A stretch of 64,000 bases of DNA from assembly GCF_000328705.1 (NCBI RefSeq), contig NC_019673.1, positions 4,464,001 through 4,528,000 on the forward strand. Direction: 5' to 3'. This document shows, piece by piece, positions 1 to 64,000 of the stretch. Origin of the DNA: Saccharothrix espanaensis DSM 44229. Lineage in GTDB: Bacteria > Actinomycetota > Actinomycetes > Mycobacteriales > Pseudonocardiaceae. Numbering within the stretch: the stretch's first letter is position 1; each line of letters begins with the position of its first letter. The notes beneath the pieces were generated by a model that was given only the letters and a program-made list of their open reading frames with translations, ran no database searches and was not told the origin of the DNA. A program made the position numbers and the translations under genes.

Positions 1-1567
1 TGGTCGCCTCGTCGAGCAGCAGGATCGGGGCGTCGCGCAGGATCGCGCGGGCCAGGGCCACCCGCTGGCGCTGGCCGCCGGACAGCTTCACGCCGCGTTC
101 GCCGACCAGGGTGTCGAAGCCCTCGGGCAGGTTGTCGGCGAACTCCGTCACGTGCGCGGCCTCGGCGGCGCGGCGGATGTCGGCCTCGGTCGCGCCGGGC
201 CGGGCGAACGCGATGTTCTCGCGCAGCGTCCGGTGGAACATGGCGGGCTCCTGCGGCACGTACGCGATCAGGCTGCGCAGGTCTTCCTGGCGCAGGCCCG
301 CGATGTCCTGGCCGCCGACCAGGATCCGGCCGCCGTCGACGTCCATCAGCCGCAGCAGCAGGCGGGTCAGCGTGCTCTTGCCGCCGCCGGACCGGCCGAC
401 CAGGCCGACCCGGTGCCCGCTGGGGATCTCCAGCTCCAGGCGGTCGAACAGCGGGCGGCCGGCGGTGTGGGCGAAGGTGACCCGGTCGAACCGGACGTCC
501 GCGCCCTGCGGCCGCAGCGGTTCGGGCGCGGGCGGGTCGAGGACGGTGGGCGGGCTGAGCAGCAGTTCGGTGAACTGCGCGGCTTCGGTGAGCGAGCTCT
601 CCAGCCGGCGGTAGACCTGGTTGAACTCGAACATGATCCGGGTGGCGTTGGAGAAGTAGGCGAAGGTCACCATGATCGCCTCGACGCCCAGCCGGCCGTC
701 GGCCAGCCCGACCGCGACCAGCAGGCCCAGCGCGTTGGTGAGCACCGACATCGGCGCGACCACCGTGTCGATGCGCAGGTTCCCGTAGTCCCACGACCGC
801 AGCGTGAGGGTGCGCTGCTCGGCGACGCGGGCCCGGTGCTCGGCGGCCTCCCGGCGTTCGGCGGCGAACGCGCGGACCGTCTCCATGTTGGTCAGCGTGT
901 CGGCGACGTGGCCGGACACGCGGGCGATCGCGGCTTCCCGTTGGTCCACCAGCTGCTGCCGGCGGCGCACCAGCGGCGCGATCACCAGGCCGGTGAGCGC
1001 GAGCAGGCCCAGCAGGATCACCACCAGCAGCGGGTCGTAGCGCCACAGCACGACCGAGGCGAACACCAGCGGGACGACGTTGGCGATCACCGAGAACGCC
1101 AGGGTGTCGACGAACTCCTCGAACCGCGAGGAGAAGCTGAGCACCCGCTTGGTCAGCGAGCCCGCGAAGTTGTCGTGGAAGAACGCCGCGTCCTTGGCCA
1201 GCAGCTCCTCCATGCCGTCCACGCACAGCCGCTCGATGCCCCGGCCGTCGGTGCGGTTGAGGCAGTGCAGGCCGACCCGCCAGAGCACTTCGGCGAGCAG
1301 CAGCAGGCCGGCGAAGCCCAGCACGTAGGGCAGGACGGTCGCCAGGTCGCTCGACGCACCGCCGGCCAGCGCCCCCACCAGCGAGGCCACCACCAGCGGG
1401 GCGAGGTAGTGCAGGGCGGTGTTGCCCAGCGCGGGCAGCAGCAGGCCCGGGATGGAGTTGCGCCGCTGGCGGGCCAACTCCCGGGTGTAGCGGCGCAGGG
1501 CGAGCAGCACCGCCTTCCGGCGGGCGGGTGAACCACGATCGGCGCCGGAGATTCCGGGCACGGCCAT
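1..1567 (-). CDS. ABC transporter, fused permease and ATPase (3' end outside window)
   Basis: Half-size ABC exporter with the membrane domain first (about residues 20-310, several hydrophobic helices) and the nucleotide-binding domain after it. Visible motifs are Walker A GRSGGGKST (Lys about residue 397), a Q-loop YVPQEP, the signature LSGGQRQRV and Walker B ILLLDEAT, where the window cuts the gene. About 522 residues are seen of a usual 580-610, so only the D-loop, H-loop and C-terminus are missing. The start is ATG at 1565-1567. The substrate cannot be read from sequence; MsbA/MDR-like exporters commonly work as homodimers or with an adjacent partner, and a partner could lie left of the window. 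Not obviously in one operon with the FtsX permease, which ends 132 bp upstream of this start on the same strand. Confidence 0.93.
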   Translation of the reverse strand, partial: MAVPGISGADRGSPARRKAVLLALRRYTRELARQRRNSIPGLLLPALGNTALHYLAPLVVASLVGALAGGASSDLATVLPYVLGFAGLLLLAEVLWRVGLHCLNRTDGRGIERLCVDGMEELLAKDAAFFHDNFAGSLTKRVLSFSSRFEEFVDTLAFSVIANVVPLVFASVVLWRYDPLLVVILLGLLALTGLVIAPLVRRRQQLVDQREAAIARVSGHVADTLTNMETVRAFAAERREAAEHRARVAEQRTLTLRSWDYGNLRIDTVVAPMSVLTNALGLLVAVGLADGRLGVEAIMVTFAYFSNATRIMFEFNQVYRRLESSLTEAAQFTELLLSPPTVLDPPAPEPLRPQGADVRFDRVTFAHTAGRPLFDRLELEIPSGHRVGLVGRSGGGKSTLTRLLLRLMDVDGGRILVGGQDIAGLRQEDLRSLIAYVPQEPAMFHRTLRENIAFARPGATEADIRRAAEAAHVTEFADNLPEGFDTLVGERGVKLSGGQRQRVALARAILRDAPILLLDEAT

Positions 1568-1699
1568 TCGTCGCCCTCCAGGACGTGGGGATGCGGGTGC
1601 GTCCCCCATGCTGCCCCAGCGACGGCGAGCGCGGCGATCGAATATCGGTTCGGTCCTCTGTGGACGGTGCGGTGCCGGGTGGGTGCCCGGCACCGCCGC

Positions 1700-4012
1700 T
1701 CACTCGGCGCGCAGCGCGTTCGCGGTGCGGGTGCGCGCGGCCCACCCGGCGGGCAGCAACGACCCGAGGACCGCGATCAGCAGGCCACCGACCACGAACA
1801 GCGCGAGTTCGGCCGGGTGGTACACCGCGTACGCCGACGCCGGCAGTTCGGTGCCGGCGCTGCGGCCCATCGCGGGCACGATCGCCTCGTGCAGCGCCAC
1901 CCCGACCGGCACGCCGATGACCCCGCCGACCAGCCCGGTCGGCACGATCGAGCACACCACCATCAGCACGGTCTGCCGGGGCGTCATGCCCAGTGCCTTG
2001 TGGACGCCCAGGTCGCGCACCCGTTCCCGGGTGTCGAGCAGCACCGTGTTGAGCACGCCCAGGCCGGCGACCACGACCAGCATCAGGGTCAGCACCGCGG
2101 TCAGGCCGCCGATCAGGACCAGCGTGTCGCTGAAACCCGCCGTGCGGCCCGGCCGCGCGTCCGAGCCCAGCGGTGCCAACGCGGCGTTGAGCCCGGCCAG
2201 GTAGGCGTCGAGGTCGGTGCCGGGCTCGGTGGTGACGTGGAAGCTGGTCGGCCGCGTCTCGCTGAACGACGCCGCGTCCGCGAACACCTGGAGGCCGTCG
2301 TGGCGGGTGTCGAACACCTCGCCGACGATCCGCAGCCGCACCGACCGGTCCCGCTCCCGCACCGTCAGCGTGTCGCCGACCCGCTTGCCGCTGGTGAACA
2401 GGAACGCCGAGGGCACCACGGCTTCGCCCGGCGCGCGGAACCACGTCCCGGAGATCAGGTGGTAGTTGCTGTGCGAGGTGTCGCCGGAGAACCCGAGCGC
2501 CAGCACCGATCCCGCCACGCCGGGCACGGTCGCCCGGGTCCGGGTGATGCCGTAGCGGGCGGCGGTGCCGGGCTGGGCGTCGATCGCGGCGGCGACCGCG
2601 CCGGCGTCGACCGCGCGGGTGGCCGGGGGAGCCGTGCCGGGCTCCGGGCGCGCGGTGGGCGGGGTGGCCAGGCCGCCCGGTCCCGACCCGCCGATCGCCA
2701 CGTCGGTCGCGTCCGGCCGCCGGGCGGTCTCCAGCGCGCTGAGCGACGAGCCGAGCCCGACCGCGAACGTGACCGCCGTCGTCCCGAACACCACCGCCGC
2801 GACCAGCCCCAACGCCCGCGCGGGCCGGGCGAACGGGCGGACCAGGCCCAGCCCGGCGGGCCTGTGCAGGGGCAGCCGCGCGGCCACCCGGCCGGCCCAC
2901 CGGCCCCGGCCGGGCCGGGGTGTGCGGCCGACGGCGAGCGCGTCCACGGTGCGCAGCCGCCCGGCCCGCCACGCGGCGGCCAACCCGGTCACCGCCACCA
3001 CGCCCAGCGCGCCCACCACGACGAGCGCGTCCACCAGCGGGTCGACCGGCCGCACGGTCGTCCCGAACACCTCGCCGGTGTCCGCCAGCACCGGGAGGGC
3101 CAGCAGGTTCCCGGCGACCACGCCCAGCGCGGTGCCGATCGCCGCCGGGATCAGCGCCTGCCCCAGGTACGCCCGCACCACCTGCGCCGGGGTGAACCCG
3201 AGCGCCTTGAGCACCCCGATCCGGCGGGTGCCCGAGGCGACCGCGCCCGCCACCACGTTGCCGACCACCAGCACCGACATGACCAGCCCCAGCACCCCGA
3301 ACGCGACCAGGAACGGCACGAACACGGCCGTCTCGCGCACCAGGTCGTGCCGCACGACCAACCACGACCGGCCCTCGACGAACCCACCGCCGGCGGCCTT
3401 GATCGCGGCGATGCCGGCGTCGACCCGCTCGGTGGTGTCGGCCGCCGCGAGCCGGTACAGCACCTGGTAGCCCTCGGGGGTGGCCAGCACGTCGGGCAGC
3501 ACCCACGCCTCGGCGGTCCGGCCCACCGACCGGGCCACGCCGACCACGGTCAGCGTCGCGTCCAGCTCGGCGAACCGGATCTCCTTGCCCAGCAACCGTT
3601 CCGCGCCCGTCCCGCCGCCGGCCAGCACGATCTCGCCCGGCCCGGACACCCACCGCCCGGCCGACACCGCGACCACGTCGACCGGCCCGCCCGGGTCTGC
3701 CCGGCCGACGACCGCCAGCGGCGCGCGGTCCGTCCCGAGCCCGTCCGGGGTGGCCGTCACGGTCGGGAACGGCCCGGCCGTCGCCGTCACCTCCGGCAGC
3801 GCCGCCGGCCTCGGCTCCCCGGTGTACTGGGCGGTGACGTGCGCGCCGCGCTGCTCGGCGAACGCCGTGTCGAACGGCGCGCTGGACGCCACCAGCAGCG
3901 ACCCGCCCAGCACCGACGCGGTCACCGCCATCATCGTGGCCAGCCCGATCACCACCGCCTGCACGCGGCGGCGTCCCACCCCGGAGCGCACCACACGACC
4001 CAGCGCGCTCAT
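1700..4012 (-). CDS. FtsX/MacB-type ABC transporter permease
   Basis: 770-residue permease of the FtsX superfamily. It has an N-terminal membrane anchor (about residues 20-45), a long extracytoplasmic segment, then two FtsX modules: three helices at about 235-370 with the typical phrase RRIGVLKALGFTP, and another set near the C-terminus with the matching phrase RVRDLGVHKALGMTP. This duplicated layout is usual for the actinobacterial type that works without an RND-like partner. The ATG at 4010-4012 overlaps the stop of the upstream ATPase (ATGA), so the two are translationally coupled. Together with the divergent kinase/regulator pair it forms the common actinobacterial set in which a two-component system controls an antimicrobial-peptide or envelope-stress exporter. 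The substrate is not determinable. Confidence 0.93.
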   Translation of the reverse strand: MSALGRVVRSGVGRRRVQAVVIGLATMMAVTASVLGGSLLVASSAPFDTAFAEQRGAHVTAQYTGEPRPAALPEVTATAGPFPTVTATPDGLGTDRAPLAVVGRADPGGPVDVVAVSAGRWVSGPGEIVLAGGGTGAERLLGKEIRFAELDATLTVVGVARSVGRTAEAWVLPDVLATPEGYQVLYRLAAADTTERVDAGIAAIKAAGGGFVEGRSWLVVRHDLVRETAVFVPFLVAFGVLGLVMSVLVVGNVVAGAVASGTRRIGVLKALGFTPAQVVRAYLGQALIPAAIGTALGVVAGNLLALPVLADTGEVFGTTVRPVDPLVDALVVVGALGVVAVTGLAAAWRAGRLRTVDALAVGRTPRPGRGRWAGRVAARLPLHRPAGLGLVRPFARPARALGLVAAVVFGTTAVTFAVGLGSSLSALETARRPDATDVAIGGSGPGGLATPPTARPEPGTAPPATRAVDAGAVAAAIDAQPGTAARYGITRTRATVPGVAGSVLALGFSGDTSHSNYHLISGTWFRAPGEAVVPSAFLFTSGKRVGDTLTVRERDRSVRLRIVGEVFDTRHDGLQVFADAASFSETRPTSFHVTTEPGTDLDAYLAGLNAALAPLGSDARPGRTAGFSDTLVLIGGLTAVLTLMLVVVAGLGVLNTVLLDTRERVRDLGVHKALGMTPRQTVLMVVCSIVPTGLVGGVIGVPVGVALHEAIVPAMGRSAGTELPASAYAVYHPAELALFVVGGLLIAVLGSLLPAGWAARTRTANALRAE

Positions 4013-4689
4013 CGGGCGTCCTCCTCGGTGACGCGCCCGTCCACGATCCGGATCGTCCGGTTCGTGCACGCCTTGGCCAGCTCCAGGTCGTGGGTGACCA
4101 CGACCAGCGTCTGCCCCTCGGCGTTGAGCCCGGCCAGCAGCGCGCTGACCTCCTCGCCGGACGCGGAGTCCAACGCCCCGGTCGGCTCGTCGGCCAGCAG
4201 CAGCGCGGGCCGGTTCACCAGCGCGCGGGCCACCGCCACCCGCTGCCGCTCGCCCCCGGAAAGCCGGCCCGGGTAGGCGTCGGCGTGCCGGTCCACGCCC
4301 AGCGCGGCGAGCAGCTCCGCCGTCCGCCGGCGGGCCTCGGCGCGGGAGACGCCCGCGAGTTGGGCGGGCAACGCCACGTTGTCCGCCACGGTCAGGTCGT
4401 CGAGCAGGTTGAAGAACTGGAACACCAGGCCGACCCGCTGCCGCCGGTAGCGGGCGGCGGCGGCCTCGCCCAGCCGGTCCACCCGCACCCCGTCGGCGGT
4501 CACCGTGCCCTCGTCCGGCCGGTCCAGTCCCGCGATCAGGTTCAGCAGGGTCGACTTGCCGCTGCCGGACGGCCCGAGCACCGCCACCGCCTCACCGGCC
4601 CGGACGGTCAGCGCCGCGTCGTGCAGGGCGGGCGGTCCGCCGTCGTACCTGCGGCTGACCTCCCGCAGTTCGATCACCGGCGTGGTCAT
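4009..4689 (-). CDS. ABC transporter ATP-binding protein, LolD/MacB class
   Basis: 226-residue ATPase partner of the FtsX-type permease. Motifs in order: Walker A GPSGSGKST, Q-loop VFQFFNLLDDLT, signature LSGGERQRVAVARAL, and Walker B LLLADEPTGALD with the DEPTG-AL-D wording typical of LolD/MacB/FtsE ATPases. The reading frame stays open upstream of 4689, but ATG 4687-4689 has a good ribosome site (GAGGAG about 6 nt before it in the gene's sense) and begins right at the ABC fold, so I chose it. Its stop overlaps the permease start. Probably controlled by the divergent histidine kinase/regulator pair that begins 204 bp away. Confidence 0.95.
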   Translation of the reverse strand: MTTPVIELREVSRRYDGGPPALHDAALTVRAGEAVAVLGPSGSGKSTLLNLIAGLDRPDEGTVTADGVRVDRLGEAAAARYRRQRVGLVFQFFNLLDDLTVADNVALPAQLAGVSRAEARRRTAELLAALGVDRHADAYPGRLSGGERQRVAVARALVNRPALLLADEPTGALDSASGEEVSALLAGLNAEGQTLVVVTHDLELAKACTNRTIRIVDGRVTEEDAR

Positions 4690-4881
4690 GCGCTCTCCTC
4701 GGTTCGAGCCGTCCTTCGGTGCGGTCGAAGCTAGGAGCGCGGCCGGTCCGGCCGCGTCGGTCGCCGGAGCGGTTTCCGGTACCGCGCCGGGATGATGGCG
4801 GGCGGCGTCATCCTCGCGGCGTAGTCCGGGCGAGTAGCCGGACCGGCAGCGGTGCCGATGCCCGGCCGGGTGGGCGTCGGC

Positions 4882-4887
4882 GAGAAT
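4882..4887 (+). promoter_or_regulatory. possible -10 element of a leaderless histidine kinase mRNA
   Basis: GAGAAT lies exactly 6 nt before GTG 4894. Other genes in this window with a TAnnnT hexamer 6-7 nt before the start codon look leaderless. The first base deviates from consensus, so this is only suggestive. Confidence 0.3.
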
Positions 4888-4893
4888 GGCCCG

Positions 4894-6186
4894 GTGCGCG
4901 AGTGGCTGGTGGACCGGGCGAGGGCCGGGTGGGCGGCGTTGTCCCGGACGACCGGGCCGCCGCCGCTGCCGACCACCCGCAACCGGGTGTTCGACGCGCT
5001 GCTCGCGCTGCTGGTGGCCCTGCTGTCGATCGAGTACGCGACCTCCGGCGTGGACGTGCGCGCACCGGTGATCTTCCTGCCGGAGCCGCTGCTGCCCGAT
5101 TTCCGGGTGCTGCCGCCCGACCACCCGGAGGAGCGGGTCGGGCCGGTGCTGCTCGCGCTGGTCGCGTCGGTGTCGCTGACCGCGCGCCGGCGGTACCCGC
5201 TGGCCGTGCTGTGGGTCGTGACCGCGATGACCGTGCTGGCCTCCGGCGACGAGGCCCGGCTGACGTTCTACGCCGTCGTGATCGCCGTCTACAGCGCCGC
5301 CCTCTACTCGCAGTACCGGGTGGCGACGCTGCTGGGCGTGGGGTCGGCGGTGGCGGCGGCCTACGCGCTCGGCGACTCGCGGCTGCCGGCCGTGCCGCAG
5401 GAGTACCTCGCGCTGCTGATCGTGGTGCCGATCGCGTTCGCCGCCAACGGGATGCGCACGTGGAAGCTGCGCACCGACGAAGGGCTGGCGCAGATGTCGG
5501 CGCTGGAGGAGGAGCAGGCGGAGGCGCTGCGCCGCGCGGTCGAGCACGAACGCGCCCGCATCGCCCGCGAGCTGCACGACGTGGTGACCCACAACGTGAG
5601 CGTGATGGTCATCCAAGCCGGCGCGGCGCGCAAGGTCATGGCCGCCGACCCCGACCAGGCCCGGGAGGCGCTGCTCGCGGTCGAAGCGGGCGGCCGGGCC
5701 GCGATGTCCGAGCTGCGGCACGTGATGGGCCTGCTCGCCCCGGACGACGAGGCGGCCGACCCGCTGGCCCCACAACCCGGCCTGGAGCAGGTGGCGGCGC
5801 TGGTGCAGCGGGTGCGCGGCACCGGCCTGCCGGTGGAACTGGACGTCGCCGGCACGCCGCGCGCCCTGCCGCCCGGGATCGGGCTGGCGGCCTACCGGGT
5901 GGTGCAGGAGGCGTTGACCAACACCGTGAAGCACGCCGCCGGCGCGTCCGCGTCGGTGCTGGTCGAGTACCGGCCGGACCGGCTCAGGGTCGAGGTCACC
6001 GACACCGGCGGGCGGCCGGGCGCGGCGACCGGCACCGGGCGGGGCCTGATCGGGCTGCGCGAACGGCTCAGCGTCTACGGTGGCACCCTCCGGACCGGGC
6101 CGCGCACCGCCGGCGGGTTCCGGGTGACCGCCCTGATCCCCTTGGACCTGATCCCCTCGGACCTGATCCCCTTGGAGGAGTCGTGA
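4894..6186 (+). CDS. two-component sensor histidine kinase (HisKA_3 type)
   Basis: Sensor kinase of the NarL-partner class, 430 residues from GTG 4894. Four or more membrane segments (about residues 25-185) form the sensor. A short coiled linker leads to the HisKA_3 dimerisation motif RELHDVVTHNVSVM, with phospho-His about residue 228. Then comes the HATPase domain, with N-box QEALTNTVKHA and G-boxes GTGRGLIGLRERL. Starts at 4852 (GTG) and 4858 (ATG) are in frame; I prefer 4894 because a -10-like GAGAAT sits 6 nt before it and the upstream residues look non-coding. The C-terminus carries three tandem five-residue units (LIPLD, LIPSD, LIPLE). Its stop overlaps the regulator start (GTGA). Likely controls the divergent ABC transporter. 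Confidence 0.92.
   Translation: MREWLVDRARAGWAALSRTTGPPPLPTTRNRVFDALLALLVALLSIEYATSGVDVRAPVIFLPEPLLPDFRVLPPDHPEERVGPVLLALVASVSLTARRRYPLAVLWVVTAMTVLASGDEARLTFYAVVIAVYSAALYSQYRVATLLGVGSAVAAAYALGDSRLPAVPQEYLALLIVVPIAFAANGMRTWKLRTDEGLAQMSALEEEQAEALRRAVEHERARIARELHDVVTHNVSVMVIQAGAARKVMAADPDQAREALLAVEAGGRAAMSELRHVMGLLAPDDEAADPLAPQPGLEQVAALVQRVRGTGLPVELDVAGTPRALPPGIGLAAYRVVQEALTNTVKHAAGASASVLVEYRPDRLRVEVTDTGGRPGAATGTGRGLIGLRERLSVYGGTLRTGPRTAGGFRVTALIPLDLIPSDLIPLEES
6133..6177 (+). repeat. three 15-bp tandem units at the kinase 3' end
   Basis: Three consecutive 15-bp units of the form ctgatccccttggac encode LIPLD-LIPSD-LIPLE just before the stop. In-frame expansion of a C-terminal tail; one of several similar in-gene repeats in this window. 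Confidence 0.85.
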
Positions 6187-6839
6187 CCCGCGTCGTGATC
6201 GCGGACGACCAGCTGCTGGTCCGCACCGGTTTCCGGATGATCCTGACCGCGGACGGCATCGACGTCGTGGGCGAGGCCACCACCGGCGCGGAGGCCGTCG
6301 ACGCGGTCCGCCGCACCAGGCCCGACGTGGTGCTGATGGACATCCGGATGCCCGAGCTCGACGGGCTGGAGGCGACCCGCCGCATCCTGACCGGCGCGCC
6401 GGGGGAGCCCCGCGTGGTCATCCTGACCACCTTCGACCTGGACCACTACGTCTACGCGGCGCTGTCGGCGGGCGCGAGCGGGTTCCTGCTCAAGGACGTG
6501 ACGCCGGAACACCTGGTCTCGGCGATCCGCATGGTCCGCGCGGGCGACGCGCTGCTCGCGCCGACGATCACCCGGCGGCTGGTGGAGCGCTTCGCCCACC
6601 GCGACACCGGTGTCGTGCACCGCGACCTGGCCTCGCTCACGCCGCGCGAGCTGGAGGTGCTGCGGCTGCTGGCCCAGGGGTTGAGCAACGCCGAACTGGC
6701 CGCCCGGCTGCACCTGTCCGAGGCGACGGTGAAGACGCACGTGGCGCGCATCCTGGCCAAGCTCGACCTGCGCGACCGGGTACAGGCGGTGATCGTCGCC
6801 TACGAGACCGGCCTGGTGAGCCCGACCGCGCCGGCCTGA
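6183..6839 (+). CDS. LuxR/NarL-family response regulator
   Basis: 218-residue response regulator translationally coupled to the kinase (GTG inside the kinase stop). The receiver domain has the acidic pair in VVIADDQ, the phospho-acceptor in VVLMDIRMPELDG (Asp about residue 53), a Thr in ILTTFD and Lys in FLLKDV. The C-terminal LuxR/GerE helix-turn-helix reads LTPRELEVLRLLAQGLSNAE followed by a recognition helix with SEATVKTHV. It presumably binds upstream of the divergent ABC genes. A strong terminator follows at 6931-6968. Confidence 0.96.
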   Translation: MTRVVIADDQLLVRTGFRMILTADGIDVVGEATTGAEAVDAVRRTRPDVVLMDIRMPELDGLEATRRILTGAPGEPRVVILTTFDLDHYVYAALSAGASGFLLKDVTPEHLVSAIRMVRAGDALLAPTITRRLVERFAHRDTGVVHRDLASLTPRELEVLRLLAQGLSNAELAARLHLSEATVKTHVARILAKLDLRDRVQAVIVAYETGLVSPTAPA

Positions 6840-6930
6840 AGCCCCTGGTGGCTGACGGAGAAGGCTTCGGTGGCGTGCGATTCCGGGACGCGGTCGGGGA
6901 AACCGCCGTCCTGCCGGTCACCCGTCGCCT

Positions 6931-6968
6931 CCCGTTCGGATCCCGCCCCGGTGCCGGATCCGAACGGG
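6931..6968. terminator. bidirectional intrinsic-type hairpin
   Basis: A perfect 13-bp stem (cccgttcggatcc and its complement) with a 12-nt loop lies between the convergent response regulator and DUF4287 genes. The position and perfect pairing support a shared terminator. There is no clear U-tract, as is usual in actinomycetes. Confidence 0.8.
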
Positions 6969-6971
6969 GTC

Positions 6972-7178
6972 CTACTTGCCTTCGGCGAGCGTGTGCGCGA
7001 CCAGGGCGTTGGCGTGGCCGTGGCCCAGGCCGTGCTCGGTCTTGAGCCAGGAGACCAGCTCCAGGTGCTTGGTCAGCGGGGAGGACCGGATGAGGTCCTG
7101 CCACTCGGCGATCGGCTTGCCGTACTTCTTCTCGATCGACGGGAAGTAGCTCGCCGGACCCCGCACCGCGTCGCTCAC
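6972..7178 (-). CDS. small DUF4287-family protein
   Basis: 68-residue protein. The core YFPSIEKKYGKPIAEWQDLI matches the start of the DUF4287 domain, followed by a second half with HGLGHGHANALVAH. The family function is unknown to me; it is often found alone or fused to DUF5655. The frame stays open far upstream, but GTG 7176-7178 overlaps the stop of the siderophore-interacting gene (GTGA) and gives the normal domain length. Co-transcribed with that flavoprotein, though no functional link is known. Confidence 0.85.
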   Translation of the reverse strand: MSDAVRGPASYFPSIEKKYGKPIAEWQDLIRSSPLTKHLELVSWLKTEHGLGHGHANALVAHTLAEGK

Positions 7179-7990
7179 GCCGGCTTCTCCTGCTCCTGCT
7201 CGACCTGCCGGTTCCAGTCCGTCTTGGTGGACTGCCAGCCGTCCTCGTCCTTGCCCAGCCGCCAGTAGCCCGAGATGGACAGCTGGTCGCGCTCCAGCCC
7301 GCGCTCCAGTCGCAGGTGGCCGCGCAGCCCCTTGACCATGTTCGCCTCGCCGTGCACGAACACGTGCGCCCGGCCGGGCGGGAACTCCAGCGAGCGCACG
7401 GCCGCCACGACGGCGTCGCCGCGCGGACCGCCGGCCCGGTGCAGCCAGACCACGTCGAACGGCGCGTCCTGCTCGTCGTCCGGGCCCTCGACCTCGGCGA
7501 ACACCCGCACGACGGCGTCGGCGGGCAGCGCGTCGAGGGCGGCGGCGATGGCCGGCCAGGCGCTCTCGTCGCCGGCCAGCAGGTGCCAGTCCGCGGCCGG
7601 ATCCGGTGCGTAGCCGCCGCCGGGGCCGGCGAAGTGCAGCACGTCGCCGGGCTGGGCCTTCCGCGCCCACGGCCCCGCCACGCCGGAATCACCGTGGGTG
7701 ACGAAGTCGATCCACAGCTCGCGGGCCTGCTCATCCCAACGGCGGATCGTGTAGGTGCGGGTGCGGGGCCACTGCTCGCGCGGCATCGTCTCGCGGATGG
7801 TGTCCGGGTCGAACGGCTCGGGGTAGGTCACGTCCTGTTGCGGGAACTGGAGCTTCACGTAGCTGTCGGTGTGCGGGCCCACCGCGAACTCGGCCAACCC
7901 GTCGCCGCCCAGCACCACCCGCACCATGTCGGGTGCGATCTGCTCGGTCCGCACCACGCGACCGCTCTTCACCCGTGATCGCTCGGCCAT
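7175..7990 (-). CDS. siderophore-interacting flavoprotein (ferric-siderophore reductase family)
   Basis: 271-residue FAD-binding oxidoreductase of the SIP/ViuB family, which reduces ferric siderophores in the cytoplasm to release iron. The FAD motif is RTYTIRRWD, followed by GPGGGYAP and a C-terminal NAD(P)H-type SIP domain with AGDESAWPAI. ATG 7988-7990 is preceded in sense by AGGAGAGCCG, a strong ribosome site; the upstream Met is rejected for lack of one. I looked for an iron-box-like palindrome upstream and found no convincing one. Coupled to the DUF4287 gene. Confidence 0.93.
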   Translation of the reverse strand: MAERSRVKSGRVVRTEQIAPDMVRVVLGGDGLAEFAVGPHTDSYVKLQFPQQDVTYPEPFDPDTIRETMPREQWPRTRTYTIRRWDEQARELWIDFVTHGDSGVAGPWARKAQPGDVLHFAGPGGGYAPDPAADWHLLAGDESAWPAIAAALDALPADAVVRVFAEVEGPDDEQDAPFDVVWLHRAGGPRGDAVVAAVRSLEFPPGRAHVFVHGEANMVKGLRGHLRLERGLERDQLSISGYWRLGKDEDGWQSTKTDWNRQVEQEQEKPA

Positions 7991-8317
7991 CGGCTCTCCT
8001 GCTCCTGTGCGTCCCAACACTCCCGGTGTCCACCGTACGTCGGACGTCCACCGTCCGGCGTAGCGCCCGCCGTTTCCGGCACCGCGCGGTTCCTGCCGTG
8101 AGTCTACGGTCGTAGCCTCACCGGACGTAGTTTGTGGCTGCCAGGCTGTCGGCCCCCACCGGCGGATTTCGGCCAGACCTCGGACCCGACCCGCGCGGCC
8201 GGGAAGCCGGCCGGCTCGTCGTCCAGCCAGGCCGGCGGCCGCGCGCGGGGTACCGCAACGTTTACGTCCGACAGCAGGAGCCCGCGTGCCATTTCCCCCG
8301 TTGAAGGGACCGGCTCG
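7991..8317. other. 327-bp spacer without a convincing gene
   Basis: Lies between the SIP gene start and the 3' end of the YjbR-family gene, both on the minus strand. It must hold the SIP promoter, but I could not pick a convincing -35/-10 pair or an iron box. The short open frames here have no recognisable product or ribosome site. Confidence 0.5.
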
Positions 8318-8725
8318 TCAGGCCGGTCGGTCCACCCGGTCGGCGAGCTTCTTCGGCGCGGACGCGCAGAAGCTCTCCACGAGCAGTTCGCCGACCTCGT
8401 CCCAGTCGGTGTCGGCGTCGAGGACCAGGCCGACCACGTTCGCCGCCCACCGCGGCTTGAAGAACGGGTGCGGCGCGATGCTCAACGCGACCAGTTCCGG
8501 CCCGGTGGCCCGGAAGGTGAGCACGCTGCCCGAGTCCAGTCCCGACGCCTCGGCGTAGGACGCGGGCTTGCCGCCGTCGACCTCCAGCAGGTGCGCGAAC
8601 GTCCGCTGCCCGACCCGCCACCGGGTGCCCCGCCAGGCCCGCTCCTCGACCGCCTCCGGCAGCCCCGCGCACCGCGTCCGCACGCGCGCCAGGAACTCCT
8701 CCGGCACGTCCGGGTAATCCGCCAC
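8318..8725 (-). CDS. MmcQ/YjbR-family protein
   Basis: 135-residue protein of the YjbR superfamily (CyaY-like fold). These are often called DNA-binding, but the role is unsettled. Recognisable phrases are EERAWRGTRWRVGQRTFA and APHPFFKPRWAANVVGL, with a C-terminal helix VGELLVESFCASAPKKLA. GTG 8723-8725 is chosen over a longer frame because GGGGAGG lies at correct spacing before it and because the family starts near here. No functional partner is evident in the neighbourhood. Confidence 0.85.
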   Translation of the reverse strand: MADYPDVPEEFLARVRTRCAGLPEAVEERAWRGTRWRVGQRTFAHLLEVDGGKPASYAEASGLDSGSVLTFRATGPELVALSIAPHPFFKPRWAANVVGLVLDADTDWDEVGELLVESFCASAPKKLADRVDRPA

Positions 8726-8858
8726 GTCGATCCTCCCCAGGTTCCGAACGCCGATTATCCCCAGTGGACGGTCGATTCGGGAGAGGGCGGAACTGTCGGT
8801 CCACGACGACCCGGACGTAAGGACCTCGCGCCACACGGCGGCCTCACGACGTGCGTGG

Positions 8859-9839
8859 TCACGTGATGGGTTGTTCGCAGTGCCATCGGCTGAAGTCGCC
8901 GGTCCGCCGCCACACCGCGCGCGCCATCTGGATGTTGCGTTCCGGGTCCAGCGCCGCGTTGTGGTCGCTGCGGAAGTCGAACAGCACTTCGTGGTCGTTG
9001 AGCTGGAACAACCCCCAGTCGCGGGTCTTGTCGGGGCGGCCGTAGATCCACATCGGGTCCAGCCGGGACAGGCAGTTCGCCAGCCGCACCGCTTGGTCGG
9101 GTTGCTCGGCGAACACCTCGCGCAGCCGGTGTTCGACCTGCTCCGGCGACCACGACGTGATCGTGCGGTGGCGGGCCAGCTCGTCCATCGTCGGCTGGTC
9201 GGCGATCCCGGTCGGTGGCAGCCCGGAGAGCTGCTGGAACGCCACCACCCGCATCTTCGTGTACGGCCCGAAGCGACCGTCGGCGGGCAGCGCGAACCCG
9301 GTGCGCTGGAGGGCGACCTGCAAGTCCTTGACGCACAAACCGTTGTCCCCCATGCCCAGCGGGTCGGCGCACCGCTCCGGCGAGCCGGCCGCCTGCAACC
9401 CGAACGACAACACCCCCGCCACCACTGCCCCGATCACCGCCCGCCGCGCCCGGGAACCCGCCCGCCGAGGCTCGGCCGGGCGGACGTCCGCTGTCCGTGG
9501 GCTCACTGTCCCCGAGCTGGTCTTCCGAGGACTGGTCTCCTTGGCGGCCGCGTCACCGACGGCGAGCCGCCGCCGCGCCGCGACCCACCGCGCGACCTCG
9601 GGTTCGTCGGCACCGCACGCCCGGACGTACGTCGTCACCAACGCCTCACGCGGCAACGACTCCCGGCCGAGCGCGGTGGCGATCGTGGTGTGCGGCAACA
9701 CGTCCCCACGCGCCCGTGCGGCGGCCTCCACCTGGCGGAACGTGAGCCCGCACCACACGCGCAAGACCCGCAGGGCGGCCATGAACTCACTGGCGGTCGC
9801 GGCAGCGGCAGGGTCGGGCCTCGACTCGTCATCCCCCAT
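8859..9839 (-). CDS. HTH-transmembrane-peptidoglycan-binding-lysozyme-like chimera
   Basis: 326 residues in four parts. An N-terminal helix-turn-helix-like region (about 15-85) contains LTFRQVEAAARARGDVLP. A basic, Ser/Pro/Thr-rich linker follows. A single membrane helix sits at about 130-152. Outside the membrane there is a PG_binding_1 domain (about 165-225, DLQVALQRTGFALPADGRFG) and a C-terminal lysozyme/SLT-like domain with RDWGLFQLNDHEVLF. The predicted topology puts the HTH in the cytoplasm and the muramidase-like part at the wall. It may act as a wall-sensing regulator or an anchored hydrolase. A classical catalytic Glu is not certain from sequence. Confidence 0.8.
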   Translation of the reverse strand: MGDDESRPDPAAAATASEFMAALRVLRVWCGLTFRQVEAAARARGDVLPHTTIATALGRESLPREALVTTYVRACGADEPEVARWVAARRRLAVGDAAAKETSPRKTSSGTVSPRTADVRPAEPRRAGSRARRAVIGAVVAGVLSFGLQAAGSPERCADPLGMGDNGLCVKDLQVALQRTGFALPADGRFGPYTKMRVVAFQQLSGLPPTGIADQPTMDELARHRTITSWSPEQVEHRLREVFAEQPDQAVRLANCLSRLDPMWIYGRPDKTRDWGLFQLNDHEVLFDFRSDHNAALDPERNIQMARAVWRRTGDFSRWHCEQPIT

Positions 9840-10102
9840 GCCGCGATGTTGTCAGCACGGGACAGGCGCCTCCAGCGGCCGAACGGTGGGCCTGGTGCGG
9901 CCGCCATAGCACCCGCCGGCACTAGGCCGGATGGTTGAAGTTGGGGGTATTCCACGTCGGTAAGCCGATCGGAAGCGCTGGTCACGGTGGGTGCCGGGGC
10001 GAGGCGGTCCGATCGGTGCTCCACGGGGCGGCGCCAGACTGCATGATCGGGGCGGGTCGGCGGAGCGGAAGGCGGCGCCGGACGGCTGAGGAGTGGTTGC
10101 GG

Positions 10103-11212
10103 GTGGCTGGAACGTCGGACGGACCGGTGGTCCGGAGCGATCTGCTGTGTGCCTTCCAGGTCCTCGGTGCGGACGTGCTGCCGGTGCGGGTGCTCGCGGT
10201 CGGTGCGGATGTCGACCTGTGGCAGATCGACGACACCCTCGCCGCCCGCGAACCGACCGGCCCCCTCCACGCGGTCGACGGCGGCCGGTTCGCGGTGCGG
10301 CCCGCGCTGTCACTGGTCGCCCGACCTCGGGACGACCGCGCGGTGCGGGTGGCCCGGCGGATCGGCGACGACTTCCTGGTGGCCCTGGACACCTGCCGGG
10401 ACGTCGTCGGTGGGGCGCTGTTCGGGTTCGACCACGAGCCGGCGCGGCTGGTCCTGCCCGCCGTCGGGTTCGCCGACCGTGCCGCTGCGAAGGCGTGGCT
10501 GTCCGGGCACCGCGACCTGCTCGCGGCCGCGGTCCGGGCGTGTTGCCGGGCGGGCTGCCATGACCTGTCCGTCGCGCTGGCGGCGCGGATCTGGGCCTTG
10601 CCGGCACCGGACCCCGACCTGGAGTGGGCGCACGAGGTCTCGCGGTGGGGCGCGGAGTCCGCGATCGAGGCGCGCCGGCCCGACGCGCTGGCCGGGCTGC
10701 TCGCGGCGGGTGCCCGGTGGTTCGCGGACGCGGGCGACTTCGTGACGGCCGAACTGCACGGCATCCGCGAGTCGCGGACCCGCCGGCGGATCGGCGCGCC
10801 GTTCGGGATCGCCGACGCGCTGTGGCGGCGGGCCGCGATCTACCGCCGCTGGGGCCGCCCGCACTTCGCGCTGGACTGCTACCGCGAACTGGCGGCGGAC
10901 TACCAGGAGCAGGGTGACCGGCAGGGGTCGGCGCGGGCGTCGGCGGCGACCGGCGTGACGCTGCTGGAGTCACGCCGGCCGGAAGCCGCGACCGAGCAGT
11001 TCGAGCAGGCGCTGCGCCTCTACGACAGGGTGTCCGGCGCGCCACCGGCCGAACGCGCCTCGGTGCTGGAGCACCTCGGGCGCGCGCTGTGGGCGTTGGG
11101 GGAGCACGGGACGGCGCTGCGGCGGCTGGACCAGGCGTTGAGCCTGCTGGCCCACGTGGACGAGCCGGCCGCCGACCGGATCCGACGACTCCGCGCCGAC
11201 CTCGAGCGCTGA
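10103..11212 (+). CDS. tetratricopeptide-repeat protein of unknown function
   Basis: 369-residue soluble protein. The first about 170 residues are not recognisable; the C-terminal half (about 185-365) is a run of TPR-like helical pairs with phrases such as ALWRRAAIYRRWGRPHFALD and ASVLEHLGRALWALGEHGTA. The frame is open upstream to 9935, but GTG 10103 has GAGGAG 8 nt before it and is the only start with a clear ribosome site. Divergent from the HTH/lysozyme-like gene with a 263-bp shared promoter region. TPR arrays of this kind mediate protein contacts; no catalytic domain is seen. Confidence 0.75.
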   Translation: MAGTSDGPVVRSDLLCAFQVLGADVLPVRVLAVGADVDLWQIDDTLAAREPTGPLHAVDGGRFAVRPALSLVARPRDDRAVRVARRIGDDFLVALDTCRDVVGGALFGFDHEPARLVLPAVGFADRAAAKAWLSGHRDLLAAAVRACCRAGCHDLSVALAARIWALPAPDPDLEWAHEVSRWGAESAIEARRPDALAGLLAAGARWFADAGDFVTAELHGIRESRTRRRIGAPFGIADALWRRAAIYRRWGRPHFALDCYRELAADYQEQGDRQGSARASAATGVTLLESRRPEAATEQFEQALRLYDRVSGAPPAERASVLEHLGRALWALGEHGTALRRLDQALSLLAHVDEPAADRIRRLRADLER

Positions 11213-11264
11213 CCGGACAGCGCAGACCGGAAAGCACTGACCGGGCAAGCGCTGACCGGGGGAG
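11206..11264 (+). repeat. degenerate 14-16 bp tandem repeat at a gene end
   Basis: About four imperfect copies of gcgctgaccggacag span the stop of the TPR gene and the short convergent spacer to the Fic-like gene. No function is evident; could influence termination. Confidence 0.6.
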
Positions 11265-11268
11265 CGCG

Positions 11269-12339
11269 TCAGCCGAACACGGCACCGTCGCGTTCGGACT
11301 GCTCGACCGGGCGTTCCGTGGTGAGCAGCCGGACCACCGGGCGGCACACGAAGACCTTGTTGTACAGCCGGTCGTCCAGGCTGGTGAGAACGCCGAGTTC
11401 GACCAGCCGCCGGGTGACCTGGGTGGCCGTCTTGGCGGTGACCCCGTAGCGGTCGGCCAGCGTCCGGTGGGTCAGCATCGGCGTGGTGACCAGGTCGCCC
11501 GCGACCCGGCGCAGGCTCGGCGGCTTCGGCGCGACGGCCAGGTGCGCGCGGCGCAGCCCGTCCAGCTCGTCCACCAGGCTGAGCTGGGCGAGCGCCTGGG
11601 CGCGCAGGCCGTCGGCGAAGAACCCGATCCACTCGTGCAGCGGCCCGCCGCGCACCACGGCCCGGACGCGGTCGCGGTACTCGCGGTGGTGCGTGTCGAG
11701 CCAGAACGACATCGGCAGGATCTGGTCCCGGAGCAGGCCGGTGCGCACCATCTCCAGCGAGCTGAACAGGCGTGCCACGTGCCCGTTGGCCTCGGGGAAG
11801 GGCCGCAGCCGTTCGAGGTGCAGGTGGGCCAGGGCGATCCGGGCCACCCGGGACAGCGGGCCCGGCGCGCGCACGCCCGCGGCCCAGGCCGCCAACGCGG
11901 TCCGCTGCGGCAGCGCCGCCCCGCTCGGCTCGGAGCTGGTCAGGATCGCGCTGATCTCGCCGAGCAGCGCCGGGTCCACCGGCCCGCCCGCCGCGACCCG
12001 TTCGGTGCCGTGCGCGGAGGCCAGGACGAACCGGCCGATCGGGTGCCGGCCGAGCAGGTCGGCCAGGGCGACCCGGTCGCCGGGCGCGCGGGGGACCAGC
12101 AGGTGGAACATCAGCGCCTCCACCAGGTCGGCGTCCTCGCCGGCCAGCGCGCCGGAGCTGCGGGCGTCGCGGATCCGGGTGCACAGCACGAGGGTGGAGC
12201 GGTCGGTGAAGCGTTGCGCGCTCTCGTTGAGGCTGCCCAGCGCGTATTCGGCTTCGGCCAGCGCCCGGTGGGTCCGAGTGGGGAGCACCAGGTCGAGGGG
12301 TTCCACCCGGGCGCGGTCAGCGGGTGGTGCGGTGTTCAT
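11269..12339 (-). CDS. Fic-fold protein with degenerate active site and C-terminal winged helix
   Basis: 356 residues: Fic N-terminal region, Fic core, and a winged helix at about 285-335 (LADRYGVTAKTATQVTRRL). The normal Fic loop is HPFx(D/E)GNGRxxR; here it reads LRPFPEANGHVAR (179-190). Arg179 therefore replaces the catalytic His, and His187 the first Arg of the anion hole. The usual inhibitory motif (S/T)xxxE(G/N) is also altered around RSSGALAGE. Fic enzymes transfer AMP or other phosphate groups. This copy is probably inactive as an AMP-transferase and may be a regulator using its DNA-binding domain. ATG 12337-12339. Twin palindromes lie 79-115 bp upstream. Confidence 0.88.
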   Translation of the reverse strand: MNTAPPADRARVEPLDLVLPTRTHRALAEAEYALGSLNESAQRFTDRSTLVLCTRIRDARSSGALAGEDADLVEALMFHLLVPRAPGDRVALADLLGRHPIGRFVLASAHGTERVAAGGPVDPALLGEISAILTSSEPSGAALPQRTALAAWAAGVRAPGPLSRVARIALAHLHLERLRPFPEANGHVARLFSSLEMVRTGLLRDQILPMSFWLDTHHREYRDRVRAVVRGGPLHEWIGFFADGLRAQALAQLSLVDELDGLRRAHLAVAPKPPSLRRVAGDLVTTPMLTHRTLADRYGVTAKTATQVTRRLVELGVLTSLDDRLYNKVFVCRPVVRLLTTERPVEQSERDGAVFG

Positions 12340-12417
12340 GGCGCGCAGACTGGCCTATGTGGAGGGACCGCATCAAATGCCGGGAAATGGGCGCGCGGAG
12401 GTCCGATTCGCTCTCGG

Positions 12418-12454
12418 TGCACGTGCATCAGGGCGTGCAAATGCACGTGCATTT
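12418..12454. promoter_or_regulatory. twin palindromic operator candidate upstream of the Fic-like gene
   Basis: TGCACGTGCA occurs twice (12418-12427 and 12442-12451), with centres 24 bp apart. The second copy sits in a 16-bp perfect palindrome (12439-12454). Two equal dyads at that spacing look like binding sites for two dimers on nearly the same DNA face. Autoregulation by the winged-helix Fic-like protein is one possibility. Confidence 0.6.
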
Positions 12455-12962
12455 CGTGCCGTTCTTGATCCGGCCCTGGTCGGCGCGGGTGTGGTCGGCG
12501 GACGCTGGTGGGCGGCGGCCCCGGCCGGCCTTCGTTCCGACCTGGTCGTGACCGGGCCCCAGCGTCCCTGCCGGCGCCGTTCGTCGCCGGATCGGCGCTC
12601 TCTCTTCACTCGGTCGAGTGTTCATCCGATCCTCGATTCGGTCCATAGTGGAATATCGTCGAACGGCTGACCGCAAGGCTGCGGGAATTGCCCGGATTCC
12701 CATTCCGACAAATCGCCGGACGTGCTGCGGCCGCTGCGGAATGCCGTTGCCGAAAGGACTCCAGGGTTCCCGGCTTCGTCCCGGGCGGCCCGGGTCGGGC
12801 GACGGCCGCCCGGACGACGGTCGCGAACTACGTCCGGCTCCGGCGAAACCAACGGCCGCGCGGCTGCGTCGAACCCGCGCGCGGCGGGTGCCGCGGGCCC
12901 CGCCGGTGATCACGGCGGGGTTGCGAAACGGCTGGTACGCGGCTTTTGTCGGTGCTCGTCGT

Positions 12963-12968
12963 TAGCCT
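12963..12968 (+). promoter_or_regulatory. possible -10 element of the DUF4132/MoxR/VWA operon
   Basis: TAGCCT fits TAnnnT and lies 42 nt before GTG 13011, leaving room for a short leader with an AGGAGG ribosome site. No good -35 is visible. The same hexamer precedes the lipoprotein gene at 45784. Confidence 0.3.
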
Positions 12969-13010
12969 CCGCCCATCAAGTTCGATCACGACTTTTTCGC
13001 AGGAGGAAAC

Positions 13011-13859
13011 GTGGGCTGGCTCGCCGCCGCGTCCGGGTACCAGGTGCGGCTTGGGGAAGGGGGGCGCGTCCAGGCCCGCAACGCCAAGGGCAAAGCGCTG
13101 TCCTCGGTGCCCGCGTCCATCAAGGACGATCCACAGGTGGTGCAGCTGCGCCAGCTCGCGGAGTGGCTGGCGCGGCACGAGGCGGAGTGCCTGTCCGCTG
13201 TGGACGGCTGGATGGTGCGGTCGCTCCCGGTGCCCAGCGCCCTGATCGTCGAGGTGTGGCCGGACGAGGCGTGGGCCGCCGCGCTGCGCGACCTCGTGGT
13301 GGTGGCCGACGGCGAGGTCGGCTTCCTGCGCGACGCCGACGCCGAGCGCGGCCTGGGCGTGGTCACTGTGGACGGTGACACCGTGCGGCGGCGTCCCGAG
13401 ACGGTGTCCATCCCGCACCCGGTCCTGCTGGAGGACTTGGAGGAGCTGCGCGAGTTCGGCGCGGAGCTGGGCGTCGAGCAGAAGGTCCAGCAGCTGTTCC
13501 GGCAGACCTTCGCGCGCCGGCCGCACGCGGCCGGCAAGACCTCCGTGGACGATTTCTCCGGCGCCAAGTTCGAGCAGCTCAACCACGCGCTGGGTCGGTG
13601 CCGCACGCTCGGCTACCCGGTGCGCGGCGGCGACGCGGTGTACTCGGCGTTCGAGGACGGCCGGGTGGTCGAGGCGCGGTTCTGGATCGGCTCGGACTAC
13701 CCCGAGGGCGAGACCTGGACCGGCGGGCTGAGCTGGACGCTGGACAACGGGGTGGGGCTGCCGCTGTCGGAGGTCGGGCCGGTCGCGTGGTCCGAGGGAA
13801 TGCGCATGGCCTCGGCGGTCCACGCCGGCCGCGTCGTCGAGGAGGCGGTGTCCCGGTGA
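13011..13859 (+). CDS. DUF4132-like protein, first gene of MoxR/VWA operon
   Basis: 282-residue soluble protein starting at GTG 13011 behind AGGAGGAAAC, one of the strongest ribosome sites in the window. The central part, LFRQTFARRPHAAGKTSVDD and the following segment with LNHALGRCRTLGYPVRGG, resembles the DUF4132 domain found at the end of E. coli YehI (MolR family). Here it is a separate protein. The function is unknown. In related loci DUF4132 proteins travel with a MoxR ATPase, a VWA protein and a SWIM protein, as here. The stop overlaps the next start (GTGA). The family call is from memory of the pattern, so moderate. Confidence 0.7.
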   Translation: MGWLAAASGYQVRLGEGGRVQARNAKGKALSSVPASIKDDPQVVQLRQLAEWLARHEAECLSAVDGWMVRSLPVPSALIVEVWPDEAWAAALRDLVVVADGEVGFLRDADAERGLGVVTVDGDTVRRRPETVSIPHPVLLEDLEELREFGAELGVEQKVQQLFRQTFARRPHAAGKTSVDDFSGAKFEQLNHALGRCRTLGYPVRGGDAVYSAFEDGRVVEARFWIGSDYPEGETWTGGLSWTLDNGVGLPLSEVGPVAWSEGMRMASAVHAGRVVEEAVSR

Positions 13860-16800
13860 GTACGGACGAGAAGGCGCTCATCGGCGCGGGCGCGGTGCTG
13901 CCGGGCACGACCGCCGAGGGCGAGGACCGCGACACGATCACCGCCCGCCGGTACCGGCACGCGGCGCTCGAAGACCGCGTCGTGGTCCGCCTGGTGCCCG
14001 CGGTCCTCGGTCGCGCCGAAGACCTGACCTGCGAGTTCCTCGGGTTCGGCGAGCCGGAACGGGTCGCCGAGGTCGGCACCGGCCGGCGCGAGGCGCTCGG
14101 CTTCCCGGCCTGGGCCCTGGTCAACGACCCGGCCAACGCCCACCACGCGCTCAACCTGGTCAAGGACGTGGAGCGGCTGGCCCGCACCGCCAAGTCCCGG
14201 GCCGGTGCCGCCAAGGACGGCTTCACCGCGCTGGGCGAGATGCTCGGCCGGTCCGCGCCGCACTTCCTGCCCACCTTCTACGAGCAGGCCGGCCGGATCT
14301 TCCTCCAGCACGGCAACCACACCTACGCCGCGAGCATGTTCGGCAAGGCGCGCGAGGCGGAGGAGGTGCACGACCTCCAGGCCGACCCGGAGCGCATCCG
14401 CGAGGTGTTCCTGGAGTTCGCCTTCGCCGGCGCGCTGACCGCGAAGGCGCTGTCCGCGCACTCCAAGGGCCTGGCCCGCAAGTACGAGCCGGAGCCGGCG
14501 TACGAGCTGTTCGTGACGCTGTGCGTGGAGCGCACCCGCGGCGGCCTGCCGCCGTACACCGGGATGCCGGAGGACCTGCGCCGGCTCGCCAAGGCGGCCA
14601 AGCGCGACCTGAAGGAGGAGGACGAGCGGCTGCTGCGCGCGGTCCTGGAGAGCGCGTCGGTGAGCCGCGCGGGCGTCGCGTTCTGGAAGTCCTACCGGGA
14701 GTCGCTGGTGCGGCTGGCGACCCGGGACGAGGAGATCCGGGCGACGCTGCTGACCTTCGTGCCCGCGTCGGTCGCCGCCCTGGACACCTGGCTGGAGATC
14801 CTGGCCGCGTGCGGCGCGACCCGCGCGCTGGTCGAGCCCGGCACCGAGGTCGACGCCGCGGGCTGGCTGGCGTCGGTGATCTCGGTCCGCGACAGCGGCT
14901 GGCGCTCCACCGGCCGCTCCACCGTCGTGCTCGACCTGGTCGAGGCGATGGCGCCCCGGCTGGCCGCCGACGGCGTGCCGGTCAAGGCGCTGGTCGGCTG
15001 GCGGCAGGACGAGCTGGACCTGCTCGACGTGCTGGTGGCGCACGGCGTGCCGATCCAGCCGATCGACCGCGACGAGGTCAGCGTGAACGTGTCGGACTGG
15101 CTGTCCGACGAGGGCGAGGGCCGCCGCGACCTGACGGCGCTGGCCGGGGACGATTTCCTCGGCCGCGGCCTGGGCCAGGGCCTGGTCGACTACCTGCGCA
15201 ACGCGGCCCGCAAGAACGTCGTCGCCGCCGACGTGCTGACCGCCGCGGTGTCCGTGCCGGGCCTGCGCCGGGCGCTGCGTGACTGGATCACCCGCAAGAC
15301 CGCGACGTCCGCCGCCGGCCTGCCCGCGCTGGGCGACCACCTCGACGCGCTGACCGTGCTCCGGCTGCCCGAGGCGTTCGCCGACGTCCCGGAGGCCGCC
15401 GACGCGCTGGCCGCCACCGACGTCGCCGCCGCCCTGCACCACACCCTGCGCACCGGTCTGTTCGACGAGCTGGGCTGGCCCGCGCTGGAGGAGGCGGTCG
15501 CCCGGCTGTCCGCCGAGAAGCCGGCCAAGGACGAGGAGACCGCGATCGCCGGCGAGGGCTGGCCGGCGCTGGTGCTGCGGCGCGGCGAGACGTTCGTGGT
15601 GGCCGGTCCCGACGGCGTGCTGGCCGAGCACGTGGCGCGCATCCCGGCCGACGACCGGCACTCGTGGGGCTACAGCCCGAACGCGGTGTGGTTCGACGGG
15701 ACGCTGCTGGTCCGCTGGCACGGGTCGGACGACGGGCGGGCGTACTGGAGCGACGCGCCCGACCACGTCTTCGACCCGGACCCGGGCACCAGCCCGTACT
15801 ACCGGCGCGAGCAGGCCTTCCCGTCGATCGCGCTGCCCGACGGCTCCCGGTTCGCCGGCCGCCGCGCGGCGCGGCCGGGCGACACCGTGATCACCCAGGG
15901 GCGTCAGGCTTACGGTGACGGCACGTCGCAGTGGACCTACGTGTGGCGCGAGAACGAATGGCGCTGGAGCGAGGTCGACCCGGCGACCGGCGAACTCGGC
16001 CGGTCGAGCCTGCCCCGCTTCCTGGAGGACTTCGCCGCCGACGGCGCGAAGCTCGAACTCGCGCGGTGCGACCTGCGGCCGGCCGACCCGGCGACGGCGG
16101 GCAGCCCGCTGGGCGCGGCGGGTGGTCTGCACGGCTGGCGGGTGCGGAAGGAGGCCGACGGCTCCTGGCTGGGGGAGGGCGTCGACGGCCGCCGGGCCCG
16201 ACTGCCCAGGGGGTCGAGCAGGCCCGCCGGCGTGCTGACCGTGCCGGGTGGCCGGCTGGTGCTGGCCACCGACGACGACTCGGCGAACCTGCTCGACGAC
16301 GAGGGCGTCCTGCTCGGCACCGTCCGCTACGGCGACAAGCACGACAAGTACGCCGCCGGCACGCCGTTGGTGCCGCCGCTGGACTGGTGGCACCTGCTGC
16401 GACCGCGTGACGAGGCCGGTTCCGCCGCGCTGCGCGCGGTGACCCGCAAGGCCGTGGACTCGATGCTCGCGGCGGCCCTGGCCGAGCAGGGCGAGAAGAA
16501 GAGCCGGCGCAAGCGGCTGCTCGCCCTGGTCCGCGGCGAGCGCGACGACCTGGCGGCGGCGGTCGGTGACGCGCTGCCCGGCCTCACCGACCCGGCGCTG
16601 CTCGCGGGCGTGCTGGACGTGGTCCGGCGGGCCGCGAAGCTGCTGCGCGGCTACCGGGCCTACGCCGAGATCGCGGCGGGCGCGCGCAAGGTCGACCCGG
16701 CGATCTTCGCCCCGGCCGGCGCGGTGGTCGGCGAGGACGACGTGACCGCGGCGTTGAGCTGGTTCGGCAACAACCGTTCCAGCCGCACGAACCTGCGCAC

Positions 16801-18655
16801 CACCCTGCCCGAGCTGCTGGCGGCCCTCGCCGAGACGGCGGCCCGGCCGAAGCCGGAGGAGCGGGCCCTGCCCGAGACGACCGCCGCCGGGTGGGTCGAC
16901 CTGCTGCCCGTGCTGGGCTCGGTCGCGCACCGCGCGGCGTCCCCGCTGACCTCGGACGAGGTCCGCGAGGCGGCGGTGCTGGTGCTCCGGTCGGTCGCGG
17001 ACAGCGGCCTGGCCGCGGGCACCGGCCACTGGCGTCGGGTCGGCGTGGTGGTGCCGAACGGCGAGGCCAAGCCGCTGCACCGGGTCATCCCGGTCAAGGA
17101 CGGCTTCCTCGCCCTGGTCGCCGAGCAGTGGCGGCGCGACGCGCCCAACCGCTACGACGGCGTCCAGTTCACCCGCACCCCCGGCACGTTCGACCTGCCG
17201 CGCAAGTGGAAGATCGACTACGCCGAGGAGATCCGCCCGGGCTTCGGCCCGGAGCGGATCACCAGGTTCCTGGCGGTGCTCGCCGAGCGCGGCCCGGCGC
17301 CGTGGCACCCGGAGGCGGTGCCCGCGCTGGCGGAGGCGACCGGCCTGGGCACGGCCGTGGCCACCGTGCTGCTGGCGGGCATGTCCGGTGTGGACCGGTG
17401 GGACGCGGCGTACCTGTCCGCCGACGAGCGGCGGCGGATCGACCTGTCCGCGGCGGGGGCGAAGACCGCCAAGGAGCGGCTGCGGCCGCTGTCCGACGAC
17501 TTCCGGCACCGCCTGCTGGACGCGTCGGTGCCCGCCGACCCGGCCGACCTGTGGACCACCGGCCCGGACACCGCGGCCGTCGCCGAGGTGTGGATCGCGG
17601 CCCAGGGCCGCCGCCGCTCGGTGCCCGACGACGTGCTGGCCGACGCGTCGAAGCTGCTGACGGTGTCCGACCCGGGCGAGTACGTCACCGCCCTGCTCGA
17701 CCCGGAGAACGTCGTCTGGCTCAACGAGGTCAGCGAGACGCGGATCAAGGGCGCGGCCATGGAGGGCTACCACCGCGACGGGTTCAGCGAGTTCAGGCTC
17801 AGGGCCGTGCCGCAGGCGTTGTTGTGGCTGGCCTACCGCCTCCCGGCGGGCTCGCCGCTGCGCACCGGCCTGACCCGGGCGCTGGCGCTGGCCCGGCAGG
17901 GGGTGGCCGACCCGAAGTTCGGCCTCGACCTGGGCGGCTGGGTCCACCACGAGGGGCTGCACGCCCTGCTCGGCTTCGCCATGCCCGCGGTGGGCGAGGC
18001 CGTGCACCACAAGGACTGGCTGCACCTGCTGGGCACGTACGAGGAGTACTGCCGGGTGGTGGTGCGGCCCGGTCGGGTCGGGCCCGAGGACCGCGACGTG
18101 CTCGCCGCCCTGATCGAGCTGACCAGCTCGCAGGAAGTCGGGCAGGCGCTGGCCCTGCTCGGCGACCCGGCCGTGGCGGCGGCGTGCGCCGTGCCGCCGA
18201 CCGGTGACCCGCAGGCCTACCACCAGGTCCCGGCCCCGGAGCTGGTGGCCGAGGTGGTCGGGAGGTTCGGCCTGGGCGAGGACGCGGCCGCGCTCTACCT
18301 CCAGCTGCTCGCGCTGCCCGACCCGACCGACGCGAACGTGGCCCGGTGGACCGGCTGGAAGCCCGCGCGGCTGCGCAAGGCGCGGACCGAGCTGGCCGAG
18401 ACCGACCTGGTGCTGACCGCGAAACGGGCCCGCGCGGGCCGTTCGCTGTTCCTGCCCGGCGGGTGGCTCGCGCTGTCGAGCCCGCACCTGCCGCTGGAGT
18501 CGTGGAAGGCGCCGATGTTCGGCTTCACCCGCCACCCGCAGGGTGTGGTGGTGCCCCGCGAGCCCGTCGCCGACCTGTTCGTTCGCGCTTGGCGGCGCGT
18601 GCTGGACGGCGACACGCCCGCCTACGAGGAGCTCAAGACCGGAGGACGCAGGTGA
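13856..18655 (+). CDS. 1599-residue unknown protein of the MoxR/VWA operon
   Basis: Very large soluble protein, no signal peptide or membrane helix. It is mostly helical repeats at the N-terminus (to about residue 540). A central stretch (about 565-860) is rich in W, D and G, with segments such as WGYSPNAVWFDGT and WTYVWRENEWRWSEV that suggest a beta-rich or propeller-like unit. A further helical region follows. Near the C-terminus, WTGWKPARLRKARTELAETD looks like a winged-helix element. I do not recognise a catalytic motif. Its place between the DUF4132-like protein and the MoxR ATPase matches the large-subunit position of YehI-type systems (E. coli YehI is about 1200 residues). Starts and stops overlap on both sides, implying fixed stoichiometry. 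Confidence 0.85.
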   Translation: MSTDEKALIGAGAVLPGTTAEGEDRDTITARRYRHAALEDRVVVRLVPAVLGRAEDLTCEFLGFGEPERVAEVGTGRREALGFPAWALVNDPANAHHALNLVKDVERLARTAKSRAGAAKDGFTALGEMLGRSAPHFLPTFYEQAGRIFLQHGNHTYAASMFGKAREAEEVHDLQADPERIREVFLEFAFAGALTAKALSAHSKGLARKYEPEPAYELFVTLCVERTRGGLPPYTGMPEDLRRLAKAAKRDLKEEDERLLRAVLESASVSRAGVAFWKSYRESLVRLATRDEEIRATLLTFVPASVAALDTWLEILAACGATRALVEPGTEVDAAGWLASVISVRDSGWRSTGRSTVVLDLVEAMAPRLAADGVPVKALVGWRQDELDLLDVLVAHGVPIQPIDRDEVSVNVSDWLSDEGEGRRDLTALAGDDFLGRGLGQGLVDYLRNAARKNVVAADVLTAAVSVPGLRRALRDWITRKTATSAAGLPALGDHLDALTVLRLPEAFADVPEAADALAATDVAAALHHTLRTGLFDELGWPALEEAVARLSAEKPAKDEETAIAGEGWPALVLRRGETFVVAGPDGVLAEHVARIPADDRHSWGYSPNAVWFDGTLLVRWHGSDDGRAYWSDAPDHVFDPDPGTSPYYRREQAFPSIALPDGSRFAGRRAARPGDTVITQGRQAYGDGTSQWTYVWRENEWRWSEVDPATGELGRSSLPRFLEDFAADGAKLELARCDLRPADPATAGSPLGAAGGLHGWRVRKEADGSWLGEGVDGRRARLPRGSSRPAGVLTVPGGRLVLATDDDSANLLDDEGVLLGTVRYGDKHDKYAAGTPLVPPLDWWHLLRPRDEAGSAALRAVTRKAVDSMLAAALAEQGEKKSRRKRLLALVRGERDDLAAAVGDALPGLTDPALLAGVLDVVRRAAKLLRGYRAYAEIAAGARKVDPAIFAPAGAVVGEDDVTAALSWFGNNRSSRTNLRTTLPELLAALAETAARPKPEERALPETTAAGWVDLLPVLGSVAHRAASPLTSDEVREAAVLVLRSVADSGLAAGTGHWRRVGVVVPNGEAKPLHRVIPVKDGFLALVAEQWRRDAPNRYDGVQFTRTPGTFDLPRKWKIDYAEEIRPGFGPERITRFLAVLAERGPAPWHPEAVPALAEATGLGTAVATVLLAGMSGVDRWDAAYLSADERRRIDLSAAGAKTAKERLRPLSDDFRHRLLDASVPADPADLWTTGPDTAAVAEVWIAAQGRRRSVPDDVLADASKLLTVSDPGEYVTALLDPENVVWLNEVSETRIKGAAMEGYHRDGFSEFRLRAVPQALLWLAYRLPAGSPLRTGLTRALALARQGVADPKFGLDLGGWVHHEGLHALLGFAMPAVGEAVHHKDWLHLLGTYEEYCRVVVRPGRVGPEDRDVLAALIELTSSQEVGQALALLGDPAVAAACAVPPTGDPQAYHQVPAPELVAEVVGRFGLGEDAAALYLQLLALPDPTDANVARWTGWKPARLRKARTELAETDLVLTAKRARAGRSLFLPGGWLALSSPHLPLESWKAPMFGFTRHPQGVVVPREPVADLFVRAWRRVLDGDTPAYEELKTGGRR

Positions 18656-19794
18656 CCGCCGCACGGCAGATCGACCCGGCCGAGGACGCGCACGCCGAGG
18701 AGCTGGCGTTCCTGGCCGCCTACGACGACGGCCGCAAGCCGCCCGGCTGGCGGCTCACGCCACGCGCGGTCGTCACCTTCATCACCGGCAGCGCGGGCGA
18801 CGCGCTGGCGCTGCCCAAGCCGGTGGCGGGCCTGCCGACCCGGTTGGTGATCAGCGCCAAGTTCGTCGGCGAGCGGGCGCTGGTGGAACGCGCGGTCGTC
18901 ACGCTGGCGGGCGAGCGCGGGCTGCTGCTGGTCGGCGAGCCCGGCACGGCCAAGTCCATGCTGTCCGAACTGCTCGCCGCCGCCGTGTGCGGCAGCAGCC
19001 AGCTCACCGTGCAGGGCACCGCCGGCACCACCGAGGACCAGCTGCGCTACGGCTGGAACTACGCGATGCTGCTCGCCGAGGGCCCGAGCCCGCGCGCGCT
19101 GGTGCCCTCGCCGGTGCTGACCGCGATGCGGACCGGCGGCGTGGTGCGGGTGGAAGAGGTCACCCGCTGCCTGCCCGAGGTGCAGGACGCCCTGGTGTCG
19201 ATCCTGTCCGACCGGCGGATCTCGGTGCCCGAGCTGTCCGGCACGGACGGCTCGACGGTGCACGCCGCGCCGGGCTTCACCGTGATCGCCACCGCGAACC
19301 TGCGCGACCGGGGCGTGTCGGAGATGTCGGCCGCCCTCAAGCGCCGGTTCAACTTCGAGGCGGTCGGCCCGATCGGCGACCTCGCCGCCGAGACCGACCT
19401 GGTCCGCCGGCAGGCCACGGCGGCGCTGGACCGCGTGCAGGCGCCGTTCGCGGTGGACGACGTGGTGCTGGAGGTCCTGGTCACGGCGTTCCGCGACCTG
19501 CGCAACGGGATCTCGGAAGAGGGCTGGGCGGTCGAGCGGCCCTCCACCGTGATGAGCACCGCCGAGGCGGTGTCGGTGGCGACCTCGCTGGGACTGGCCG
19601 ACGCCTACTTCCCCGGCGACCGCGACCCGCTGTCGCTGCTGCCCGGTCACCTGCTCGGCGTGGTCCGCAAGGACGACCCGGGCGACGCGGCCCGGCTGCT
19701 GGGCTACTGGGACGGCGCGGTGCGCCGCCGCGCCGAGACCGGCGCACGCACCTGGCGCAGGCTGTGGGAGCTCCGTGACGTCCTCGACGCCTGA
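18652..19794 (+). CDS. MoxR-family AAA+ ATPase (YehL-like)
   Basis: 380-residue MoxR ATPase. These act as ATP-driven remodelling chaperones, usually with a VWA-domain partner, here encoded next. Walker A is GEPGTAKSML (Lys about 101). The Walker B strand reads VVRVEEVTRC with Glu168-Glu169, so the first acidic residue is Glu instead of the common Asp. Sensor 1 is VIATANLRDRG and the arginine finger lies in LKRRFNFE. A C-terminal lid follows. GTG 18652 overlaps the previous stop and the frame is open further upstream, but this start gives the normal MoxR N-terminus. It overlaps the next gene by 20 bp. Confidence 0.93.
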   Translation: MTAARQIDPAEDAHAEELAFLAAYDDGRKPPGWRLTPRAVVTFITGSAGDALALPKPVAGLPTRLVISAKFVGERALVERAVVTLAGERGLLLVGEPGTAKSMLSELLAAAVCGSSQLTVQGTAGTTEDQLRYGWNYAMLLAEGPSPRALVPSPVLTAMRTGGVVRVEEVTRCLPEVQDALVSILSDRRISVPELSGTDGSTVHAAPGFTVIATANLRDRGVSEMSAALKRRFNFEAVGPIGDLAAETDLVRRQATAALDRVQAPFAVDDVVLEVLVTAFRDLRNGISEEGWAVERPSTVMSTAEAVSVATSLGLADAYFPGDRDPLSLLPGHLLGVVRKDDPGDAARLLGYWDGAVRRRAETGARTWRRLWELRDVLDA

Positions 19795-22700
19795 CCCCAC
19801 CGTGGTCCGGAACGGTTCGTGGTCCGCCGACGCGCACTCCGCGTCGGCGGGCCCGCCCGCTACCGTTGCCGCGCGAGCCTTCCCGCCCGATCCCGCGCCT
19901 GCCGCCGCCGTGCCGTCGTCGCGCCGTGCCCTGTCGTCCTCGGTCCGCACCGCTGAGAACAACAGCGCTGGGAACAACGGCGCCGGGGACAACAGCGCTG
20001 GGAACAACGGCGCCGGGGACAACAGCGCTGGGGATAACGACGCTCAGCACAATGACGCTGCGGCGGAGTCCGGCGGGGCGTCGGCGGGCGGCGTCGGGTC
20101 GTTCGTCAGCGGGCCGGCGGAGGACGACCTGGCCGTCGCCGAGCGGCTGGCCGGTCACCGCGAGCCGTACCTGATCGGGGTGCGGCACCACTCGCCTGCC
20201 CTCGCCGCCGTGGTGCCCGAGCTGCTCGAAGCGGCCGATCCCGAACTGCTGCTGATCGAACTGCCGGAGGAGCTCGGCGAGTGGCTGCCGCACCTGGCCG
20301 ACCCGCAGCTCACCGCGCCGGTCGCGCTGTCCGGCGCGCGGCGCGGCGGGGGGAGCCTGGCGTTCTACCCGTTCGCCGACTTCTCGCCGGAGCTGGCCGC
20401 GATCCGCTGGGCCTACCGCAACGGTGTGGAGGTCCGTCCGTGCGACCTCCCGCTGGCGGCCCGTGACGGCGGCCACTCGGGCTCCGGTCCGGGGGTGTCG
20501 CCGCTGGCCGACGCCCTGCGCCGGTCGGTGACCGGCCGCGACGGCGACGACCTGTGGGACCGGCTGGTCGAGGCGTCCGCACCGGGTCAGACCGCCGAGG
20601 CGGTCCGGCGGGCGGCGCTGCTGGTCGGGTGGGCGCTGCGCCGGGACGCCTCCGGCGGGTCCGGTGTGGACCGGTTCGACCTGCGCCGCGAGGAGTGGAT
20701 GCGGCGGGCGGTGGCCCGTGCGGACGGGCGTCGGGTCGCCGCGGTGATCGGGTCGTTCCACGCTGCCGCCCTGCTGGACGGCCCGGCCGCGCCGGACGAC
20801 GTGCCCGCCGACCAGGACGTGGTGACCTCGCTCGTCCCGTACGGCTTCGCGCTGCTCGACGAGCGGTCCGGCTACCCGGCGGGCATTCGCGACCCGGAGT
20901 GGCAGCAGGCGGTCCTGGAGGCCGGGGGCGATCCGGCGGCGGTCGAGTTCGCCGCCGCCTCGGTGATCGTGCGGATCTGCTCGCGTGTCCGGGAGCTCGG
21001 CCACCCGGCCGGGCCCGGCGAGGCCCGCGAGGCGCTCCGGCTGGCGATCGACCTGGCCCGGTTGCGCGGGCTGCCCGCGCCGGGGCGTGGCGAGGTGGTG
21101 GAGGCGGTGCAGAGCGTGCTGACCCACGCCGAACCGCTCGGCCGGGGCCGGGTCGTCGCCCGCGCCGCCGGCGACGTCCTGGTGGGCCGCCGGTCCGGCG
21201 TGCTCGCCCCGGGCACGCCGCGATCCGGCCTGGCCCCGGCGGTCGAGACCGTGCTCGCCGAGCTGCGGCTGCCGGGCCCGGACGCGCGGGAACCGGCGAC
21301 GCTCCGCCTCGACCCGCTGCGCTCGGACCTGGACGCGCGCCGCGAGATCACGTTGCGCCGCCTGGGGGTGCTGGGTGTGCCCTACGCCGAGCACACGGCG
21401 ACCACGGGTGTCGGTGGCGGTGACGCGTTGACCACCCGCTGGACCGCGACGTGGACCCCGTCCACGGCGGCAACGCTGCCGGTGGCCGGGCTGTGGGGCC
21501 CGACGCTCGACCAGGCCGCCCTCGGGCGGTTGCGGGCCCGACGGGCGGAGCGGGAGCGGGTCGCCGGCCACACGCCGGCCGACGTGCTGGCCGACCTGGC
21601 GGACGCCGCCGCGTGCGGCCTGCCCGAACTGGTGCGGGAAGTGCTGTCCGACGTCGGGACGGTGCTGCCGGGTGCCGGGACATTGCGGGACCTGCTCGCG
21701 GGCCTGGACCTGCTGGACCGGTTGCGCGCGGGCCACGTGCCCGGCACGCCGGCGGGTGTGCTCGACGAACACCCGCTGCTGGCCCGGGAACTGGAGACGG
21801 CGGCGGTCGCCCAGGTGGCGGGTCTGGCCGGCTCCGAGGACCCGGCGGACGCGCACGCCCTGGTCGAGCTGGGCCAGCGGCACGACCTGCGCGGGACCGG
21901 CATCCGGCTGGCCGCGACCCTGCGGCACCTGGCCGACGAGGGCGTCCCGCTGATCGCGGGCGCGGCCGGTGCGGCCCGGGTCCTGCTCGGGCTCGCGACC
22001 CCCGCCGAACTGGGCGGGCGGATCGCCTCTTGGATCGACACCGCGACCACGCCGGACCGCCGGCTGGTGCTCAAGCAGGGGCTGACCGGCGTCCTGGCGG
22101 CGGCGACTCCGCTGCTGGAGACGACCGAAGCCCTCGAACCGCTGCTGGCCCGGGTGGAAGCGCTGGGGGACAAGGACTTCCTGCAACGCCTGCCCGCGTT
22201 GCGGGGAGCGTTCACCTCCATCGGCCCGGCCGCGCGGGGCCGGGTGCTGGCGGTGGTCGAGCAGCGCACCGGTGACCGCGTGGACGCCCACGGGGCCGTC
22301 GACCCGGAACTGCTCGCCGTCTGGCTGGACGCCGAGCACACCGCGGCGCAAGCGCTGCGAAGCCACCACCTCACGCGCCCGAAACTGTCCACAAAGGATG
22401 AAGAATCGCCGCCCGAAGCGCAGATGACGGCCAGCGGTGACACGGACATCACGACCACTGCCGAGTCCCGTCCGCCGACCACGGACTCACCACACACTGC
22501 GGATTCACCACCCGCTGCGAACCCTTCGTCCACTCTGGACAAGGCGGTCGCTGTGGACGGTCCTTCCGCGGCGGAGGGTGCGGCCGGTGTCGACGGGCCG
22601 ATCGTGGATGACGGCGTTGCGGAGCCGGGGTCGCTGACCGCCGCGCTGCGGTGGCGGCTGGTCCTCGGCACGCGCGGCGACCGCCCGGCCGGGGGTGCGC

Positions 22701-23728
22701 GGTACGCCGCCGCCCTGGACGAGCTTTACGGGCTGGAACGGGGCGAGGGCGCGGTGACCGGCGGCGGTCTCGGTGCGGACTTGTCCGCTCCGTTCCCGGA
22801 CGTCCGGGAGTGGTCGGACGAACTGGTCGCCCTGTTCGGCGACCGGGTCCGGGAAGAGGTGCTGGCCGCCGCCGCGGAAGGCGGTCGGCTGGAGGCCGCG
22901 CTGGAGATCGACGCGGCGTCGGTGCGGCCGTCGGTCGAACTGCTGCGCAGCGTCCTCTCGCTGGCCGGCGGGCTCTCCGAACACGCGCTGGCCCGCCTGC
23001 GGCCGTTGGTGGAGCGGCTGGTCCGGGAGCTCACCGCGCAGTTGGCCAACCGGGTGCGCCCGGCGCTGACCGGCATCCAACTGCCGGTGCCGACCCGCCG
23101 GCCGGGCGGCAAGCTCGACCTGCCGCGCACCCTGCGGGCGAACCTGGCCACGGCGCGCCGCGACCAGGACGGCCGGGTGCTGGTCGTGCCGGAACGCCCG
23201 GTGTTCCGCACCAGGGGCCGGCGGTCGGCGGACTGGCGGCTGGTGCTCGTGGTGGACGTGTCGGGCTCGATGGAGGCGTCCACGGTCTGGTCGGCCCTCA
23301 CCGCCGCGGTGTTCGCCGGGGTGCCGTCGCTGTCGACGCACTTCCTGGCGTTCTCCACGGAGGTGGTCGACCTGACCGACCGGGTCTCCGACCCGCTGTC
23401 GCTGCTGCTGGAGGTGCGGGTCGGCGGTGGCACGCACATCGCGGGCGCGCTGCGGCACGCCCGCTCGATGGTGACCGTGCCGGAACGGACGATGGTCGTG
23501 CTGGTCAGCGACTTCGAGGAGGGAGGGCCGGTGTCGTCACTGGTCGGGCAGGTGCGCGAACTGGTGTCCTCCGGGGTGACGGTGCTGGGCTGCGCGAGCT
23601 TGGACGACAAGGGCGTCGCGCGCTACTCGACGTCGGTGGCGGGCGCGCTGGTGGCGGCCGGGATGCCGGTCGCCGCGCTGAGCCCGCCCGAACTGGCCCG
23701 CTGGGTGGGGGAGAAGGTGCGCGGATGA
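19775..23728 (+). CDS. fused DUF5682-VWA protein
   Basis: 1317 residues in four parts. The disordered N-terminus (1-120) holds seven Asn-rich pentapeptide repeats. A DUF5682 region (about 120-870) opens with YLIGVRHHSPALAA and LLLIELPEELGEW, the hallmark of that family. A Ser/Pro/Thr/Asp-rich linker covers about 870-955. A helical segment then leads to a C-terminal von Willebrand A domain (about 1150-1317) with MIDAS residues DVSGSM (Asp1161), GGGTHI and SDFEEG. In E. coli the counterparts YehM and YehP are separate proteins, so this is a natural fusion. VWA domains with MIDAS bind partners through a divalent metal; MoxR is the expected partner. The start GTG 19775 lies inside the MoxR gene; a later start is possible. 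Confidence 0.88.
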   Translation: MTSSTPDPTVVRNGSWSADAHSASAGPPATVAARAFPPDPAPAAAVPSSRRALSSSVRTAENNSAGNNGAGDNSAGNNGAGDNSAGDNDAQHNDAAAESGGASAGGVGSFVSGPAEDDLAVAERLAGHREPYLIGVRHHSPALAAVVPELLEAADPELLLIELPEELGEWLPHLADPQLTAPVALSGARRGGGSLAFYPFADFSPELAAIRWAYRNGVEVRPCDLPLAARDGGHSGSGPGVSPLADALRRSVTGRDGDDLWDRLVEASAPGQTAEAVRRAALLVGWALRRDASGGSGVDRFDLRREEWMRRAVARADGRRVAAVIGSFHAAALLDGPAAPDDVPADQDVVTSLVPYGFALLDERSGYPAGIRDPEWQQAVLEAGGDPAAVEFAAASVIVRICSRVRELGHPAGPGEAREALRLAIDLARLRGLPAPGRGEVVEAVQSVLTHAEPLGRGRVVARAAGDVLVGRRSGVLAPGTPRSGLAPAVETVLAELRLPGPDAREPATLRLDPLRSDLDARREITLRRLGVLGVPYAEHTATTGVGGGDALTTRWTATWTPSTAATLPVAGLWGPTLDQAALGRLRARRAERERVAGHTPADVLADLADAAACGLPELVREVLSDVGTVLPGAGTLRDLLAGLDLLDRLRAGHVPGTPAGVLDEHPLLARELETAAVAQVAGLAGSEDPADAHALVELGQRHDLRGTGIRLAATLRHLADEGVPLIAGAAGAARVLLGLATPAELGGRIASWIDTATTPDRRLVLKQGLTGVLAAATPLLETTEALEPLLARVEALGDKDFLQRLPALRGAFTSIGPAARGRVLAVVEQRTGDRVDAHGAVDPELLAVWLDAEHTAAQALRSHHLTRPKLSTKDEESPPEAQMTASGDTDITTTAESRPPTTDSPHTADSPPAANPSSTLDKAVAVDGPSAAEGAAGVDGPIVDDGVAEPGSLTAALRWRLVLGTRGDRPAGGARYAAALDELYGLERGEGAVTGGGLGADLSAPFPDVREWSDELVALFGDRVREEVLAAAAEGGRLEAALEIDAASVRPSVELLRSVLSLAGGLSEHALARLRPLVERLVRELTAQLANRVRPALTGIQLPVPTRRPGGKLDLPRTLRANLATARRDQDGRVLVVPERPVFRTRGRRSADWRLVLVVDVSGSMEASTVWSALTAAVFAGVPSLSTHFLAFSTEVVDLTDRVSDPLSLLLEVRVGGGTHIAGALRHARSMVTVPERTMVVLVSDFEEGGPVSSLVGQVRELVSSGVTVLGCASLDDKGVARYSTSVAGALVAAGMPVAALSPPELARWVGEKVRG
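19958..20062 (+). repeat. seven 15-bp tandem units encoding Asn-rich pentapeptides
   Basis: Units read aacaacagcgctggg, alternating with aacaacggcgccggg and gac-initial variants, then decaying at the right end. They encode NNSAG, NNGAG, DNSAG, NNGAG, DNSAG, DNDAQ and HNDAA. They lie in the predicted disordered N-terminus of the DUF5682-VWA protein and are a likely site of length variation. Confidence 0.95.
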
Positions 23729-25590
23729 CCCTGCCCCCGGTGGCACCCGCGGTGGTGGCGGACGTGCTCGACGCGCTCCCACCCCGGCTGCGCAAGCGGA
23801 TCGACACCGCGCTGGACAAGGCGGCGGCGTGGGAGGTGACGGCGTCGGGCGAGTCGGCGCGAGCCGAACTGGACGCCGACACCACCTTGACCTGGACCCT
23901 GGTCGCCGGCGCGTTGACCACCGCCGACGACCTGGTGTGCAGCTGCCTGCTCGCGCCTCGGTGCCTGCACCGCGGCGTGGCGGTGGCGGCCGCCCCGATC
24001 GCGGCCGACGCACCGGCCGACGACCCCGCCGACCCGCCGCCCGACCAGGTACACGACGGGCCGCCCGGCTCGACACCCGGCGGCACCGCGACGGCTGGCG
24101 GCACCGCGACGGCCGGCAGCACCGCGCCAGGTGCGATGACCGGCCTGGCTGGGACGGGCGTGGCAGGCGGTGTGGCGGAGGCGCTGCCCGAACTGCCCGT
24201 CGCCGTGACGGCGGGCGAACGTGGTGCCGCGACGGCGTTGTGGGAGGCGTGCACAACGGTCCTGCGCGCGGGTGCGCAGGGCAGTGGCGCGGTGGTGCGG
24301 GCCGAGCTGCTTCGGGCCGTGCACACCGCGCGGGTCGTCGGCCTGCACCGGGCGTCGGCGGCCGGGCTGCGGATCGCCTCGGCGCTGGCCGGGGCGCGGG
24401 CGGGCGACTCGACGTTCGACCGCGAAGTCCTCACCGCCGAACTGGTGGACCTGCTGCTGCTGTGCCACGACCTGCGCACCGCGCCGGAGGCCACGTCCGA
24501 ACTGCGCGGCACGGCCCGCCGCGAGTACCGCCCGATCGGCTCGCTGCGGCTGTACGGGCTGTGCACCGAGGCCGTGGTCACCACCTCCGGCTACGGCGGC
24601 GTGGTCACGCACCTCGTGGACGACGCGGGCGGGCTCTGGACCGTCCCGGCGATCATGCCGGGCGGGCCGGAGCGGGTGTCGGCTGCCGCCGGTGGCCCGG
24701 TGGCGGTCGGCGAGTCCGGGCTCTCCCACCGCGAACTGGGTCGGGTGGGTCTGCTGCTGGCGGGCGGCACGGCCTCGCCGGACCGGCGGCTCGGCGCGGG
24801 CAAGGCGGTCCGGGCGGTGCGGGCGTCCGGCGTGAGGTGGGACGCCGACCCGCCGGCGCGGCTGTGGGCCGAACCGGTGGTCGACCAGGTGACCCGCGCC
24901 TTCCAGGCGGGCACCCGGCCGGACACCCACCGCCCGGCGGGCGCGGACCTGCTGTTCGTCGAGGGCACGGTGCTCGGCGCGGCGGGCAGCGCGCTGCGCC
25001 TGGCGACGGCGGCCGGCACGCTGGACCTGATCGGCGACGGCGACCGCACGCGGGAGAACCTGCGCGTGCTGGCCACCGCCGGCGGCGTCGACCTGCGGTT
25101 CGTGGCCCGGCTCCGGCCGGACCGGCCGGGTACCGCGGTAGCCCTGGCCGTCTCCGGCGACCTGGCGCTGCCCGCCGACCTGCAAGGGCACGTCGACCTG
25201 GGGCTGGACCGGCTGCAACGCTCGCACGTCAGGGGTGACGCGCGCGACCTGCCGCCGCGCCCCGAGCCGACCGACCGGGTGCCGCCGCCGCTGCGGCCGC
25301 TGGAGAACGTCCTGCACCGCGTGACGTTGGGCGGCCGGGCGGTGGCCGCCGTCGCGTCGGCCTCGCGCGACATCGCCACGTTGTCGCGCAACGGTCTCAC
25401 CACGACCGCCGACCTCCTGGCCGACCTCGCGCTCTCCGCCCGCGACCGGGAGCGCGACGCGTTCGGCCGGGTGGTGCGCGACGCCGGCGACGCGTTCCCC
25501 ACGGCGTGGCTGCGGGCCGGCCTGCACGTCCGCGAGTTCACCCGCACCGTCGCACGCCGATCGTGGCTCGACGCGGTGAGTCCGGTGTAA
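23725..25590 (+). CDS. SWIM zinc-finger protein, last gene of MoxR/VWA operon (YehQ-like)
   Basis: 621 residues. The N-terminus carries a SWIM finger CxCx5CxH: Cys72, Cys74, Cys80 and His82 in VCSCLLAPRCLHRG. SWIM domains bind DNA or protein. A low-complexity Gly/Thr/Ala stretch (about 110-140, with GGTATA units) separates it from a long helical region and a beta-rich part (about 270-500) of unknown fold. It ends with a helical tail. ATG 23725 overlaps the upstream stop (ATGA). SWIM proteins are the standard last member of DUF4132/MoxR/VWA loci, supporting one complex or pathway. A 12-bp hairpin terminator follows 47 bp after the stop. Confidence 0.9.
   Translation: MTLPPVAPAVVADVLDALPPRLRKRIDTALDKAAAWEVTASGESARAELDADTTLTWTLVAGALTTADDLVCSCLLAPRCLHRGVAVAAAPIAADAPADDPADPPPDQVHDGPPGSTPGGTATAGGTATAGSTAPGAMTGLAGTGVAGGVAEALPELPVAVTAGERGAATALWEACTTVLRAGAQGSGAVVRAELLRAVHTARVVGLHRASAAGLRIASALAGARAGDSTFDREVLTAELVDLLLLCHDLRTAPEATSELRGTARREYRPIGSLRLYGLCTEAVVTTSGYGGVVTHLVDDAGGLWTVPAIMPGGPERVSAAAGGPVAVGESGLSHRELGRVGLLLAGGTASPDRRLGAGKAVRAVRASGVRWDADPPARLWAEPVVDQVTRAFQAGTRPDTHRPAGADLLFVEGTVLGAAGSALRLATAAGTLDLIGDGDRTRENLRVLATAGGVDLRFVARLRPDRPGTAVALAVSGDLALPADLQGHVDLGLDRLQRSHVRGDARDLPPRPEPTDRVPPPLRPLENVLHRVTLGGRAVAAVASASRDIATLSRNGLTTTADLLADLALSARDRERDAFGRVVRDAGDAFPTAWLRAGLHVREFTRTVARRSWLDAVSPV
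24079..24126 (+). repeat. 18-bp tandem units in SWIM gene linker
   Basis: Two copies of ggcggcaccgcgacggct/c plus a partial third (ggcagcaccgcg) encode GGTATA-GGTATA-GSTA in a low-complexity linker. In frame, so harmless to translation. Confidence 0.8.
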
Positions 25591-26235
25591 CCCGACCTCG
25601 GCCCCGGTGCGCGCCGCCGATCCACCGGCGCGCCCCGGGCATCCGGCCGGTTGGACGTCGGCCGGATGCCGGCGGGCCGGTCCTGGCGTGGATCGGGGTG
25701 CATCGGCGTCCTCCTGCGGGAGGCCGACTCCTTATCCGCTGTTCGCGTGTTCGCTTCGGCCGCCTGTCCTCGCGCATCCGTGTCGGGTGGCGTGTCGAAC
25801 GCGTCGAACGCACTGCCCGACACCACCGCAGTGGGCCGAACGTGGTAGTCCGGTCCGCGCCGGGGTTCGCGATCCCACTCCCCGTAGGCACGCCCGATCC
25901 GTGCCCGCCCATCGCCGCGGTTTTGGCGACCCCGTCATACCAGGCGTTTTCCCGGATTGAGCTTGCGGGATGCCCCTGATTCACGGTTCAAACCGCATTT
26001 CCGGCCTTTGTCCACTGTCGTGGGAATTCTTTCCACGGTGCCGCGCGCAAGGTTCGGCGAAGGTGGCTCGGGTATCCGCAGCACAGTGGACAGGGCGGGT
26101 TCGACCGCGCCGGGCTGTGAGGATCGCCACGCTCCCGGGGCCGCTGACCTGCGTCATCGGCGAAAGCGGACACAGTCTCACATTCGGCGGCCGCAGTCGC
26201 CGGGATCGGGTGGCGAGCGTTCGGCGAGGTGAACC
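25591..26235. other. 645-bp intergenic region between operon end and GHL15-like gene
   Basis: Holds the operon terminator at its left end and must carry the promoter of the secreted glycosidase. A near-palindrome lies at 26019-26037 (arms cgtgggaa/tttccacg, one G.T pair, 3-nt centre) and could be an operator. Several short open frames occur but none has a ribosome site or recognisable product. Confidence 0.5.
25638..25670 (+). terminator. hairpin terminator of the five-gene operon
   Basis: A perfect 12-bp stem (ggcatccggccg with its complement) and a 9-nt loop begin 47 bp after the SWIM gene stop. There is no U-tract, as usual in this DNA. The position marks the operon end. Confidence 0.75.
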
Positions 26236-27531
26236 ATGACCAGTTTCCAATCCGAGTCCATGGGCGGGCGGCGTGGCCGTGGACGGTTGACCGGGCTGCT
26301 CGGGGTGGTCGCCGTCACGGCGGCACTGGTGGTCGTGCCCGGCACGACGGCGAATGCGGTAGGAACTCCTACCGTGGACGGACGCGCGGACAGCTATGGC
26401 GGAGTGGGGGACGCGCAGTCGTTCTGGCTGCACCTCAACAGCACGCCGGTGAGCGATTCGATGGCGGCGACCGAGGCGAAGCGGCACAAGTACGTCGTGC
26501 TCAACGCGTGGGAGGGCGGCCTGCTCAAGAAGCTCAAGGCGAGCAATCCGAAGGTGCAGGTCTACGTCTACAAAGACCTCTCCTCGACCCGCAGTTACGC
26601 CTGCAAGGGCGGCGTGGACGACAAGTACCTGCCGGCCGGGGTCGGCTACTGCGCCGCCGACCAGAACCACCCCGAGTGGTTCCTGCTCGGGCCGACCGGC
26701 AAGCGGTTGGAGTACAGCGGGTACTCCGGGCACTGGCAGATGGACGTCGGCAACACCACCTACCAGAACGCCTGGGCGGCAAACGTGATCGCGGACGCCC
26801 GGGTGACCGGGTTCGACGGCGTGTTCATGGACAACGCGCTCTTCCCGTGCGACGCCTACCACGAGGGTGTCTGCCCGCCGAAGTACCCGACCGACGCGAA
26901 GTTCCAGAGCGCCTACAAGTCGATGCTGGCCAACCTGAAGGCACGGTTCGCCGGGGCGAACCTGAAGACGGTCGCGAACCTCTCCAACGCGCGACTGCAC
27001 AACGGGGCGTGGGACGCCTACACCGAGCACCTCGACGGTGGTTTCGACGAGTGGTGGCTGACGTTCGACAACAGGAACCTGCTGCCCGAGTACGACCAGG
27101 GCTGGAGCCGCCAGGTCGCGGAGATCGCCTCGAACGAGGCGCGCGGCAAGATCACCCTGGTCCAGCCGCACTTCAGCCCCGGCCAGGATCGGCCGCAGCG
27201 CTACGCGATGGCCAGCTACCTGCTGGCGCTGGGCGACAAGGCCGCGATCTCCGAGATCGAGAACACCGACGACTACGGCGACCCGACCGCGCGCAGCGCC
27301 ATGTACGACTGGAACCTGGGCAGGGCCTCCGGCGCGTACCGCTCGGTGTCGCCCAACGTGTTCCGGCGCGATTTCGCCTGCGGCACGGTCATCGTGAACG
27401 CCAACAAGGACAAGACCGAACCGGTGCGCCTCAAGCTCGGCACGAGCTACACCGACGAGCGCGGCGCGAAGGTCTCCTCGGTGACCTTGGCCGGCACGTC
27501 CGGAACCATCCTGCGCAAGACCTGCGCGTAG
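26236..27531 (+). CDS. secreted GHL15-like putative glycoside hydrolase
   Basis: 431 residues with a clear Sec signal peptide: basic start, hydrophobic core LLGVVAVTAALVVVP, and probable cleavage after TANA near residue 42. The mature part reads as a TIM barrel of the putative glycosyl hydrolase family 15-like group. Phrases such as YVVLNAWEGG, VQVYVYKDLSS and VTGFDGVFMDNALFP mark strands with the acidic residues typical of the active site (Asp in FMDN). C-terminal strands form a small beta domain. Substrate unknown; an extracellular polysaccharide is likely. ATG 26236 has a weak ribosome site (gaggtgaacc). A long upstream region suggests regulation. Confidence 0.78.
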   Translation: MTSFQSESMGGRRGRGRLTGLLGVVAVTAALVVVPGTTANAVGTPTVDGRADSYGGVGDAQSFWLHLNSTPVSDSMAATEAKRHKYVVLNAWEGGLLKKLKASNPKVQVYVYKDLSSTRSYACKGGVDDKYLPAGVGYCAADQNHPEWFLLGPTGKRLEYSGYSGHWQMDVGNTTYQNAWAANVIADARVTGFDGVFMDNALFPCDAYHEGVCPPKYPTDAKFQSAYKSMLANLKARFAGANLKTVANLSNARLHNGAWDAYTEHLDGGFDEWWLTFDNRNLLPEYDQGWSRQVAEIASNEARGKITLVQPHFSPGQDRPQRYAMASYLLALGDKAAISEIENTDDYGDPTARSAMYDWNLGRASGAYRSVSPNVFRRDFACGTVIVNANKDKTEPVRLKLGTSYTDERGAKVSSVTLAGTSGTILRKTCA

Positions 27532-27549
27532 GCCGGCCGCGGGTCGGGA

Positions 27550-27555
27550 TACGTT
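27550..27555 (+). promoter_or_regulatory. -10 element TACGTT of a leaderless gene
   Basis: TACGTT ends 7 nt before ATG 27563, the spacing that places the transcription start at the start codon. No Shine-Dalgarno sequence is present. Confidence 0.55.
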
Positions 27556-27562
27556 GGTCCGC

Positions 27563-28519
27563 ATGGCTTCCGACATCACCGGTCTGCACCACGTCGGGCA
27601 CGTCGTGCGGGACTTGGCCGAGGCGCTGGACCTCTATCGGCGTCTCGGCTTCGACGTGCCGCCGCCCGCCTACCCCGCGATGGTCCCGCCGGGCGGTTCC
27701 GCGCCGGAGCCGTTCGGGGCGGCCAACACGCACGCCGACTTCGCCCGTGACTTCGTCGAGGTGGCGACCTGCGTCGGCGAGGGCGCACGGATTCCCGAGG
27801 ACGCGAAGATCGTCCCGCTGCAGGCCCCGCCGGACGTGCTGCCGGTGCTCCTCGACCGGATCGCCGCGACCAGCGCCAACCTGGCGGTGTGCCTCAAGCG
27901 GTTCGAGGGTCTGCACATCCTGATGTTCTCCTCCTCCGACGTCGACGCCACGGCCGCGCGCCTCGCCGACGTCGGCGTGCGCCACGGCGGGGTCAACACC
28001 GTGCGACGGCCGGTGCGAGCCGACGTGGTGGAAGCCGTGCGGTACTTGGAGATCGACGGTGACCAGCCGGGGCTGGAGGCGGAGGGCCGCATCGGCGTGG
28101 TGGCCGACCTCGACCAGGAGATCCAGTCGACCCGCGTGCGGGAGCACCCCAATGGCGCGGTGGCGTTGCTGGAGGCCGTGCTGTGCGTGCCCGAGGCGGA
28201 CCTGGACGCGGTGGAGCGGCGCTATGCCCGGTATCTGGACGTCGAGCCGGTGCGCGAGGGCGTGACCCGGGTGTTTCCGCTCGGCGCGGCGCGGTTGAGC
28301 TTGGTGGCGGACGGCGATCTCGGCGCGCTGCTTCCGGGCGAACGGCCGGTGGCATCCCCGGCTGTCGTGGCCTTCACGGTGGGGGTGGCGGACCTGTCGG
28401 TTACCGCCCGCCACCTCCGCGCGCAGTCCTGCCCGTTCCGGATGGCCGAAACGGGTGACTTGTTCGTGCCGGCCGAGTCGGCGCTCGGGGCGGCCGTAAT
28501 CTTCCGGGAGATGGCCTGA
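27563..28519 (+). CDS. VOC/glyoxalase-like protein, two-module
   Basis: 318 residues of the vicinal-oxygen-chelate superfamily, closest in look to the glyoxalase-like (PF13468) group. The N-terminal module opens with LHHVGHVVRDLAEALDLYRR; paired betaalphabetabetabeta modules follow, with SSSDVDATAARLADVGV, and a later half contains VAFTVGVADLSVTARHLR. Such proteins range from metal-dependent dioxygenases and isomerases to resistance proteins. The metal ligands (His in HHVGH, later Glu) are partly visible but the activity is not predictable. ATG 27563 is chosen over TTG 27554 because a -10 hexamer lies 7 nt upstream, indicating a leaderless message. Separate transcription unit. Confidence 0.82.
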   Translation: MASDITGLHHVGHVVRDLAEALDLYRRLGFDVPPPAYPAMVPPGGSAPEPFGAANTHADFARDFVEVATCVGEGARIPEDAKIVPLQAPPDVLPVLLDRIAATSANLAVCLKRFEGLHILMFSSSDVDATAARLADVGVRHGGVNTVRRPVRADVVEAVRYLEIDGDQPGLEAEGRIGVVADLDQEIQSTRVREHPNGAVALLEAVLCVPEADLDAVERRYARYLDVEPVREGVTRVFPLGAARLSLVADGDLGALLPGERPVASPAVVAFTVGVADLSVTARHLRAQSCPFRMAETGDLFVPAESALGAAVIFREMA

Positions 28520-28754
28520 GATCGGCCGCGCACCGCCCGGCCGGGCCGCGGCAGGCATCGACCCTGCCGTCCGGCACCGACCGGCGACCACGTTCCCACC
28601 AGGCTGCCGCGGGCCTGGTCGCGCTGGAACTCGGTGTCCGACCGATCTACGGTGAGTTGTACGGGGTCGACTGAGAGTGACCGCGCTGGGTGGGTGGGCG
28701 TCCTGGCCCGGCACGGCGCGGACGGTCGGCCGGACCTGTGCGAGGGGGAGCGCG

Positions 28755-30026
28755 ATGGGTGATCCGGGGGTCCGGCCACCGCTGTGGGGAGCCGGCGGGG
28801 CTGTGCCGTTGGACGAGTTCCTCCCGTTGGGGCGACCTCGGAACCGCGCCGCCGGCCCGGTCGGACCGGCCCGTCCGCCGCACCGCTGCGCCGCCGAACA
28901 GGCGCTGTGCCTGTTGATGGCCGGGCGGGACTGGGCGGCCGCGGTCCGGTGCGCGGAGGAGGCGCTGGCCGACGACGTGTGCCGGCGCGCCGAGCTGTGC
29001 GTGGCGCGGGCGCTGTCGACGCTGGTCTACGGCGGGGAGCTGGTGACCGCCGACGAGCACAGCCTGGCGCTCGCGGCCCGGCCGGAGACCGCCGGGGTGG
29101 TCGCCCTGCTGCGCGCCCGGCTGGCCCGGCTGTGCGGTGACGTCGACCGGGCGCACGACCTGCTGGGCGCGCTGGCGGGGTCCGACGCGGGGCTGGGCAC
29201 CCGGGTCGTGGCGGCCTGCTGGGCGGTCGAGCTGCTGGCCGAGTGCGGCGAGGTGGATCGCGCGCGGGCGTTGGCGGCCGAGCACGGGCTGGACCGGGTG
29301 CCGGCCGCCGGTGCTGCGTGCCGCCCGGTGCTGCTGGCCGCGCGGGGCGCGCTGGCGATGGCGGCGGACCGGTACGACGCCGCGGCGGCGGACTACCTGG
29401 AGTGCGGGCGCGAGCTGACCGCGCGGGGCGTGCTGAACCCGGCGGTGCTGCCGTGGCGCGGCGAGGCGGCGCTGGCTGCGTTCGCCGCCGGGCGGTGCGG
29501 TCTGGCTTCTTCACTGGCCCGGCAGGAGTACGCGGCGGCGGTGTCGTGGGGCGAGTCGCGGACCGTGGGACGCGCGCTGTCGGCGGTGGCGATCGTGGAC
29601 GCGCGCGGCCGGGAGGTGGAGCTGCTCGGAGAGGCCGGCCAACTGCTCGAACTCGCGCAGGCGTGGCCGGAACTGGGCCGGGTGAGCTACGAGCTGGGCG
29701 TCCGGCTGGCCGCCCGCGGCGACGTGCCGGCGGCCCGGCAGCGGCTGGAGCGGGCGCGGGGGCTGGCGCTGCGGGTCGGTGACGCGGGCCGGGCCGCGCG
29801 GGCGGAGCGGGCGCTGGTCGACCTTGCGCCGGCCCGCCGCCCGGCGCTGACCCGACAGCAGGCCCGAATCGCCCGACTGGCCATCGCGGGTTACTCCAAC
29901 AAGGAGATCGCGGCGAAACTCTTCCTGGCGCTGCGCACCGTGGAGTTCCACCTTTCCAGCGCCTACGACAAGCTCGGGATCGCCGGCCGGCGGGAACTGC
30001 GCACGGCTCTCGTCGACTGCGCCTGA
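28755..30026 (+). CDS. TPR-LuxR transcriptional regulator, left flank of polyketide remnant
   Basis: 423 residues. A long helical-repeat region (about 40-345, TPR-like, e.g. AADYLECGRELTARGV) leads to a C-terminal LuxR/GerE helix-turn-helix (LTRQQARIARLAIAGYSNKE followed by TVEFHLSSAYDKLGIAGRRE). It resembles a LAL regulator without the N-terminal AAA/STAND ATPase. ATG 28755 has GAGGGGGAG in front; an earlier GTG frame is open but unsupported. The regulator at 39221 shares architecture and many phrases (DYLDCGREL, TVEFHLS, KLGIAGRR), so the two are paralogues bracketing the biosynthetic genes. Likely a pathway-specific activator. Confidence 0.88.
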   Translation: MGDPGVRPPLWGAGGAVPLDEFLPLGRPRNRAAGPVGPARPPHRCAAEQALCLLMAGRDWAAAVRCAEEALADDVCRRAELCVARALSTLVYGGELVTADEHSLALAARPETAGVVALLRARLARLCGDVDRAHDLLGALAGSDAGLGTRVVAACWAVELLAECGEVDRARALAAEHGLDRVPAAGAACRPVLLAARGALAMAADRYDAAAADYLECGRELTARGVLNPAVLPWRGEAALAAFAAGRCGLASSLARQEYAAAVSWGESRTVGRALSAVAIVDARGREVELLGEAGQLLELAQAWPELGRVSYELGVRLAARGDVPAARQRLERARGLALRVGDAGRAARAERALVDLAPARRPALTRQQARIARLAIAGYSNKEIAAKLFLALRTVEFHLSSAYDKLGIAGRRELRTALVDCA

Positions 30027-30645
30027 ACACCTCGGCGGTCGGTCCGACAAGCCGCCGACTTCGGGTTCGCGCAATACCGGCGCGCCCCGCACCGGCGGGC
30101 TTGCGCTATTTGCGCGCGCCCGCGTGGCCGGTGCCACAATCGTGCCGCCACCGGTTTGCGGGTGACCCGTAGGTTCCCGGTCGGACCCTTGTCGCCGGCC
30201 GATCGACCGTGCCAACATCGATGTCAGGGAAAACCAGGTCCTGGCGAAGTTCATTCCACTGCGGCGCGGTATCGGCGCTCCGCGAAAAACAGCGGAAAGG
30301 GTCGGCGATGTCCGACGAACCGGATCTGACCACTCGGCTGGAACTGCTCGCCGAACGGGTGCGCGACCTGGAGGACGGGCGCGGCCACGCACGACCGCTC
30401 CGGGCCGCCGGTCGGCCCGCGCGCCGGCGAACCGCTTTCCGGAATGCGCCGGGCGGGGCTTCCGGCCGCCGCCGGGTCCCGCGTCGGGTCGCCGGCGTGC
30501 GGGCGGCAGAACAATCCGGTTGATTCGCCGGGTGGCCTTTGGACACCCGTCGGGGATGCCCGGTCGTTCGGTCGGGAAGAAGTGCCCGGACGACCGCCGT
30601 GGTGAATCGCCCGGTGCTGCGCGGACTGTTCGAAGGGAGGGTGGA
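30027..30645. other. 619-bp region before the monooxygenase gene, with one short ORF
   Basis: Contains the small ORF at 30308-30523 and otherwise no recognisable gene. The left part has several GC-rich imperfect dyads (e.g. gtggccggtgccac around 30124) that may act as terminator or operator. Probable promoter region of the biosynthetic genes. Confidence 0.45.
30308..30523 (+). CDS. short ORF, possible 5' remnant of a SnoaL-like gene
   Basis: 71 residues from ATG 30308 with ggaaaggg before it. The first 25 residues (TTRLELLAERVRDLEDGR) look like a genuine N-terminal helix of the kind that opens SnoaL/NTF2-like cyclases or hydroxylases. After that the sequence turns into Arg/Pro-rich filler typical of a shifted frame. 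Given the deletions in the downstream gene scraps, this may be a truncated gene. A real small protein cannot be excluded. Confidence 0.4.
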   Translation: MSDEPDLTTRLELLAERVRDLEDGRGHARPLRAAGRPARRRTAFRNAPGGASGRRRVPRRVAGVRAAEQSG

Positions 30646-32097
30646 ATGGACGCTTCGGTGGTGGTCGTCGGGGCCGGTCCGACCGGTCTCGTGCTGGCCG
30701 GGGAATTGCGCTTGGCGGGCGTCGACGTGATCGTGCTGGAAAAGCTGCCGGCGCCGACCGGTGAATCGCGCGGAATCGGGTTCACCATCCGCACCGCGGA
30801 GGTGTTCGACCAGCGCGGCCTGCTGCCCCGGTTCGGGGAGGTGGAGACCGGGGAATTCGGGCACTTCGGCGGTGTCCCGCTGGACCTGGGGGTGCTCGGC
30901 ACGGCCCGGCGGGCGGCCAAGACCGTCCCGCAGGCCACGACCGAGGCCGTGCTGGAGCGCTGGGCGCACGGCCTGGGCGCGGACATCCGGCGTGGCGTGG
31001 AGGTCGTCGGGTGCACCGAGGACGCGGCCGGCGTGGACGTGCGCGCGGCGGGCACCGACCGACCGCTGCGCGCTCGCTACCTGGTCGGCTGCGACGGCGG
31101 CCGCAGCACGGTCCGCGCGCTCGCCGGGTTCGACTTCCCCGGCACGGACGCCACCACCGAACTGCTGCTGGCCGACGTGCGCGGCGTCGAGGTCGAACCG
31201 AGGATGGTCGGCGAGCAGGTGCCCGGCGGCGTGGTGCTGGCCGCGCGGCTGCCCGACGGCACCCACCGGGTCGTCGTCGGCGAGCACGGCGCGCCGCCGC
31301 GCCGCCGGTCCGACCCGCCGGACTTCGCCGAGGTGGCCGAGGTCTGGCAGCGGCTCACCGGCACCGACATCGGGCACGCCGAACCGGTGTGGGTGAGCGC
31401 GTTCGGCGACGCCGCCCGCCTGGTCACCGAATACCGGCGCGGCCGGGTGCTGCTCGCCGGCGACGCCGCCCACGTGCACCTGCCCGCCGGCGGCCAGGGC
31501 ATGAACACCGGCATCCAGGACGCGGTGAACCTGGGCTGGAAGCTCGGCGCGGTCCTGCGCGGCGCCGCACCACCGTCCCTTGTGGACACCTACCACGACG
31601 AGCGGCACGCGGTGGGCGAGGCGTTGCTGGCCGACGCCCGAGCGCAGGGCGCGCTCATCCTGGGCGGTGAGCGGGTCGCTCCGGTGCGCGACGTGCTGGC
31701 CGAACTGCTGCGCTACCCGGAGGTCGAGGCCCACCTCGCCGCGCGGGTCAGCGGCCTGGACATCCGCTACGACGTCGGTGGCGGCCCGAACCCGTTGCTG
31801 GGCCTGCGGATGCCGCACCTGGACCTGTCCCGCGACGGCCGCCGCACCGGTAGCACCGAACTGCTCAGGACCGGCCGCGGTGTGCTGCTCGACCTGGCCG
31901 ACAACGCCGTGCTGCGCGGCCGGGCGCGGCCGTGGGCCGACCGGATCGACATCGTCACCGCGACACCGCTCGCACCCGTCGCCGGTGACACGGCGGCTGT
32001 GCTGCTGCGGCCCGACGGTCACGTCGCCTGGGCCGCGCCCGGAAGCCACCACGACCTGCCGATGGCCCTGGACCGCTGGTTCGGGCCGGCCGGCTGA
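30646..32097 (+). CDS. FAD-dependent aromatic polyketide monooxygenase
   Basis: 483-residue group A flavoprotein hydroxylase of the PgaE/RdmE type, acting on aromatic polyketide skeletons. The Rossmann motif is VVVVGAGPTGLVLAGEL and the middle motif CDGGRSTVR. The FAD pyrophosphate motif GRVLLAGDAAHVHLP is followed by GGQGMNTGIQDAVNLGWKL. The C-terminal thioredoxin-like domain is complete to WFGPAG. ATG 30646 with gggagggtgga in front. This is the intact copy; a second, distinct monooxygenase survives only as pieces at 32656-33482. Likely catalyses ring hydroxylation or oxygenative rearrangement in the remnant pathway. Confidence 0.93.
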   Translation: MDASVVVVGAGPTGLVLAGELRLAGVDVIVLEKLPAPTGESRGIGFTIRTAEVFDQRGLLPRFGEVETGEFGHFGGVPLDLGVLGTARRAAKTVPQATTEAVLERWAHGLGADIRRGVEVVGCTEDAAGVDVRAAGTDRPLRARYLVGCDGGRSTVRALAGFDFPGTDATTELLLADVRGVEVEPRMVGEQVPGGVVLAARLPDGTHRVVVGEHGAPPRRRSDPPDFAEVAEVWQRLTGTDIGHAEPVWVSAFGDAARLVTEYRRGRVLLAGDAAHVHLPAGGQGMNTGIQDAVNLGWKLGAVLRGAAPPSLVDTYHDERHAVGEALLADARAQGALILGGERVAPVRDVLAELLRYPEVEAHLAARVSGLDIRYDVGGGPNPLLGLRMPHLDLSRDGRRTGSTELLRTGRGVLLDLADNAVLRGRARPWADRIDIVTATPLAPVAGDTAAVLLRPDGHVAWAAPGSHHDLPMALDRWFGPAG

Positions 32098-32112
32098 CCC
32101 GACGGAGGGACG

Positions 32113-32220
32113 ATGCACAGCACCCTGATCGTGGCCCGGATGCGGCCGGAGTCGGCGGACGAGGTCGCCGCCCTGTTCACCGAGTTCGACCGGTCCGGGA
32201 TGCCGCACCGGATGGGCAGC
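32113..32220 (+). pseudogene. N-terminal stub of a TcmI-like polyketide cyclase
   Basis: The first 36-38 codons (MHSTLIVARMRPES, then EVAALFTEFDRSGMPHRMG) match the start of type II polyketide cyclases of the TcmI/SnoaL-unrelated ABM fold. At the SRR codons (about 32218-32226) the sequence switches in frame into ketosynthase. About two thirds of the cyclase is missing. The resulting open frame runs to 33177 but is a chimera. Confidence 0.8.
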
Positions 32221-32655
32221 CGCCGCATCACCTCCTTCGACCCCGCCCCGTTCCGCTCGCGGGTGGCGGCCGAGGTGGACTTCGACCCCGAGGCGCACGG
32301 CCTGACCCCGCGCGAGATCCGCCGGATGGACCGCGCGGCCCAGTTCGCCGTGGTCACCGCGCGGGAGGCGGTGCTCGACAGCGGGCTGGACCTGGCGGCG
32401 CCGGCCCCCGGCCGGATCGGCGTGACGATCGGCGCGACCACGGGGCTGGACCACGAGTACGCCGTGCCGCACCTCTACAACTACCTGGTGCCCAGTTCGT
32501 TCGCGACGGAGGTGGCGTGGGCGGTCGGCGCGGCAGGGCCGGGGGCGGTCGTGTCCACCGGCTGCACGTCCGGTCTGGACGCGGTGGGGTATGCGGCCGA
32601 GGTGATCCGCGAGGGCGCGGCAGACGTGGTGGTCGCGGGCGCGACCGACGCCCCG
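32221..32655 (+). pseudogene. internal fragment of ketosynthase alpha (type II PKS)
   Basis: About 145 codons of KS-alpha fused in frame behind the cyclase stub: RRITSFDPAPFRSRVAAE, REIRRMDRAAQFAVVTAREA, and the active-site Cys in VVSTGCTSGLDAVGYAAE, ending at AGATDAP. The first about 40 and last about 230 residues are absent. Inside, GLDHEYAVPHLYNYLVPSSF lacks roughly 20 residues that KS-alpha normally has between two copies of a Y-A-V-like phrase, indicating an in-frame internal deletion. The His residues that complete the catalytic triad are lost, so it cannot work as a ketosynthase. Confidence 0.88.
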
Positions 32656-33345
32656 CGCCCACCACCGAGTCACGCGCCTCGATCCTGCACACCCGCACCA
32701 TGGAGCTGTTGGCCGACCGGCACGTCCTGGGCGGGCCGGGCCGGCTGCCCGGCGGCGGACCGGGTCACTTCGGCGGCCTGCCGCTGGACCTGGCCGAGGC
32801 CGACCCCGGCCACCGGTTCGCCGGCCGGTGGAAGTGCCCGCAGACCGTGCTGGAGCGGGTGTTGGGCCGGCGGGCCGCCGCGCTGGGCGCGCGGGTCCGG
32901 CGCGGCGCCGGGCTGGCCGAGCGAGGCGACCACGTCGAGGCCGAGGTGGTGGTGGCCGGGGAGCGCCGCCGGGTCGCCGCGGCCTACCTGGCCGGCTGCG
33001 ACGGGCAGGACAGCGCGGTGCGGGTGCTGGGCGGCTTCGACTTTCCCGGCGCGGACGCCGCCCGTGAGCTGCTCCGGGCCGACGTCGAGGGCCTGGCCAT
33101 CCCGGATCGCCGGTTCGAGCGGCACCCGCACGGCCTGGCCACGGCGTGGCGTCGGCCGGACGGCAGCACCCGGGTGATGGTCCACGTGTTCGGCGCGAGC
33201 CCGCGCCCGCGCACGCCGGACTTCGCCGAGATCGCCGCCGCCTGGCGGCACGTGACCGGCGAGGACATCGCGCACGGCCGGCCGACGTGGCTCGACGCGT
33301 TCGACGACGAGCACCGGCAGGCCGCCGGCTACCGGCGTGGCCGGG
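32656..33345 (+). pseudogene. central fragment of a second FAD monooxygenase
   Basis: A shifted frame opens with PTTESRASILHTRTMELLAD, the usual continuation about 40 residues into aromatic hydroxylases, and runs through YLAGCDGQDSAVRVLGGFDF to DDEHRQAAGYRRGR. The N-terminal FAD motif GxGxxG is absent, and at 33340-33345 the sequence stops exactly where GDAAH should follow. Frame differs from the ketosynthase piece. About 230 of the usual 500 residues remain. Confidence 0.85.
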
Positions 33346-33482
33346 GCGCGGACCCTGGCCGGCGTCCGGGCCCAGGCACTGCTCCTGCTCGGCGGGCCGG
33401 AGGTCGAGCCGCTGCGCGCCGCGTTCACCGACCTGGTGCGGTTCGACGTCGTCCGCGCGCACCTCGCCCGCACGATCAGCGG
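33343..33482 (+). pseudogene. C-terminal-region fragment of the same or a related monooxygenase
   Basis: In yet another frame, GARTLAGVRAQALLLLGGPE continues to LVRFDVVRAHLARTISG, which in hydroxylases lies just beyond the region missing from the previous piece (compare YPEVEAHLAARVSGLDIRY in the intact copy). It ends at ISG, where the C-terminal domain should begin. About 100 residues before it and 150 after it are gone. Then comes the ribosome site of the intact SDR. Confidence 0.8.
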
Positions 33483-33546
33483 CCCCGACCGGCCACACAC
33501 CCCCGGCGTGACCCCGGGCGTGACCGCAGAGGTGGAGGAGACCGGC

Positions 33547-34314
33547 ATGGGCAGGCTCGACGGCAGGACCGCGCTGGTCACCGGCTCCAGCCGGGGCATC
33601 GGCCGGGCCACCGCGCAGCGGTTGGCGCAAGAGGGCGCGCTGGTCGCGGTCCACTACGGGGTCGACGGGGACGCGGCGGCCGAGACCGTGGCGCGGATCG
33701 AGAAGGACGGCGGGCGGGCGTTCGCGGTGCGCGCCGAACTCGGCCGGCCGGGCGACGTGCACGAGCTGTTCCTCGGTCTGGAGCAGGGGTTGCGCGAGCG
33801 CACCGGCAGCACCGCGCTGGACGTCGTGGTGAACAACGCGGGCGCGCAGACGCCCGCCGGGGTCGCGCCCGAGGACGTGACGCCGGAGGAGTTCGACCGG
33901 CTGTTCGCGGTCAACGCCAAGGCCCCGTTCTTCCTCGTCCAGCGGGCGTTGCCGCTGCTGTCCGCTGGCGGCCGGATCGTCACCATCTCCTCGGGCCTGA
34001 CCCGGGTGGCCAATCCCGGACAGGTGGCGTACGCGATGTCCAAGGGCGCCGTCGAGCAGCTCACCCTGCACCTCGCCCGGCACCTCGCGCCGCGCGGCAT
34101 CACGGTGAACACGGTCGCGCCGGGCATCACCGACAACGGCAGCGCGGTGTTCGACGACCCCGAGGCGGTGGGGGCGATGGCCCGGCTGTCCGCGTTCAAC
34201 CGGGTCGGGCAGGCGCGTGACGTCGCCGACGTGGTGGCGTTCCTGGCCAGTGACGACGCCCGGTGGATCACCGGCGCGTTCATCGACGCCACCGGCGGAA
34301 CGCTGCTCGGCTGA
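33547..34314 (+). CDS. SDR-family ketoreductase, intact active site
   Basis: 255-residue classical short-chain dehydrogenase: cofactor motif TGSSRGIGR, structural NNAG, catalytic Ser in TISSG, and YxxxK in YAMSK. C-terminal FIDATGGTLLG is canonical. ATG 33547 follows gtggaggagaccggc, a good ribosome site; the open frame upstream belongs to the monooxygenase fragment. Probably a ketoreductase of the aromatic polyketide pathway. It is the first intact gene after the deletion scars and may be transcribed through them. Confidence 0.93.
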   Translation: MGRLDGRTALVTGSSRGIGRATAQRLAQEGALVAVHYGVDGDAAAETVARIEKDGGRAFAVRAELGRPGDVHELFLGLEQGLRERTGSTALDVVVNNAGAQTPAGVAPEDVTPEEFDRLFAVNAKAPFFLVQRALPLLSAGGRIVTISSGLTRVANPGQVAYAMSKGAVEQLTLHLARHLAPRGITVNTVAPGITDNGSAVFDDPEAVGAMARLSAFNRVGQARDVADVVAFLASDDARWITGAFIDATGGTLLG

Positions 34315-34380
34315 CCACCCGTCCCGACGGCGCGGACCCCGCGCGCCCGCCTCCAGCGCCCACCCTGAACGGAGACCACG

Positions 34381-35367
34381 ATGGACGTCGGATTCCTCTT
34401 CGACCTGCGCAACCCGGCCCGGTGGGAACGGCCGTGGGCCGACCACTACGCGCGGTCGCTGGAGCTGTGTGAAGAGGCGGACCGGTGCGGTGCGGGCGGG
34501 GTGTGGTTCAGCGAGCACCACCTGTTCGCCGACGGCTACCTGCCGCAGCCGCTCACGTTCGCGGCCGCCGCGGCGGCCCGGACCCGCAACGTCCGGATCG
34601 GCACGGCCGTGGCGCTGCCCGCGCTGCGCGCACCCGCCCAGCTCGCCGAAGAGGCCGCGGTGGTGGACCTGATCAGCGGCGGGCGGCTCGAACTCGGCGT
34701 CGGCGCCGGGTACCGGGCGCCCGAGTTCGCGCTGTTCGGGGCCGACCCCGGCCGGCGGTTCGCCGAGACCGAGCGGGTGGTCCGGGAGGTGCGCCGGCTG
34801 TGGGAGCCCGGCGGCGTCACGCCCCGGCCGCTGCAGGACCCGGTGCCGCTGTGGGGCGGCTTCTACGGCCCGCGCGGCGCGCGGCTGGCCGGCCGGTTGG
34901 GCATGGGCCTGCTGCACATCTCGGCGGAGGTGTTCCGGCACTACCGGGTCGGCCTGGTCGAGGGCGGCCACGACCCGGCGACCGCGCGGGTCGCCGGCCT
35001 GCTGCCGGTGCTGCTGGCCGACGACCCGGACGCCGCGTGGCACCGGGTCGCGCCGCACCTGGCGCACCAGCAGGACACCTACCGGCGGGGCTCGGTCGAG
35101 GGCACCGGCCGGCCGGTGCCGCCGCCGGTCGGGATCGGCCCGACCCGCGAGCGGCGGGCGGACGGCCCGTGGGGCGCGCTGGAGGTGATGACCCCGGAGG
35201 AGGCCGTCGAGCGGATCCACCAGCGCACCGAGGGGCTCGCGGTGCGGCACCTCGTGTTCTGGGCGAGCGTCGCGGCGATGCCGGACGACCTGGTCGTGCG
35301 GCACGTCGAGCTGGTGAGCCGACGGCTCCCGCCGCTGCTCGCCGCCCGGGAGCCCGCCCGTGCCTGA
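34381..35367 (+). CDS. LLM-class flavin/F420-dependent oxidoreductase
   Basis: 328-residue luciferase-like TIM-barrel enzyme: SLELCEEADRCGAGGVWFSE, HHLFADGYLPQPLT, and VDLISGGRLELGVGAGYRA are typical strands and loops. Members use reduced FMN or F420 for mono-oxygenation or hydride transfer; in aromatic polyketide clusters they do ring oxidation or reduction. ATG 34381 is preceded by cggagaccacg. One of two adjacent but dissimilar LLM enzymes. No damage seen; length is normal. Confidence 0.9.
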   Translation: MDVGFLFDLRNPARWERPWADHYARSLELCEEADRCGAGGVWFSEHHLFADGYLPQPLTFAAAAAARTRNVRIGTAVALPALRAPAQLAEEAAVVDLISGGRLELGVGAGYRAPEFALFGADPGRRFAETERVVREVRRLWEPGGVTPRPLQDPVPLWGGFYGPRGARLAGRLGMGLLHISAEVFRHYRVGLVEGGHDPATARVAGLLPVLLADDPDAAWHRVAPHLAHQQDTYRRGSVEGTGRPVPPPVGIGPTRERRADGPWGALEVMTPEEAVERIHQRTEGLAVRHLVFWASVAAMPDDLVVRHVELVSRRLPPLLAAREPARA

Positions 35368-35403
35368 GCGCGTCCCCGTGCCGATCCCCGAGAGGCGGGT
35401 TCC

Positions 35404-36252
35404 GTGACCACTGACGACCTCCGACCGTTCCGGTTCGCCCTGTGCCTCTACACGCCCGTCGAGCGCGCGGATTGGGTGCGCAAGGTGAGGCTGGCCGAGG
35501 AACTCGGCTACGACGTGGTGTCCGTGCCCGACCACCTGGGCAGCGCCGCCCCGCTGCCGACGCTCGTGCTCGCGGCCGAGGCGACCGAACGGGTGCGGCT
35601 CGCGACCCACGTGCTCAACACGACCCTCTACCGGCCCGAGGTGCTGGCACGGGACGTCGAGGCCCTCGACCGGTACTGCGGCGGCCGGGTCGAGATCGGG
35701 TTGGGCGCGGGCTGGGCGCGGGCCGAGTTCGACGCGGCCGGCCTGCCGTGGACACCAGCCGCCGAACGGGTCGCGCACCTGGAGCGGACCGTCGCGCTGC
35801 TGCGGGCGCGGCCCGGACCGCCGCTGATGATCGCCGGCCGGGGCGACCGGGTGCTCCGGCTGGCCGCCGCGCGGGCCGACGTGGTCGCGTTCACCGGCAC
35901 CACCCGCGTGCCCGACGGCGAGCGGCTGCGGCTGGGCGGTCCGGCGGAGGTCGCGGGCCGGGTCGAATTCGTCCGGGAACTGCTCGGCGAGCGCATCCGC
36001 GAGGTCGAGCTGAACATTACCGTGCACCGCGTCCTGCCATCCGGACCAGGGCACCGGATCACCGATCTGTGGCAGAATGATCTCGACCTCAGCGCCGCCC
36101 AGTCGGTCGAATCACCGTCATTGCTGGTCGGCCCGCCGGATGAATGCGCGGAGCAGCTCCGCGCGGCGCGGAAGAGATTCGGTTTCAGCTACTTCACCGT
36201 CCTGGAACCCGAGATGATGTCGTTCGCCCGGGTCATCGAGGCACTGCGGTGA
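35404..36252 (+). CDS. second LLM-class oxidoreductase (F420-type, MSMEG_2516-like)
   Basis: 282 residues. Opens with PFRFALCLYTPVERADWVRK and LAEELGYDVVSVPDHLG and continues DVEALDRYCGGRVEIGLGAG, which resembles the actinobacterial F420-dependent MSMEG_2516 subgroup more than the FMN luciferases. GTG 35404 follows gagaggcgggttcc. The 36-bp gap from the previous gene suggests one operon. The last about 80 bp are less GC-rich than the rest. Reaction unknown. Confidence 0.87.
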   Translation: MTTDDLRPFRFALCLYTPVERADWVRKVRLAEELGYDVVSVPDHLGSAAPLPTLVLAAEATERVRLATHVLNTTLYRPEVLARDVEALDRYCGGRVEIGLGAGWARAEFDAAGLPWTPAAERVAHLERTVALLRARPGPPLMIAGRGDRVLRLAAARADVVAFTGTTRVPDGERLRLGGPAEVAGRVEFVRELLGERIREVELNITVHRVLPSGPGHRITDLWQNDLDLSAAQSVESPSLLVGPPDECAEQLRAARKRFGFSYFTVLEPEMMSFARVIEALR

Positions 36253-36314
36253 ACGGCCGATCACGGCCACCGGGATGACACCGATCCACCGCGATCACCA
36301 CCAGGGAGCACGGC

Positions 36315-37142
36315 TTGACCAAGACCTACGTGATCACCGGTGCCACCGACGGCATCGGTGCGGCGGTGGCGCGCGAGCTGTTCACCCGAGGGGACCACGT
36401 GGTCGCCCTCGGGACGAACCCGGCGAAGGGCGCGGCGCTGGTCCGCGCCGCCGAGGGCGCACCGGGCACCGTCGAGTTCGTCCAGGCCGACCTCAGCCTG
36501 GTGGCCACCAGCCGGCGGGTGGTCGCCTCGATCCTGCGCGACCACCCGCGCGTCGACGGCCTGGTGCTGTGCGCGCGCCACTTCCGCAGCTACCGGTCGG
36601 TCACCGCGGAGGGCTTCGAGGACAACTTCGCGCTGTTCTACCTGAGCAGGCTGCTGTTCGGGTACGGGCTGCGGCCCGCGCTGGAGCGGGCCGACCGCCC
36701 GGTGATCGTCAACGTCGCCGGCCCCGGCCACGACACCCCGGTGACGTGGGACGACCTGCAGAGCGCCCGGGACTACGACGGCGTGCGGGCGATGTTCCTC
36801 AGCGGCCGGCTGGACGACCTGCTCGGCGTGGAGTTCGCCCGGCGGCACGGCGACGGGCCGGTCCGCTACGTGCTGTTCCACCCGGGGACCACGGCCACCG
36901 GGTTCGTCGGCGAGTTCGACCCGGCGACGGCGGCGTTCGTGGAGCAGCAGAAGGCATTGGCGAAACCGGCCACCGAAGTGGTGCCGCCGATCGTCCGTTT
37001 GCTGGACGACCCGCCGGCCGCGCCGTTGACCGCCTACACCATGTACCGCGAACTCCCGCTGACCGGCGGGCTGTTCTCGCCGGCCGATGCGCGGCGGCTC
37101 GCGGAAATCACCGGACAACTGCTGGACGCGGTGCGCGGATAA
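36315..37142 (+). CDS. SDR-fold protein lacking the catalytic Tyr and Lys
   Basis: 275 residues in the retinol-dehydrogenase-like SDR branch. The cofactor motif TGATDGIGAAVA is good, but the NNAG segment reads LVLCARHF. Where relatives have RAYGQSK the sequence is VRAMFLSGRL, so both catalytic Tyr and Lys are absent. Either it is a non-redox cofactor-binding protein (cyclase or scaffold) or it has decayed without frame loss. Start is TTG 36315 with ccagggagcacgg before it. Length is normal, with no stops. Confidence 0.8.
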   Translation: MTKTYVITGATDGIGAAVARELFTRGDHVVALGTNPAKGAALVRAAEGAPGTVEFVQADLSLVATSRRVVASILRDHPRVDGLVLCARHFRSYRSVTAEGFEDNFALFYLSRLLFGYGLRPALERADRPVIVNVAGPGHDTPVTWDDLQSARDYDGVRAMFLSGRLDDLLGVEFARRHGDGPVRYVLFHPGTTATGFVGEFDPATAAFVEQQKALAKPATEVVPPIVRLLDDPPAAPLTAYTMYRELPLTGGLFSPADARRLAEITGQLLDAVRG

Positions 37143-37242
37143 CGCACCGAGCCCTCGGGCGCGGGCCGCGCGGGCAATTCCGCCGGCCCGCCCGGGGACG
37201 CCCCGGAGAGCTCCGGGCACCGACACGACAGGGGGTTTCGGC

Positions 37243-38040
37243 GTGGATTCGGGACTGATCGGGCGGCGCGCGCTGGTGACGGGGTCGAGTTCGGGGATCG
37301 GGGCCGCGATCGCCGAGGTGCTGGCGGCCGAGGGCGCGGACGTGGTGGTGCACGGCCGGGACCGGGCCCGCGCGGAGGAGGTGGCGCGCAGCGTGCGCGG
37401 GCACGGCCGGCGGGTGGACGTGGCGCTCGGCGACCTGGCCACCGACGAGGGCGCGCGGGAGGTGGTCCGCGCGGTGGCCGCGGGCGGTGTCGTCGACGTG
37501 CTGGTCAACAACGCGGGCGGCAGCGACCTGGTCTCCTGGGACGCCGCCACGCCCGAGTTGTGGGCGCGGTCGTACCAGGTCAACGTGGTGTCCGCGGTGC
37601 GGATGATCCAGGCGTTCGTGCCCGGGATGCGGGAGCGCGGCTGGGGCCGGGTGGTCCAGGTAGGCGGCGGGCTGGCCGTGCAGCCGATGCCGGTGCAGCC
37701 GCAGTACTGCGCCGCGCTGGCCGCCCGGCACAACCTCGCCGTCTCGCTCGCCCGCGACCTCCAGGGCACCGGCGTGACCTCGAACGTGGTCTCGCCCGGC
37801 GCGATCCTGGTCGACTACATGCGCGAGTGGCTGCGCGAGATGGCGCCCGAACGCGGCTGGGGCACCGAGATCGCCGAGATCGAGCAGCGGGCCGCGCGGG
37901 AGTGGGCGCCCAACGACATCGGCCGGTACGGGACCCCGGCCGAGGTGGCCGGCGCGGTGGCCTACCTGGTGAGCCCGGTCGCCGACTACGTCACCGGCGC
38001 GGTGCTCCGGGTGGACGGCGGCTACGTCAGGTCGTGCTGA
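37243..38040 (+). CDS. SDR-family protein with altered catalytic triad
   Basis: 265 residues. Cofactor motif TGSSSGIGAAIAE and VNNAGG are normal, but the catalytic Ser position reads VVQVGGGLA and the Tyr motif is YCAALAA, where Leu replaces Lys. C-terminal VLRVDGGYV is normal. Tyr retained, Ser and Lys lost: activity as a standard ketoreductase is doubtful, though NAD(P)-binding dehydratases or cyclases with such changes exist. GTG 37243 follows a GC-rich stretch with agggggtttcgg as ribosome site. Frame open upstream without support. Confidence 0.85.
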   Translation: MDSGLIGRRALVTGSSSGIGAAIAEVLAAEGADVVVHGRDRARAEEVARSVRGHGRRVDVALGDLATDEGAREVVRAVAAGGVVDVLVNNAGGSDLVSWDAATPELWARSYQVNVVSAVRMIQAFVPGMRERGWGRVVQVGGGLAVQPMPVQPQYCAALAARHNLAVSLARDLQGTGVTSNVVSPGAILVDYMREWLREMAPERGWGTEIAEIEQRAAREWAPNDIGRYGTPAEVAGAVAYLVSPVADYVTGAVLRVDGGYVRSC

Positions 38041-38083
38041 GCTCGTGCCGGGGTGTCGCCGGAGCAGGGGAGTGGAGACCGCA

Positions 38084-39142
38084 ATGGGTGGCGAACAGCA
38101 GTCGGAGAACACCGGGCCCGCGCCCGTGCTGCCCCGCGCGGCACTGGCCGACCCGCGCGGCCTGGTGCTGCACCTGGCCGCGGTGAAGTGGGCGCTGGGG
38201 GCGATCCGCGCGTTCGTCCGGCTGGGCGTGGCCGACCACCTGGTGGCGGGCCCGGCCACGGCGGCCGACCTCGCCCGCGCGGTCGGCGTGGACGCGTCCC
38301 GGCTGGGCCGGGTGCTCGCCGCCGTCGCCACGGCCGGCGTGCTGGACGAGGACGCGGGCGGCCGGTTCGCGCTCACCCCGGCGTCGGACGGGCTGCGGAC
38401 CGGTGGCGCGGGCGGGTTCCGCGACATCCTGCTGTTGCTCACCGACCCGCTGCTGTGGCGGCCCCACGAGGACGTGGCGCACACCGTGCGGACCGGTCAG
38501 ACCGCGTTCGAGCACCTCTACGGCGAGCCGTTCTACGACCACCTGCGCGCCGACGACGCGGCCTCCGCGCTGTTCGACCGGGCGATGGCGCAGATCGACG
38601 GCCCGGAGACCTTCGCGCTGTTCGACGGCGTGGAGTTCCGGCGGATCGCCGACGTCGGCGGCGGGCGCGGCAGCTTCCTGGCCGAACTGCTGCGGCGCAA
38701 CCCCGGCCGCGAGGGCGCGGTGTGCGACCACCCGCTGGCGATCGCCGGCGCGGCCGAGGAGTTCCGCCGGTGCGGGGTGGCGGACCGGGCGGTGGCGATC
38801 GAGGCCGACTTCTTCCGGGCGGTGCCGCCGGGGTTCGACACCTACCTGGTCAAGCGCTCGCTGCAGAACTGGGACGACCCGGCCGCGGTGCGCGCGTTGC
38901 GCACGGTCCGGGCGGCGGTCGGGGACGACGCCGGGGCCCGCCTGCTGATCGTCAACCACGTCCTGGCCGGACCGGGCGTGCCGGACCCGGGCAAGCTCTC
39001 CGACGTCGAGATGATGGCCGTGCTCGGCGGCCGGGAGCGCACGTGGGCGGACTGGACCCGGCTCGCCGCCGACGCCGGGTTCGCGCCGCGCGGCGAGCCC
39101 GCGCCCGGCCGGCTGACCCTGCTGACCTTCCGCCCGACCTGA
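38084..39142 (+). CDS. SAM-dependent O-methyltransferase (DnrK-like class)
   Basis: 352 residues: N-terminal winged-helix dimerisation domain (ATAADLARAVGVDASRLGRV) and a C-terminal Rossmann domain with SAM motif RIADVGGGRGSFLAELL. Further motifs are FDTYLVKRSLQNWDD and LIVNHVLAGPG. This is the plant-COMT-like family common in aromatic polyketide clusters, where it methylates hydroxyls or, in some cases, decarboxylates or hydroxylates. ATG 38084 with ggagaccgc before it. Appears intact. Last gene of the biosynthetic run, followed by a hairpin. Confidence 0.92.
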   Translation: MGGEQQSENTGPAPVLPRAALADPRGLVLHLAAVKWALGAIRAFVRLGVADHLVAGPATAADLARAVGVDASRLGRVLAAVATAGVLDEDAGGRFALTPASDGLRTGGAGGFRDILLLLTDPLLWRPHEDVAHTVRTGQTAFEHLYGEPFYDHLRADDAASALFDRAMAQIDGPETFALFDGVEFRRIADVGGGRGSFLAELLRRNPGREGAVCDHPLAIAGAAEEFRRCGVADRAVAIEADFFRAVPPGFDTYLVKRSLQNWDDPAAVRALRTVRAAVGDDAGARLLIVNHVLAGPGVPDPGKLSDVEMMAVLGGRERTWADWTRLAADAGFAPRGEPAPGRLTLLTFRPT

Positions 39143-39181
39143 TCGCCCGCCGCGAGCCCAGACCGTCCCGACACACCGAAA

Positions 39182-39209
39182 CCCCCGGCCGGCGGTGCGC
39201 GGCCGGGGG
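39182..39209 (+). terminator. 9-bp GC hairpin between methyltransferase and regulator
   Basis: cccccggcc pairs perfectly with ggccggggg across a 10-nt loop, 39 bp after the methyltransferase stop and 11 bp before the regulator start. It may end the biosynthetic transcript, or, being so close to the start codon, hinder regulator translation. Confidence 0.6.
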
Positions 39210-39220
39210 GATGGGGGTAC

Positions 39221-40654
39221 GTGGTGGAGCACGACGTCCAACCGGTCGGCCCGGGAGCGGGACCGGTCGAGCGCGGGCTGCCCGCCGCCGGCCGGGGCGT
39301 GCCGTCCCTGGACCAGGTGCGCCGGGCGCGGGCCGAACTGGTCGAGCGGGGCCGCTGGGGCGAGGCCGACGAGATCGTCCGCGAGGTGGTCGAGGTGGTC
39401 CTCGCCGGCGGAGCCCCGGCCGACCAGTCCGGCACGCACCTGGACGGCCTGGTCTACCTGCCGGGCGGCCCCGCGCCCGACACCGCGCCGCGCGGGGGGA
39501 TCCCCGAGGAGCAGCGGCTGGCGGTCCGGGCCGTCCAGCTCGCGAACCGGGGCACGGACCGGGCGCGGACGCTGGCCACCGCGCGCCGGCTGCTCGCCCT
39601 GCCGGGGTGGCGCGGCGCGGGCGCGTTCTGGTGCGGCGTCCTGGTCCTGGGCTACGGCGGCCGGCTCGACGAGGCGCGGGAGCGGTGCGCCCGCGCCCTG
39701 CGCGACACCGGGGCGCCGGGCGCGCGCGGCGTGGTCGCCCTGCTGGCCGCCCGGCTGACGTGGTCGGCGGGCGACCCGGCCGGCGCGGCCCGCGAGCTGT
39801 CCCAATCGGTACGGCGCGAGGTCGGTGAGCAGGTCCGCGGCGTCGCGGTCGCCTGGCTGGTCGCCGCCCTGGTCGACCTCGGCGAACTCGACCGCGCGCA
39901 CGACCTGCTGCTGGAGCACGACTTCGGCGGCGGTCTGACCGGCGTGCGGGACCGCGCGGAGCTGTTCCTGGCGCGCGGCGGCCTGCACGTCGCGCGGGGC
40001 CGGCTCGACCGCGCCCTGGAGGACTACCTCGACTGCGGCCGGGAACTGGCCCGGTGGGGCGTGAGCAACCCGGCCGTCGCCCCGTGGCGGTCGCGGGCCG
40101 CGGTGTGCGCGAACGCGCTGAACCGCACGGACCTCGCCCGCGCGCTGGTGTCCAAGGAGCTGGCGGCGGCGCGGCGCTGGGGCAACCCCCGGCTGATCGG
40201 CCTGGTGTCGCACGCGGCGGCGGTCGTGGCGGGGTCGGACCCGGAGGCGTTGCGCGCGGCGGCGACCGCGCTGGAAGGCGACCACGCGCTGGGCGAATCG
40301 CTGTACGCCCGCTACGACCTGGCGCTCGCGCTGGGCACCCGGGACCGGTACGCCGAGGCGCGCGAGACCCTGGAACAGGTGCGCGACACGGCCCGGCGCA
40401 CCGGCTACCGGCTGTGCGCCGACCGCGCCGAGGCCGCGCTGACCCGGATGACCACCCTCGACGGGGCCGGTGGGCTGACCCGCCAGGAGCGCAAGATCGG
40501 CGAGCTGGCCCGCACCGGGCGCAGCAACCGGGAGATCGCCGAAGAGCAGTACCTGACCGTGCGGACCGTCGAGTTCCACCTGTCGCGGGTCTACCGCAAG
40601 CTCGGCATCGCCGGCCGCCGCGACCTCAGGACGATCCTGACACCCCTGACCTGA
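39221..40654 (+). CDS. TPR-LuxR transcriptional regulator, right flank of polyketide remnant
   Basis: 477 residues with the same layout as the regulator at 28755: helical repeats (about 80-410, e.g. EDYLDCGRELARWGVSNPAV) and a C-terminal LuxR HTH (LTRQERKIGELARTGRSNRE, then TVEFHLSRVYRKLGIAGRRD). No ATPase motif. GTG 39221 or 39224; both follow a GGGGGGATGGGGG run that may serve as ribosome site, with a hairpin immediately upstream. Its 3' end overlaps the convergent AraC gene by 29 bp. Probably a pathway regulator duplicated from, or ancestral to, the left one. Confidence 0.88.
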   Translation: MVEHDVQPVGPGAGPVERGLPAAGRGVPSLDQVRRARAELVERGRWGEADEIVREVVEVVLAGGAPADQSGTHLDGLVYLPGGPAPDTAPRGGIPEEQRLAVRAVQLANRGTDRARTLATARRLLALPGWRGAGAFWCGVLVLGYGGRLDEARERCARALRDTGAPGARGVVALLAARLTWSAGDPAGAARELSQSVRREVGEQVRGVAVAWLVAALVDLGELDRAHDLLLEHDFGGGLTGVRDRAELFLARGGLHVARGRLDRALEDYLDCGRELARWGVSNPAVAPWRSRAAVCANALNRTDLARALVSKELAAARRWGNPRLIGLVSHAAAVVAGSDPEALRAAATALEGDHALGESLYARYDLALALGTRDRYAEARETLEQVRDTARRTGYRLCADRAEAALTRMTTLDGAGGLTRQERKIGELARTGRSNREIAEEQYLTVRTVEFHLSRVYRKLGIAGRRDLRTILTPLT

Positions 40655-41768
40655 CCTCGGTTGTCCTGACCTCTGGCGCCCTGGTCCCGGGTGCCCTGGT
40701 CCCGGGTGCCCTGGTCCCGGGTGCCCTGGTCTCTGGTGCCCTGGTCTCTGGTGCCCTGATCCCGGCAGCCCTGGCCTCGGTGCCGAACGCCGCCCGCGTG
40801 CGCAGCGCGTGCCGCCGGTACTCGGCCGGGCTGATCCCGTACGCGGCGCGGAAGGCGCGGCTGACGTGCGGCGCGTCCAGCAGCCCCCACCGGGCGGCGA
40901 CGGCGGCCACCGTGCGGCTCGCCAGCTGCGGGTTCTCCAGGTCCTGCCGGATGCGGTCCAGCCGGCGGGCCCGGATCCACGACGACAGCGGCTGGTCCTG
41001 CCCGGAGAACAGCCGGTGGACGTAGCGCACCGACACGCGGTGGGCCCGCGCGACCGTGCGCGGCGACAGGTCGGGATCGGACAGGTTGGCCTCGCAGTAG
41101 GCGAGCATCCGGTCCAGCAGCGGCGCGCGACCGGCCACCGGCACCTCCCGCCCGGCGAACACCAGCGCGATCATGTCGACCAGCGAGTCGGCCAGCCGGA
41201 GCCCGCCCTGCCCGGACCCGGCGGTCGCGACGCCGTCGAGCTCGTCGGCCAGGCCGGTGAAGAAGCCCGCGACCAACCGCCGCACGCCCCGCCCGGTCGC
41301 CTTCGGCGTGGCGACGACCTGTCGCAGCACGTCGGCGTCGGAGGCGAAGTACGAGCGGGGGCAGGTGACCACGATGGTGCGGAAGTCGTCCTGGGGGCGC
41401 AGCGCCGGGTCATGGTGCACCAGCGTGTAGGGCCGGGTCGTGTCGTAGATGGCCATGTCGCCGGGCAGCATCACGTTGCGCCGGCCGTCCTGCGCGACGA
41501 CCATCCGGCCCGAGACCTGCAGGGCGACCTTGTACACGTCGTTGTCGGTGGAGCTGATCTGCCGGCGGTCCCGGCGCACCGTGCACGCCGACGTGCGCAG
41601 GTCCGACACCAGCAGCCCGCCGACCTGCTCGGCGCGGATGCCCGCCCACATCCGGCCGGGGTCGTTGGCGGTGATGGCCAACGGCGCGAACGCCGTCGAC
41701 GCGGCGGTCTGGAACTCCTCCAGGCGCTGTTCGGGCGTACCGGTGGGATCCGTGGCGAAGTGGGCCAA
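40626..41768 (-). CDS. AraC-family transcriptional regulator with repeat tail
   Basis: 380 residues. The N-terminal AraC-binding-like cupin region contains SSTDNDVYKVALQVSG and MLPGDMAIYDTTRPYTL. The C-terminal HTH_18 pair follows, with DLSPRTVARAHRVSVRYVHR and SAFRAAYGIS-type ending (SRAFRAAYGISPAEYRRH). After the DNA-binding domain comes a tail of RAPGT/RAPET pentapeptides produced by a 15-bp tandem repeat. ATG 41766-41768. Convergent with and overlapping the LuxR regulator. The ligand is unknown; the class often controls nearby metabolic genes, perhaps the membrane glycan genes downstream. Confidence 0.92.
   Translation of the reverse strand: MAHFATDPTGTPEQRLEEFQTAASTAFAPLAITANDPGRMWAGIRAEQVGGLLVSDLRTSACTVRRDRRQISSTDNDVYKVALQVSGRMVVAQDGRRNVMLPGDMAIYDTTRPYTLVHHDPALRPQDDFRTIVVTCPRSYFASDADVLRQVVATPKATGRGVRRLVAGFFTGLADELDGVATAGSGQGGLRLADSLVDMIALVFAGREVPVAGRAPLLDRMLAYCEANLSDPDLSPRTVARAHRVSVRYVHRLFSGQDQPLSSWIRARRLDRIRQDLENPQLASRTVAAVAARWGLLDAPHVSRAFRAAYGISPAEYRRHALRTRAAFGTEARAAGIRAPETRAPETRAPGTRAPGTRAPGTRAPEVRTTEVRSGVSGSS
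40675..40779 (-). repeat. seven 15-bp tandem units in AraC gene tail
   Basis: Units such as ggtgccctggtcccg (plus-strand view) repeat seven times with few changes and encode RAPGT/RAPET pentapeptides. In frame; three central copies are nearly identical, suggesting recent expansion. Confidence 0.95.
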
Positions 41769-41967
41769 CTCGTCACCTGCCTCCGTACCGTCCTCACCAC
41801 GGTACTGCGCGTGCCCGGACGAGTACGCGGAACGACAAGAACGGGTGCGCCGGCAGGCGGTCCGGCGGCGCGAAGCGGCCGTACGGTGGCCACGCGGTCG
41901 CGCTGGGGGTGGCCGACCGGGCGGGCGGCACCGGCGGTGGAGGGGTGCGCCGGTGCCGCCCGCCTGG

Positions 41968-44175
41968 CTACGCGTCGGCCCGTTCCCGGCCAGTGGGCTC
42001 GCGATCAGCGGGCTCGTGGTCGGCGGGCTCGTGGTCGGCGTCCACCAGGGGCGCCGGGTCCGGTCGGCGGGAGCGCCACCGCAGGAACCCGGAGTACGCC
42101 ACGACGGCCAACAGGCCCAGCAGGGCGAGCGCGGTGCCCAGCGGGAGACCGGGCGGCGTCCACCGGAGCGTGACCTGCCCGGCCTCGACGTCGGCCGGCA
42201 GGTCGACCACGAGCAGGCCCGCCGGACCCTGCCGCCCGGTCAGCTCCCGCCCGTCCAGCTCCACCCGGTAGCCGGGCCACGCCAGCCGCGCGAACACCAG
42301 CGACCCGGCCTGCCCGCGCGGCTTGGTGAACCGCACCGACTCGTCCCGGTCGTCCGGCGAGGTGTCCTCGGTGACCCGCACCCCCGCCGTGGCGTGCGAG
42401 AGTCGCCCGTCCGGCCAGGGCAGCGGCTGCTCGCGGCTGAGCACGGTCACCGTCTCCGAGCGGAAGGACACCCGCCAGCCCGGCGGCGGCTGGACGTCCG
42501 GGCGGACGGAGTTGTCCACGCCGACGCTGCCCGCCCGGATCAGGTCGACCAGCGGCCGGCCGTCCAGGTCGGTCGGCGCGAAGATCCGGTCGAAGCTGCC
42601 CGCGCACGTGTTGCCGTGGTAGACCATGCAGGTCGCGCTCGCGAAGTCGCGGAACTGCAACCCGGTGTACGAGCCGACCGACGACAGCCCGGCGACCAGC
42701 CCGACGTTGCCCGGCAGCACGCTGCCCACCGGGAACGTGGTGCCCTCGTGCGGCGGCGTCTGCGCGCGCAACTCGGTGATCGACCGCGGGTAGTTGTGCA
42801 CGGCCACGTCCCCGTTGAACGGGAACCACGCCGTCTGCGCCACCAGCCCGGCGGCGACCCCGACCACCAGCACGCCGTACATGGCGGCCAGCCGTCGCCG
42901 CGCCAGCCAGAGCGCGAGCACGATCCCGACGACCAGCAGCGCCAACGAGATCACGTGGTGCCGCCACTGCCACGGCCCGGCCGAGAACGTCAGGTACGCG
43001 GAGAGCACCAGCGCGCCCGCCGTGAGCAGCGCCCGCCGCCGGAAGTGGTCGAGCTTCGGCCCGCCGGTCAGCACGACCGCGAACAGCACGCCCAGCGCGA
43101 GGTAGACGACCTCCAAGTGCCGCAACGGGAACCGGAACATCCACATGTTCGACGGCCCGACCGCCAGCAGCACGTACACCGCCGCGACCGCGAACACCCC
43201 GGCCAGCGGCCGCCACCGCTCGCGCAACCGGCTCCAGTGCAGCCACGGCAGCAGCGGCACGATGAACCACGCGAAGTACACCGACGGCGTGATCATCCGG
43301 ATGCTGTGGCCGAACCCGCGGACCATCGGCTGGTGGCTGGCCATGCTCAGGCTCAGCAGGTCCGACAGCCGGGGCATCAGCACACCGTCGCTGGCGAAGC
43401 CCTGGCCCGCGCGGGTGGTCACCGCCGAACTGCCCAGCAGCGGCAGGTACACCAGCGGCACCAGCAACGCCACCAGCCCGCCCACCACGAGCAGCCGCGG
43501 CAGCGCCGGGCGGTCACCCCTGACCCACGACTCGACCAGCAGCGCCGCCATCACCACGCACACGCCCAGCAGCCCGTACGGGTTGCCCGTGGTCACCGCG
43601 AGCGCGCCGAACAGGAACGCCCACAGCGGGCTGCCCGCGCCGCGCGCCATCCGCCGCGCCGCCCACCAGGTGAACGGCAGCCAGGTGAACGCCATCAACC
43701 CGGCCGCCCACGTCGCGGCGTCGTAGTAGAGGGTGAACCCGCTGAACGGCAGTGCGATCGCGATCACCGCGGCGGGCCCGCGCCCCGCGCCGTACTCCCG
43801 GCACAGCAGGTACGCGCCCAGCGCCAGCAGCACCAGGAACTCGGTCTTCACCACGACCGCGGCCACCGCCAGGTCGTCGAACTGGTTGACCAGCACGAAG
43901 TTCGCCAGGTTGACCGGGTTCCAGATGCCGAACAGCGCCTCGGCGGCGAAGTTGCCGCCCATCCAGTTGTCCACGTCCAGCAGCGGCGGCCAGTCGCCCT
44001 CCAGCAGCCGCCCGCCCAGGTAGTGCCAGGTGGGCAGGAACTGGACCGCGCTGTCGTCCCACACGTAGAACAACCGGTTGCGCAAGAACGGGATCTGCGC
44101 GATCAACACCACGGCGGCACACACACCGAACGCGACCAGCGGACCCCGCGCCGATCGTCGGACGAGCGTCGTCAC
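41968..44175 (-). CDS. YfhO-like multi-pass membrane protein (glycan biosynthesis)
   Basis: 735 residues. About 11-13 membrane helices occupy the first 500, followed by an extracytoplasmic beta-rich domain (about 510-680) and a final helix. The YfhO/GT-C look comes from the luminal loop after helix 1 (FYVWDDSAVQFLPTWHYLGG), the FRFPLRHLEVVYL segment and the C-terminal beta domain with AWPGYRVELDGREL. GTG 44173-44175 overlaps the GtrA stop. With GtrA and GT2 it forms the three-gene set used for transferring a sugar from polyprenyl phosphate to surface polymers; this protein would be the outer-face transferase. The acidic tail is a 15-bp repeat product. Confidence 0.8.
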   Translation of the reverse strand: MTTLVRRSARGPLVAFGVCAAVVLIAQIPFLRNRLFYVWDDSAVQFLPTWHYLGGRLLEGDWPPLLDVDNWMGGNFAAEALFGIWNPVNLANFVLVNQFDDLAVAAVVVKTEFLVLLALGAYLLCREYGAGRGPAAVIAIALPFSGFTLYYDAATWAAGLMAFTWLPFTWWAARRMARGAGSPLWAFLFGALAVTTGNPYGLLGVCVVMAALLVESWVRGDRPALPRLLVVGGLVALLVPLVYLPLLGSSAVTTRAGQGFASDGVLMPRLSDLLSLSMASHQPMVRGFGHSIRMITPSVYFAWFIVPLLPWLHWSRLRERWRPLAGVFAVAAVYVLLAVGPSNMWMFRFPLRHLEVVYLALGVLFAVVLTGGPKLDHFRRRALLTAGALVLSAYLTFSAGPWQWRHHVISLALLVVGIVLALWLARRRLAAMYGVLVVGVAAGLVAQTAWFPFNGDVAVHNYPRSITELRAQTPPHEGTTFPVGSVLPGNVGLVAGLSSVGSYTGLQFRDFASATCMVYHGNTCAGSFDRIFAPTDLDGRPLVDLIRAGSVGVDNSVRPDVQPPPGWRVSFRSETVTVLSREQPLPWPDGRLSHATAGVRVTEDTSPDDRDESVRFTKPRGQAGSLVFARLAWPGYRVELDGRELTGRQGPAGLLVVDLPADVEAGQVTLRWTPPGLPLGTALALLGLLAVVAYSGFLRWRSRRPDPAPLVDADHEPADHEPADREPTGRERADA
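41993..42037 (-). repeat. three 15-bp tandem units at the 3' end of the YfhO-like gene
   Basis: gcgggctcgtggtcg and variants (plus-strand view) encode DHEPA-DHEPA-DREPT just before the stop. Two copies are identical. Confidence 0.85.
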
Positions 44176-44588
44176 GACGTCCGTTCCTCTTCCTTGACCA
44201 GTGGCGCGGCCTGCCCGGGACGACCCAGGAGCACGAACTGCGCGACGATGAACGTGAACGGGATCGCCACCACCGCCGCGAGCAGCGGTGCGATCCGCTG
44301 GTCCACGTGCAGCCACGTGACCAGCGCGTACAACCCCGCCGTGGTGACGACGAAGTTCGTCACGTTGGACAGCGGGAACAGCAGGAACGTCCGCAGCGAC
44401 GGCGTCGTGCGGAACGTGAAGTAGCAGTTGAGGAAGTACGACCCGACCATGGCCAGCAGGAACGCGGCCACGTGCGCGGCCAGGTACGGGAACGCCAGGC
44501 CCAGCAGCAGGTACAGGCCGTAGTAGACGCCGGTGTTGACCACGCCGACGAGTCCGAAGCGGATGATCCGGCCGAGCTTGCCGGTCAC
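44172..44588 (-). CDS. GtrA-family membrane protein
   Basis: 138 residues, four membrane helices, typical GtrA opening IRFGLVGVVNTGVYYGLYLL and the motif VGSYFLNCYFTFR. GtrA proteins are thought to flip polyprenyl-phosphate-linked sugars made by the adjacent GT2 enzyme. GTG 44586-44588 overlaps the GT2 stop, and the GtrA stop overlaps the next start, so all three are coupled. The much longer open frame upstream is inside the GT2 gene. Confidence 0.92.
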   Translation of the reverse strand: MTGKLGRIIRFGLVGVVNTGVYYGLYLLLGLAFPYLAAHVAAFLLAMVGSYFLNCYFTFRTTPSLRTFLLFPLSNVTNFVVTTAGLYALVTWLHVDQRIAPLLAAVVAIPFTFIVAQFVLLGRPGQAAPLVKEEERTS

Positions 44589-45610
44589 CGCGCGGTCCGC
44601 TCGGTGAACGGACCGGCCACGACCTCGCCCATGACCTCCACCGCGTGCTCGGCGACGTCGCGGCCCAGCGGCAGGGTGACCGGGGTGGGCCCGGTGCCCG
44701 CGGACTCCTTGACCAGGAAGTGCGGCCGGCGCTTGGACTCGGAGTAGATCCGGCCGACGTACTCGCCGATCACGCCCAGGAACAGCAGTTGCAGGCCGCC
44801 CAGCACGAGCACGCCGCACATCAGGGTGACGTAGCCGGGGACGTCGACGCCGTGCCACACCGCGTTCACCAGCACCCAGATCGCATACCCGAACGCGATC
44901 GCGGTGACCAGCGCGCCGAGGTAGATCGCGACCCGCAGCGGTTTGGAGTTGAACGAGACCACGCCGTCTATGCCGTAGTTGAACAGTTTGCGCAACGTCC
45001 AACTGCTGTTGCCGTTCCGGCGGACCACGTTGTCGTAGTCGATGACCGCGGTGTCGAAGCCGATCCAGGAGAACAGCCCTTTGGAGAACCGGTTGTACTC
45101 GCCCAGCGACAGCAGCGCCTGGACCGCGCGCCGGCTGAGCACCCGGAAATCACCGACGCCGTTCTGGAGTTCGACGTCGATCACCTTGTTGATGAGCTTG
45201 TAGTACACGGTGGACACGAGTGTGCGCACCCGCGCCTCACCTCGCCGGGTGCGCCGCGCGATCACCTGGTCGTAGCCGGTGCCGATCAGGGCGACCATCC
45301 GCTCCAGCAGTTCGGGCGGGTGCTGGAGGTCGGCGTCCATGATGGCCACCAGGTCGCCGGTCGCGTGGCCGAGGCCGGCCAGCATGGCGGCCTCCTTGCC
45401 GAAGTTCCGGCTCAGCGCCAGGTACTTGAACCGCTGGTCGCGTTCCGCGAGCAGGCGCAGCCGGGGCAGGGTGCCGTCCGTGCTGCCGTCGTCGACGAGC
45501 AGGACCTCGAAGTCCTCGCCCACCGACGGGAGCGTGCGCATCAGCGCCGCGTAGAGATCTTCCAGCCCGGCTTCCTCGTTGAAGCACGGGACCACCACCG
45601 AGATGCGCAC
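44585..45610 (-). CDS. GT2 polyprenyl-phosphate glycosyltransferase (GtrB/DPM1-like)
   Basis: 341 residues. Catalytic GT2 domain first: VVVPCFNEEAGLEDLYAAL, VDDGSTDGT, and the metal-binding MDADLQHPPEL. Two C-terminal membrane helices follow, with VTLMCGVLVLGGLQLLFLGV and EYVGRIYSESKRRP, diagnostic of the DPM1/GtrB/bactoprenol-glucosyltransferase group. It makes polyprenyl-phosphate sugar on the inner membrane face. ATG 45608-45610. First gene of the GT2-GtrA-YfhO-like operon and divergent from the PIG-L lipoprotein. Confidence 0.95.
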   Translation of the reverse strand: MRISVVVPCFNEEAGLEDLYAALMRTLPSVGEDFEVLLVDDGSTDGTLPRLRLLAERDQRFKYLALSRNFGKEAAMLAGLGHATGDLVAIMDADLQHPPELLERMVALIGTGYDQVIARRTRRGEARVRTLVSTVYYKLINKVIDVELQNGVGDFRVLSRRAVQALLSLGEYNRFSKGLFSWIGFDTAVIDYDNVVRRNGNSSWTLRKLFNYGIDGVVSFNSKPLRVAIYLGALVTAIAFGYAIWVLVNAVWHGVDVPGYVTLMCGVLVLGGLQLLFLGVIGEYVGRIYSESKRRPHFLVKESAGTGPTPVTLPLGRDVAEHAVEVMGEVVAGPFTERTAR

Positions 45611-45756
45611 AAGTCCCCTCGAAACCCCTCAAGACACCGCTGTGCCGATCCGACCGATCGCCGCTCGACCCCACCTGTCAACGACGCTCGGCAGCGCGGT
45701 CGCGTTGCAAGACGTCGCGTTGGTCACCGGTTTCCGCGCTATCGCCTTCCTGTCGG

Positions 45757-45762
45757 TAGCCT
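45757..45762 (+). promoter_or_regulatory. possible -10 element TAGCCT of the lipoprotein gene
   Basis: TAGCCT lies 21 nt before ATG 45784, allowing a short leader with aggggtgga as ribosome site. No -35 is convincing. Confidence 0.3.
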
Positions 45763-45783
45763 GTCCGTCGCAGCAGGGGTGGA

Positions 45784-47637
45784 ATGCGACTTGGGGGCAG
45801 TGGTTTCATGGCGCTTGCAAGGCCGTTCGCACTGCTCGTGGCTTTGGCGCTGGCGGTGCTGGTGGCCTGCGGCGACCCTACCGCACCGCCCGCGACGGCC
45901 GACGAGGTCGCTTACCTCCAGGTCGTCGCGCACCACGACGACGACCTGTTGTTCATGAATCCCGACGTCCGTGACGGGGTGCGTTCCGGGCACCGCCTGA
46001 TGACGGTGTTCCTCACCGCCGGCGAAGCCGAGGAACCGGACGCGAACGGCTACTCGGCGGCCCGCCAGGCGGGTGCCCGCGCCGCCTACGCGCGGATGGC
46101 CGGCGTGCCCGACGAGTGGGACGGCTCGGCCATGGCGCTGGCCGGCGGGCGCACCGCCGAGCGCTACTCGCTCAAGTCGCGGCCGCGGGTGGCGCTGGTC
46201 TTCCTGAACCTGCCCGAGGACGCCGACCCGCGCGCGGCCGGCGGCCGGGGCGCGTTGAGCCGGCTGTGGCGGGACCGGGGCGGCTGGGTGTCGGTGGACA
46301 CCCTGGTGCCGACCGGCGGCCAGGTCGCGGAGCCGTCCCGGTACACCGGCAACGGCTTGGTCAAGGTGCTGGCGAAGCTGATGGAGGGGTTCCGCCCGAC
46401 GGTGCTGCGCACCCAGGACCCCGACCCGGACCCGGACTACCCGTTCTGGTTGCCCCTGCACGACCACCCCGACCACGTGATGAGCGCCCGGTTCGCGGAG
46501 GCGGCGGCGCGGAGCTACCGGCGGTCGCCGGACCGCCCGGCGCTGTCGGTGGTCGGCTACCGGGACTACAACATCGAGGACGCCCCGGCGAACCTGGGCC
46601 CGGAGCAGCAGAACGACAAGATCGGCCACTTCGGCGAGTACCAGAAGCACGACAAACTGGCGCACGGCCCCGCGTACGACCGCTGGTCGCGCCGCATGTA
46701 CTACCGGTGGGACCGGGGCACGGCGTGGGTGGGGCAGGCGCCGGACGGGCGGCTGCACGCGTTCGCCGTGCGCGGCAAGGACGTCATCGGGTGGCGGCAG
46801 GCCGGCGACCGCTGGGAGAGCGCCGCCGTGGACCGCCCGGACGGCCCGCTCGCGGCGGGTCTGGCGGTCGGTCGGGGCGTCGGCGGGCTCACGGTGTGCG
46901 GGCGGCGGCTGGACAACGACGGTATGACCTGCCGCGACGACCGGGGGTGGGTCGGCCTGGGCAGCCCGGACCCGGGTGACGCGCGGGTGGGCGTCCCGGC
47001 CGTGGCCGCGCACCGGGACGGGCGGCTGGCGCTGTTCGTGCGGGACGCGCGGGGCGGGGTGAGCCGGGTCGAGCAGGACGGCGACGGCCGCTGGGGCTCG
47101 TGGGACCGGCTCGGCGGCGCGGACGTGCGCGACGGGTTGAGCGCGGTGCCCGGCCCGGACGGCGCGCCGGAGGTGTACGCGGCCACGGCCACGTCGGTGC
47201 TGCGGTGGGCGGGTGGCTGGGACTCGTCGTTCCCGGCGGTCGCCCCGGCCGGCGCGCCGGTCGCGGTGGCCGACGCCGGCGGCACGACGGTCGTGGTGCC
47301 GGTGGCCGACACCGGCGAGGTGCTGCGCGCCACCCGCACCGGCGGGGCGTGGTCGGCTCCGGTGCGCGGCCCGGGACCCGGTGGTCCTGGCCGGCCGGCG
47401 GCGGTGTCGGCGGACGGTGCGGTGGTGGTGGTCGGGCGGGCCGGCGACGGCGGCGTGACCACGGACGCGTCCGGCGCGTGGGCCGGGATCGGCGGCACGC
47501 CGCTGGACTACCCGGCGGCGGCGGTGGACCCGGCGGGCCGGCTGGTCGTGCTGCTGGTCGGACCGGACGGCCGGCTGCACACCTCGGTGCGGGCCGAGCG
47601 GGGCGGCGCGTTCGGCCCGTGGCAGGCCACGCCCTAG
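45784..47637 (+). CDS. PIG-L-family deacetylase lipoprotein with C-terminal beta-repeat domain
   Basis: 617 residues. The signal peptide ends in a lipobox LVAC, so the protein should be a lipoprotein on the outer membrane face. PIG-L (LmbE-like) catalytic region: AHHDDDLLF in place of the usual AHPDDE, a later RTQDPDPDPDYPFW, and HDHPDHVMSARF with the second zinc His. The last about 290 residues are beta-strand repeats (e.g. GRLALFVRDARGGVSRVEQD) like PLL/lectin-type propellers. It probably de-N-acetylates a surface sugar, consistent with the divergent glycan genes. ATG 45784 preferred; ATG 45808 is possible. Confidence 0.85.
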   Translation: MRLGGSGFMALARPFALLVALALAVLVACGDPTAPPATADEVAYLQVVAHHDDDLLFMNPDVRDGVRSGHRLMTVFLTAGEAEEPDANGYSAARQAGARAAYARMAGVPDEWDGSAMALAGGRTAERYSLKSRPRVALVFLNLPEDADPRAAGGRGALSRLWRDRGGWVSVDTLVPTGGQVAEPSRYTGNGLVKVLAKLMEGFRPTVLRTQDPDPDPDYPFWLPLHDHPDHVMSARFAEAAARSYRRSPDRPALSVVGYRDYNIEDAPANLGPEQQNDKIGHFGEYQKHDKLAHGPAYDRWSRRMYYRWDRGTAWVGQAPDGRLHAFAVRGKDVIGWRQAGDRWESAAVDRPDGPLAAGLAVGRGVGGLTVCGRRLDNDGMTCRDDRGWVGLGSPDPGDARVGVPAVAAHRDGRLALFVRDARGGVSRVEQDGDGRWGSWDRLGGADVRDGLSAVPGPDGAPEVYAATATSVLRWAGGWDSSFPAVAPAGAPVAVADAGGTTVVVPVADTGEVLRATRTGGAWSAPVRGPGPGGPGRPAAVSADGAVVVVGRAGDGGVTTDASGAWAGIGGTPLDYPAAAVDPAGRLVVLLVGPDGRLHTSVRAERGGAFGPWQATP

Positions 47638-47756
47638 CCGGCGCGGCCTCCGAGCCCTCGGCCAAACCGGACAGCAGCCGGCCCGAACCCGGTTCGCCCC
47701 TGAGGAGCGTTGCCCCAGCCGGTGCAGGAGTGCGGCCAGGGCGCGGTCGAACGCCC

Positions 47757-50399
47757 TCAGCCCGCGCCGACGCAGACGAAACCGGCGGCGGCCGGGTTGT
47801 CGGCGGCCACGGCGAGTTGAGCCGAGGCGAGGGCGTTCGCGGGCGGTTCGCCGGCCGCCAGGCCGCGGTGCACGGCGGTCATCAGAGCTTTCGTGTCCGC
47901 GTCCGGCACCGGCACGGCGGCGGCGATCACCCGGGCCGCCCCGCGTTCGATGAACGTCGCGGCGAGGCCGAGCAGCTCGTCACCGGAGCACACCACGGAC
48001 CGGCCGACGTCGCACGCCGCCAGCACCACCGTGTCCGGCACCCGTTCGAGCTGTTGCACGTCATGCACGATCAGCTGCCCGTCGTGCAGTCGCAGCGCCG
48101 AGAACAGCGGGTTGTCCACGGCCAGCACGCCGTGTGTGGCGAGATGTGCGGTCCGGGCGCCGGCCAGCGCGGCCAGCACCGCGTCCACCGTGGCCGCGCC
48201 GTCCACCAGCGCGGTGACGCCGTGCACGGCCGCGACGCCCAGCGCCTCCTCGCGCGCGCCGGGCAGCCCCGGACCGGCGGCCACCACCACGCCGCCGGTG
48301 CCGGGCGTGCGGGTCGCCGCCCGGTGCCACAGCGCGGCCGACGGCGACACCGAGACCGGGCGGCCCGCGCAGGACGGCAGCACCGACCACGGCAGGCTGT
48401 GCAGGACGCCGGTCGGCACCACGACCAGCGGCCGGTCGCCGACGCCGACCGGGTCGAGCAGCAGGCGCTCCAGCCGGGCGGCGGTGTCGCGCAGCAGCCG
48501 GGCCGCGCGCGGCCCGGTGCGGCGCAGCGCGAACGGCACCCGGTCCAGCAGGTCGGCGACCTCCGCCGCCGAGCCCAGCGGGTGCGCGCGCAGCCGCCCG
48601 GCCACCAGCGACACCGCCAGCAGCCGGTCGTCGACCTGCACGTACTCCACCAGCGCCCGCTCACCCAGCGCCCGGCCCAGTTCGGCCGGCGACACCAGCC
48701 GGCCCGGGGTGGACTCGGCGCGCAGCAGCCGGCTGCGGTCGCGGACCTGCCGCTCCAGCGTGACCTGGCGGGCGACCAGCCGCGCGGTGGGCGTGCCCTC
48801 GGTGCGGGCCCGTTCCAGTTCGCCGGTGGTGGCCCGCAGGCGGGGCAGCAGCGCGGCGAGCCCGGGATCGGCGGGCGGGCGGACCGGGCGGTGCAGCAGC
48901 CGGCCGGCCCGGCCGCGTTCGGCCCACTGGAACACGGCGCCCGCCCCGCCGCCCGCCAGCGCCACCCGCAGGCCCAGCTCGACCAGGTCGGCGCGGTGCG
49001 CGGCGGAGTAGGCGCGCAGGTCGGACGCGCCGAGCGCGGCGTGGTGCTCGTCCAACACCCGCAGCCCGGCCCGTGCGGCGGAGGCCGCGCCGCGCCGGTC
49101 GCCGGAGCGCTCGCGCAGCAGCGCCTCGGCGTACCAGCCGCGGGCGCGCAACGCGGCCGGGCCGTGCCGGCGGGTGCGGGCCGCCTCGGTCAGGTGGCCG
49201 ACCGCGAGCGCCGGGCGGCCCCGCAGGTCGGCGAGCCGGGCGGCGTCCAGCCGGGCCTGCGCGGCGGCCGACGGGCGGCCGTTCGCGGCCAGCGTCACGA
49301 CCATCGCCTCCGCCTGCCGCACGGTCGTCCGGCCGCCGCCCGGTCCGGTGCCCAGTTCCGCGCCCAGTCCGGTGCCCAGTCCGGTGGCCAGTTCTGCGCC
49401 CAGTTCTGCGCCCAGTTCTGCCCGCAGCACGGCCGACCGGGCCAGCGCGGCCCACCCCGGCCGGTCCTGCCGGGTGAACGCGCGCAGCGCGCCCGAGCCG
49501 TGCCCGGCGGCCGTCGCCCAGTCCCGTTCCAGCAGCGCGGCCTGCGCCAGCAGCAACAGCATCTCCGGCACCCGCAGCCGGCGGTTCTCCCGGTGGAACG
49601 CCTCGGCGGCGCGCTCGGCGGCGACCCGCGCCTCGGCCACCAGCCCCACCGACAGCAGCAGCTCGGCCCGGTCCTGCAACACCGGGGCGGTCTGCCCGCC
49701 GTGCCGGCCGATCACGTCCTCGGCGCGGGCGAGGTGCGCCAGCGCCGCCGGCACGTCACCGCGCAGCCCGGCGACGAACCCGAGGTTCTCCGCGACGATC
49801 CCGACCACCAAGTGCCGGCCCAGCTCGCGGGCCAGCGCGCCGGCCTCGGCCAGGTCGCGCTCGGCGGCGTCGAAGTCGTGCCGCTCGGCCTGCAGGATGC
49901 CCCGGTTGAGCAGCACCCGTTGCAGCGCCAGCCGGTCGTCGCCGCGCCGCAGCACCGCCTCGGCCGCCTGGTAGTCGGCGAACGCCGCGTCCAGCCGGCC
50001 CGCGTGGTAGCGGATCACCGCCCGCTGGGCGCGCGCCTTGGCCCCGGCGTGTCCGGTGAGGACGGTCAGCGCCGCGTCGATCTCGCGCAGCGCGGAGCGC
50101 GTGTCACCCCGCTGCGCCAAGGCGAAGGCGAGCTTCATCCGGCTTTCCGCGGCGAGCTCGGGCCACCTCGGCGCGCCGTGCCGCACCGAGCTGCGCAGGT
50201 GCCGGATCGCCGAGCCGACCTCGCCGCACTGCTGCAGCGCGTGCCCCCACGCCTGTTCGGCCAGCGCGGACGCCTCGCCGTCACGTTCCCGCACGGCGCG
50301 CAGCAGCGCCTGCTCGGCGGCGGCCGCGGCCCGCGCCGGGTCCCGGTCGGCCAGCCCGACCGCGTCGTGCGCCTGCTGGAGGGCGGAGTCCGGCGGCAT
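47757..50399 (-). CDS. TPR-CHAT domain protease-like protein
   Basis: 880 residues. TPR-like helical repeats fill about 1-560, followed by a CHAT (caspase HetF associated with TPRs) domain at about 610-880. The catalytic dyad is visible: His756 in AHLATHGVL and Cys796 in VVLAACDVG. CHAT proteins are clan CD cysteine proteases, many used in regulated cleavage or defence. ATG 50397-50399 is chosen; the frame is open 22 codons upstream without a ribosome site. A six-unit 12-bp repeat lies in the middle. Divergent from the intracellular subtilase, 110 bp away, suggesting shared control and function. Confidence 0.92.
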   Translation of the reverse strand: MPPDSALQQAHDAVGLADRDPARAAAAAEQALLRAVRERDGEASALAEQAWGHALQQCGEVGSAIRHLRSSVRHGAPRWPELAAESRMKLAFALAQRGDTRSALREIDAALTVLTGHAGAKARAQRAVIRYHAGRLDAAFADYQAAEAVLRRGDDRLALQRVLLNRGILQAERHDFDAAERDLAEAGALARELGRHLVVGIVAENLGFVAGLRGDVPAALAHLARAEDVIGRHGGQTAPVLQDRAELLLSVGLVAEARVAAERAAEAFHRENRRLRVPEMLLLLAQAALLERDWATAAGHGSGALRAFTRQDRPGWAALARSAVLRAELGAELGAELATGLGTGLGAELGTGPGGGRTTVRQAEAMVVTLAANGRPSAAAQARLDAARLADLRGRPALAVGHLTEAARTRRHGPAALRARGWYAEALLRERSGDRRGAASAARAGLRVLDEHHAALGASDLRAYSAAHRADLVELGLRVALAGGGAGAVFQWAERGRAGRLLHRPVRPPADPGLAALLPRLRATTGELERARTEGTPTARLVARQVTLERQVRDRSRLLRAESTPGRLVSPAELGRALGERALVEYVQVDDRLLAVSLVAGRLRAHPLGSAAEVADLLDRVPFALRRTGPRAARLLRDTAARLERLLLDPVGVGDRPLVVVPTGVLHSLPWSVLPSCAGRPVSVSPSAALWHRAATRTPGTGGVVVAAGPGLPGAREEALGVAAVHGVTALVDGAATVDAVLAALAGARTAHLATHGVLAVDNPLFSALRLHDGQLIVHDVQQLERVPDTVVLAACDVGRSVVCSGDELLGLAATFIERGAARVIAAAVPVPDADTKALMTAVHRGLAAGEPPANALASAQLAVAADNPAAAGFVCVGAG
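49351..49422 (-). repeat. six 12-bp tandem units in the TPR-CHAT gene
   Basis: cccagttctgcg/cccagtccggtg units (plus-strand view) encode tetrapeptides LGAE/LGTG/LATG in a loop between TPR helices. In frame. Confidence 0.9.
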
Positions 50400-50509
50400 C
50401 CGCCAAGACTGCCCCGCGCGAATCCCGGCCGCCAACGCATTTCGGCGAGACCATGCGGCATCCACACCACGTGGACCCCGGAACAGACGCCGAACCCGAG
50501 AGGACAGCC

Positions 50510-51670
50510 ATGGACGACCTGCGGCCCGACATCCCGCTCGCCACGGTGCCCGACGAGCTGATCGTCGACCTGCGCGAGATCGACCTCGTGGAGGCCGCCC
50601 TCACCGCGCTGCACCTCGACTCGCTGCGGGTGGCCGAGTTGGCGGTGTTCGACCTCGCCCGGCTGCGGCTGTGGCACCGGTCCCAGCAGGCCGGCGGCGA
50701 GCCGGTACCGGTGACCGACGTCGACCCGCTGCTGGCGGAGCTGCGCCGGCTGTTCGCGGCGGAGTGCGGCGGCTGGAACCCCGTGCTGGGCAAGAACCGG
50801 TTCGTCAGCAGCCAGTTCGGCGCCTACCCGCAGACCCAGTCGATGGCAGGGGAGTTCGAGCCGGAGCCCGCCGACCGGCCGGACCCGGTGCCCGAGGCGC
50901 GACCGGACGGCGGCGCGGGCGTGCGGGTGGGCGTGCTCGACACCCGGCTCTACCGCCACCCCGACCTGGCCGGGCACTACGAGACCCCGGACGCCGGGAC
51001 CGGCTTCGACCAGCACGACGCCGACCCGATCCCGTGGGAGGACGGGCACGCCGCGTTCGTCACCGGTCTGATCGCCGCCCACGCGCCCAAGGCCGAGATC
51101 GTCGTGCGGGACGTGCTGGACTCCGACGGCCGGGCCACCGCGTGGGACACCGTGGCGGCGATGGCCCGGTTCCGCAAGGACGGCATCCACATCCTCAACC
51201 TCGCGCTGGGCTGCCGCGCGCACCACGGCCCGCCGCTGGTGGTGCAGCGGGCGATCGAGCGGCTCACCCCGGACATGCTGATCGTGGCGGCGGCCGGCAA
51301 CCACGGGCAGGTCGACGGCCTCTGGCACGACATCACCCGGCGCTCGGCGACGTGGCCGGCGGCGTTGCCGGGCGTGGTCGCCGTCGGCGGTCGCACGGCC
51401 GACGACGCGCTCGCGCCGTACAGCCCGCTACTGCCGTGGGTGACGTGCACGGCACCGGGCAACGCGGTCAGCACCTACCTGGACGGGCGGGTGCGGCGGC
51501 GGCACGACTTGGCGGACTTCCACGGCTACGCGAGCTGGAAGGGCACCTCGATCGCCACCTCCGTGGTGAGCGGGATGGTCGCGGCCCGGACCAGGCCCGG
51601 CGAGGTGTCCGCGGCGCAGGCGTTGGCCGCGCTGCTCGCGGAGGCAACGGTGGTCCGCCCGGCCGGCTGA
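50510..51670 (+). CDS. intracellular S8 (subtilisin-like) peptidase
   Basis: 386 residues without signal peptide. The first about 135 residues are a helical extension (VDLREIDLVEAALTALHLDS). Then the subtilase domain with a complete triad: Asp144 in VGVLDTRLYRHPD, His180 in DGHAAFVTGLIAAHAP and Ser347 in GTSIATSVVSG, plus oxyanion Asn in AAAGNHGQ. ATG 50510 has gagaggacagcc in front. Divergent CHAT/subtilase pairs like this have been seen in actinobacteria, and I infer one regulated proteolytic system in which one protease may activate the other. Confidence 0.92.
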   Translation: MDDLRPDIPLATVPDELIVDLREIDLVEAALTALHLDSLRVAELAVFDLARLRLWHRSQQAGGEPVPVTDVDPLLAELRRLFAAECGGWNPVLGKNRFVSSQFGAYPQTQSMAGEFEPEPADRPDPVPEARPDGGAGVRVGVLDTRLYRHPDLAGHYETPDAGTGFDQHDADPIPWEDGHAAFVTGLIAAHAPKAEIVVRDVLDSDGRATAWDTVAAMARFRKDGIHILNLALGCRAHHGPPLVVQRAIERLTPDMLIVAAAGNHGQVDGLWHDITRRSATWPAALPGVVAVGGRTADDALAPYSPLLPWVTCTAPGNAVSTYLDGRVRRRHDLADFHGYASWKGTSIATSVVSGMVAARTRPGEVSAAQALAALLAEATVVRPAG

Positions 51671-51693
51671 GGTCGTTCTGCTAGACCAGTGGT

Positions 51694-52116
51694 GTGGATG
51701 CACGGGTGTGGCGGGCGGTGGCGGGCGGGTGCACGGTGGCGGCGCTGGTGGTGCCGTGGGCGTCGGTGGGGCAGGTGCCCATTCGGTTGGTGCACCTGCC
51801 GTGGTGGCCGGTCTACGTCGGCCTGGCGGTCGTTATGCACGTGGTCGTGGTGCGGTGGCCGAGGGCGGTGGCAGGCGGCCTCGTCGCCTGCGCCGCCTCG
51901 GCGTCGGCCGCGCTGGTCGTGTTGTCCGGCCACCCGCACGCGCGCCCGCTGCCCGAGGGCTCGGTGAGTTCGCTGCTGTTCAGCCGGCCGGGGGTCGGGT
52001 GGATGTTCGCCGTGGCGGCGGCGATCGTCACCGCCTGGTCACTGCTGCGCTCCGCGCGCCACCCGCGCGGAGTGGACCCGCAAGCGCCGTCGGAGGACGT
52101 GGACTTCCCGGTCTGA
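51694..52116 (+). CDS. small membrane protein of unknown function
   Basis: 140 residues with about four hydrophobic helices (e.g. YVGLAVVMHVVVVRW and FAVAAAIVTAWSLL) and a short polar C-terminus. No domain recognised. GTG 51694; TAGACC lies 6 nt upstream, so the message may be leaderless. It follows the subtilase by 23 bp in the same direction and might be its membrane partner, but this is speculation. Confidence 0.6.
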   Translation: MDARVWRAVAGGCTVAALVVPWASVGQVPIRLVHLPWWPVYVGLAVVMHVVVVRWPRAVAGGLVACAASASAALVVLSGHPHARPLPEGSVSSLLFSRPGVGWMFAVAAAIVTAWSLLRSARHPRGVDPQAPSEDVDFPV

Positions 52117-52184
52117 CCCGACGTGCCCGGGACGGGTGGAGGTGCCTGCCCATGGAAACGCCTGGAGGTGCTTCTACCCGCAAC

Positions 52185-52190
52185 TACAGT
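52185..52190 (+). promoter_or_regulatory. -10 element TACAGT upstream of the pirin gene
   Basis: TACAGT would start transcription near 52197, giving either a near-leaderless GTG 52203 or a 27-nt leader for ATG 52224. Confidence 0.45.
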
Positions 52191-52223
52191 GGGTGGGGTG
52201 ACGTGCCGAGCGGGGACGACCCG

Positions 52224-53204
52224 ATGAGCAACACCGAGACCGACCCCGCCGAGGTGGTGTGCGCCGCCACGGCCGGTGCCGCGGCGCGGGTCGAGGTCCT
52301 CGAACCCCGGGACGTGCCGCTGGGCGGCCCGCGTGCGATGACCGTCCGCCGCACGCTGCCGCAGCGCGGCCGGTCCATGGTCGGCGCCTGGTGCTTCGCC
52401 GACCACTACGGCCCCGACGACGTGTCGGCGACCGGTGGGATGGACGTCGCGCCGCACCCGCACACCGGCTTGCAGACGGTGAGCTGGCTGTTCAGCGGCG
52501 AGATCGAGCACCGCGACAGCCTGGGCGTGCACGCGGTCGTGCGGCCGGGCGAGCTGAACCTGATGACCGGCGGGCACGGGATCTGCCACTCCGAGGTGTC
52601 GCTGCCCGGGACGACCGTGCTGCACGGCGTGCAGCTGTGGGTCGCCCTGCCCGACGCCCACCGCGACGCGCCCCGCGACTTCCAGCACCACCGCCCCGAG
52701 CCGATCGCCCTGCCCGGCGCGACCGTCCGGGTGTTCCTCGGAACGCTGGCCGGCCACACCTCGCCCGTGCGCACGTTCACGCCGTTGCTCGGCGCGGAAC
52801 TGGTCCTGGAGCCGGGGGTGGGCGTCGAACTGGCGGTCGACCCGCGCCACGAGCACGGCGTGCTGGTCGACCAGGGCGAGGTCGAGCTGTCGGGCGTCCG
52901 GGTGCGCCGCGCCGAACTCGGTTGCACCGCCCCGGGCGCCGGGACGCTGACCCTGGCGAACCCCGGCCCGCAACCGGCCCGCGCGATGTTGCTGGGCGGT
53001 GAGCCGTTCGGCGAGGAGATCGTGATGTGGTGGAACTTCGTCGCCCGCGACCACGACGAGATCGCCCACCACCGCGCGGAGTGGCAGGCCGGCACCGAGC
53101 GCTTCGGCCAGGTCACCGGCTACCCTGGCGCCCGTCTCCCGGCCCCGCCCCTGCCGACCGGTCGGCTGCGTCCCCGGAGCAACCCGCCGCTGCCCCCACG
53201 CTGA
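52224..53204 (+). CDS. pirin-family protein
   Basis: 326 residues, bicupin pirin fold. Metal-site motifs in the N-terminal cupin: DVAPHPHTGLQTVSWLFSGE, then GIEHRDS-type segment EIEHRDSLGVH, and NLMTGGHGICHSE. C-terminal cupin ends in MLLGGEPFGEEIVMWWNFV. Pirins are iron-binding proteins linked to quercetin oxidation or redox sensing; the exact role varies. ATG 52224 with a cgggga-like ribosome site is chosen; GTG 52203 is a near-leaderless alternative. Single-gene unit. Confidence 0.93.
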   Translation: MSNTETDPAEVVCAATAGAAARVEVLEPRDVPLGGPRAMTVRRTLPQRGRSMVGAWCFADHYGPDDVSATGGMDVAPHPHTGLQTVSWLFSGEIEHRDSLGVHAVVRPGELNLMTGGHGICHSEVSLPGTTVLHGVQLWVALPDAHRDAPRDFQHHRPEPIALPGATVRVFLGTLAGHTSPVRTFTPLLGAELVLEPGVGVELAVDPRHEHGVLVDQGEVELSGVRVRRAELGCTAPGAGTLTLANPGPQPARAMLLGGEPFGEEIVMWWNFVARDHDEIAHHRAEWQAGTERFGQVTGYPGARLPAPPLPTGRLRPRSNPPLPPR

Positions 53205-53246
53205 CGGCCGGTGCCGCGCCGGCCGCCGGGGGATCGGCGACCGCCG

Positions 53247-54851
53247 CTACCCGGCGGCGGGGCCGAACGCGGTCAGGAACCGGTCGCGGAAGGACTCCAT
53301 CGGCCACGTCGGGGCGTGCGGGCCGGGTCGGAGGCCGGCGTCCCACCGCCAGTCGGCGATCCGGTCGAGGACCGCCGGGTCCTTCGCCACGACGCCGATC
53401 GGCACGTCCCGGCCCGCGCCGCCGCCGGTCACCACCTGGGCCGGCTGGTGGTCACCGAGGAACACCACCACGAGATCGTCGTCGCGGTGGTTCTCCACGT
53501 ACGACACGAGGGTGCCCAGCGAGTACTCGACCGACCGGCGGTAGTCGGCGCGCACGTCCGCCGGGTCGCGGGTGAAGATCGACTCCGGCGCTCCGGTGCC
53601 CGAGGGCATCGAGCCGTACACCGAGCCGTCGCCCAGGTCCGCCCAGTCGACCGGCGAGGGCACCGGCGTCCACGGGGCGTGGCTGCCGACCAGGGCGATG
53701 GTGGCCATCACCGGGTCCGGCGACCCGCCCTCGGCGCGGTCGAACGCGGCGAGGGTGAACTGGTCGGGCGTGGTGGCGTAGCCGAACCTCGGGCCCCGGT
53801 AGCCGAGGTCGCCGGCCGCCATGATCCGCCGGTAGCCGAAGAACTCGCCTTCCGGCCACGCCTGCGTGATCCCCGGCAGCACTCCGACGGTCCGCCAACC
53901 GGCCCGCCCGAACGCCGCGTTGAGCGTCACCCGGTCGCTGCCCACCAGGTTCCGGTACCGCTGCTGGTTGTCGATCCGCAGCCCGGACAACAGGGTCGCC
54001 TGCGCCAGCCAACTGCCGCCGCCCGCCGTGGGCGAGGTCAGGAAACCGCTGCGCGCGGAGAACCCGGCCGCCGCCAACCGGCGCGTGCCGGCGTCGAGCA
54101 CGCCGGCCACCGACAGCTCCGGATCCTCGACGGCCGAGCGCCCGTAGCTCTCCACGAACACCACCACGACCTCCTTGCCCCGCAACGCGGTCAGCAGCCG
54201 GTCGCCCGGCACGTCCCGGAACGCGTCCAGCGCGGACTCGGCGGCGAACGCCTCCTGGTCGCCCAACCCGTCACGCACCTGCCGCGCGTGGTCGTAGACG
54301 AACTCGGCGGCACTGGTCGAGGTGAGCGGGACGCCCGTCCCGGCCAGCGTGATCCACACCGCGGCCGACACCAGCACGACCCGGGTGGTGACCGCCCGCC
54401 GCCGGTCGGCGAGCCGGGCCAGCCGCACCACCGAGCACGCCACCAGCGTGATCAGCCCGAGCGCCACCAGCACCGCCCCGACCACCACGCCGACCGCGCC
54501 CGCCGGGCCGCCGGTCACCGCCACGAAGTCCACCGCCGGCCCGAGCAGCGGCCAGTCCAGCACCAGGTCGAACGGCCGGTACAGCACCACGTCGAACCCG
54601 ATGTCGAGGACCTTCACCACGGCCAGCAGTCCCAGGAACACCCCACCGGCCCACGCCGCGACCCACCGCCACCGCACCGGCAGCACGAGCACCAGCAGCA
54701 CGCCCAGCAGCGCCTCGACCGGGACCCGCAGGAACGCCGACCAGGTGAACCTCTCCAGGTCCGCCGGCGCGAGCAGGACGACCGCCACCAGCAGCACGGC
54801 GCACCCGGTGGCCGTCCACCACCCGACCCGCCGCCACGTGCCACCCGTCAT
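53247..54851 (-). CDS. LtaS-type membrane sulfatase/phosphoglycerol transferase
   Basis: 534 residues. Five membrane helices in the first about 180, then an extracytoplasmic sulfatase-fold domain with VVVFVESYGRSAVEDP. The nucleophile region SPTAGGGSWLAQATLL has Thr in the LtaS position, followed by LVGSHAPWTPVP and VVFLGDHQPAQVV carrying metal ligands. LtaS-like enzymes transfer phosphoglycerol or related groups to cell-wall or lipid glycans. ATG 54849-54851 with GAGGACGGGCG upstream in sense. Neighbours do not fix the substrate; modification of a glycan from the 41968-45610 genes is possible. Confidence 0.9.
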   Translation of the reverse strand: MTGGTWRRVGWWTATGCAVLLVAVVLLAPADLERFTWSAFLRVPVEALLGVLLVLVLPVRWRWVAAWAGGVFLGLLAVVKVLDIGFDVVLYRPFDLVLDWPLLGPAVDFVAVTGGPAGAVGVVVGAVLVALGLITLVACSVVRLARLADRRRAVTTRVVLVSAAVWITLAGTGVPLTSTSAAEFVYDHARQVRDGLGDQEAFAAESALDAFRDVPGDRLLTALRGKEVVVVFVESYGRSAVEDPELSVAGVLDAGTRRLAAAGFSARSGFLTSPTAGGGSWLAQATLLSGLRIDNQQRYRNLVGSDRVTLNAAFGRAGWRTVGVLPGITQAWPEGEFFGYRRIMAAGDLGYRGPRFGYATTPDQFTLAAFDRAEGGSPDPVMATIALVGSHAPWTPVPSPVDWADLGDGSVYGSMPSGTGAPESIFTRDPADVRADYRRSVEYSLGTLVSYVENHRDDDLVVVFLGDHQPAQVVTGGGAGRDVPIGVVAKDPAVLDRIADWRWDAGLRPGPHAPTWPMESFRDRFLTAFGPAAG

Positions 54852-54916
54852 CGCCCGTCCTCCAGTGTCGCCACGACAGGCAAACGCGTGGACGGCCCGT
54901 CCGGTTCAGGGGTCGG

Positions 54917-54922
54917 TACGGT
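54917..54922 (+). promoter_or_regulatory. -10 element TACGGT of the leaderless RibD-C gene
   Basis: TACGGT ends 6 nt before GTG 54929, and no ribosome site is present. The identical hexamer sits before the creatininase gene at 57750, suggesting co-regulation of the two pathway genes. Confidence 0.6.
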
Positions 54923-54928
54923 GAACCG

Positions 54929-55612
54929 GTGATTCGACCGCACGTGCTGCTCAGCGTCGCCGTGAGCGTCGACGGCTACATAGACGACCGGGGCGCGGAG
55001 CGCTTCCCGCTGTCCAACGCCGAGGACTTCGACCACGTGGACCGCCTGCGCGCCGAGTCCGACGCGATCCTGGTCGGCGCGGAGACGATCCGCCGCGACA
55101 ACCCGCGCCTGCTGGTCAACGACCCCGGCCGGCGTGCCGCGCGGGTCGCGGCCGGCCGGCCGGAGTACCCGTTGAAGGTCACCGTCACGCGGTCCGGGGA
55201 CCTCGCGCCGGACCTGAACTTCTGGCACCACGGCGGCGAGAAGCGGGTCTACACCACCGATTCCGGCTTCCCGGTCGCGTCGGTGGCGCTGGCCGGCCTC
55301 GCGTCGGTCGCCGCGCTCGGCCCGGCGGTCGACTTCGCCGCCCTGCTCGACGACCTGGGCGCGCTCGGGATCGGGCGGCTGATGGTGGAGGGCGGCGGGC
55401 ACGTGCACACCGCGTTCCTCGCCGCCGGCCTGGCCGACGAGATCCGGATGGCGGTCGCGCCGATGCTGATCGGCCAGGCCGCCGCGCCGAGGTTCGTGCG
55501 CCCGGCGGCGTTCCCCGGCGGCCCGGCCCGGCGGTTCCACCTCGACGGCGTCGAGGTCCTGGGCGACGTCGCGGTGCTGCGCTACTTCCCGAAGCGGTCC
55601 GGCGCGAGCTGA
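54929..55612 (+). CDS. RibD C-terminal-type reductase (ArfC-like)
   Basis: 227 residues, dihydrofolate-reductase-like fold of the RibD-C family. Opening LLSVAVSVDGYIDDRG, GAETIRRDNPRLL for NADPH binding, and the signature MVEGGGHVHTAF are all good. Stand-alone members in archaea and fungi reduce 2,5-diamino-6-ribosylaminopyrimidinone phosphate to the ribityl form. Here it sits near an unusual GTP cyclohydrolase II and a creatininase-family hydrolase, so I infer the same reduction in the orphan pterin-like pathway. Leaderless GTG 54929. 3' end overlaps the convergent DoxX gene by 31 bp. Confidence 0.9.
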   Translation: MIRPHVLLSVAVSVDGYIDDRGAERFPLSNAEDFDHVDRLRAESDAILVGAETIRRDNPRLLVNDPGRRAARVAAGRPEYPLKVTVTRSGDLAPDLNFWHHGGEKRVYTTDSGFPVASVALAGLASVAALGPAVDFAALLDDLGALGIGRLMVEGGGHVHTAFLAAGLADEIRMAVAPMLIGQAAAPRFVRPAAFPGGPARRFHLDGVEVLGDVAVLRYFPKRSGAS

Positions 55613-56001
55613 GCGAGCAGGGCGCGGATCGTGTCGCGGCGGAGGAACGCGATCACCGCCGCGGCGGCCAGCAGGATCAGCGGCAGCGTGGCGTCGCCCT
55701 TGGCGAGCAGGAACAACTCGGTGCCGACCGCGCCCGCCATCACCCCGACCAGGCCGAGTGCGGCGAGCCCGCACAGCCGGGGCACCAGCAGCCCCAGCGC
55801 GCCCGCGATCTCCAACGTCCCGGTGAGGTAGCGCAGCCACTGCCCGAACCCGATCTCCTCGAACTTCTGCACGAAGTCGTCACCGAACAGCAGGTACCCG
55901 CTGTAGACGAAGTAGGCGGCGAGCGCTACCTGCGCCACCCACAACGCGATGTCGCCGACGCGCGCGGTCGTGGACCGGGCGGGCGCGGTCTGCTCAGACA
56001 T
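55582..56001 (-). CDS. DoxX-family membrane protein
   Basis: 139 residues, four membrane helices in the DoxX pattern (ALAAYFVYSGYLLFG, LTGTLEIAGALGLLVP, LVGVMAGAVGTEL). DoxX-like proteins are linked to quinone or thiosulfate redox and oxidative-stress complexes; the role here is unknown. ATG 55999-56001 lies 8 bp inside the end of the CDP-alcohol phosphotransferase gene, so both are made from one message. Membership in the pterin-like locus is by position only. Confidence 0.88.
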   Translation of the reverse strand: MSEQTAPARSTTARVGDIALWVAQVALAAYFVYSGYLLFGDDFVQKFEEIGFGQWLRYLTGTLEIAGALGLLVPRLCGLAALGLVGVMAGAVGTELFLLAKGDATLPLILLAAAAVIAFLRRDTIRALLAQLAPDRFGK

Positions 56002-56743
56002 GGGAGTACTCCTTCACCACAACGGCCTCAGCGGCCACTCGATCCCTGGTCCGCCAGAGCCCGGCCACGTCCCGGCCGAACGACCACCCCAGCGCGGCCA
56101 GCGCGAGCTCCACCAGGACGGTCGCGAACGGCACCGCGCCGGACGCGGCGACGACCAGCAGCACCCCCTGCACAGCCGCGACGGCCTTGCGCGCAAAGCT
56201 CGGCGGCAGCTCCCCGCGCAACCACGGCGCCACCCACGACACCGCGACGAACACGTACCGCATCAACCCGATCGCCAGCACCCACAGCCCGGACGACAGC
56301 GCCACGTGGACGCTGAGCACGAGGATCAGGAACGCGTCGACCTCCATGTCGAACCGCGCCCCCATCGGCGAGGCGGTGCCGGTGCGGCGGGCCACCCGAC
56401 CGTCCACGAAGTCCAGCGACAGCGCCACGGCGGCGAACACCACCAGCAGCCCGACCGGGACGTCCTCGCCCATCCGATCGGCCACCAGCGCGGCCACCGC
56501 GCCCACCAGGACGCCGCGGGCGAGCGTGACCCGGTCGGCCGGGCCGGGGGAGCGCACCCCGGCGCGCACCATCGCCGCGGCCAGCAGGACCCAGGTCGCC
56601 AGGCCGTAGGCGGTGCCCGCCAGCCAGCCCGGCGGTCCGAGCCCGACGGTGCCGCCGAGCACGCCCAGCAGCAGGACCTGCGCGCCCGCCCAGACGGCGT
56701 GTTCCGGCACGGCCGGCGCGGCGGTGTGCTGAAGTGTGATCAT
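55994..56743 (-). CDS. CDP-alcohol phosphatidyltransferase
   Basis: 249 residues, about six to eight helices. The complete CDP-OH-P signature DG(x2)AR(x8)G(x3)D(x3)D is present: DFVDGRVARRTG through MGARFDMEVD. The enzyme joins a CDP-activated alcohol to a hydroxyl acceptor at the membrane. In this locus it might attach the product, or a polyol derived from it, to a lipid or phosphodiester. ATG 56741-56743. Divergent from the dehydrogenase with a 36-bp gap, so the promoters overlap. Confidence 0.93.
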   Translation of the reverse strand: MITLQHTAAPAVPEHAVWAGAQVLLLGVLGGTVGLGPPGWLAGTAYGLATWVLLAAAMVRAGVRSPGPADRVTLARGVLVGAVAALVADRMGEDVPVGLLVVFAAVALSLDFVDGRVARRTGTASPMGARFDMEVDAFLILVLSVHVALSSGLWVLAIGLMRYVFVAVSWVAPWLRGELPPSFARKAVAAVQGVLLVVAASGAVPFATVLVELALAALGWSFGRDVAGLWRTRDRVAAEAVVVKEYSHV

Positions 56744-56779
56744 CGGTGCCCCTCATGACCCGTTTTCGGAGGTTGCCGG

Positions 56780-57760
56780 ATGACACGCGCCGCACGGGCA
56801 CTGTGGTTCACCTCGGCCGGGAAATGTTCGATCCGGTCCGGGCCGCTGCCCGATCCAGGGCCGGGCGAGGTGCTGGTGCGCACCCTGCACACGGCGGTCA
56901 GCCGGGGCACCGAGACCCTGGTCCTGAACGGCTCGGTGCCCGCCAACCAGCACTCCGCGATGCGCGCGCCGTTCCAGGAGGGCGGGTTCCCGTTCCCGGT
57001 GAAGTACGGGTACCTCAACGTCGGGGTGGTCGAGCAGGGCCCGGCCGCGCTGCTCGGCCGCACGGTGTTCTGCCTGTACCCGCACCAGACCCGGTACGTC
57101 GTCCCGGACCACGCCGTCACGCCCGTCCCCGACGCGGTCCCGGCACAGCGCGCCGTGCTCGCCGGCACGGTGGAGACCGCCGTGAACGCCCTGTGGGACG
57201 CCCGGCCGATGGTCGGCGACCGGATCGCCGTGGTCGGCGGCGGCATGGTCGGCTGCTCGGTGGCGGCGCTGCTGGCGCGGCTGCCCGGCGCACGGGTCCA
57301 GCTGGTCGACGTCGACCCGGCCCGCCGCACGACCGCCGCCGCGCTCGGCGTGGACTTCGCGACGCCCGAGGAGGCCACCGGCGGGCTGGACCTGGTGGTG
57401 CACGCCAGCGCGTCGGAGGCGGGCCTGGAGACGTCGCTGGGCCTGCTCCGGCCGGAGGGGGTGGTGCTGGAGCTGAGCTGGTACGGCGCGCGGCGGGTCG
57501 GCGTCGCGCTGGGCGAGCACTTCCACTCCCGCCGGCTGTCCGTGCGGGCCAGCCAGGTCGGCGTGGTCGGCCGCCCGGACCGCACCCACGCCGAACGCCT
57601 CGCGCTCGCCCTGGACCTGCTCGCCGACCCGGCGTTCGACGCGCTGATCACCGGCGCGAGCCCGTTCGACGACCTGCCGGCCGTGCTGCCCCGGCTGGCG
57701 TCGGGCGACCTCGCCGCGCTGTGCCACCGGATTGACTACGGTCACGCCCATGACCGGTGA
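56780..57760 (+). CDS. MDR-superfamily alcohol dehydrogenase-like protein
   Basis: 326 residues of the medium-chain dehydrogenase superfamily: GroES-like N-terminus (HTAVSRGTETLVLNGSVP) and a Rossmann domain with RIAVVGGGMVGCSVAALLAR. The usual catalytic-zinc Cys-His pair is not evident (TAVSRGTE replaces the CxxD region), placing it near the bacteriochlorophyllide-dehydrogenase-like branch found in tailoring pathways. ATG 56780 has ggaggttgcc before it. It overlaps the creatininase gene start by 11 bp. Substrate is presumably the pathway intermediate. Confidence 0.85.
   Translation: MTRAARALWFTSAGKCSIRSGPLPDPGPGEVLVRTLHTAVSRGTETLVLNGSVPANQHSAMRAPFQEGGFPFPVKYGYLNVGVVEQGPAALLGRTVFCLYPHQTRYVVPDHAVTPVPDAVPAQRAVLAGTVETAVNALWDARPMVGDRIAVVGGGMVGCSVAALLARLPGARVQLVDVDPARRTTAAALGVDFATPEEATGGLDLVVHASASEAGLETSLGLLRPEGVVLELSWYGARRVGVALGEHFHSRRLSVRASQVGVVGRPDRTHAERLALALDLLADPAFDALITGASPFDDLPAVLPRLASGDLAALCHRIDYGHAHDR
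57737..57742 (+). promoter_or_regulatory. -10 element TACGGT of the creatininase gene
   Basis: Lies inside the end of the dehydrogenase gene, 7 nt before ATG 57750. Same hexamer and nearly the same spacing as before the RibD-C gene. Confidence 0.5.
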
Positions 57761-58439
57761 CCCGCTGCCCCGCGCCACGACCGCCGACGTCCGGGAGCGC
57801 GGCGCGCGGGTCGCCGTGCTGCCGGTGGGCAGCTTCGAGCAGCACGGCCCGCACCTGCCGCTGGTCACCGACACCGTGGTGGCCTGCGCCATCGCCGAGC
57901 GGATCGCCGCCGAGCACCCGGTGCTGCTGTTGCCGCCGATCACCATCTCCTGCTCGCACGAGCACGCCGCGTGGCCCGGCACGGTGAGCATCTCGGCCCG
58001 CACCCTGTACGCCGTGGTCACCGACATCGCCGAGTCGCTGCGCCGGTCCGGCGTGCCGAAGCTGGTGCTGGTCAACGCGCACGGCGGCAACTACGTGCTG
58101 TCGAACGTGGTGCAGGAGGCCGAGGGCCTGGCGCTGTTCCCGGAGCGCTCCGACTGGCACGCCGCCCGCGCCGCCGCCGGCCTGGCGACCTCCGGGCAGA
58201 GCGACATGCACGCCGGGGAGCTGGAGACCTCGATCCTGCTGCACGTCCGCCCGGACCTGGTCGGTCCGGACCGGGTCGACCACCTGGCCGAGGACCGCCC
58301 GCACCTGCTGACCCACGGCCTGCACCGCTACTCCGGGTCCGGCGTGGTGGGCCGGCCGTCGCTGGCGTCAGCCGACAAGGGCCGGCACCTGCTGGACAGC
58401 CTGGCCGGCTCGTTCGCGGGCCACCTGGCGGCGCTGTGA
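57750..58439 (+). CDS. creatininase-family amidohydrolase, candidate FAPy deformylase (ArfB-like)
   Basis: 229 residues. Metal-site motifs of the creatininase superfamily are complete: FEQHGPHLPLVTDT, NAHGGNYVLSNV and MHAGELETSI. The archaeal member ArfB deformylates the formylaminopyrimidine (FAPy) made from GTP, the step before RibD-C-type reduction. The GTP cyclohydrolase II at 61615 is of a variant type that may stop at FAPy, and a RibD-C reductase is nearby, so the same role is inferred. Mycofactocin peptidase MftE is another family member, so alternatives exist. ATG 57750 over TTG 57732 because of the leaderless promoter. Confidence 0.9.
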   Translation: MTGDPLPRATTADVRERGARVAVLPVGSFEQHGPHLPLVTDTVVACAIAERIAAEHPVLLLPPITISCSHEHAAWPGTVSISARTLYAVVTDIAESLRRSGVPKLVLVNAHGGNYVLSNVVQEAEGLALFPERSDWHAARAAAGLATSGQSDMHAGELETSILLHVRPDLVGPDRVDHLAEDRPHLLTHGLHRYSGSGVVGRPSLASADKGRHLLDSLAGSFAGHLAAL

Positions 58440-59336
58440 GCCGGGAACCAGGGTGAGCACCCCCGGCAGCGCGGCGACCAGCGCCAGCACCCCGTAGACC
58501 ACGGCGGTGGTCACGCCCTGCGCCGCGCCCAGCCCGGCCGCCCCGAACGCCACCGCCAGGAACGCCTCGCGCGGCCCGAACCCGCCGATGTTCACCGGCA
58601 CCGCCATCACCAGCAGCGCGAGCACGACCAGCGGGACCAGTCGGCCCAGCGGCGCGGTCGAGCCGGCCGCCCGCGCGGCGACCACGAACAGCGCGACGTG
58701 CCCGGCCACCGCCACCGCGGACAGAGCCGCGACCCGGGGCAGCGCGTACCGGGTGAGCAGCGCGCGGCGCGCGTCGGAGAACGTCCGGCCCAGCACCGCG
58801 CGGACCTTCGGCACCCGGCTCGCGACCACAGTGCCGGCCACCGCGCCGACCACCGCGCCGACCACCAGGACCGCAACGGCGGACACCACGACACCGGGCC
58901 GGACGTCGACCGCCACCGGCCGCGCGACCAGCACCGCGACCGCGACCAGCACCAGCACGACCTGCCCGGCGAACCGCTCGAACACCACCGCCCGCACGCC
59001 CCGGCCGACATCGCCGGACTGCTGGCCGTGGGAGACCGCGCGGTGCACGTCGCCGAGCACGCCGGCGGGCAGCACCGCGTTGAGCAGCAGGCTGCGGTAG
59101 TAGTCGGAGACGGCGCTGCCGAGCGTGAGCGGCAGGCCGAGCCCGCGCGCCACCACGCACCACCGCCACGCGCCGCACACCGTGGTCAGCAGCCCGATCC
59201 CGAGGGCCGCGACCACCGACCACGGGTCGACCGCCCGCAGCCCGTCGAGGAACGCCGCCGACCCCAGCCGCCACCCCAGCACCACCAGGATGCCGACCGC
59301 CGCCACCAGCCGCAGCCACGGCCACACCCGCGTCAC
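58368..59336 (-). CDS. UPF0104/LPG-synthase-TM-type membrane protein (flippase-like)
   Basis: 322 residues, eight or so helices in the lysylphosphatidylglycerol-synthase TM (UPF0104) family: YYRSLLLNAVLPAGVLGDVH, VVFERFAGQVVLVLVAVAVL and PVNIGGFGPREAFLAVAFG are the conserved segments. These act as lipid flippases or as membrane partners of glycosyltransferases. GTG 59334-59336. Last of four minus-strand genes starting with the PTPS homologue, after a 22-bp gap. Its 3' end overlaps the convergent creatininase gene by 72 bp, unusually long but both frames are clearly real. Confidence 0.9.
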   Translation of the reverse strand: MTRVWPWLRLVAAVGILVVLGWRLGSAAFLDGLRAVDPWSVVAALGIGLLTTVCGAWRWCVVARGLGLPLTLGSAVSDYYRSLLLNAVLPAGVLGDVHRAVSHGQQSGDVGRGVRAVVFERFAGQVVLVLVAVAVLVARPVAVDVRPGVVVSAVAVLVVGAVVGAVAGTVVASRVPKVRAVLGRTFSDARRALLTRYALPRVAALSAVAVAGHVALFVVAARAAGSTAPLGRLVPLVVLALLVMAVPVNIGGFGPREAFLAVAFGAAGLGAAQGVTTAVVYGVLALVAALPGVLTLVPGSQRRQVARERAGQAVQQVPALVG

Positions 59337-59358
59337 GACGACCCCTCCGGCCGGGTCG

Positions 59359-60135
59359 TCACGGCACCGCCAGGAGATCGGTGTGGTGCACCACGGTCCG
59401 CAGCCCGCCGGCGAGCCTGCGCCGCAGGTAGTCGGGCGCGTCGGCGGCCAGCGCCGGGTCCTGCTCGACGGCCGCGCCGACCCAGCCGCGCAGCCACTCG
59501 GCGGTCAGCGCGGCCTGGTCGGGGCCCAGCCGCCACGGGCTCGGCCTGGTCTCGACCCGCGCGCCGAGCGCCGTGAACGCCTCCTCGGCGGCCGCCGCCG
59601 CACCGGGCCCGAGCAGGCCGTCCCGGCGCTGGTGGTCGTTGAACGCGTCGCGCAGCCGCGCGTCGAGCGGCTCGGCCGGGTCGAACTCGACGCGACCGGT
59701 CACGGTGAGGGTCAGCAGAGCGGGCACACCCGCTCCTACGCACGCCGCCGCCAACCCGTTCACCTGCTCCCGGGTCAGCACGTCGAGCAGCGCCGACGCC
59801 GTCACCAGCGACGCGCCCGCCAGGTCGGCGGCCCGCAACGCGCCGAGGTCGCCCGCCACCGTCCGCGCCGTCACGCCCGGCCCGGTCACCGTCGCACCCG
59901 CCACGGCCAGCAGCCGGGGGTCCCGGTCGTGCAGCACCCAGTGCTGCGCGCCGGCCAGCCGCGCGGAGAGCCACCGCCCCATCGATCCCGTGCCACACCC
60001 CAGATCACGGACGAGGACCGGGTTCCGGTTCAGCACGATCTCGCGGGCCCGGTCCGCCAGTTCGGCGCTGCGCGCGGCGGCGTCCGCCGGTTCGCGCAGG
60101 GCCAGCCACTCCGGGGCGAAACCAGGGGAGGTCAT
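59359..60135 (-). CDS. SAM-dependent methyltransferase
   Basis: 258 residues, class I Rossmann methyltransferase: SAM motif VRDLGCGTGSMGRWLSARL, a second acidic segment HDRDPRLLAVA, and LVTASALLDVLTREQVNGL. Soluble. ATG 60133-60135 overlaps the GT4 stop. Family members in this locus type are uncharacterised as far as I know; methylation of the pyrimidine/pterin or its sugar is a guess. Confidence 0.87.
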   Translation of the reverse strand: MTSPGFAPEWLALREPADAAARSAELADRAREIVLNRNPVLVRDLGCGTGSMGRWLSARLAGAQHWVLHDRDPRLLAVAGATVTGPGVTARTVAGDLGALRAADLAGASLVTASALLDVLTREQVNGLAAACVGAGVPALLTLTVTGRVEFDPAEPLDARLRDAFNDHQRRDGLLGPGAAAAAEEAFTALGARVETRPSPWRLGPDQAALTAEWLRGWVGAAVEQDPALAADAPDYLRRRLAGGLRTVVHHTDLLAVP

Positions 60136-61127
60136 GTCCGCAGACTAGCCAGCACCGCGGCCAGCCCGAGGACCGTTTCCTCCCACGTGGACAGCTCGCG
60201 CCGGCGGGCGCGGGCGGCGTCGCGCAGCCCGGCGCGCGTCCGGGCGGAGTCGAACCAGCGGCGCAGCGCGTCCGCCAGCGAGGCCGCGTCACCGGGCAGC
60301 AGCCACCCGCCGTCGCCCAAGGCGTCCGGGACTGCGCTGGCCAGCACCGGGATCCCGCGCGCCAGCGCCTCGGCCACCGCCATCCCGTAGGTCTCGGCGC
60401 GGGACGGCAGCACGAACAGGTCGGCCGCCGCGTAGGCCGCGTCGAGGTCCGCCCCGAGCAGCGGCCCGACCAGGTCGATCCGCTCCGCCAGACCGTGCCG
60501 GGCGATCGCGGCGCGCACCGACCGGGCGTGCCCGGGGTCCGCCGGCCCGGCGCAGACGCAGGTCCACGGCCGGTCGGCGACCCGGGCCAAGGCCTCGACC
60601 AGCACGTCGTGGCCCTTGCGCGGGGTGATCGACGCGACGCAGAGCAAACTCGACACCCCGTCGCCGCCGGGGGCGAGCGGCGCGGGGTCGACGCCGGGCG
60701 CGACCACGTGCACGCGGCCCAGCCCGTGGTGGGCGGCCAGGCGTTCGCCCGCCGCCGCGCCGGTCGCCACGACCGCGTGCACGGCGCGCAGGCAGGCCCG
60801 CTCGGCGGCGTCCAGTTCGGCCGCCACCGCCGGGTCCAACCCGGTCTCCTCGGCCAGTGGCAGGTGCACCAGCACGGCCAGCCGCAGCCGGTCGGCGTGC
60901 GGTGTGACGACCTCGGGCACCCCGCACGCCACCAGCCCGTCGAGCAGCACCGGCGCGCCGTCCGGCAGGCCGGCCAACGCCCGGTGCAGCGCCGCGCGGG
61001 CGGCGTCGTCCGGGCGTGGCCAGGCACCGGCGACGACGACCGGCCGCAGCCCGCCGCCGGCCCGCCGGTTGTAGGTGTTGCCGCCGCTGGGGGTCCGGCT
61101 GTCCGGGACGACGAAGTGCCCGGTCAC
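60132..61127 (-). CDS. GT4-family glycosyltransferase
   Basis: 331 residues, GT-B fold. C-terminal donor domain has [20 protein letters not shown] and the EX7E motif in [21 protein letters not shown]-terminal domain starts [21 protein letters not shown] 61125-61127 overlaps the PTPS-homologue stop (GTGA). It likely glycosylates the pathway product from a nucleotide-sugar donor. The frame continues open far upstream into the PTPS gene and beyond, but that is an artefact of GC content. Confidence 0.9.
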
Positions 61128-61534
61128 AGGTCCCGTTCGTAGCTCGCCCAGGCCACGTGCGACTCGTGCAGCGAGACCTCGATGCCGGACAGGCCGTGCG
61201 CGCCCACGCCGAGCGCGCCCGCGCGCACCCGGTCCGCCAGCCGGTCGGCGATGTGCTTGGCCAGGAACTCGGTCGAGGTGTTGATCCCGGCGAACTCGGG
61301 TACCTCGTCCAGGTTCCGGTAGTTCAGGTCGGCCAGCACCGCGCGCAACTCCTGGGTGGCCAGTCCGATGTCGACTACGATGTTGTCCTGGTCCAGTTCG
61401 ACCCGTTTGAACCGGGCGTCCACGACGAACGTTGCTCCATGCAGGCGTTGTGCCGGACCGAAGACCTCGCCGCTGAAGCTGTGCGCGACCATCACGTGGT
61501 CGCGGACGGTGATGCTGAACAGGGTGACCTCCAC
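61124..61534 (-). CDS. PTPS (6-pyruvoyltetrahydropterin synthase) homologue with degenerate metal site (SCO6650-like)
   Basis: 136-residue T-fold protein. Opening [20 protein letters not shown], then [11 protein letters not shown] and later [19 protein letters not shown] and [11 protein letters not shown]. Active PTPS/QueD enzymes have Cys-x3-HGH with a zinc; here the Cys position is Ala and HGH becomes HGA (His32, Ala34), so zinc binding and catalysis are lost. This matches what I recall of S. coelicolor SCO6650, reported to lack zinc and PTPS activity but keep a pterin-type pocket. GTG 61534 is preferred; TTG 61558 is possible. A -10 candidate lies at 61570-61575. First gene of a four-gene minus-strand operon. 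Confidence 0.92.
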
Positions 61535-61569
61535 GGGGTGAGCGATCCGCCGGTGCAACCTCCGACCCG

Positions 61570-61575
61570 AGCGTA
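61570..61575 (-). promoter_or_regulatory. possible -10 element TACGCT of the PTPS-homologue operon
   Basis: Read on the minus strand, TACGCT would start transcription near 61563, about 29 nt before GTG 61534. It lies in the 80-bp divergent gap to the GTP cyclohydrolase II gene. Confidence 0.4.
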
Positions 61576-61614
61576 GCCAACGCCGGGTCGGGAGTCGGGT
61601 GATGAGGGGGGCGG

Positions 61615-62259
61615 ATGCACGAGCGAGTCTTCGGCGAGGCCGAGGTCGCCGAGTCGGACCTGGTGACGCGGCGGGGCACGTTCCGGGCGGTGGCGTTCCG
61701 GGCGGACGGGCACGAGCACCTGGCGCTGGTGCTCGGCCGGGTCCGGCTGCGGGCGGACGTGCTGGTGCGCGTCCACTCGGAGTGCATGACCGGCGACATC
61801 TTCGGCGCGCTGCGCTGCGAGTGCGGCGAGCAGCTGGACGCCGCGATGGACGCCGTCGTGCGCGAGGGCAGCGGTGTCCTGGTGTACCTGCGCGGCCACG
61901 AGGGCCGGGGCATCGGCCTGGTCGAGAAGGTCCGCACTCACGTCCTGCAGGACGAGCGCGGCTTGGACACGATCGACTCGGCCACCGAACTCGGCCTGCC
62001 GGTCGACGTCCGGGACTACCGGCCGGCGGCGCTGGTGCTGCGGCACCTGCGGGTGCGGTCCGTGCGGCTGCTGTCGAACAACCCGGACAAGATCCAGGCG
62101 TTGGAGGACAACGGCATCCCGGTCACCGCCCGGGTGCCGCTGCTGATGGCGCCCAACGAGCACAACCTCGGCTACCTGACGGCCAAGCGCGACCGCCTCG
62201 GCCACGACCTGCCGCAGGTCGCCGGCCACCAGGACCTGCTGCGCGCCGTCGACGGCTGA
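61615..62259 (+). CDS. ribA: GTP cyclohydrolase II variant (RibA family, probable FAPy-forming)
   Basis: 214 residues, stand-alone RibA. Zinc ligands Cys57, Cys68 and Cys70 are present in [19 protein letters not shown]; the GTP-binding segment [17 protein letters not shown] and [17 protein letters not shown] are normal. The residue matching E. coli Tyr105 (NKIRAYALQD) is His109 ([10 protein letters not shown]). In S. coelicolor SCO6655 I recall Met at this site and a product that keeps the formyl group (FAPy). His suggests the same diverted chemistry. ATG 61615 with gaggggggcgg in front, divergent from the PTPS homologue. Not the housekeeping riboflavin copy, which is normally fused to RibB or in a rib operon. 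Confidence 0.93.
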
Positions 62260-62291
62260 ACCCGCTGACCGCTGAACCCGCTGACCCCGGG

Positions 62292-62310
62292 CCCGCCGAG
62301 GTTCGGCGGG
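62292..62310. terminator. hairpin between ribA variant and atpB
   Basis: cccgccga pairs perfectly with tcggcggg over a 3-nt loop between two convergent genes; likely bidirectional. A repeated gctgaacccgctgacc (62257-62287) precedes it. Confidence 0.7.
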
Positions 62311-62311
62311 T

Positions 62312-63079
62312 TCAGTGGTCAGCGGCGAGCGCGCGCCCGATGTAGTGGGCGCTGAGCGTGGCGAAGATGTAGGCCTGGAGCACCTGGATCAGCGCCTCCA
62401 GCAGGGTGATCGCGATGGCCAGCGCGAAACTGAGCAACGACACCGGTTTCACCAGTGGGCCGGCGTGCAACAGCAGGAATTCGCCGCCGAGCACGAATAC
62501 CACCACCAGCAGGTGTCCGGCGAACATCGCCGCGAACACCCGGATGGCCAGGGTCACCGGGTCGAAGAAGAACTTCAGGATGATCTCGGTCGGGATCAGC
62601 AGGAACCAGAGCACCGGTTTCGGCACGCCCGGGTAGCTGAACTGGTTGCGCAGGTAGCCGCGCAGGCCGTGCCGCCGGATGCCGACCACGTGATAGGTGG
62701 GGAAGACCAGCAGGATGGCCAGCGCGGCCGGGAACCCGATGTGCGCCATGGTCGGGAACTGGATGAGCGGGATGATCCCGAAGATGTTGTTGACCAGCAC
62801 GAACGTGAACAGCGACAGGATGAACGGCACGTACGGCGCGAAGTCCTTGCCGCCGATCTGCTCACGCGCGATGGTGTTGCGGCCGAAGTCGTAGATCGTT
62901 TCGGCGGCGAACTGGAGCCGGTTCGGCACAATCGTCAGCCGGCGCGCGGTGATCAGGAAGAATCCGGCGATGATGAAGGTCGACAGGACGACCAGGATCA
63001 TCGGTTTGGTGACCCACCCGACGATTTCCGGCGGGAACAGGTCCCGGGCTCCGGGTGGGGTGAAGGTGTTGTCGGCCAT
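62312..63079 (-). CDS. atpB: F0F1 ATP synthase subunit a, stand-alone paralogue
   Basis: 255 residues, six helices, clear ATP synthase subunit a. The essential Arg is present in TLAIRVFAAMFAGHLLVVV, though the usual R-L-F-G-N-M is changed to R-V-F-A-A-M. The C-terminal helix has IQVLQAYIFATLSAHYIG with the conserved Gln. Normally atpB is followed by atpE-atpF-atpH; here it ends against a terminator and the convergent ribA variant, and no other F0 gene is in view. ATG 63077-63079. It may be a second copy used under special conditions, or a relocated gene. Confidence 0.92.
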   Translation of the reverse strand: MADNTFTPPGARDLFPPEIVGWVTKPMILVVLSTFIIAGFFLITARRLTIVPNRLQFAAETIYDFGRNTIAREQIGGKDFAPYVPFILSLFTFVLVNNIFGIIPLIQFPTMAHIGFPAALAILLVFPTYHVVGIRRHGLRGYLRNQFSYPGVPKPVLWFLLIPTEIILKFFFDPVTLAIRVFAAMFAGHLLVVVFVLGGEFLLLHAGPLVKPVSLLSFALAIAITLLEALIQVLQAYIFATLSAHYIGRALAADH

Positions 63080-63287
63080 GGGCGCCCCCCGTCCAAGGTC
63101 TTGGTCCGGACTTTACCGGACGGTGATCCGGCGTCCAGGGCCTGCCCGGTGATTTCCCGGTCGGCGGACAAGCCGCCGGAAACGCCCTGGGCACCCCGCC
63201 GCCCGGCCGCCCGGACCGGGTCGTCGCGGGTCGTCGCGGGTGCGGTTCGCCGCCGGGCGGGTGATCCCGCGGCGCTCCCCGGCGTTC

Positions 63288-63293
63288 TAGGGT
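63288..63293 (+). promoter_or_regulatory. -10 element TAGGGT of a leaderless gene
   Basis: TAGGGT ends 7 nt before ATG 63301, with no ribosome site. Fits the leaderless pattern. Confidence 0.55.
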
Positions 63294-63300
63294 TGGCGGC

Positions 63301-64000
63301 ATGGACGCCGACAGGCCGGGCCGGGTTGCCGAGGGGTTCCGGTCGTTCTTCGCCGACGACCGGGTGCCGGAGTCGGTGCTGGAGCTGTTCCACCGGGTCG
63401 CCGCGACCGTGCCCGCGTACCGGAAGTTCTTGGCGGAGCACGGGGTCGACCCGGAGCGCGTGGTCACCCTGGACGACTTCCGCCGGCTGCCGCCGACCGA
63501 CAAGGACAACTACCACCGCCGCTACCCGCTGCCGGAGCTGTGCCGGGACGGCCGGCTCGACGGGTGCGACCTGGTCGCGGTGTCGTCCGGGTCGAGCGGG
63601 CGGCCGACCGCGTGGCCGCGTTCCCTGGTCGACGAACTGGCCATCACCCGCCGGTTCGAGCAGGTGTTCCGCGACGCGTTCCGGGCCCACGAGCGCAGCA
63701 CGCTGGCCGTGGTGTGCTTCCCGCTCGGCACGTGGGTCGGCGGCCTGTTCACGACGGCGTGCGTGCGGCACCTGGCCGCGAAGGGCTACCCGATCACGGC
63801 GGTCGCGCCGGGCAACAACAAGGCCGAGATCCTGCGCGTGCTGCCGGAACTGGCCGGCCACTTCGAGCAGGTGGTGCTCATGGGCTACCCGCCGTTCGTG
63901 AAGGACGTGGTCGACTCGGCGCACTTCGACCCGGCGGGGTTCGACTGGGCGGCGCACGACGTGAAGCTGGTGCTGGCGGGGGAGGTGTTCAGCGAACAGT
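63301..64000 (+). CDS. PaaK-like adenylate-forming enzyme (3' end outside window)
   Basis: 233 residues seen of an expected 420-450. Opening resembles phenylacetate-CoA ligase relatives: LFHRVAATVPAYRKFLAEHG, FRRLPPTDKDNYHRRYPL, and the ATP-binding P-loop-like VAVSSGSSGRPTAWPRS. Later VLMGYPPFVKDVV and VLAGEVFSEQ fit the family. The downstream part with the adenylation A8-type motifs is beyond the window. These enzymes adenylate a carboxylate and often transfer it to CoA or a carrier protein. ATG 63301, leaderless. Could belong to a following gene set not visible here. Confidence 0.88.
   Translation, partial: MDADRPGRVAEGFRSFFADDRVPESVLELFHRVAATVPAYRKFLAEHGVDPERVVTLDDFRRLPPTDKDNYHRRYPLPELCRDGRLDGCDLVAVSSGSSGRPTAWPRSLVDELAITRRFEQVFRDAFRAHERSTLAVVCFPLGTWVGGLFTTACVRHLAAKGYPITAVAPGNNKAEILRVLPELAGHFEQVVLMGYPPFVKDVVDSAHFDPAGFDWAAHDVKLVLAGEVFSEQ

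Follow-up and report, generated by a model that had tools for sequence, protein, structure and literature searches.

A widespread gene cluster in Saccharothrix espanaensis with a GTP cyclohydrolase II variant and a creatininase-family hydrolase, proposed to form a pterin-type compound

Results and Discussion

Gene content of the cluster

In a stretch of 64,000 nucleotides from Saccharothrix espanaensis DSM 44229 (the window) we analyzed a gene cluster that starts at 53247 and ends at 62259. Conservation counts were taken over 120 distinct cluster loci, the window locus included.

53247..54851, minus strand: LtaS/sulfatase-like membrane protein (PF00884, 8.4e-9; alkaline-phosphatase-superfamily domain, hydrophobic N-terminal part judged by eye)
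54929..55612, plus strand: RibD-C type reductase, archaeal-like (PF01872, 8e-39; best PDB matches 5xv5/5xux)
55582..56001, minus strand: DoxX-like membrane protein (PF13564, 6e-16; 11/120 loci)
55994..56743, minus strand: CDP-alcohol phosphotransferase (PF01066, 7e-13; 100/120 loci)
56780..57760, plus strand: MDR-type dehydrogenase (117/120 loci)
57750..58439, plus strand: creatininase-family amidohydrolase, proposed FAPy deformylase (PF02633, 1.6e-65; 77/120 loci)
58368..59336, minus strand: LPG-synthase-TM flippase-like membrane protein (PF03706, 6.5e-33; 114/120 loci)
59359..60135, minus strand: SAM-dependent methyltransferase (PF13649, 2e-7; 102/120 loci)
60132..61127, minus strand: GT4 glycosyltransferase (PF13692, 7e-27; GTG start overlaps the PTPS stop; 118/120 loci)
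61124..61558, minus strand: PTPS-like T-fold protein, SCO6650 orthologue (3d7j, E 3e-65; PF01242, 7e-23)
61615..62259, plus strand: GTP cyclohydrolase II variant, RibA (TIGR00505, 207.6 bits, cut-off 205.85)
61939..61941, plus strand: codon of RibA His109 at the E. coli Tyr105 position (alignment to 2bz0; KVRTH, in E. coli KIRAY)

Profile matches uphold the families named in a sequence-only reading of this DNA (RibD_C, creatininase, PTPS homologue and RibA variant) as well as its tailoring genes for the CDP-alcohol phosphotransferase, MDR dehydrogenase, flippase-like protein, methyltransferase and GT4, and the RibA variant, creatininase and RibD-C genes do sit in separate units. The end at 62259 stands too, but the start moves back from 54929, as the LtaS/sulfatase-like gene (38/120 distinct loci, window counted; 6/9 proteobacterial clusters) also belongs to the cluster. 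What had been called an orphan locus is instead widespread and has studied relatives in SCO6650 and SCO6655: the cluster is conserved, its genes are real, and it is common to actinobacteria including many soil bacteria, some proteobacteria and haloarchaea.

The motif DGxxAR(x8)GxxxDxxxD is complete in the CDP-alcohol phosphotransferase of the window, and in one locus (L255) GT4 and a methyltransferase domain are fused into one protein. The creatininase frame, taken from the ATG at 57750, shares its first 11 bases with the end of the dehydrogenase frame, and a longer frame begins with TTG at 57732. Comparison with relatives makes a true start of the PTPS-like protein near 61522 likely.

The idea that two of the pathway genes share the promoter word TACGGT did not hold, the 64-kb window containing eight copies against 8.47 expected and positions 53000–63400 no sigma-70-type promoter pattern. 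Of the two copies near pathway genes, one (57737) still belongs to the coding frame of the dehydrogenase and sits shortly ahead of the creatininase start that overlaps it. The other (54917) ends six bases ahead of where RibD-C begins and as a promoter could serve only a leaderless gene. Between 53000 and 63400 there are many imperfect repeat pairs, and among the 20 largest direct families and the 25 longest inverted pairs all but one were judged to be GC-rich background.

The RibA variant and its partner

GTP cyclohydrolase II belongs to textbook riboflavin biochemistry. Alignment of the window RibA with the E. coli enzyme (2bz0) shows that the zinc cysteines and the active-site Arg are kept and that His109 replaces Tyr105. 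In these residues it matches the SCO6655 type, with intact zinc cysteines and Arg and no Tyr at the Tyr105 position. SCO6655 of S. coelicolor, a GTP cyclohydrolase II reported to have Met at this position, reportedly forms FAPy, and it counts somewhat against our proposal that this precedent concerns Met while the window enzyme carries His. Among the 120 loci the cluster RibA has Met in 53, His in 22, Gln in one and Tyr in 18; 24 further loci are without RibA and in two it is unreadable. For RibA copies outside the cluster we started from 56 matches in 24 genomes, 30 of which were taken as loci, six of these in the cluster; Tyr was present in 24 of the 24 outside copies read.

The presence of the creatininase follows this residue. 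It is found in the cluster in all 76 loci with a non-Tyr RibA and in none of the 18 with a Tyr-RibA, so that Tyr loss and creatininase presence are concordant in all 94 loci with a readable RibA, and it occurs in one of the 24 loci without RibA (L166, at a contig end) and in neither of the two with an unreadable one. The variant could also be a normal GTP cyclohydrolase II that deformylates with His in place of Tyr, the cluster merely boosting precursor supply. This would fit its score just above the RibA equivalog cut-off and the retained cysteines and Arg; we regard it as very unlikely, given the Tyr in every outside copy read and the finding of His, Met and Gln only alongside the creatininase.

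In the tree built from PTPS, MDR and GT4, non-Tyr RibA and creatininase presence each switch seven times, and do so jointly, with none of 75 loci discordant; L166 was left out of this test as a contig end. Four of the joint switches fall on well-supported branches, and all four pairs agree. The residue class alone changes only twice on this backbone tree, and on the RibA tree Tyr was lost just once; both count against the proposal, as most of the 76 loci are therefore not independent. We do not claim an independent re-pairing of the creatininase with the RibA types, since a single clade of the creatininases that accompany Met-RibA is not rejected by an AU test (p 0.186). Taken together, the coupling and the joint switches support a RibA that would release FAPy and a creatininase that would deformylate it.

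The creatininase and its relatives

The window creatininase is far below the cut-off of the ArfB model (NF033501, 38.6 of 180 bits), which speaks against the proposed role, and its closest NCBIfam model is MftE (151.8 bits, cut-off 172). An MftE identity was rejected, as this score is under the cut-off and a profile search of the S. espanaensis genome found no mycofactocin radical-SAM gene MftC over cut-off. Exclusive occurrence with RibA clusters was likewise ruled out by 28 loci elsewhere with close relatives of the enzyme, none of which has a non-Tyr RibA in the stretch read; in three of three tested the relative follows an HTH regulator. These outside loci weigh against our proposal and would agree with a creatininase acting on another amide in the pathway, such as a formylated or cyclic compound further along it or a peptide like that of MftE, the RibA change being functionally unconnected. 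The proximity to MftE and the single event on the RibA tree point the same way. We nevertheless consider this explanation unlikely in view of the 94 loci without exception, the seven joint presence switches on the backbone tree, the lack of an MftC over cut-off, and the fact that the genome has one creatininase-family gene only.

RibD-C, the PTPS homologue and the type of product

The best NCBIfam model for RibD-C is the archaeal, ArfC-type rib_reduct_arch (TIGR01508), with 128.3 bits below the cut-off of 186.45. RibD-C occurs together with PTPS in 93 of 96 genomes compared to 25 of 202 genomes without PTPS, a co-conservation far beyond chance. It is not always part of the cluster: of the 77 loci with creatininase, 57, mostly Streptomyces, have no RibD-C in the stretch, which again weakens the proposed route. 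All four outside RibD-C copies examined (three from Streptomyces-like genomes, one from an Amycolatopsis-like genome) are fused to a deaminase, and in two of these four genomes they adjoin a Tyr-RibA. Within the cluster such a deaminase was found in only one of 53 loci with RibD-C (L071, in the gene beside it). As the RibD-C of the cluster is without the deaminase carried by the outside copies, a 2-amino, pterin-type skeleton is favoured for the product.

The sequence-only reading had described the PTPS homologue as lacking zinc ligands; one of the three motif His is indeed lost (Ala), but two remain. The positions of the catalytic Cys, Asp and His are occupied by Ala, Asn and Tyr. With the incomplete triad, the replaced catalytic residues and a score of 36.2 bits for the PTPS/QueD model TIGR03367 (cut-off 89.25), an identity as catalytic PTPS/QueD was rejected. 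By its orthology to 3d7j and its T-fold family the protein belongs to the SCO6650 subfamily, and the deep actinobacterial and haloarchaeal versions retain the His motif. The MDR dehydrogenase shows SRGTE, and GYL in place of the usual GHE, and hence is without the usual catalytic zinc ligands; the absence of polyol dehydrogenase zinc ligands is another point against the proposed pathway.

The product might also be no pterin, and instead a ribityl-pyrimidine, a lumazine, a flavin or deazaflavin analogue or a deazapurine, with the PTPS-like protein only binding or condensing. RibA and RibD-C are riboflavin-type enzymes, the cluster in L071 has its deaminase gene, and the catalytic residues of the window PTPS are lost, all of which would suit such a compound. 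On the other hand, among cluster loci with RibD-C 52 of 53 have no deaminase, the plasmid clusters viewed show no feature annotated as riboflavin or lumazine synthase, and no Rfam element, e.g. an FMN riboswitch, was found in 50000–64000, so that we hold a non-pterin product to be possible, if rather unlikely.

Relatives in proteobacteria, haloarchaea and deep actinobacteria

The cluster core of MDR dehydrogenase, PTPS, GT4 and methyltransferase is also found in proteobacteria and haloarchaea. In the proteobacterial clusters RibA has Tyr in six of six cases and the creatininase is present in none of nine loci; three versions contain a cytochrome b, with a b561 family match in both tested. GTP cyclohydrolase III, which forms FAPy, was seen only in the haloarchaeal relatives, where it directly precedes MDR in four of nine loci from two genera (family tested for two). 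The other five of the nine show none in the vicinity, and in Natrarchaeobaculum the search found no PTPS next to it, both of which tell against the proposal. Of 18 deep actinobacterial loci examined, 11 have MDR with GT4 and/or PTPS, and RibD-C was called in eight of these 11.

Proposed biosynthesis

The three-step FAPy route suggested earlier thus gains strong comparative support from the 94 concordant loci and from the GTP cyclohydrolase III beside MDR in two haloarchaeal genera, although it is archaeal in style only. On balance we think it probable, without being confident, that the cluster makes a GTP-derived small molecule by means of a RibA stopping at FAPy, a creatininase deformylase and RibD-C, and that the product is of the pterin type, tailored and lipid-linked. 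The RibA variant would open GTP and, because it carries His in place of the deformylation residue Tyr105 of E. coli, halt at the formylated pyrimidine, FAPy. The creatininase would then take off the formate and RibD-C would reduce the ribosyl to the ribityl moiety with the 2-amino group retained, before the MDR dehydrogenase and the PTPS-like protein lead to a pterin-type compound. One option for the dehydrogenase would be oxidation of the ribityl chain at C2' followed by ring closure, giving 7,8-dihydroneopterin phosphate without GTP cyclohydrolase I. Glycosylation by GT4 and methylation by the methyltransferase might follow. For the CDP-alcohol phosphotransferase and the flippase-like and LtaS-like proteins we propose that they attach the product to a lipid and act in its transport or modification at the membrane. 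We infer these reactions, their order after FAPy and the product itself; glycosylation is well motivated and the predicted lipid linkage plausible.

A bolder and unlikely extension would be an ancient pathway of bacteria and archaea to a glycosylated, membrane-anchored pterin redox carrier made from GTP without GTP cyclohydrolase I. Here the first step would be exchangeable between Tyr-RibA, non-Tyr RibA plus creatininase, and cyclohydrolase III. Cyclohydrolase II or III would lead to the diaminopyrimidine, RibD-C would reduce the ribose, and MDR would re-oxidise C2' so that the ring closes to the dihydropterin. The lipid-linked product might be served by membrane redox partners such as the proteobacterial cytochrome b or the DoxX protein of the window.

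If the FAPy route is correct, GTP cyclohydrolase II has given up one catalytic residue and the lost half-reaction has apparently been passed to an unrelated hydrolase. With this rule connecting residue and partner, one can directly test which reaction an uncharacterised group of creatininases catalyses. Moreover, to judge from the cluster, common soil bacteria would make a pterin-like metabolite that has so far escaped notice, and a known oddity of S. coelicolor might become a pathway that crosses domains, allows its first step to be exchanged and can be put to the test.

Comparison with known systems

In the literature searched, which included few subscription papers, we found no description of the cluster as a pathway. 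Its closest studied relative is SCO6650–SCO6655 of S. coelicolor, where SCO6650 is the orthologous PTPS and SCO6655 is listed as GTP cyclohydrolase II (listing in PMC2853524). The usual Streptomyces order PTPS-GT4-MT-flippase-creatininase-RibA fits the SCO numbering, with numbers matched to genes presumptively. The window arrangement differs in that the cluster also includes RibD-C and LtaS-like genes and that PTPS and MDR are in different units. SCO6652, by gene order presumably the cluster methyltransferase, is raised by log2 4.3 and 4.1 in aerial and sporulating mycelium relative to the first mycelium, i.e. about 17- to 20-fold, and by log2 0.8 in substrate mycelium, in the data taken from PMC3610822.

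The archaeal ArfA/ArfB/ArfC route to riboflavin and F420 precursors resembles our proposal in the formation of FAPy, its deformylation and the reduction before deamination. Membership in this route was rejected, as the first enzyme of the window is GTP cyclohydrolase II and not III and the ArfB and ArfC-type models are not reached, and the end product is probably different. Bacterial FAPy deformylation by a creatininase-family enzyme has been demonstrated for the formamidase BrbF of Sinorhizobium (PMC9478397, as described there), to which we liken the window enzyme by family and description, and this favours our proposal. According to the same description, BrbF works towards riboflavin and the origin of its FAPy is yet to be found, whereas in the window the RibA variant is the proposed source. 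The combination of a pterin with a sugar is established in bacteria and archaea by solfapterin, limipterin, tepidopterin and cyanopterin (as named in PMC3546692). According to a 2026 review (PMC13259868) most biological pterins are made via GTP cyclohydrolase I, and unlike these routes the cluster has GTP cyclohydrolase II, or III in some haloarchaea.

Results and Discussion

The reading frames named in the sequence-only reading are present in the window and family matches of these frames reproduced its assignments, giving the following cluster layout:

53247–54851, minus strand: LtaS/sulfatase-like gene, leftmost gene of the cluster
54929–55612, plus strand: RibD-C reductase (family match)
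55582–56743, minus strand: DoxX-like and CDP-alcohol phosphotransferase genes (family match)
56780–57760, plus strand: MDR dehydrogenase (family match)
57750–58439, plus strand: creatininase, overlapping the MDR dehydrogenase by 11 bases
58368–61558, minus strand: flippase, methyltransferase, GT4 glycosyltransferase and PTPS homologue (family match)
61615–62259, plus strand: RibA variant (GTP cyclohydrolase II), divergent from PTPS

In the window sequence the GT4 gene starts with GTG at 61127 and overlaps the PTPS stop. The word TACGGT, proposed as a shared promoter element, gave no signal (8 copies in the window versus 8.47 expected); the copy at 57737 lies within the last codons of the MDR gene, and that at 54917 stops six bases ahead of the RibD-C start. 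An inverted repeat (62262–62325; 31-base arms, 84% complementary, 2-base gap), placed where the RibA variant and an ATP synthase gene converge, could act as a two-way terminator. The latter gene (62312–63079, minus strand) encodes a second, stand-alone F0 subunit a with 62% identity to the genome's other copy and we place it outside the cluster, because among 121 cluster loci it is present in the window only.

Aligned to E. coli RibA (2bz0), the RibA variant retains all three zinc cysteines as well as the Arg of the active site, and Tyr105 (KIRAY) is replaced by His109 (KVRTH). SCO6655 reportedly carries Met at this position and releases FAPy. RibD-C most resembles reductases of the archaeal type (TIGR01508, 128 bits, under the cut-off of 186; top PDB match 5xv5). 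The creatininase scores under both the MftE and ArfB cut-offs and is the one creatininase-family gene found in the genome, where a search for the mycofactocin radical-SAM gene gave none over its cut-off.

To compare cluster versions we collected 121 loci, namely the window, 40 loci and the best 80 of a further, named set, these 80 being skewed towards near relatives; removal of one duplicate left 120. As some stretches stop at contig ends the gene counts are lower bounds: GT4 was found in at least 118 of the 120 loci, MDR in at least 117, flippase in at least 114, methyltransferase in at least 102, CDP-alcohol phosphotransferase in at least 100, RibA in at least 96, creatininase in at least 77, RibD-C in at least 53, LtaS-like in at least 38 and DoxX in at least 11. 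Within the order, 96 of 298 genomes hold PTPS orthologues (E 1e-20 or better), and RibD-C (E 1e-25 or better) occurs in 93 of these 96 versus 25 of the 202 others (Fisher p 2e-49, ignoring kinship). The Actinopolymorpha rutila version includes a Stf0 sulphotransferase (L175, 13464–14210, minus strand), which would fit a product that bears a sugar.

The residue at the Tyr105 position goes along with the creatininase. All 76 loci with a non-Tyr RibA (53 Met, 22 His, 1 Gln) possess a creatininase, which is found in none of the 18 Tyr loci, neither of the two with unreadable RibA and only one of the 24 without a RibA found (L166, at a contig end). Outside the cluster all 24 RibA copies read have Tyr (of 56 matches 30 were examined as loci, 6 of these within the cluster). 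Loss of Tyr is one change on the RibA tree, so the rule has no replication at gene level. On a PTPS, MDR and GT4 tree, with one in five of the Streptomyces Met loci retained and loci that lack one of the three genes omitted (including Tyr loci L063 and L064), the residue class changes twice and the creatininase switches likewise both times. Among 75 loci the presence of non-Tyr RibA and of creatininase each change 7 times with 0 discordant, six RibA-less loci near a stretch end being dropped, including L166, which would be discordant if kept. Independent pairs number seven on the best tree and four on well-supported branches, and all four agree (sign test p 0.125). In Streptomyces both genes adjoin, so their joint loss is partly trivial; in window-like loci about 3 kb and four genes separate them. 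Pseudonocardia has both states, His with creatininase (L172) and Tyr without it (L122, L154).

Creatininases (E 1e-45 or better) occur in 45 of the 298 genomes, and 28 loci outside the cluster were read over 5 to 18 kb each. None of these stretches showed a non-Tyr RibA, and in one (L230) a Tyr RibA lies about 7 kb from the creatininase. The upstream neighbour encodes an HTH protein in all three cases tested. In L222 (8628–11538), L218 and L229 creatininase relatives lie just 3' of HTH_31 regulators, and in L222 the genes that follow encode a NUDIX protein, GTP cyclohydrolase I and a protein that is QueC-like by eye. Cluster creatininases form one clade against seven outside ones (97/99; 39 of 77 cluster sequences used). 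Recruitment of the family is probable.

The window PTPS is an orthologue of SCO6650 (3d7j, E 3e-65). It had been described as lacking zinc ligands, which is true of the third zinc-motif His (now Ala), but the other two are kept. The catalytic Cys/Asp/His positions of the usual PTPS motif read Ala/Asn/Tyr, of which Asn and Tyr differ from member to member. Thirty alignment columns are invariant over ten diverse members, and judged by this conservation the PTPS is therefore a conserved subfamily and no decaying enzyme. A cluster-type PTPS (HGA motif) is also encoded on a Streptomyces anthocyanicus plasmid (L275, 10001–10426, plus strand), where no other cluster genes were detected in the 20 kb read around it.

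Cluster versions extend beyond the actinomycetes. From 18 deep actinobacterial loci, every one picked by PTPS match, MDR with GT4 and/or PTPS was called in 11; among these, PTPS was called in eight, with HGHT, and RibD-C likewise in eight; the genomes of the remaining three (L013, L014, L029) also show RibD-C matches by frame-level search. One locus (L254) has the order RibA-RibD-C-MDR-PTPS-GT4 with a Tyr RibA, and in another (L255) the methyltransferase is fused to GT4. A dihydroneopterin aldolase (FolB) gene lies divergent from a further version (L258, 6274–6645, minus strand). Nine proteobacterial loci from plasmid records (Thiodictyon, Methylosinus, four Rhizobium or Allorhizobium, Peteryoungia, Palleronia and Rhodobacteraceae SC52) all possess MDR, PTPS, methyltransferase and RibD-C; RibA is present in six, each time with Tyr, CDP-alcohol phosphotransferase in six, LtaS-like in six, flippase in five and creatininase in none of the nine. 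Cytochrome b is annotated beside the cluster in Thiodictyon, Rhizobium SL42 and Peteryoungia, and PF01292 was confirmed for the Rhizobium protein.

Nine haloarchaeal loci were selected on MDR, which all of them hence share by design. Six have an annotated PTPS and one more a weak match to it, and all five full-length PTPS sequences aligned keep the three His. MDR, PTPS, GT4 and methyltransferase are consecutive in three loci, once with an intervening small gene. GTP cyclohydrolase III lies directly 5' of MDR in four of the nine, namely in two Haloarcula species with PTPS and in two strains of one Natrarchaeobaculum species, in which PTPS was sought and not found. In Haloarcula marismortui about 5 kb separate a creatininase from MDR, too great a distance for a firm assignment, and the weak PTPS match between MDR and GT4 (L271, 11006–11408), with no gene annotated there, may be an interrupted reading frame.

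An exchangeable module seems to carry out the first step, its single output being the deformylated diaminopyrimidine, which could be formed by a complete RibA, by a RibA without Tyr together with the creatininase, or by cyclohydrolase III. For bacteria, BrbF demonstrates deformylation of FAPy by a creatininase-family enzyme (PMC9478397). RibD-C would follow this module. As in pterins, the 2-amino group is probably retained, because a deaminase of the L071 type was found in one of the 53 cluster loci with RibD-C (one seed sequence, which distant deaminases could escape) versus a fused deaminase in all four outside RibD-C copies examined. These four (L248–L251) carry a C-terminal cytidine-deaminase-like domain, the usual RibD domain order being the reverse, and in L248 and L249 a Tyr-type RibA lies beside the fusion. 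Past the RibD-C step the tailoring logic alone is firm: GT4 points to a sugar and the methyltransferase to a methyl group, and most versions include membrane genes. On paper, re-oxidation of the ribityl chain at C2' by MDR is conceivable and would permit ring closure to dihydroneopterin phosphate; the enzyme lacks the zinc ligands expected of such dehydrogenases in sequence comparison, which counts against a plain polyol dehydrogenase.

Conclusion

SCO6650, SCO6655, BrbF and glycosylated pterins are already known, and as far as the incompletely covered literature tells, the rule that ties the RibA residue to the creatininase, the RibA forms with His or Gln, the extended gene set and a cross-domain cluster with exchange of its first enzyme are new.
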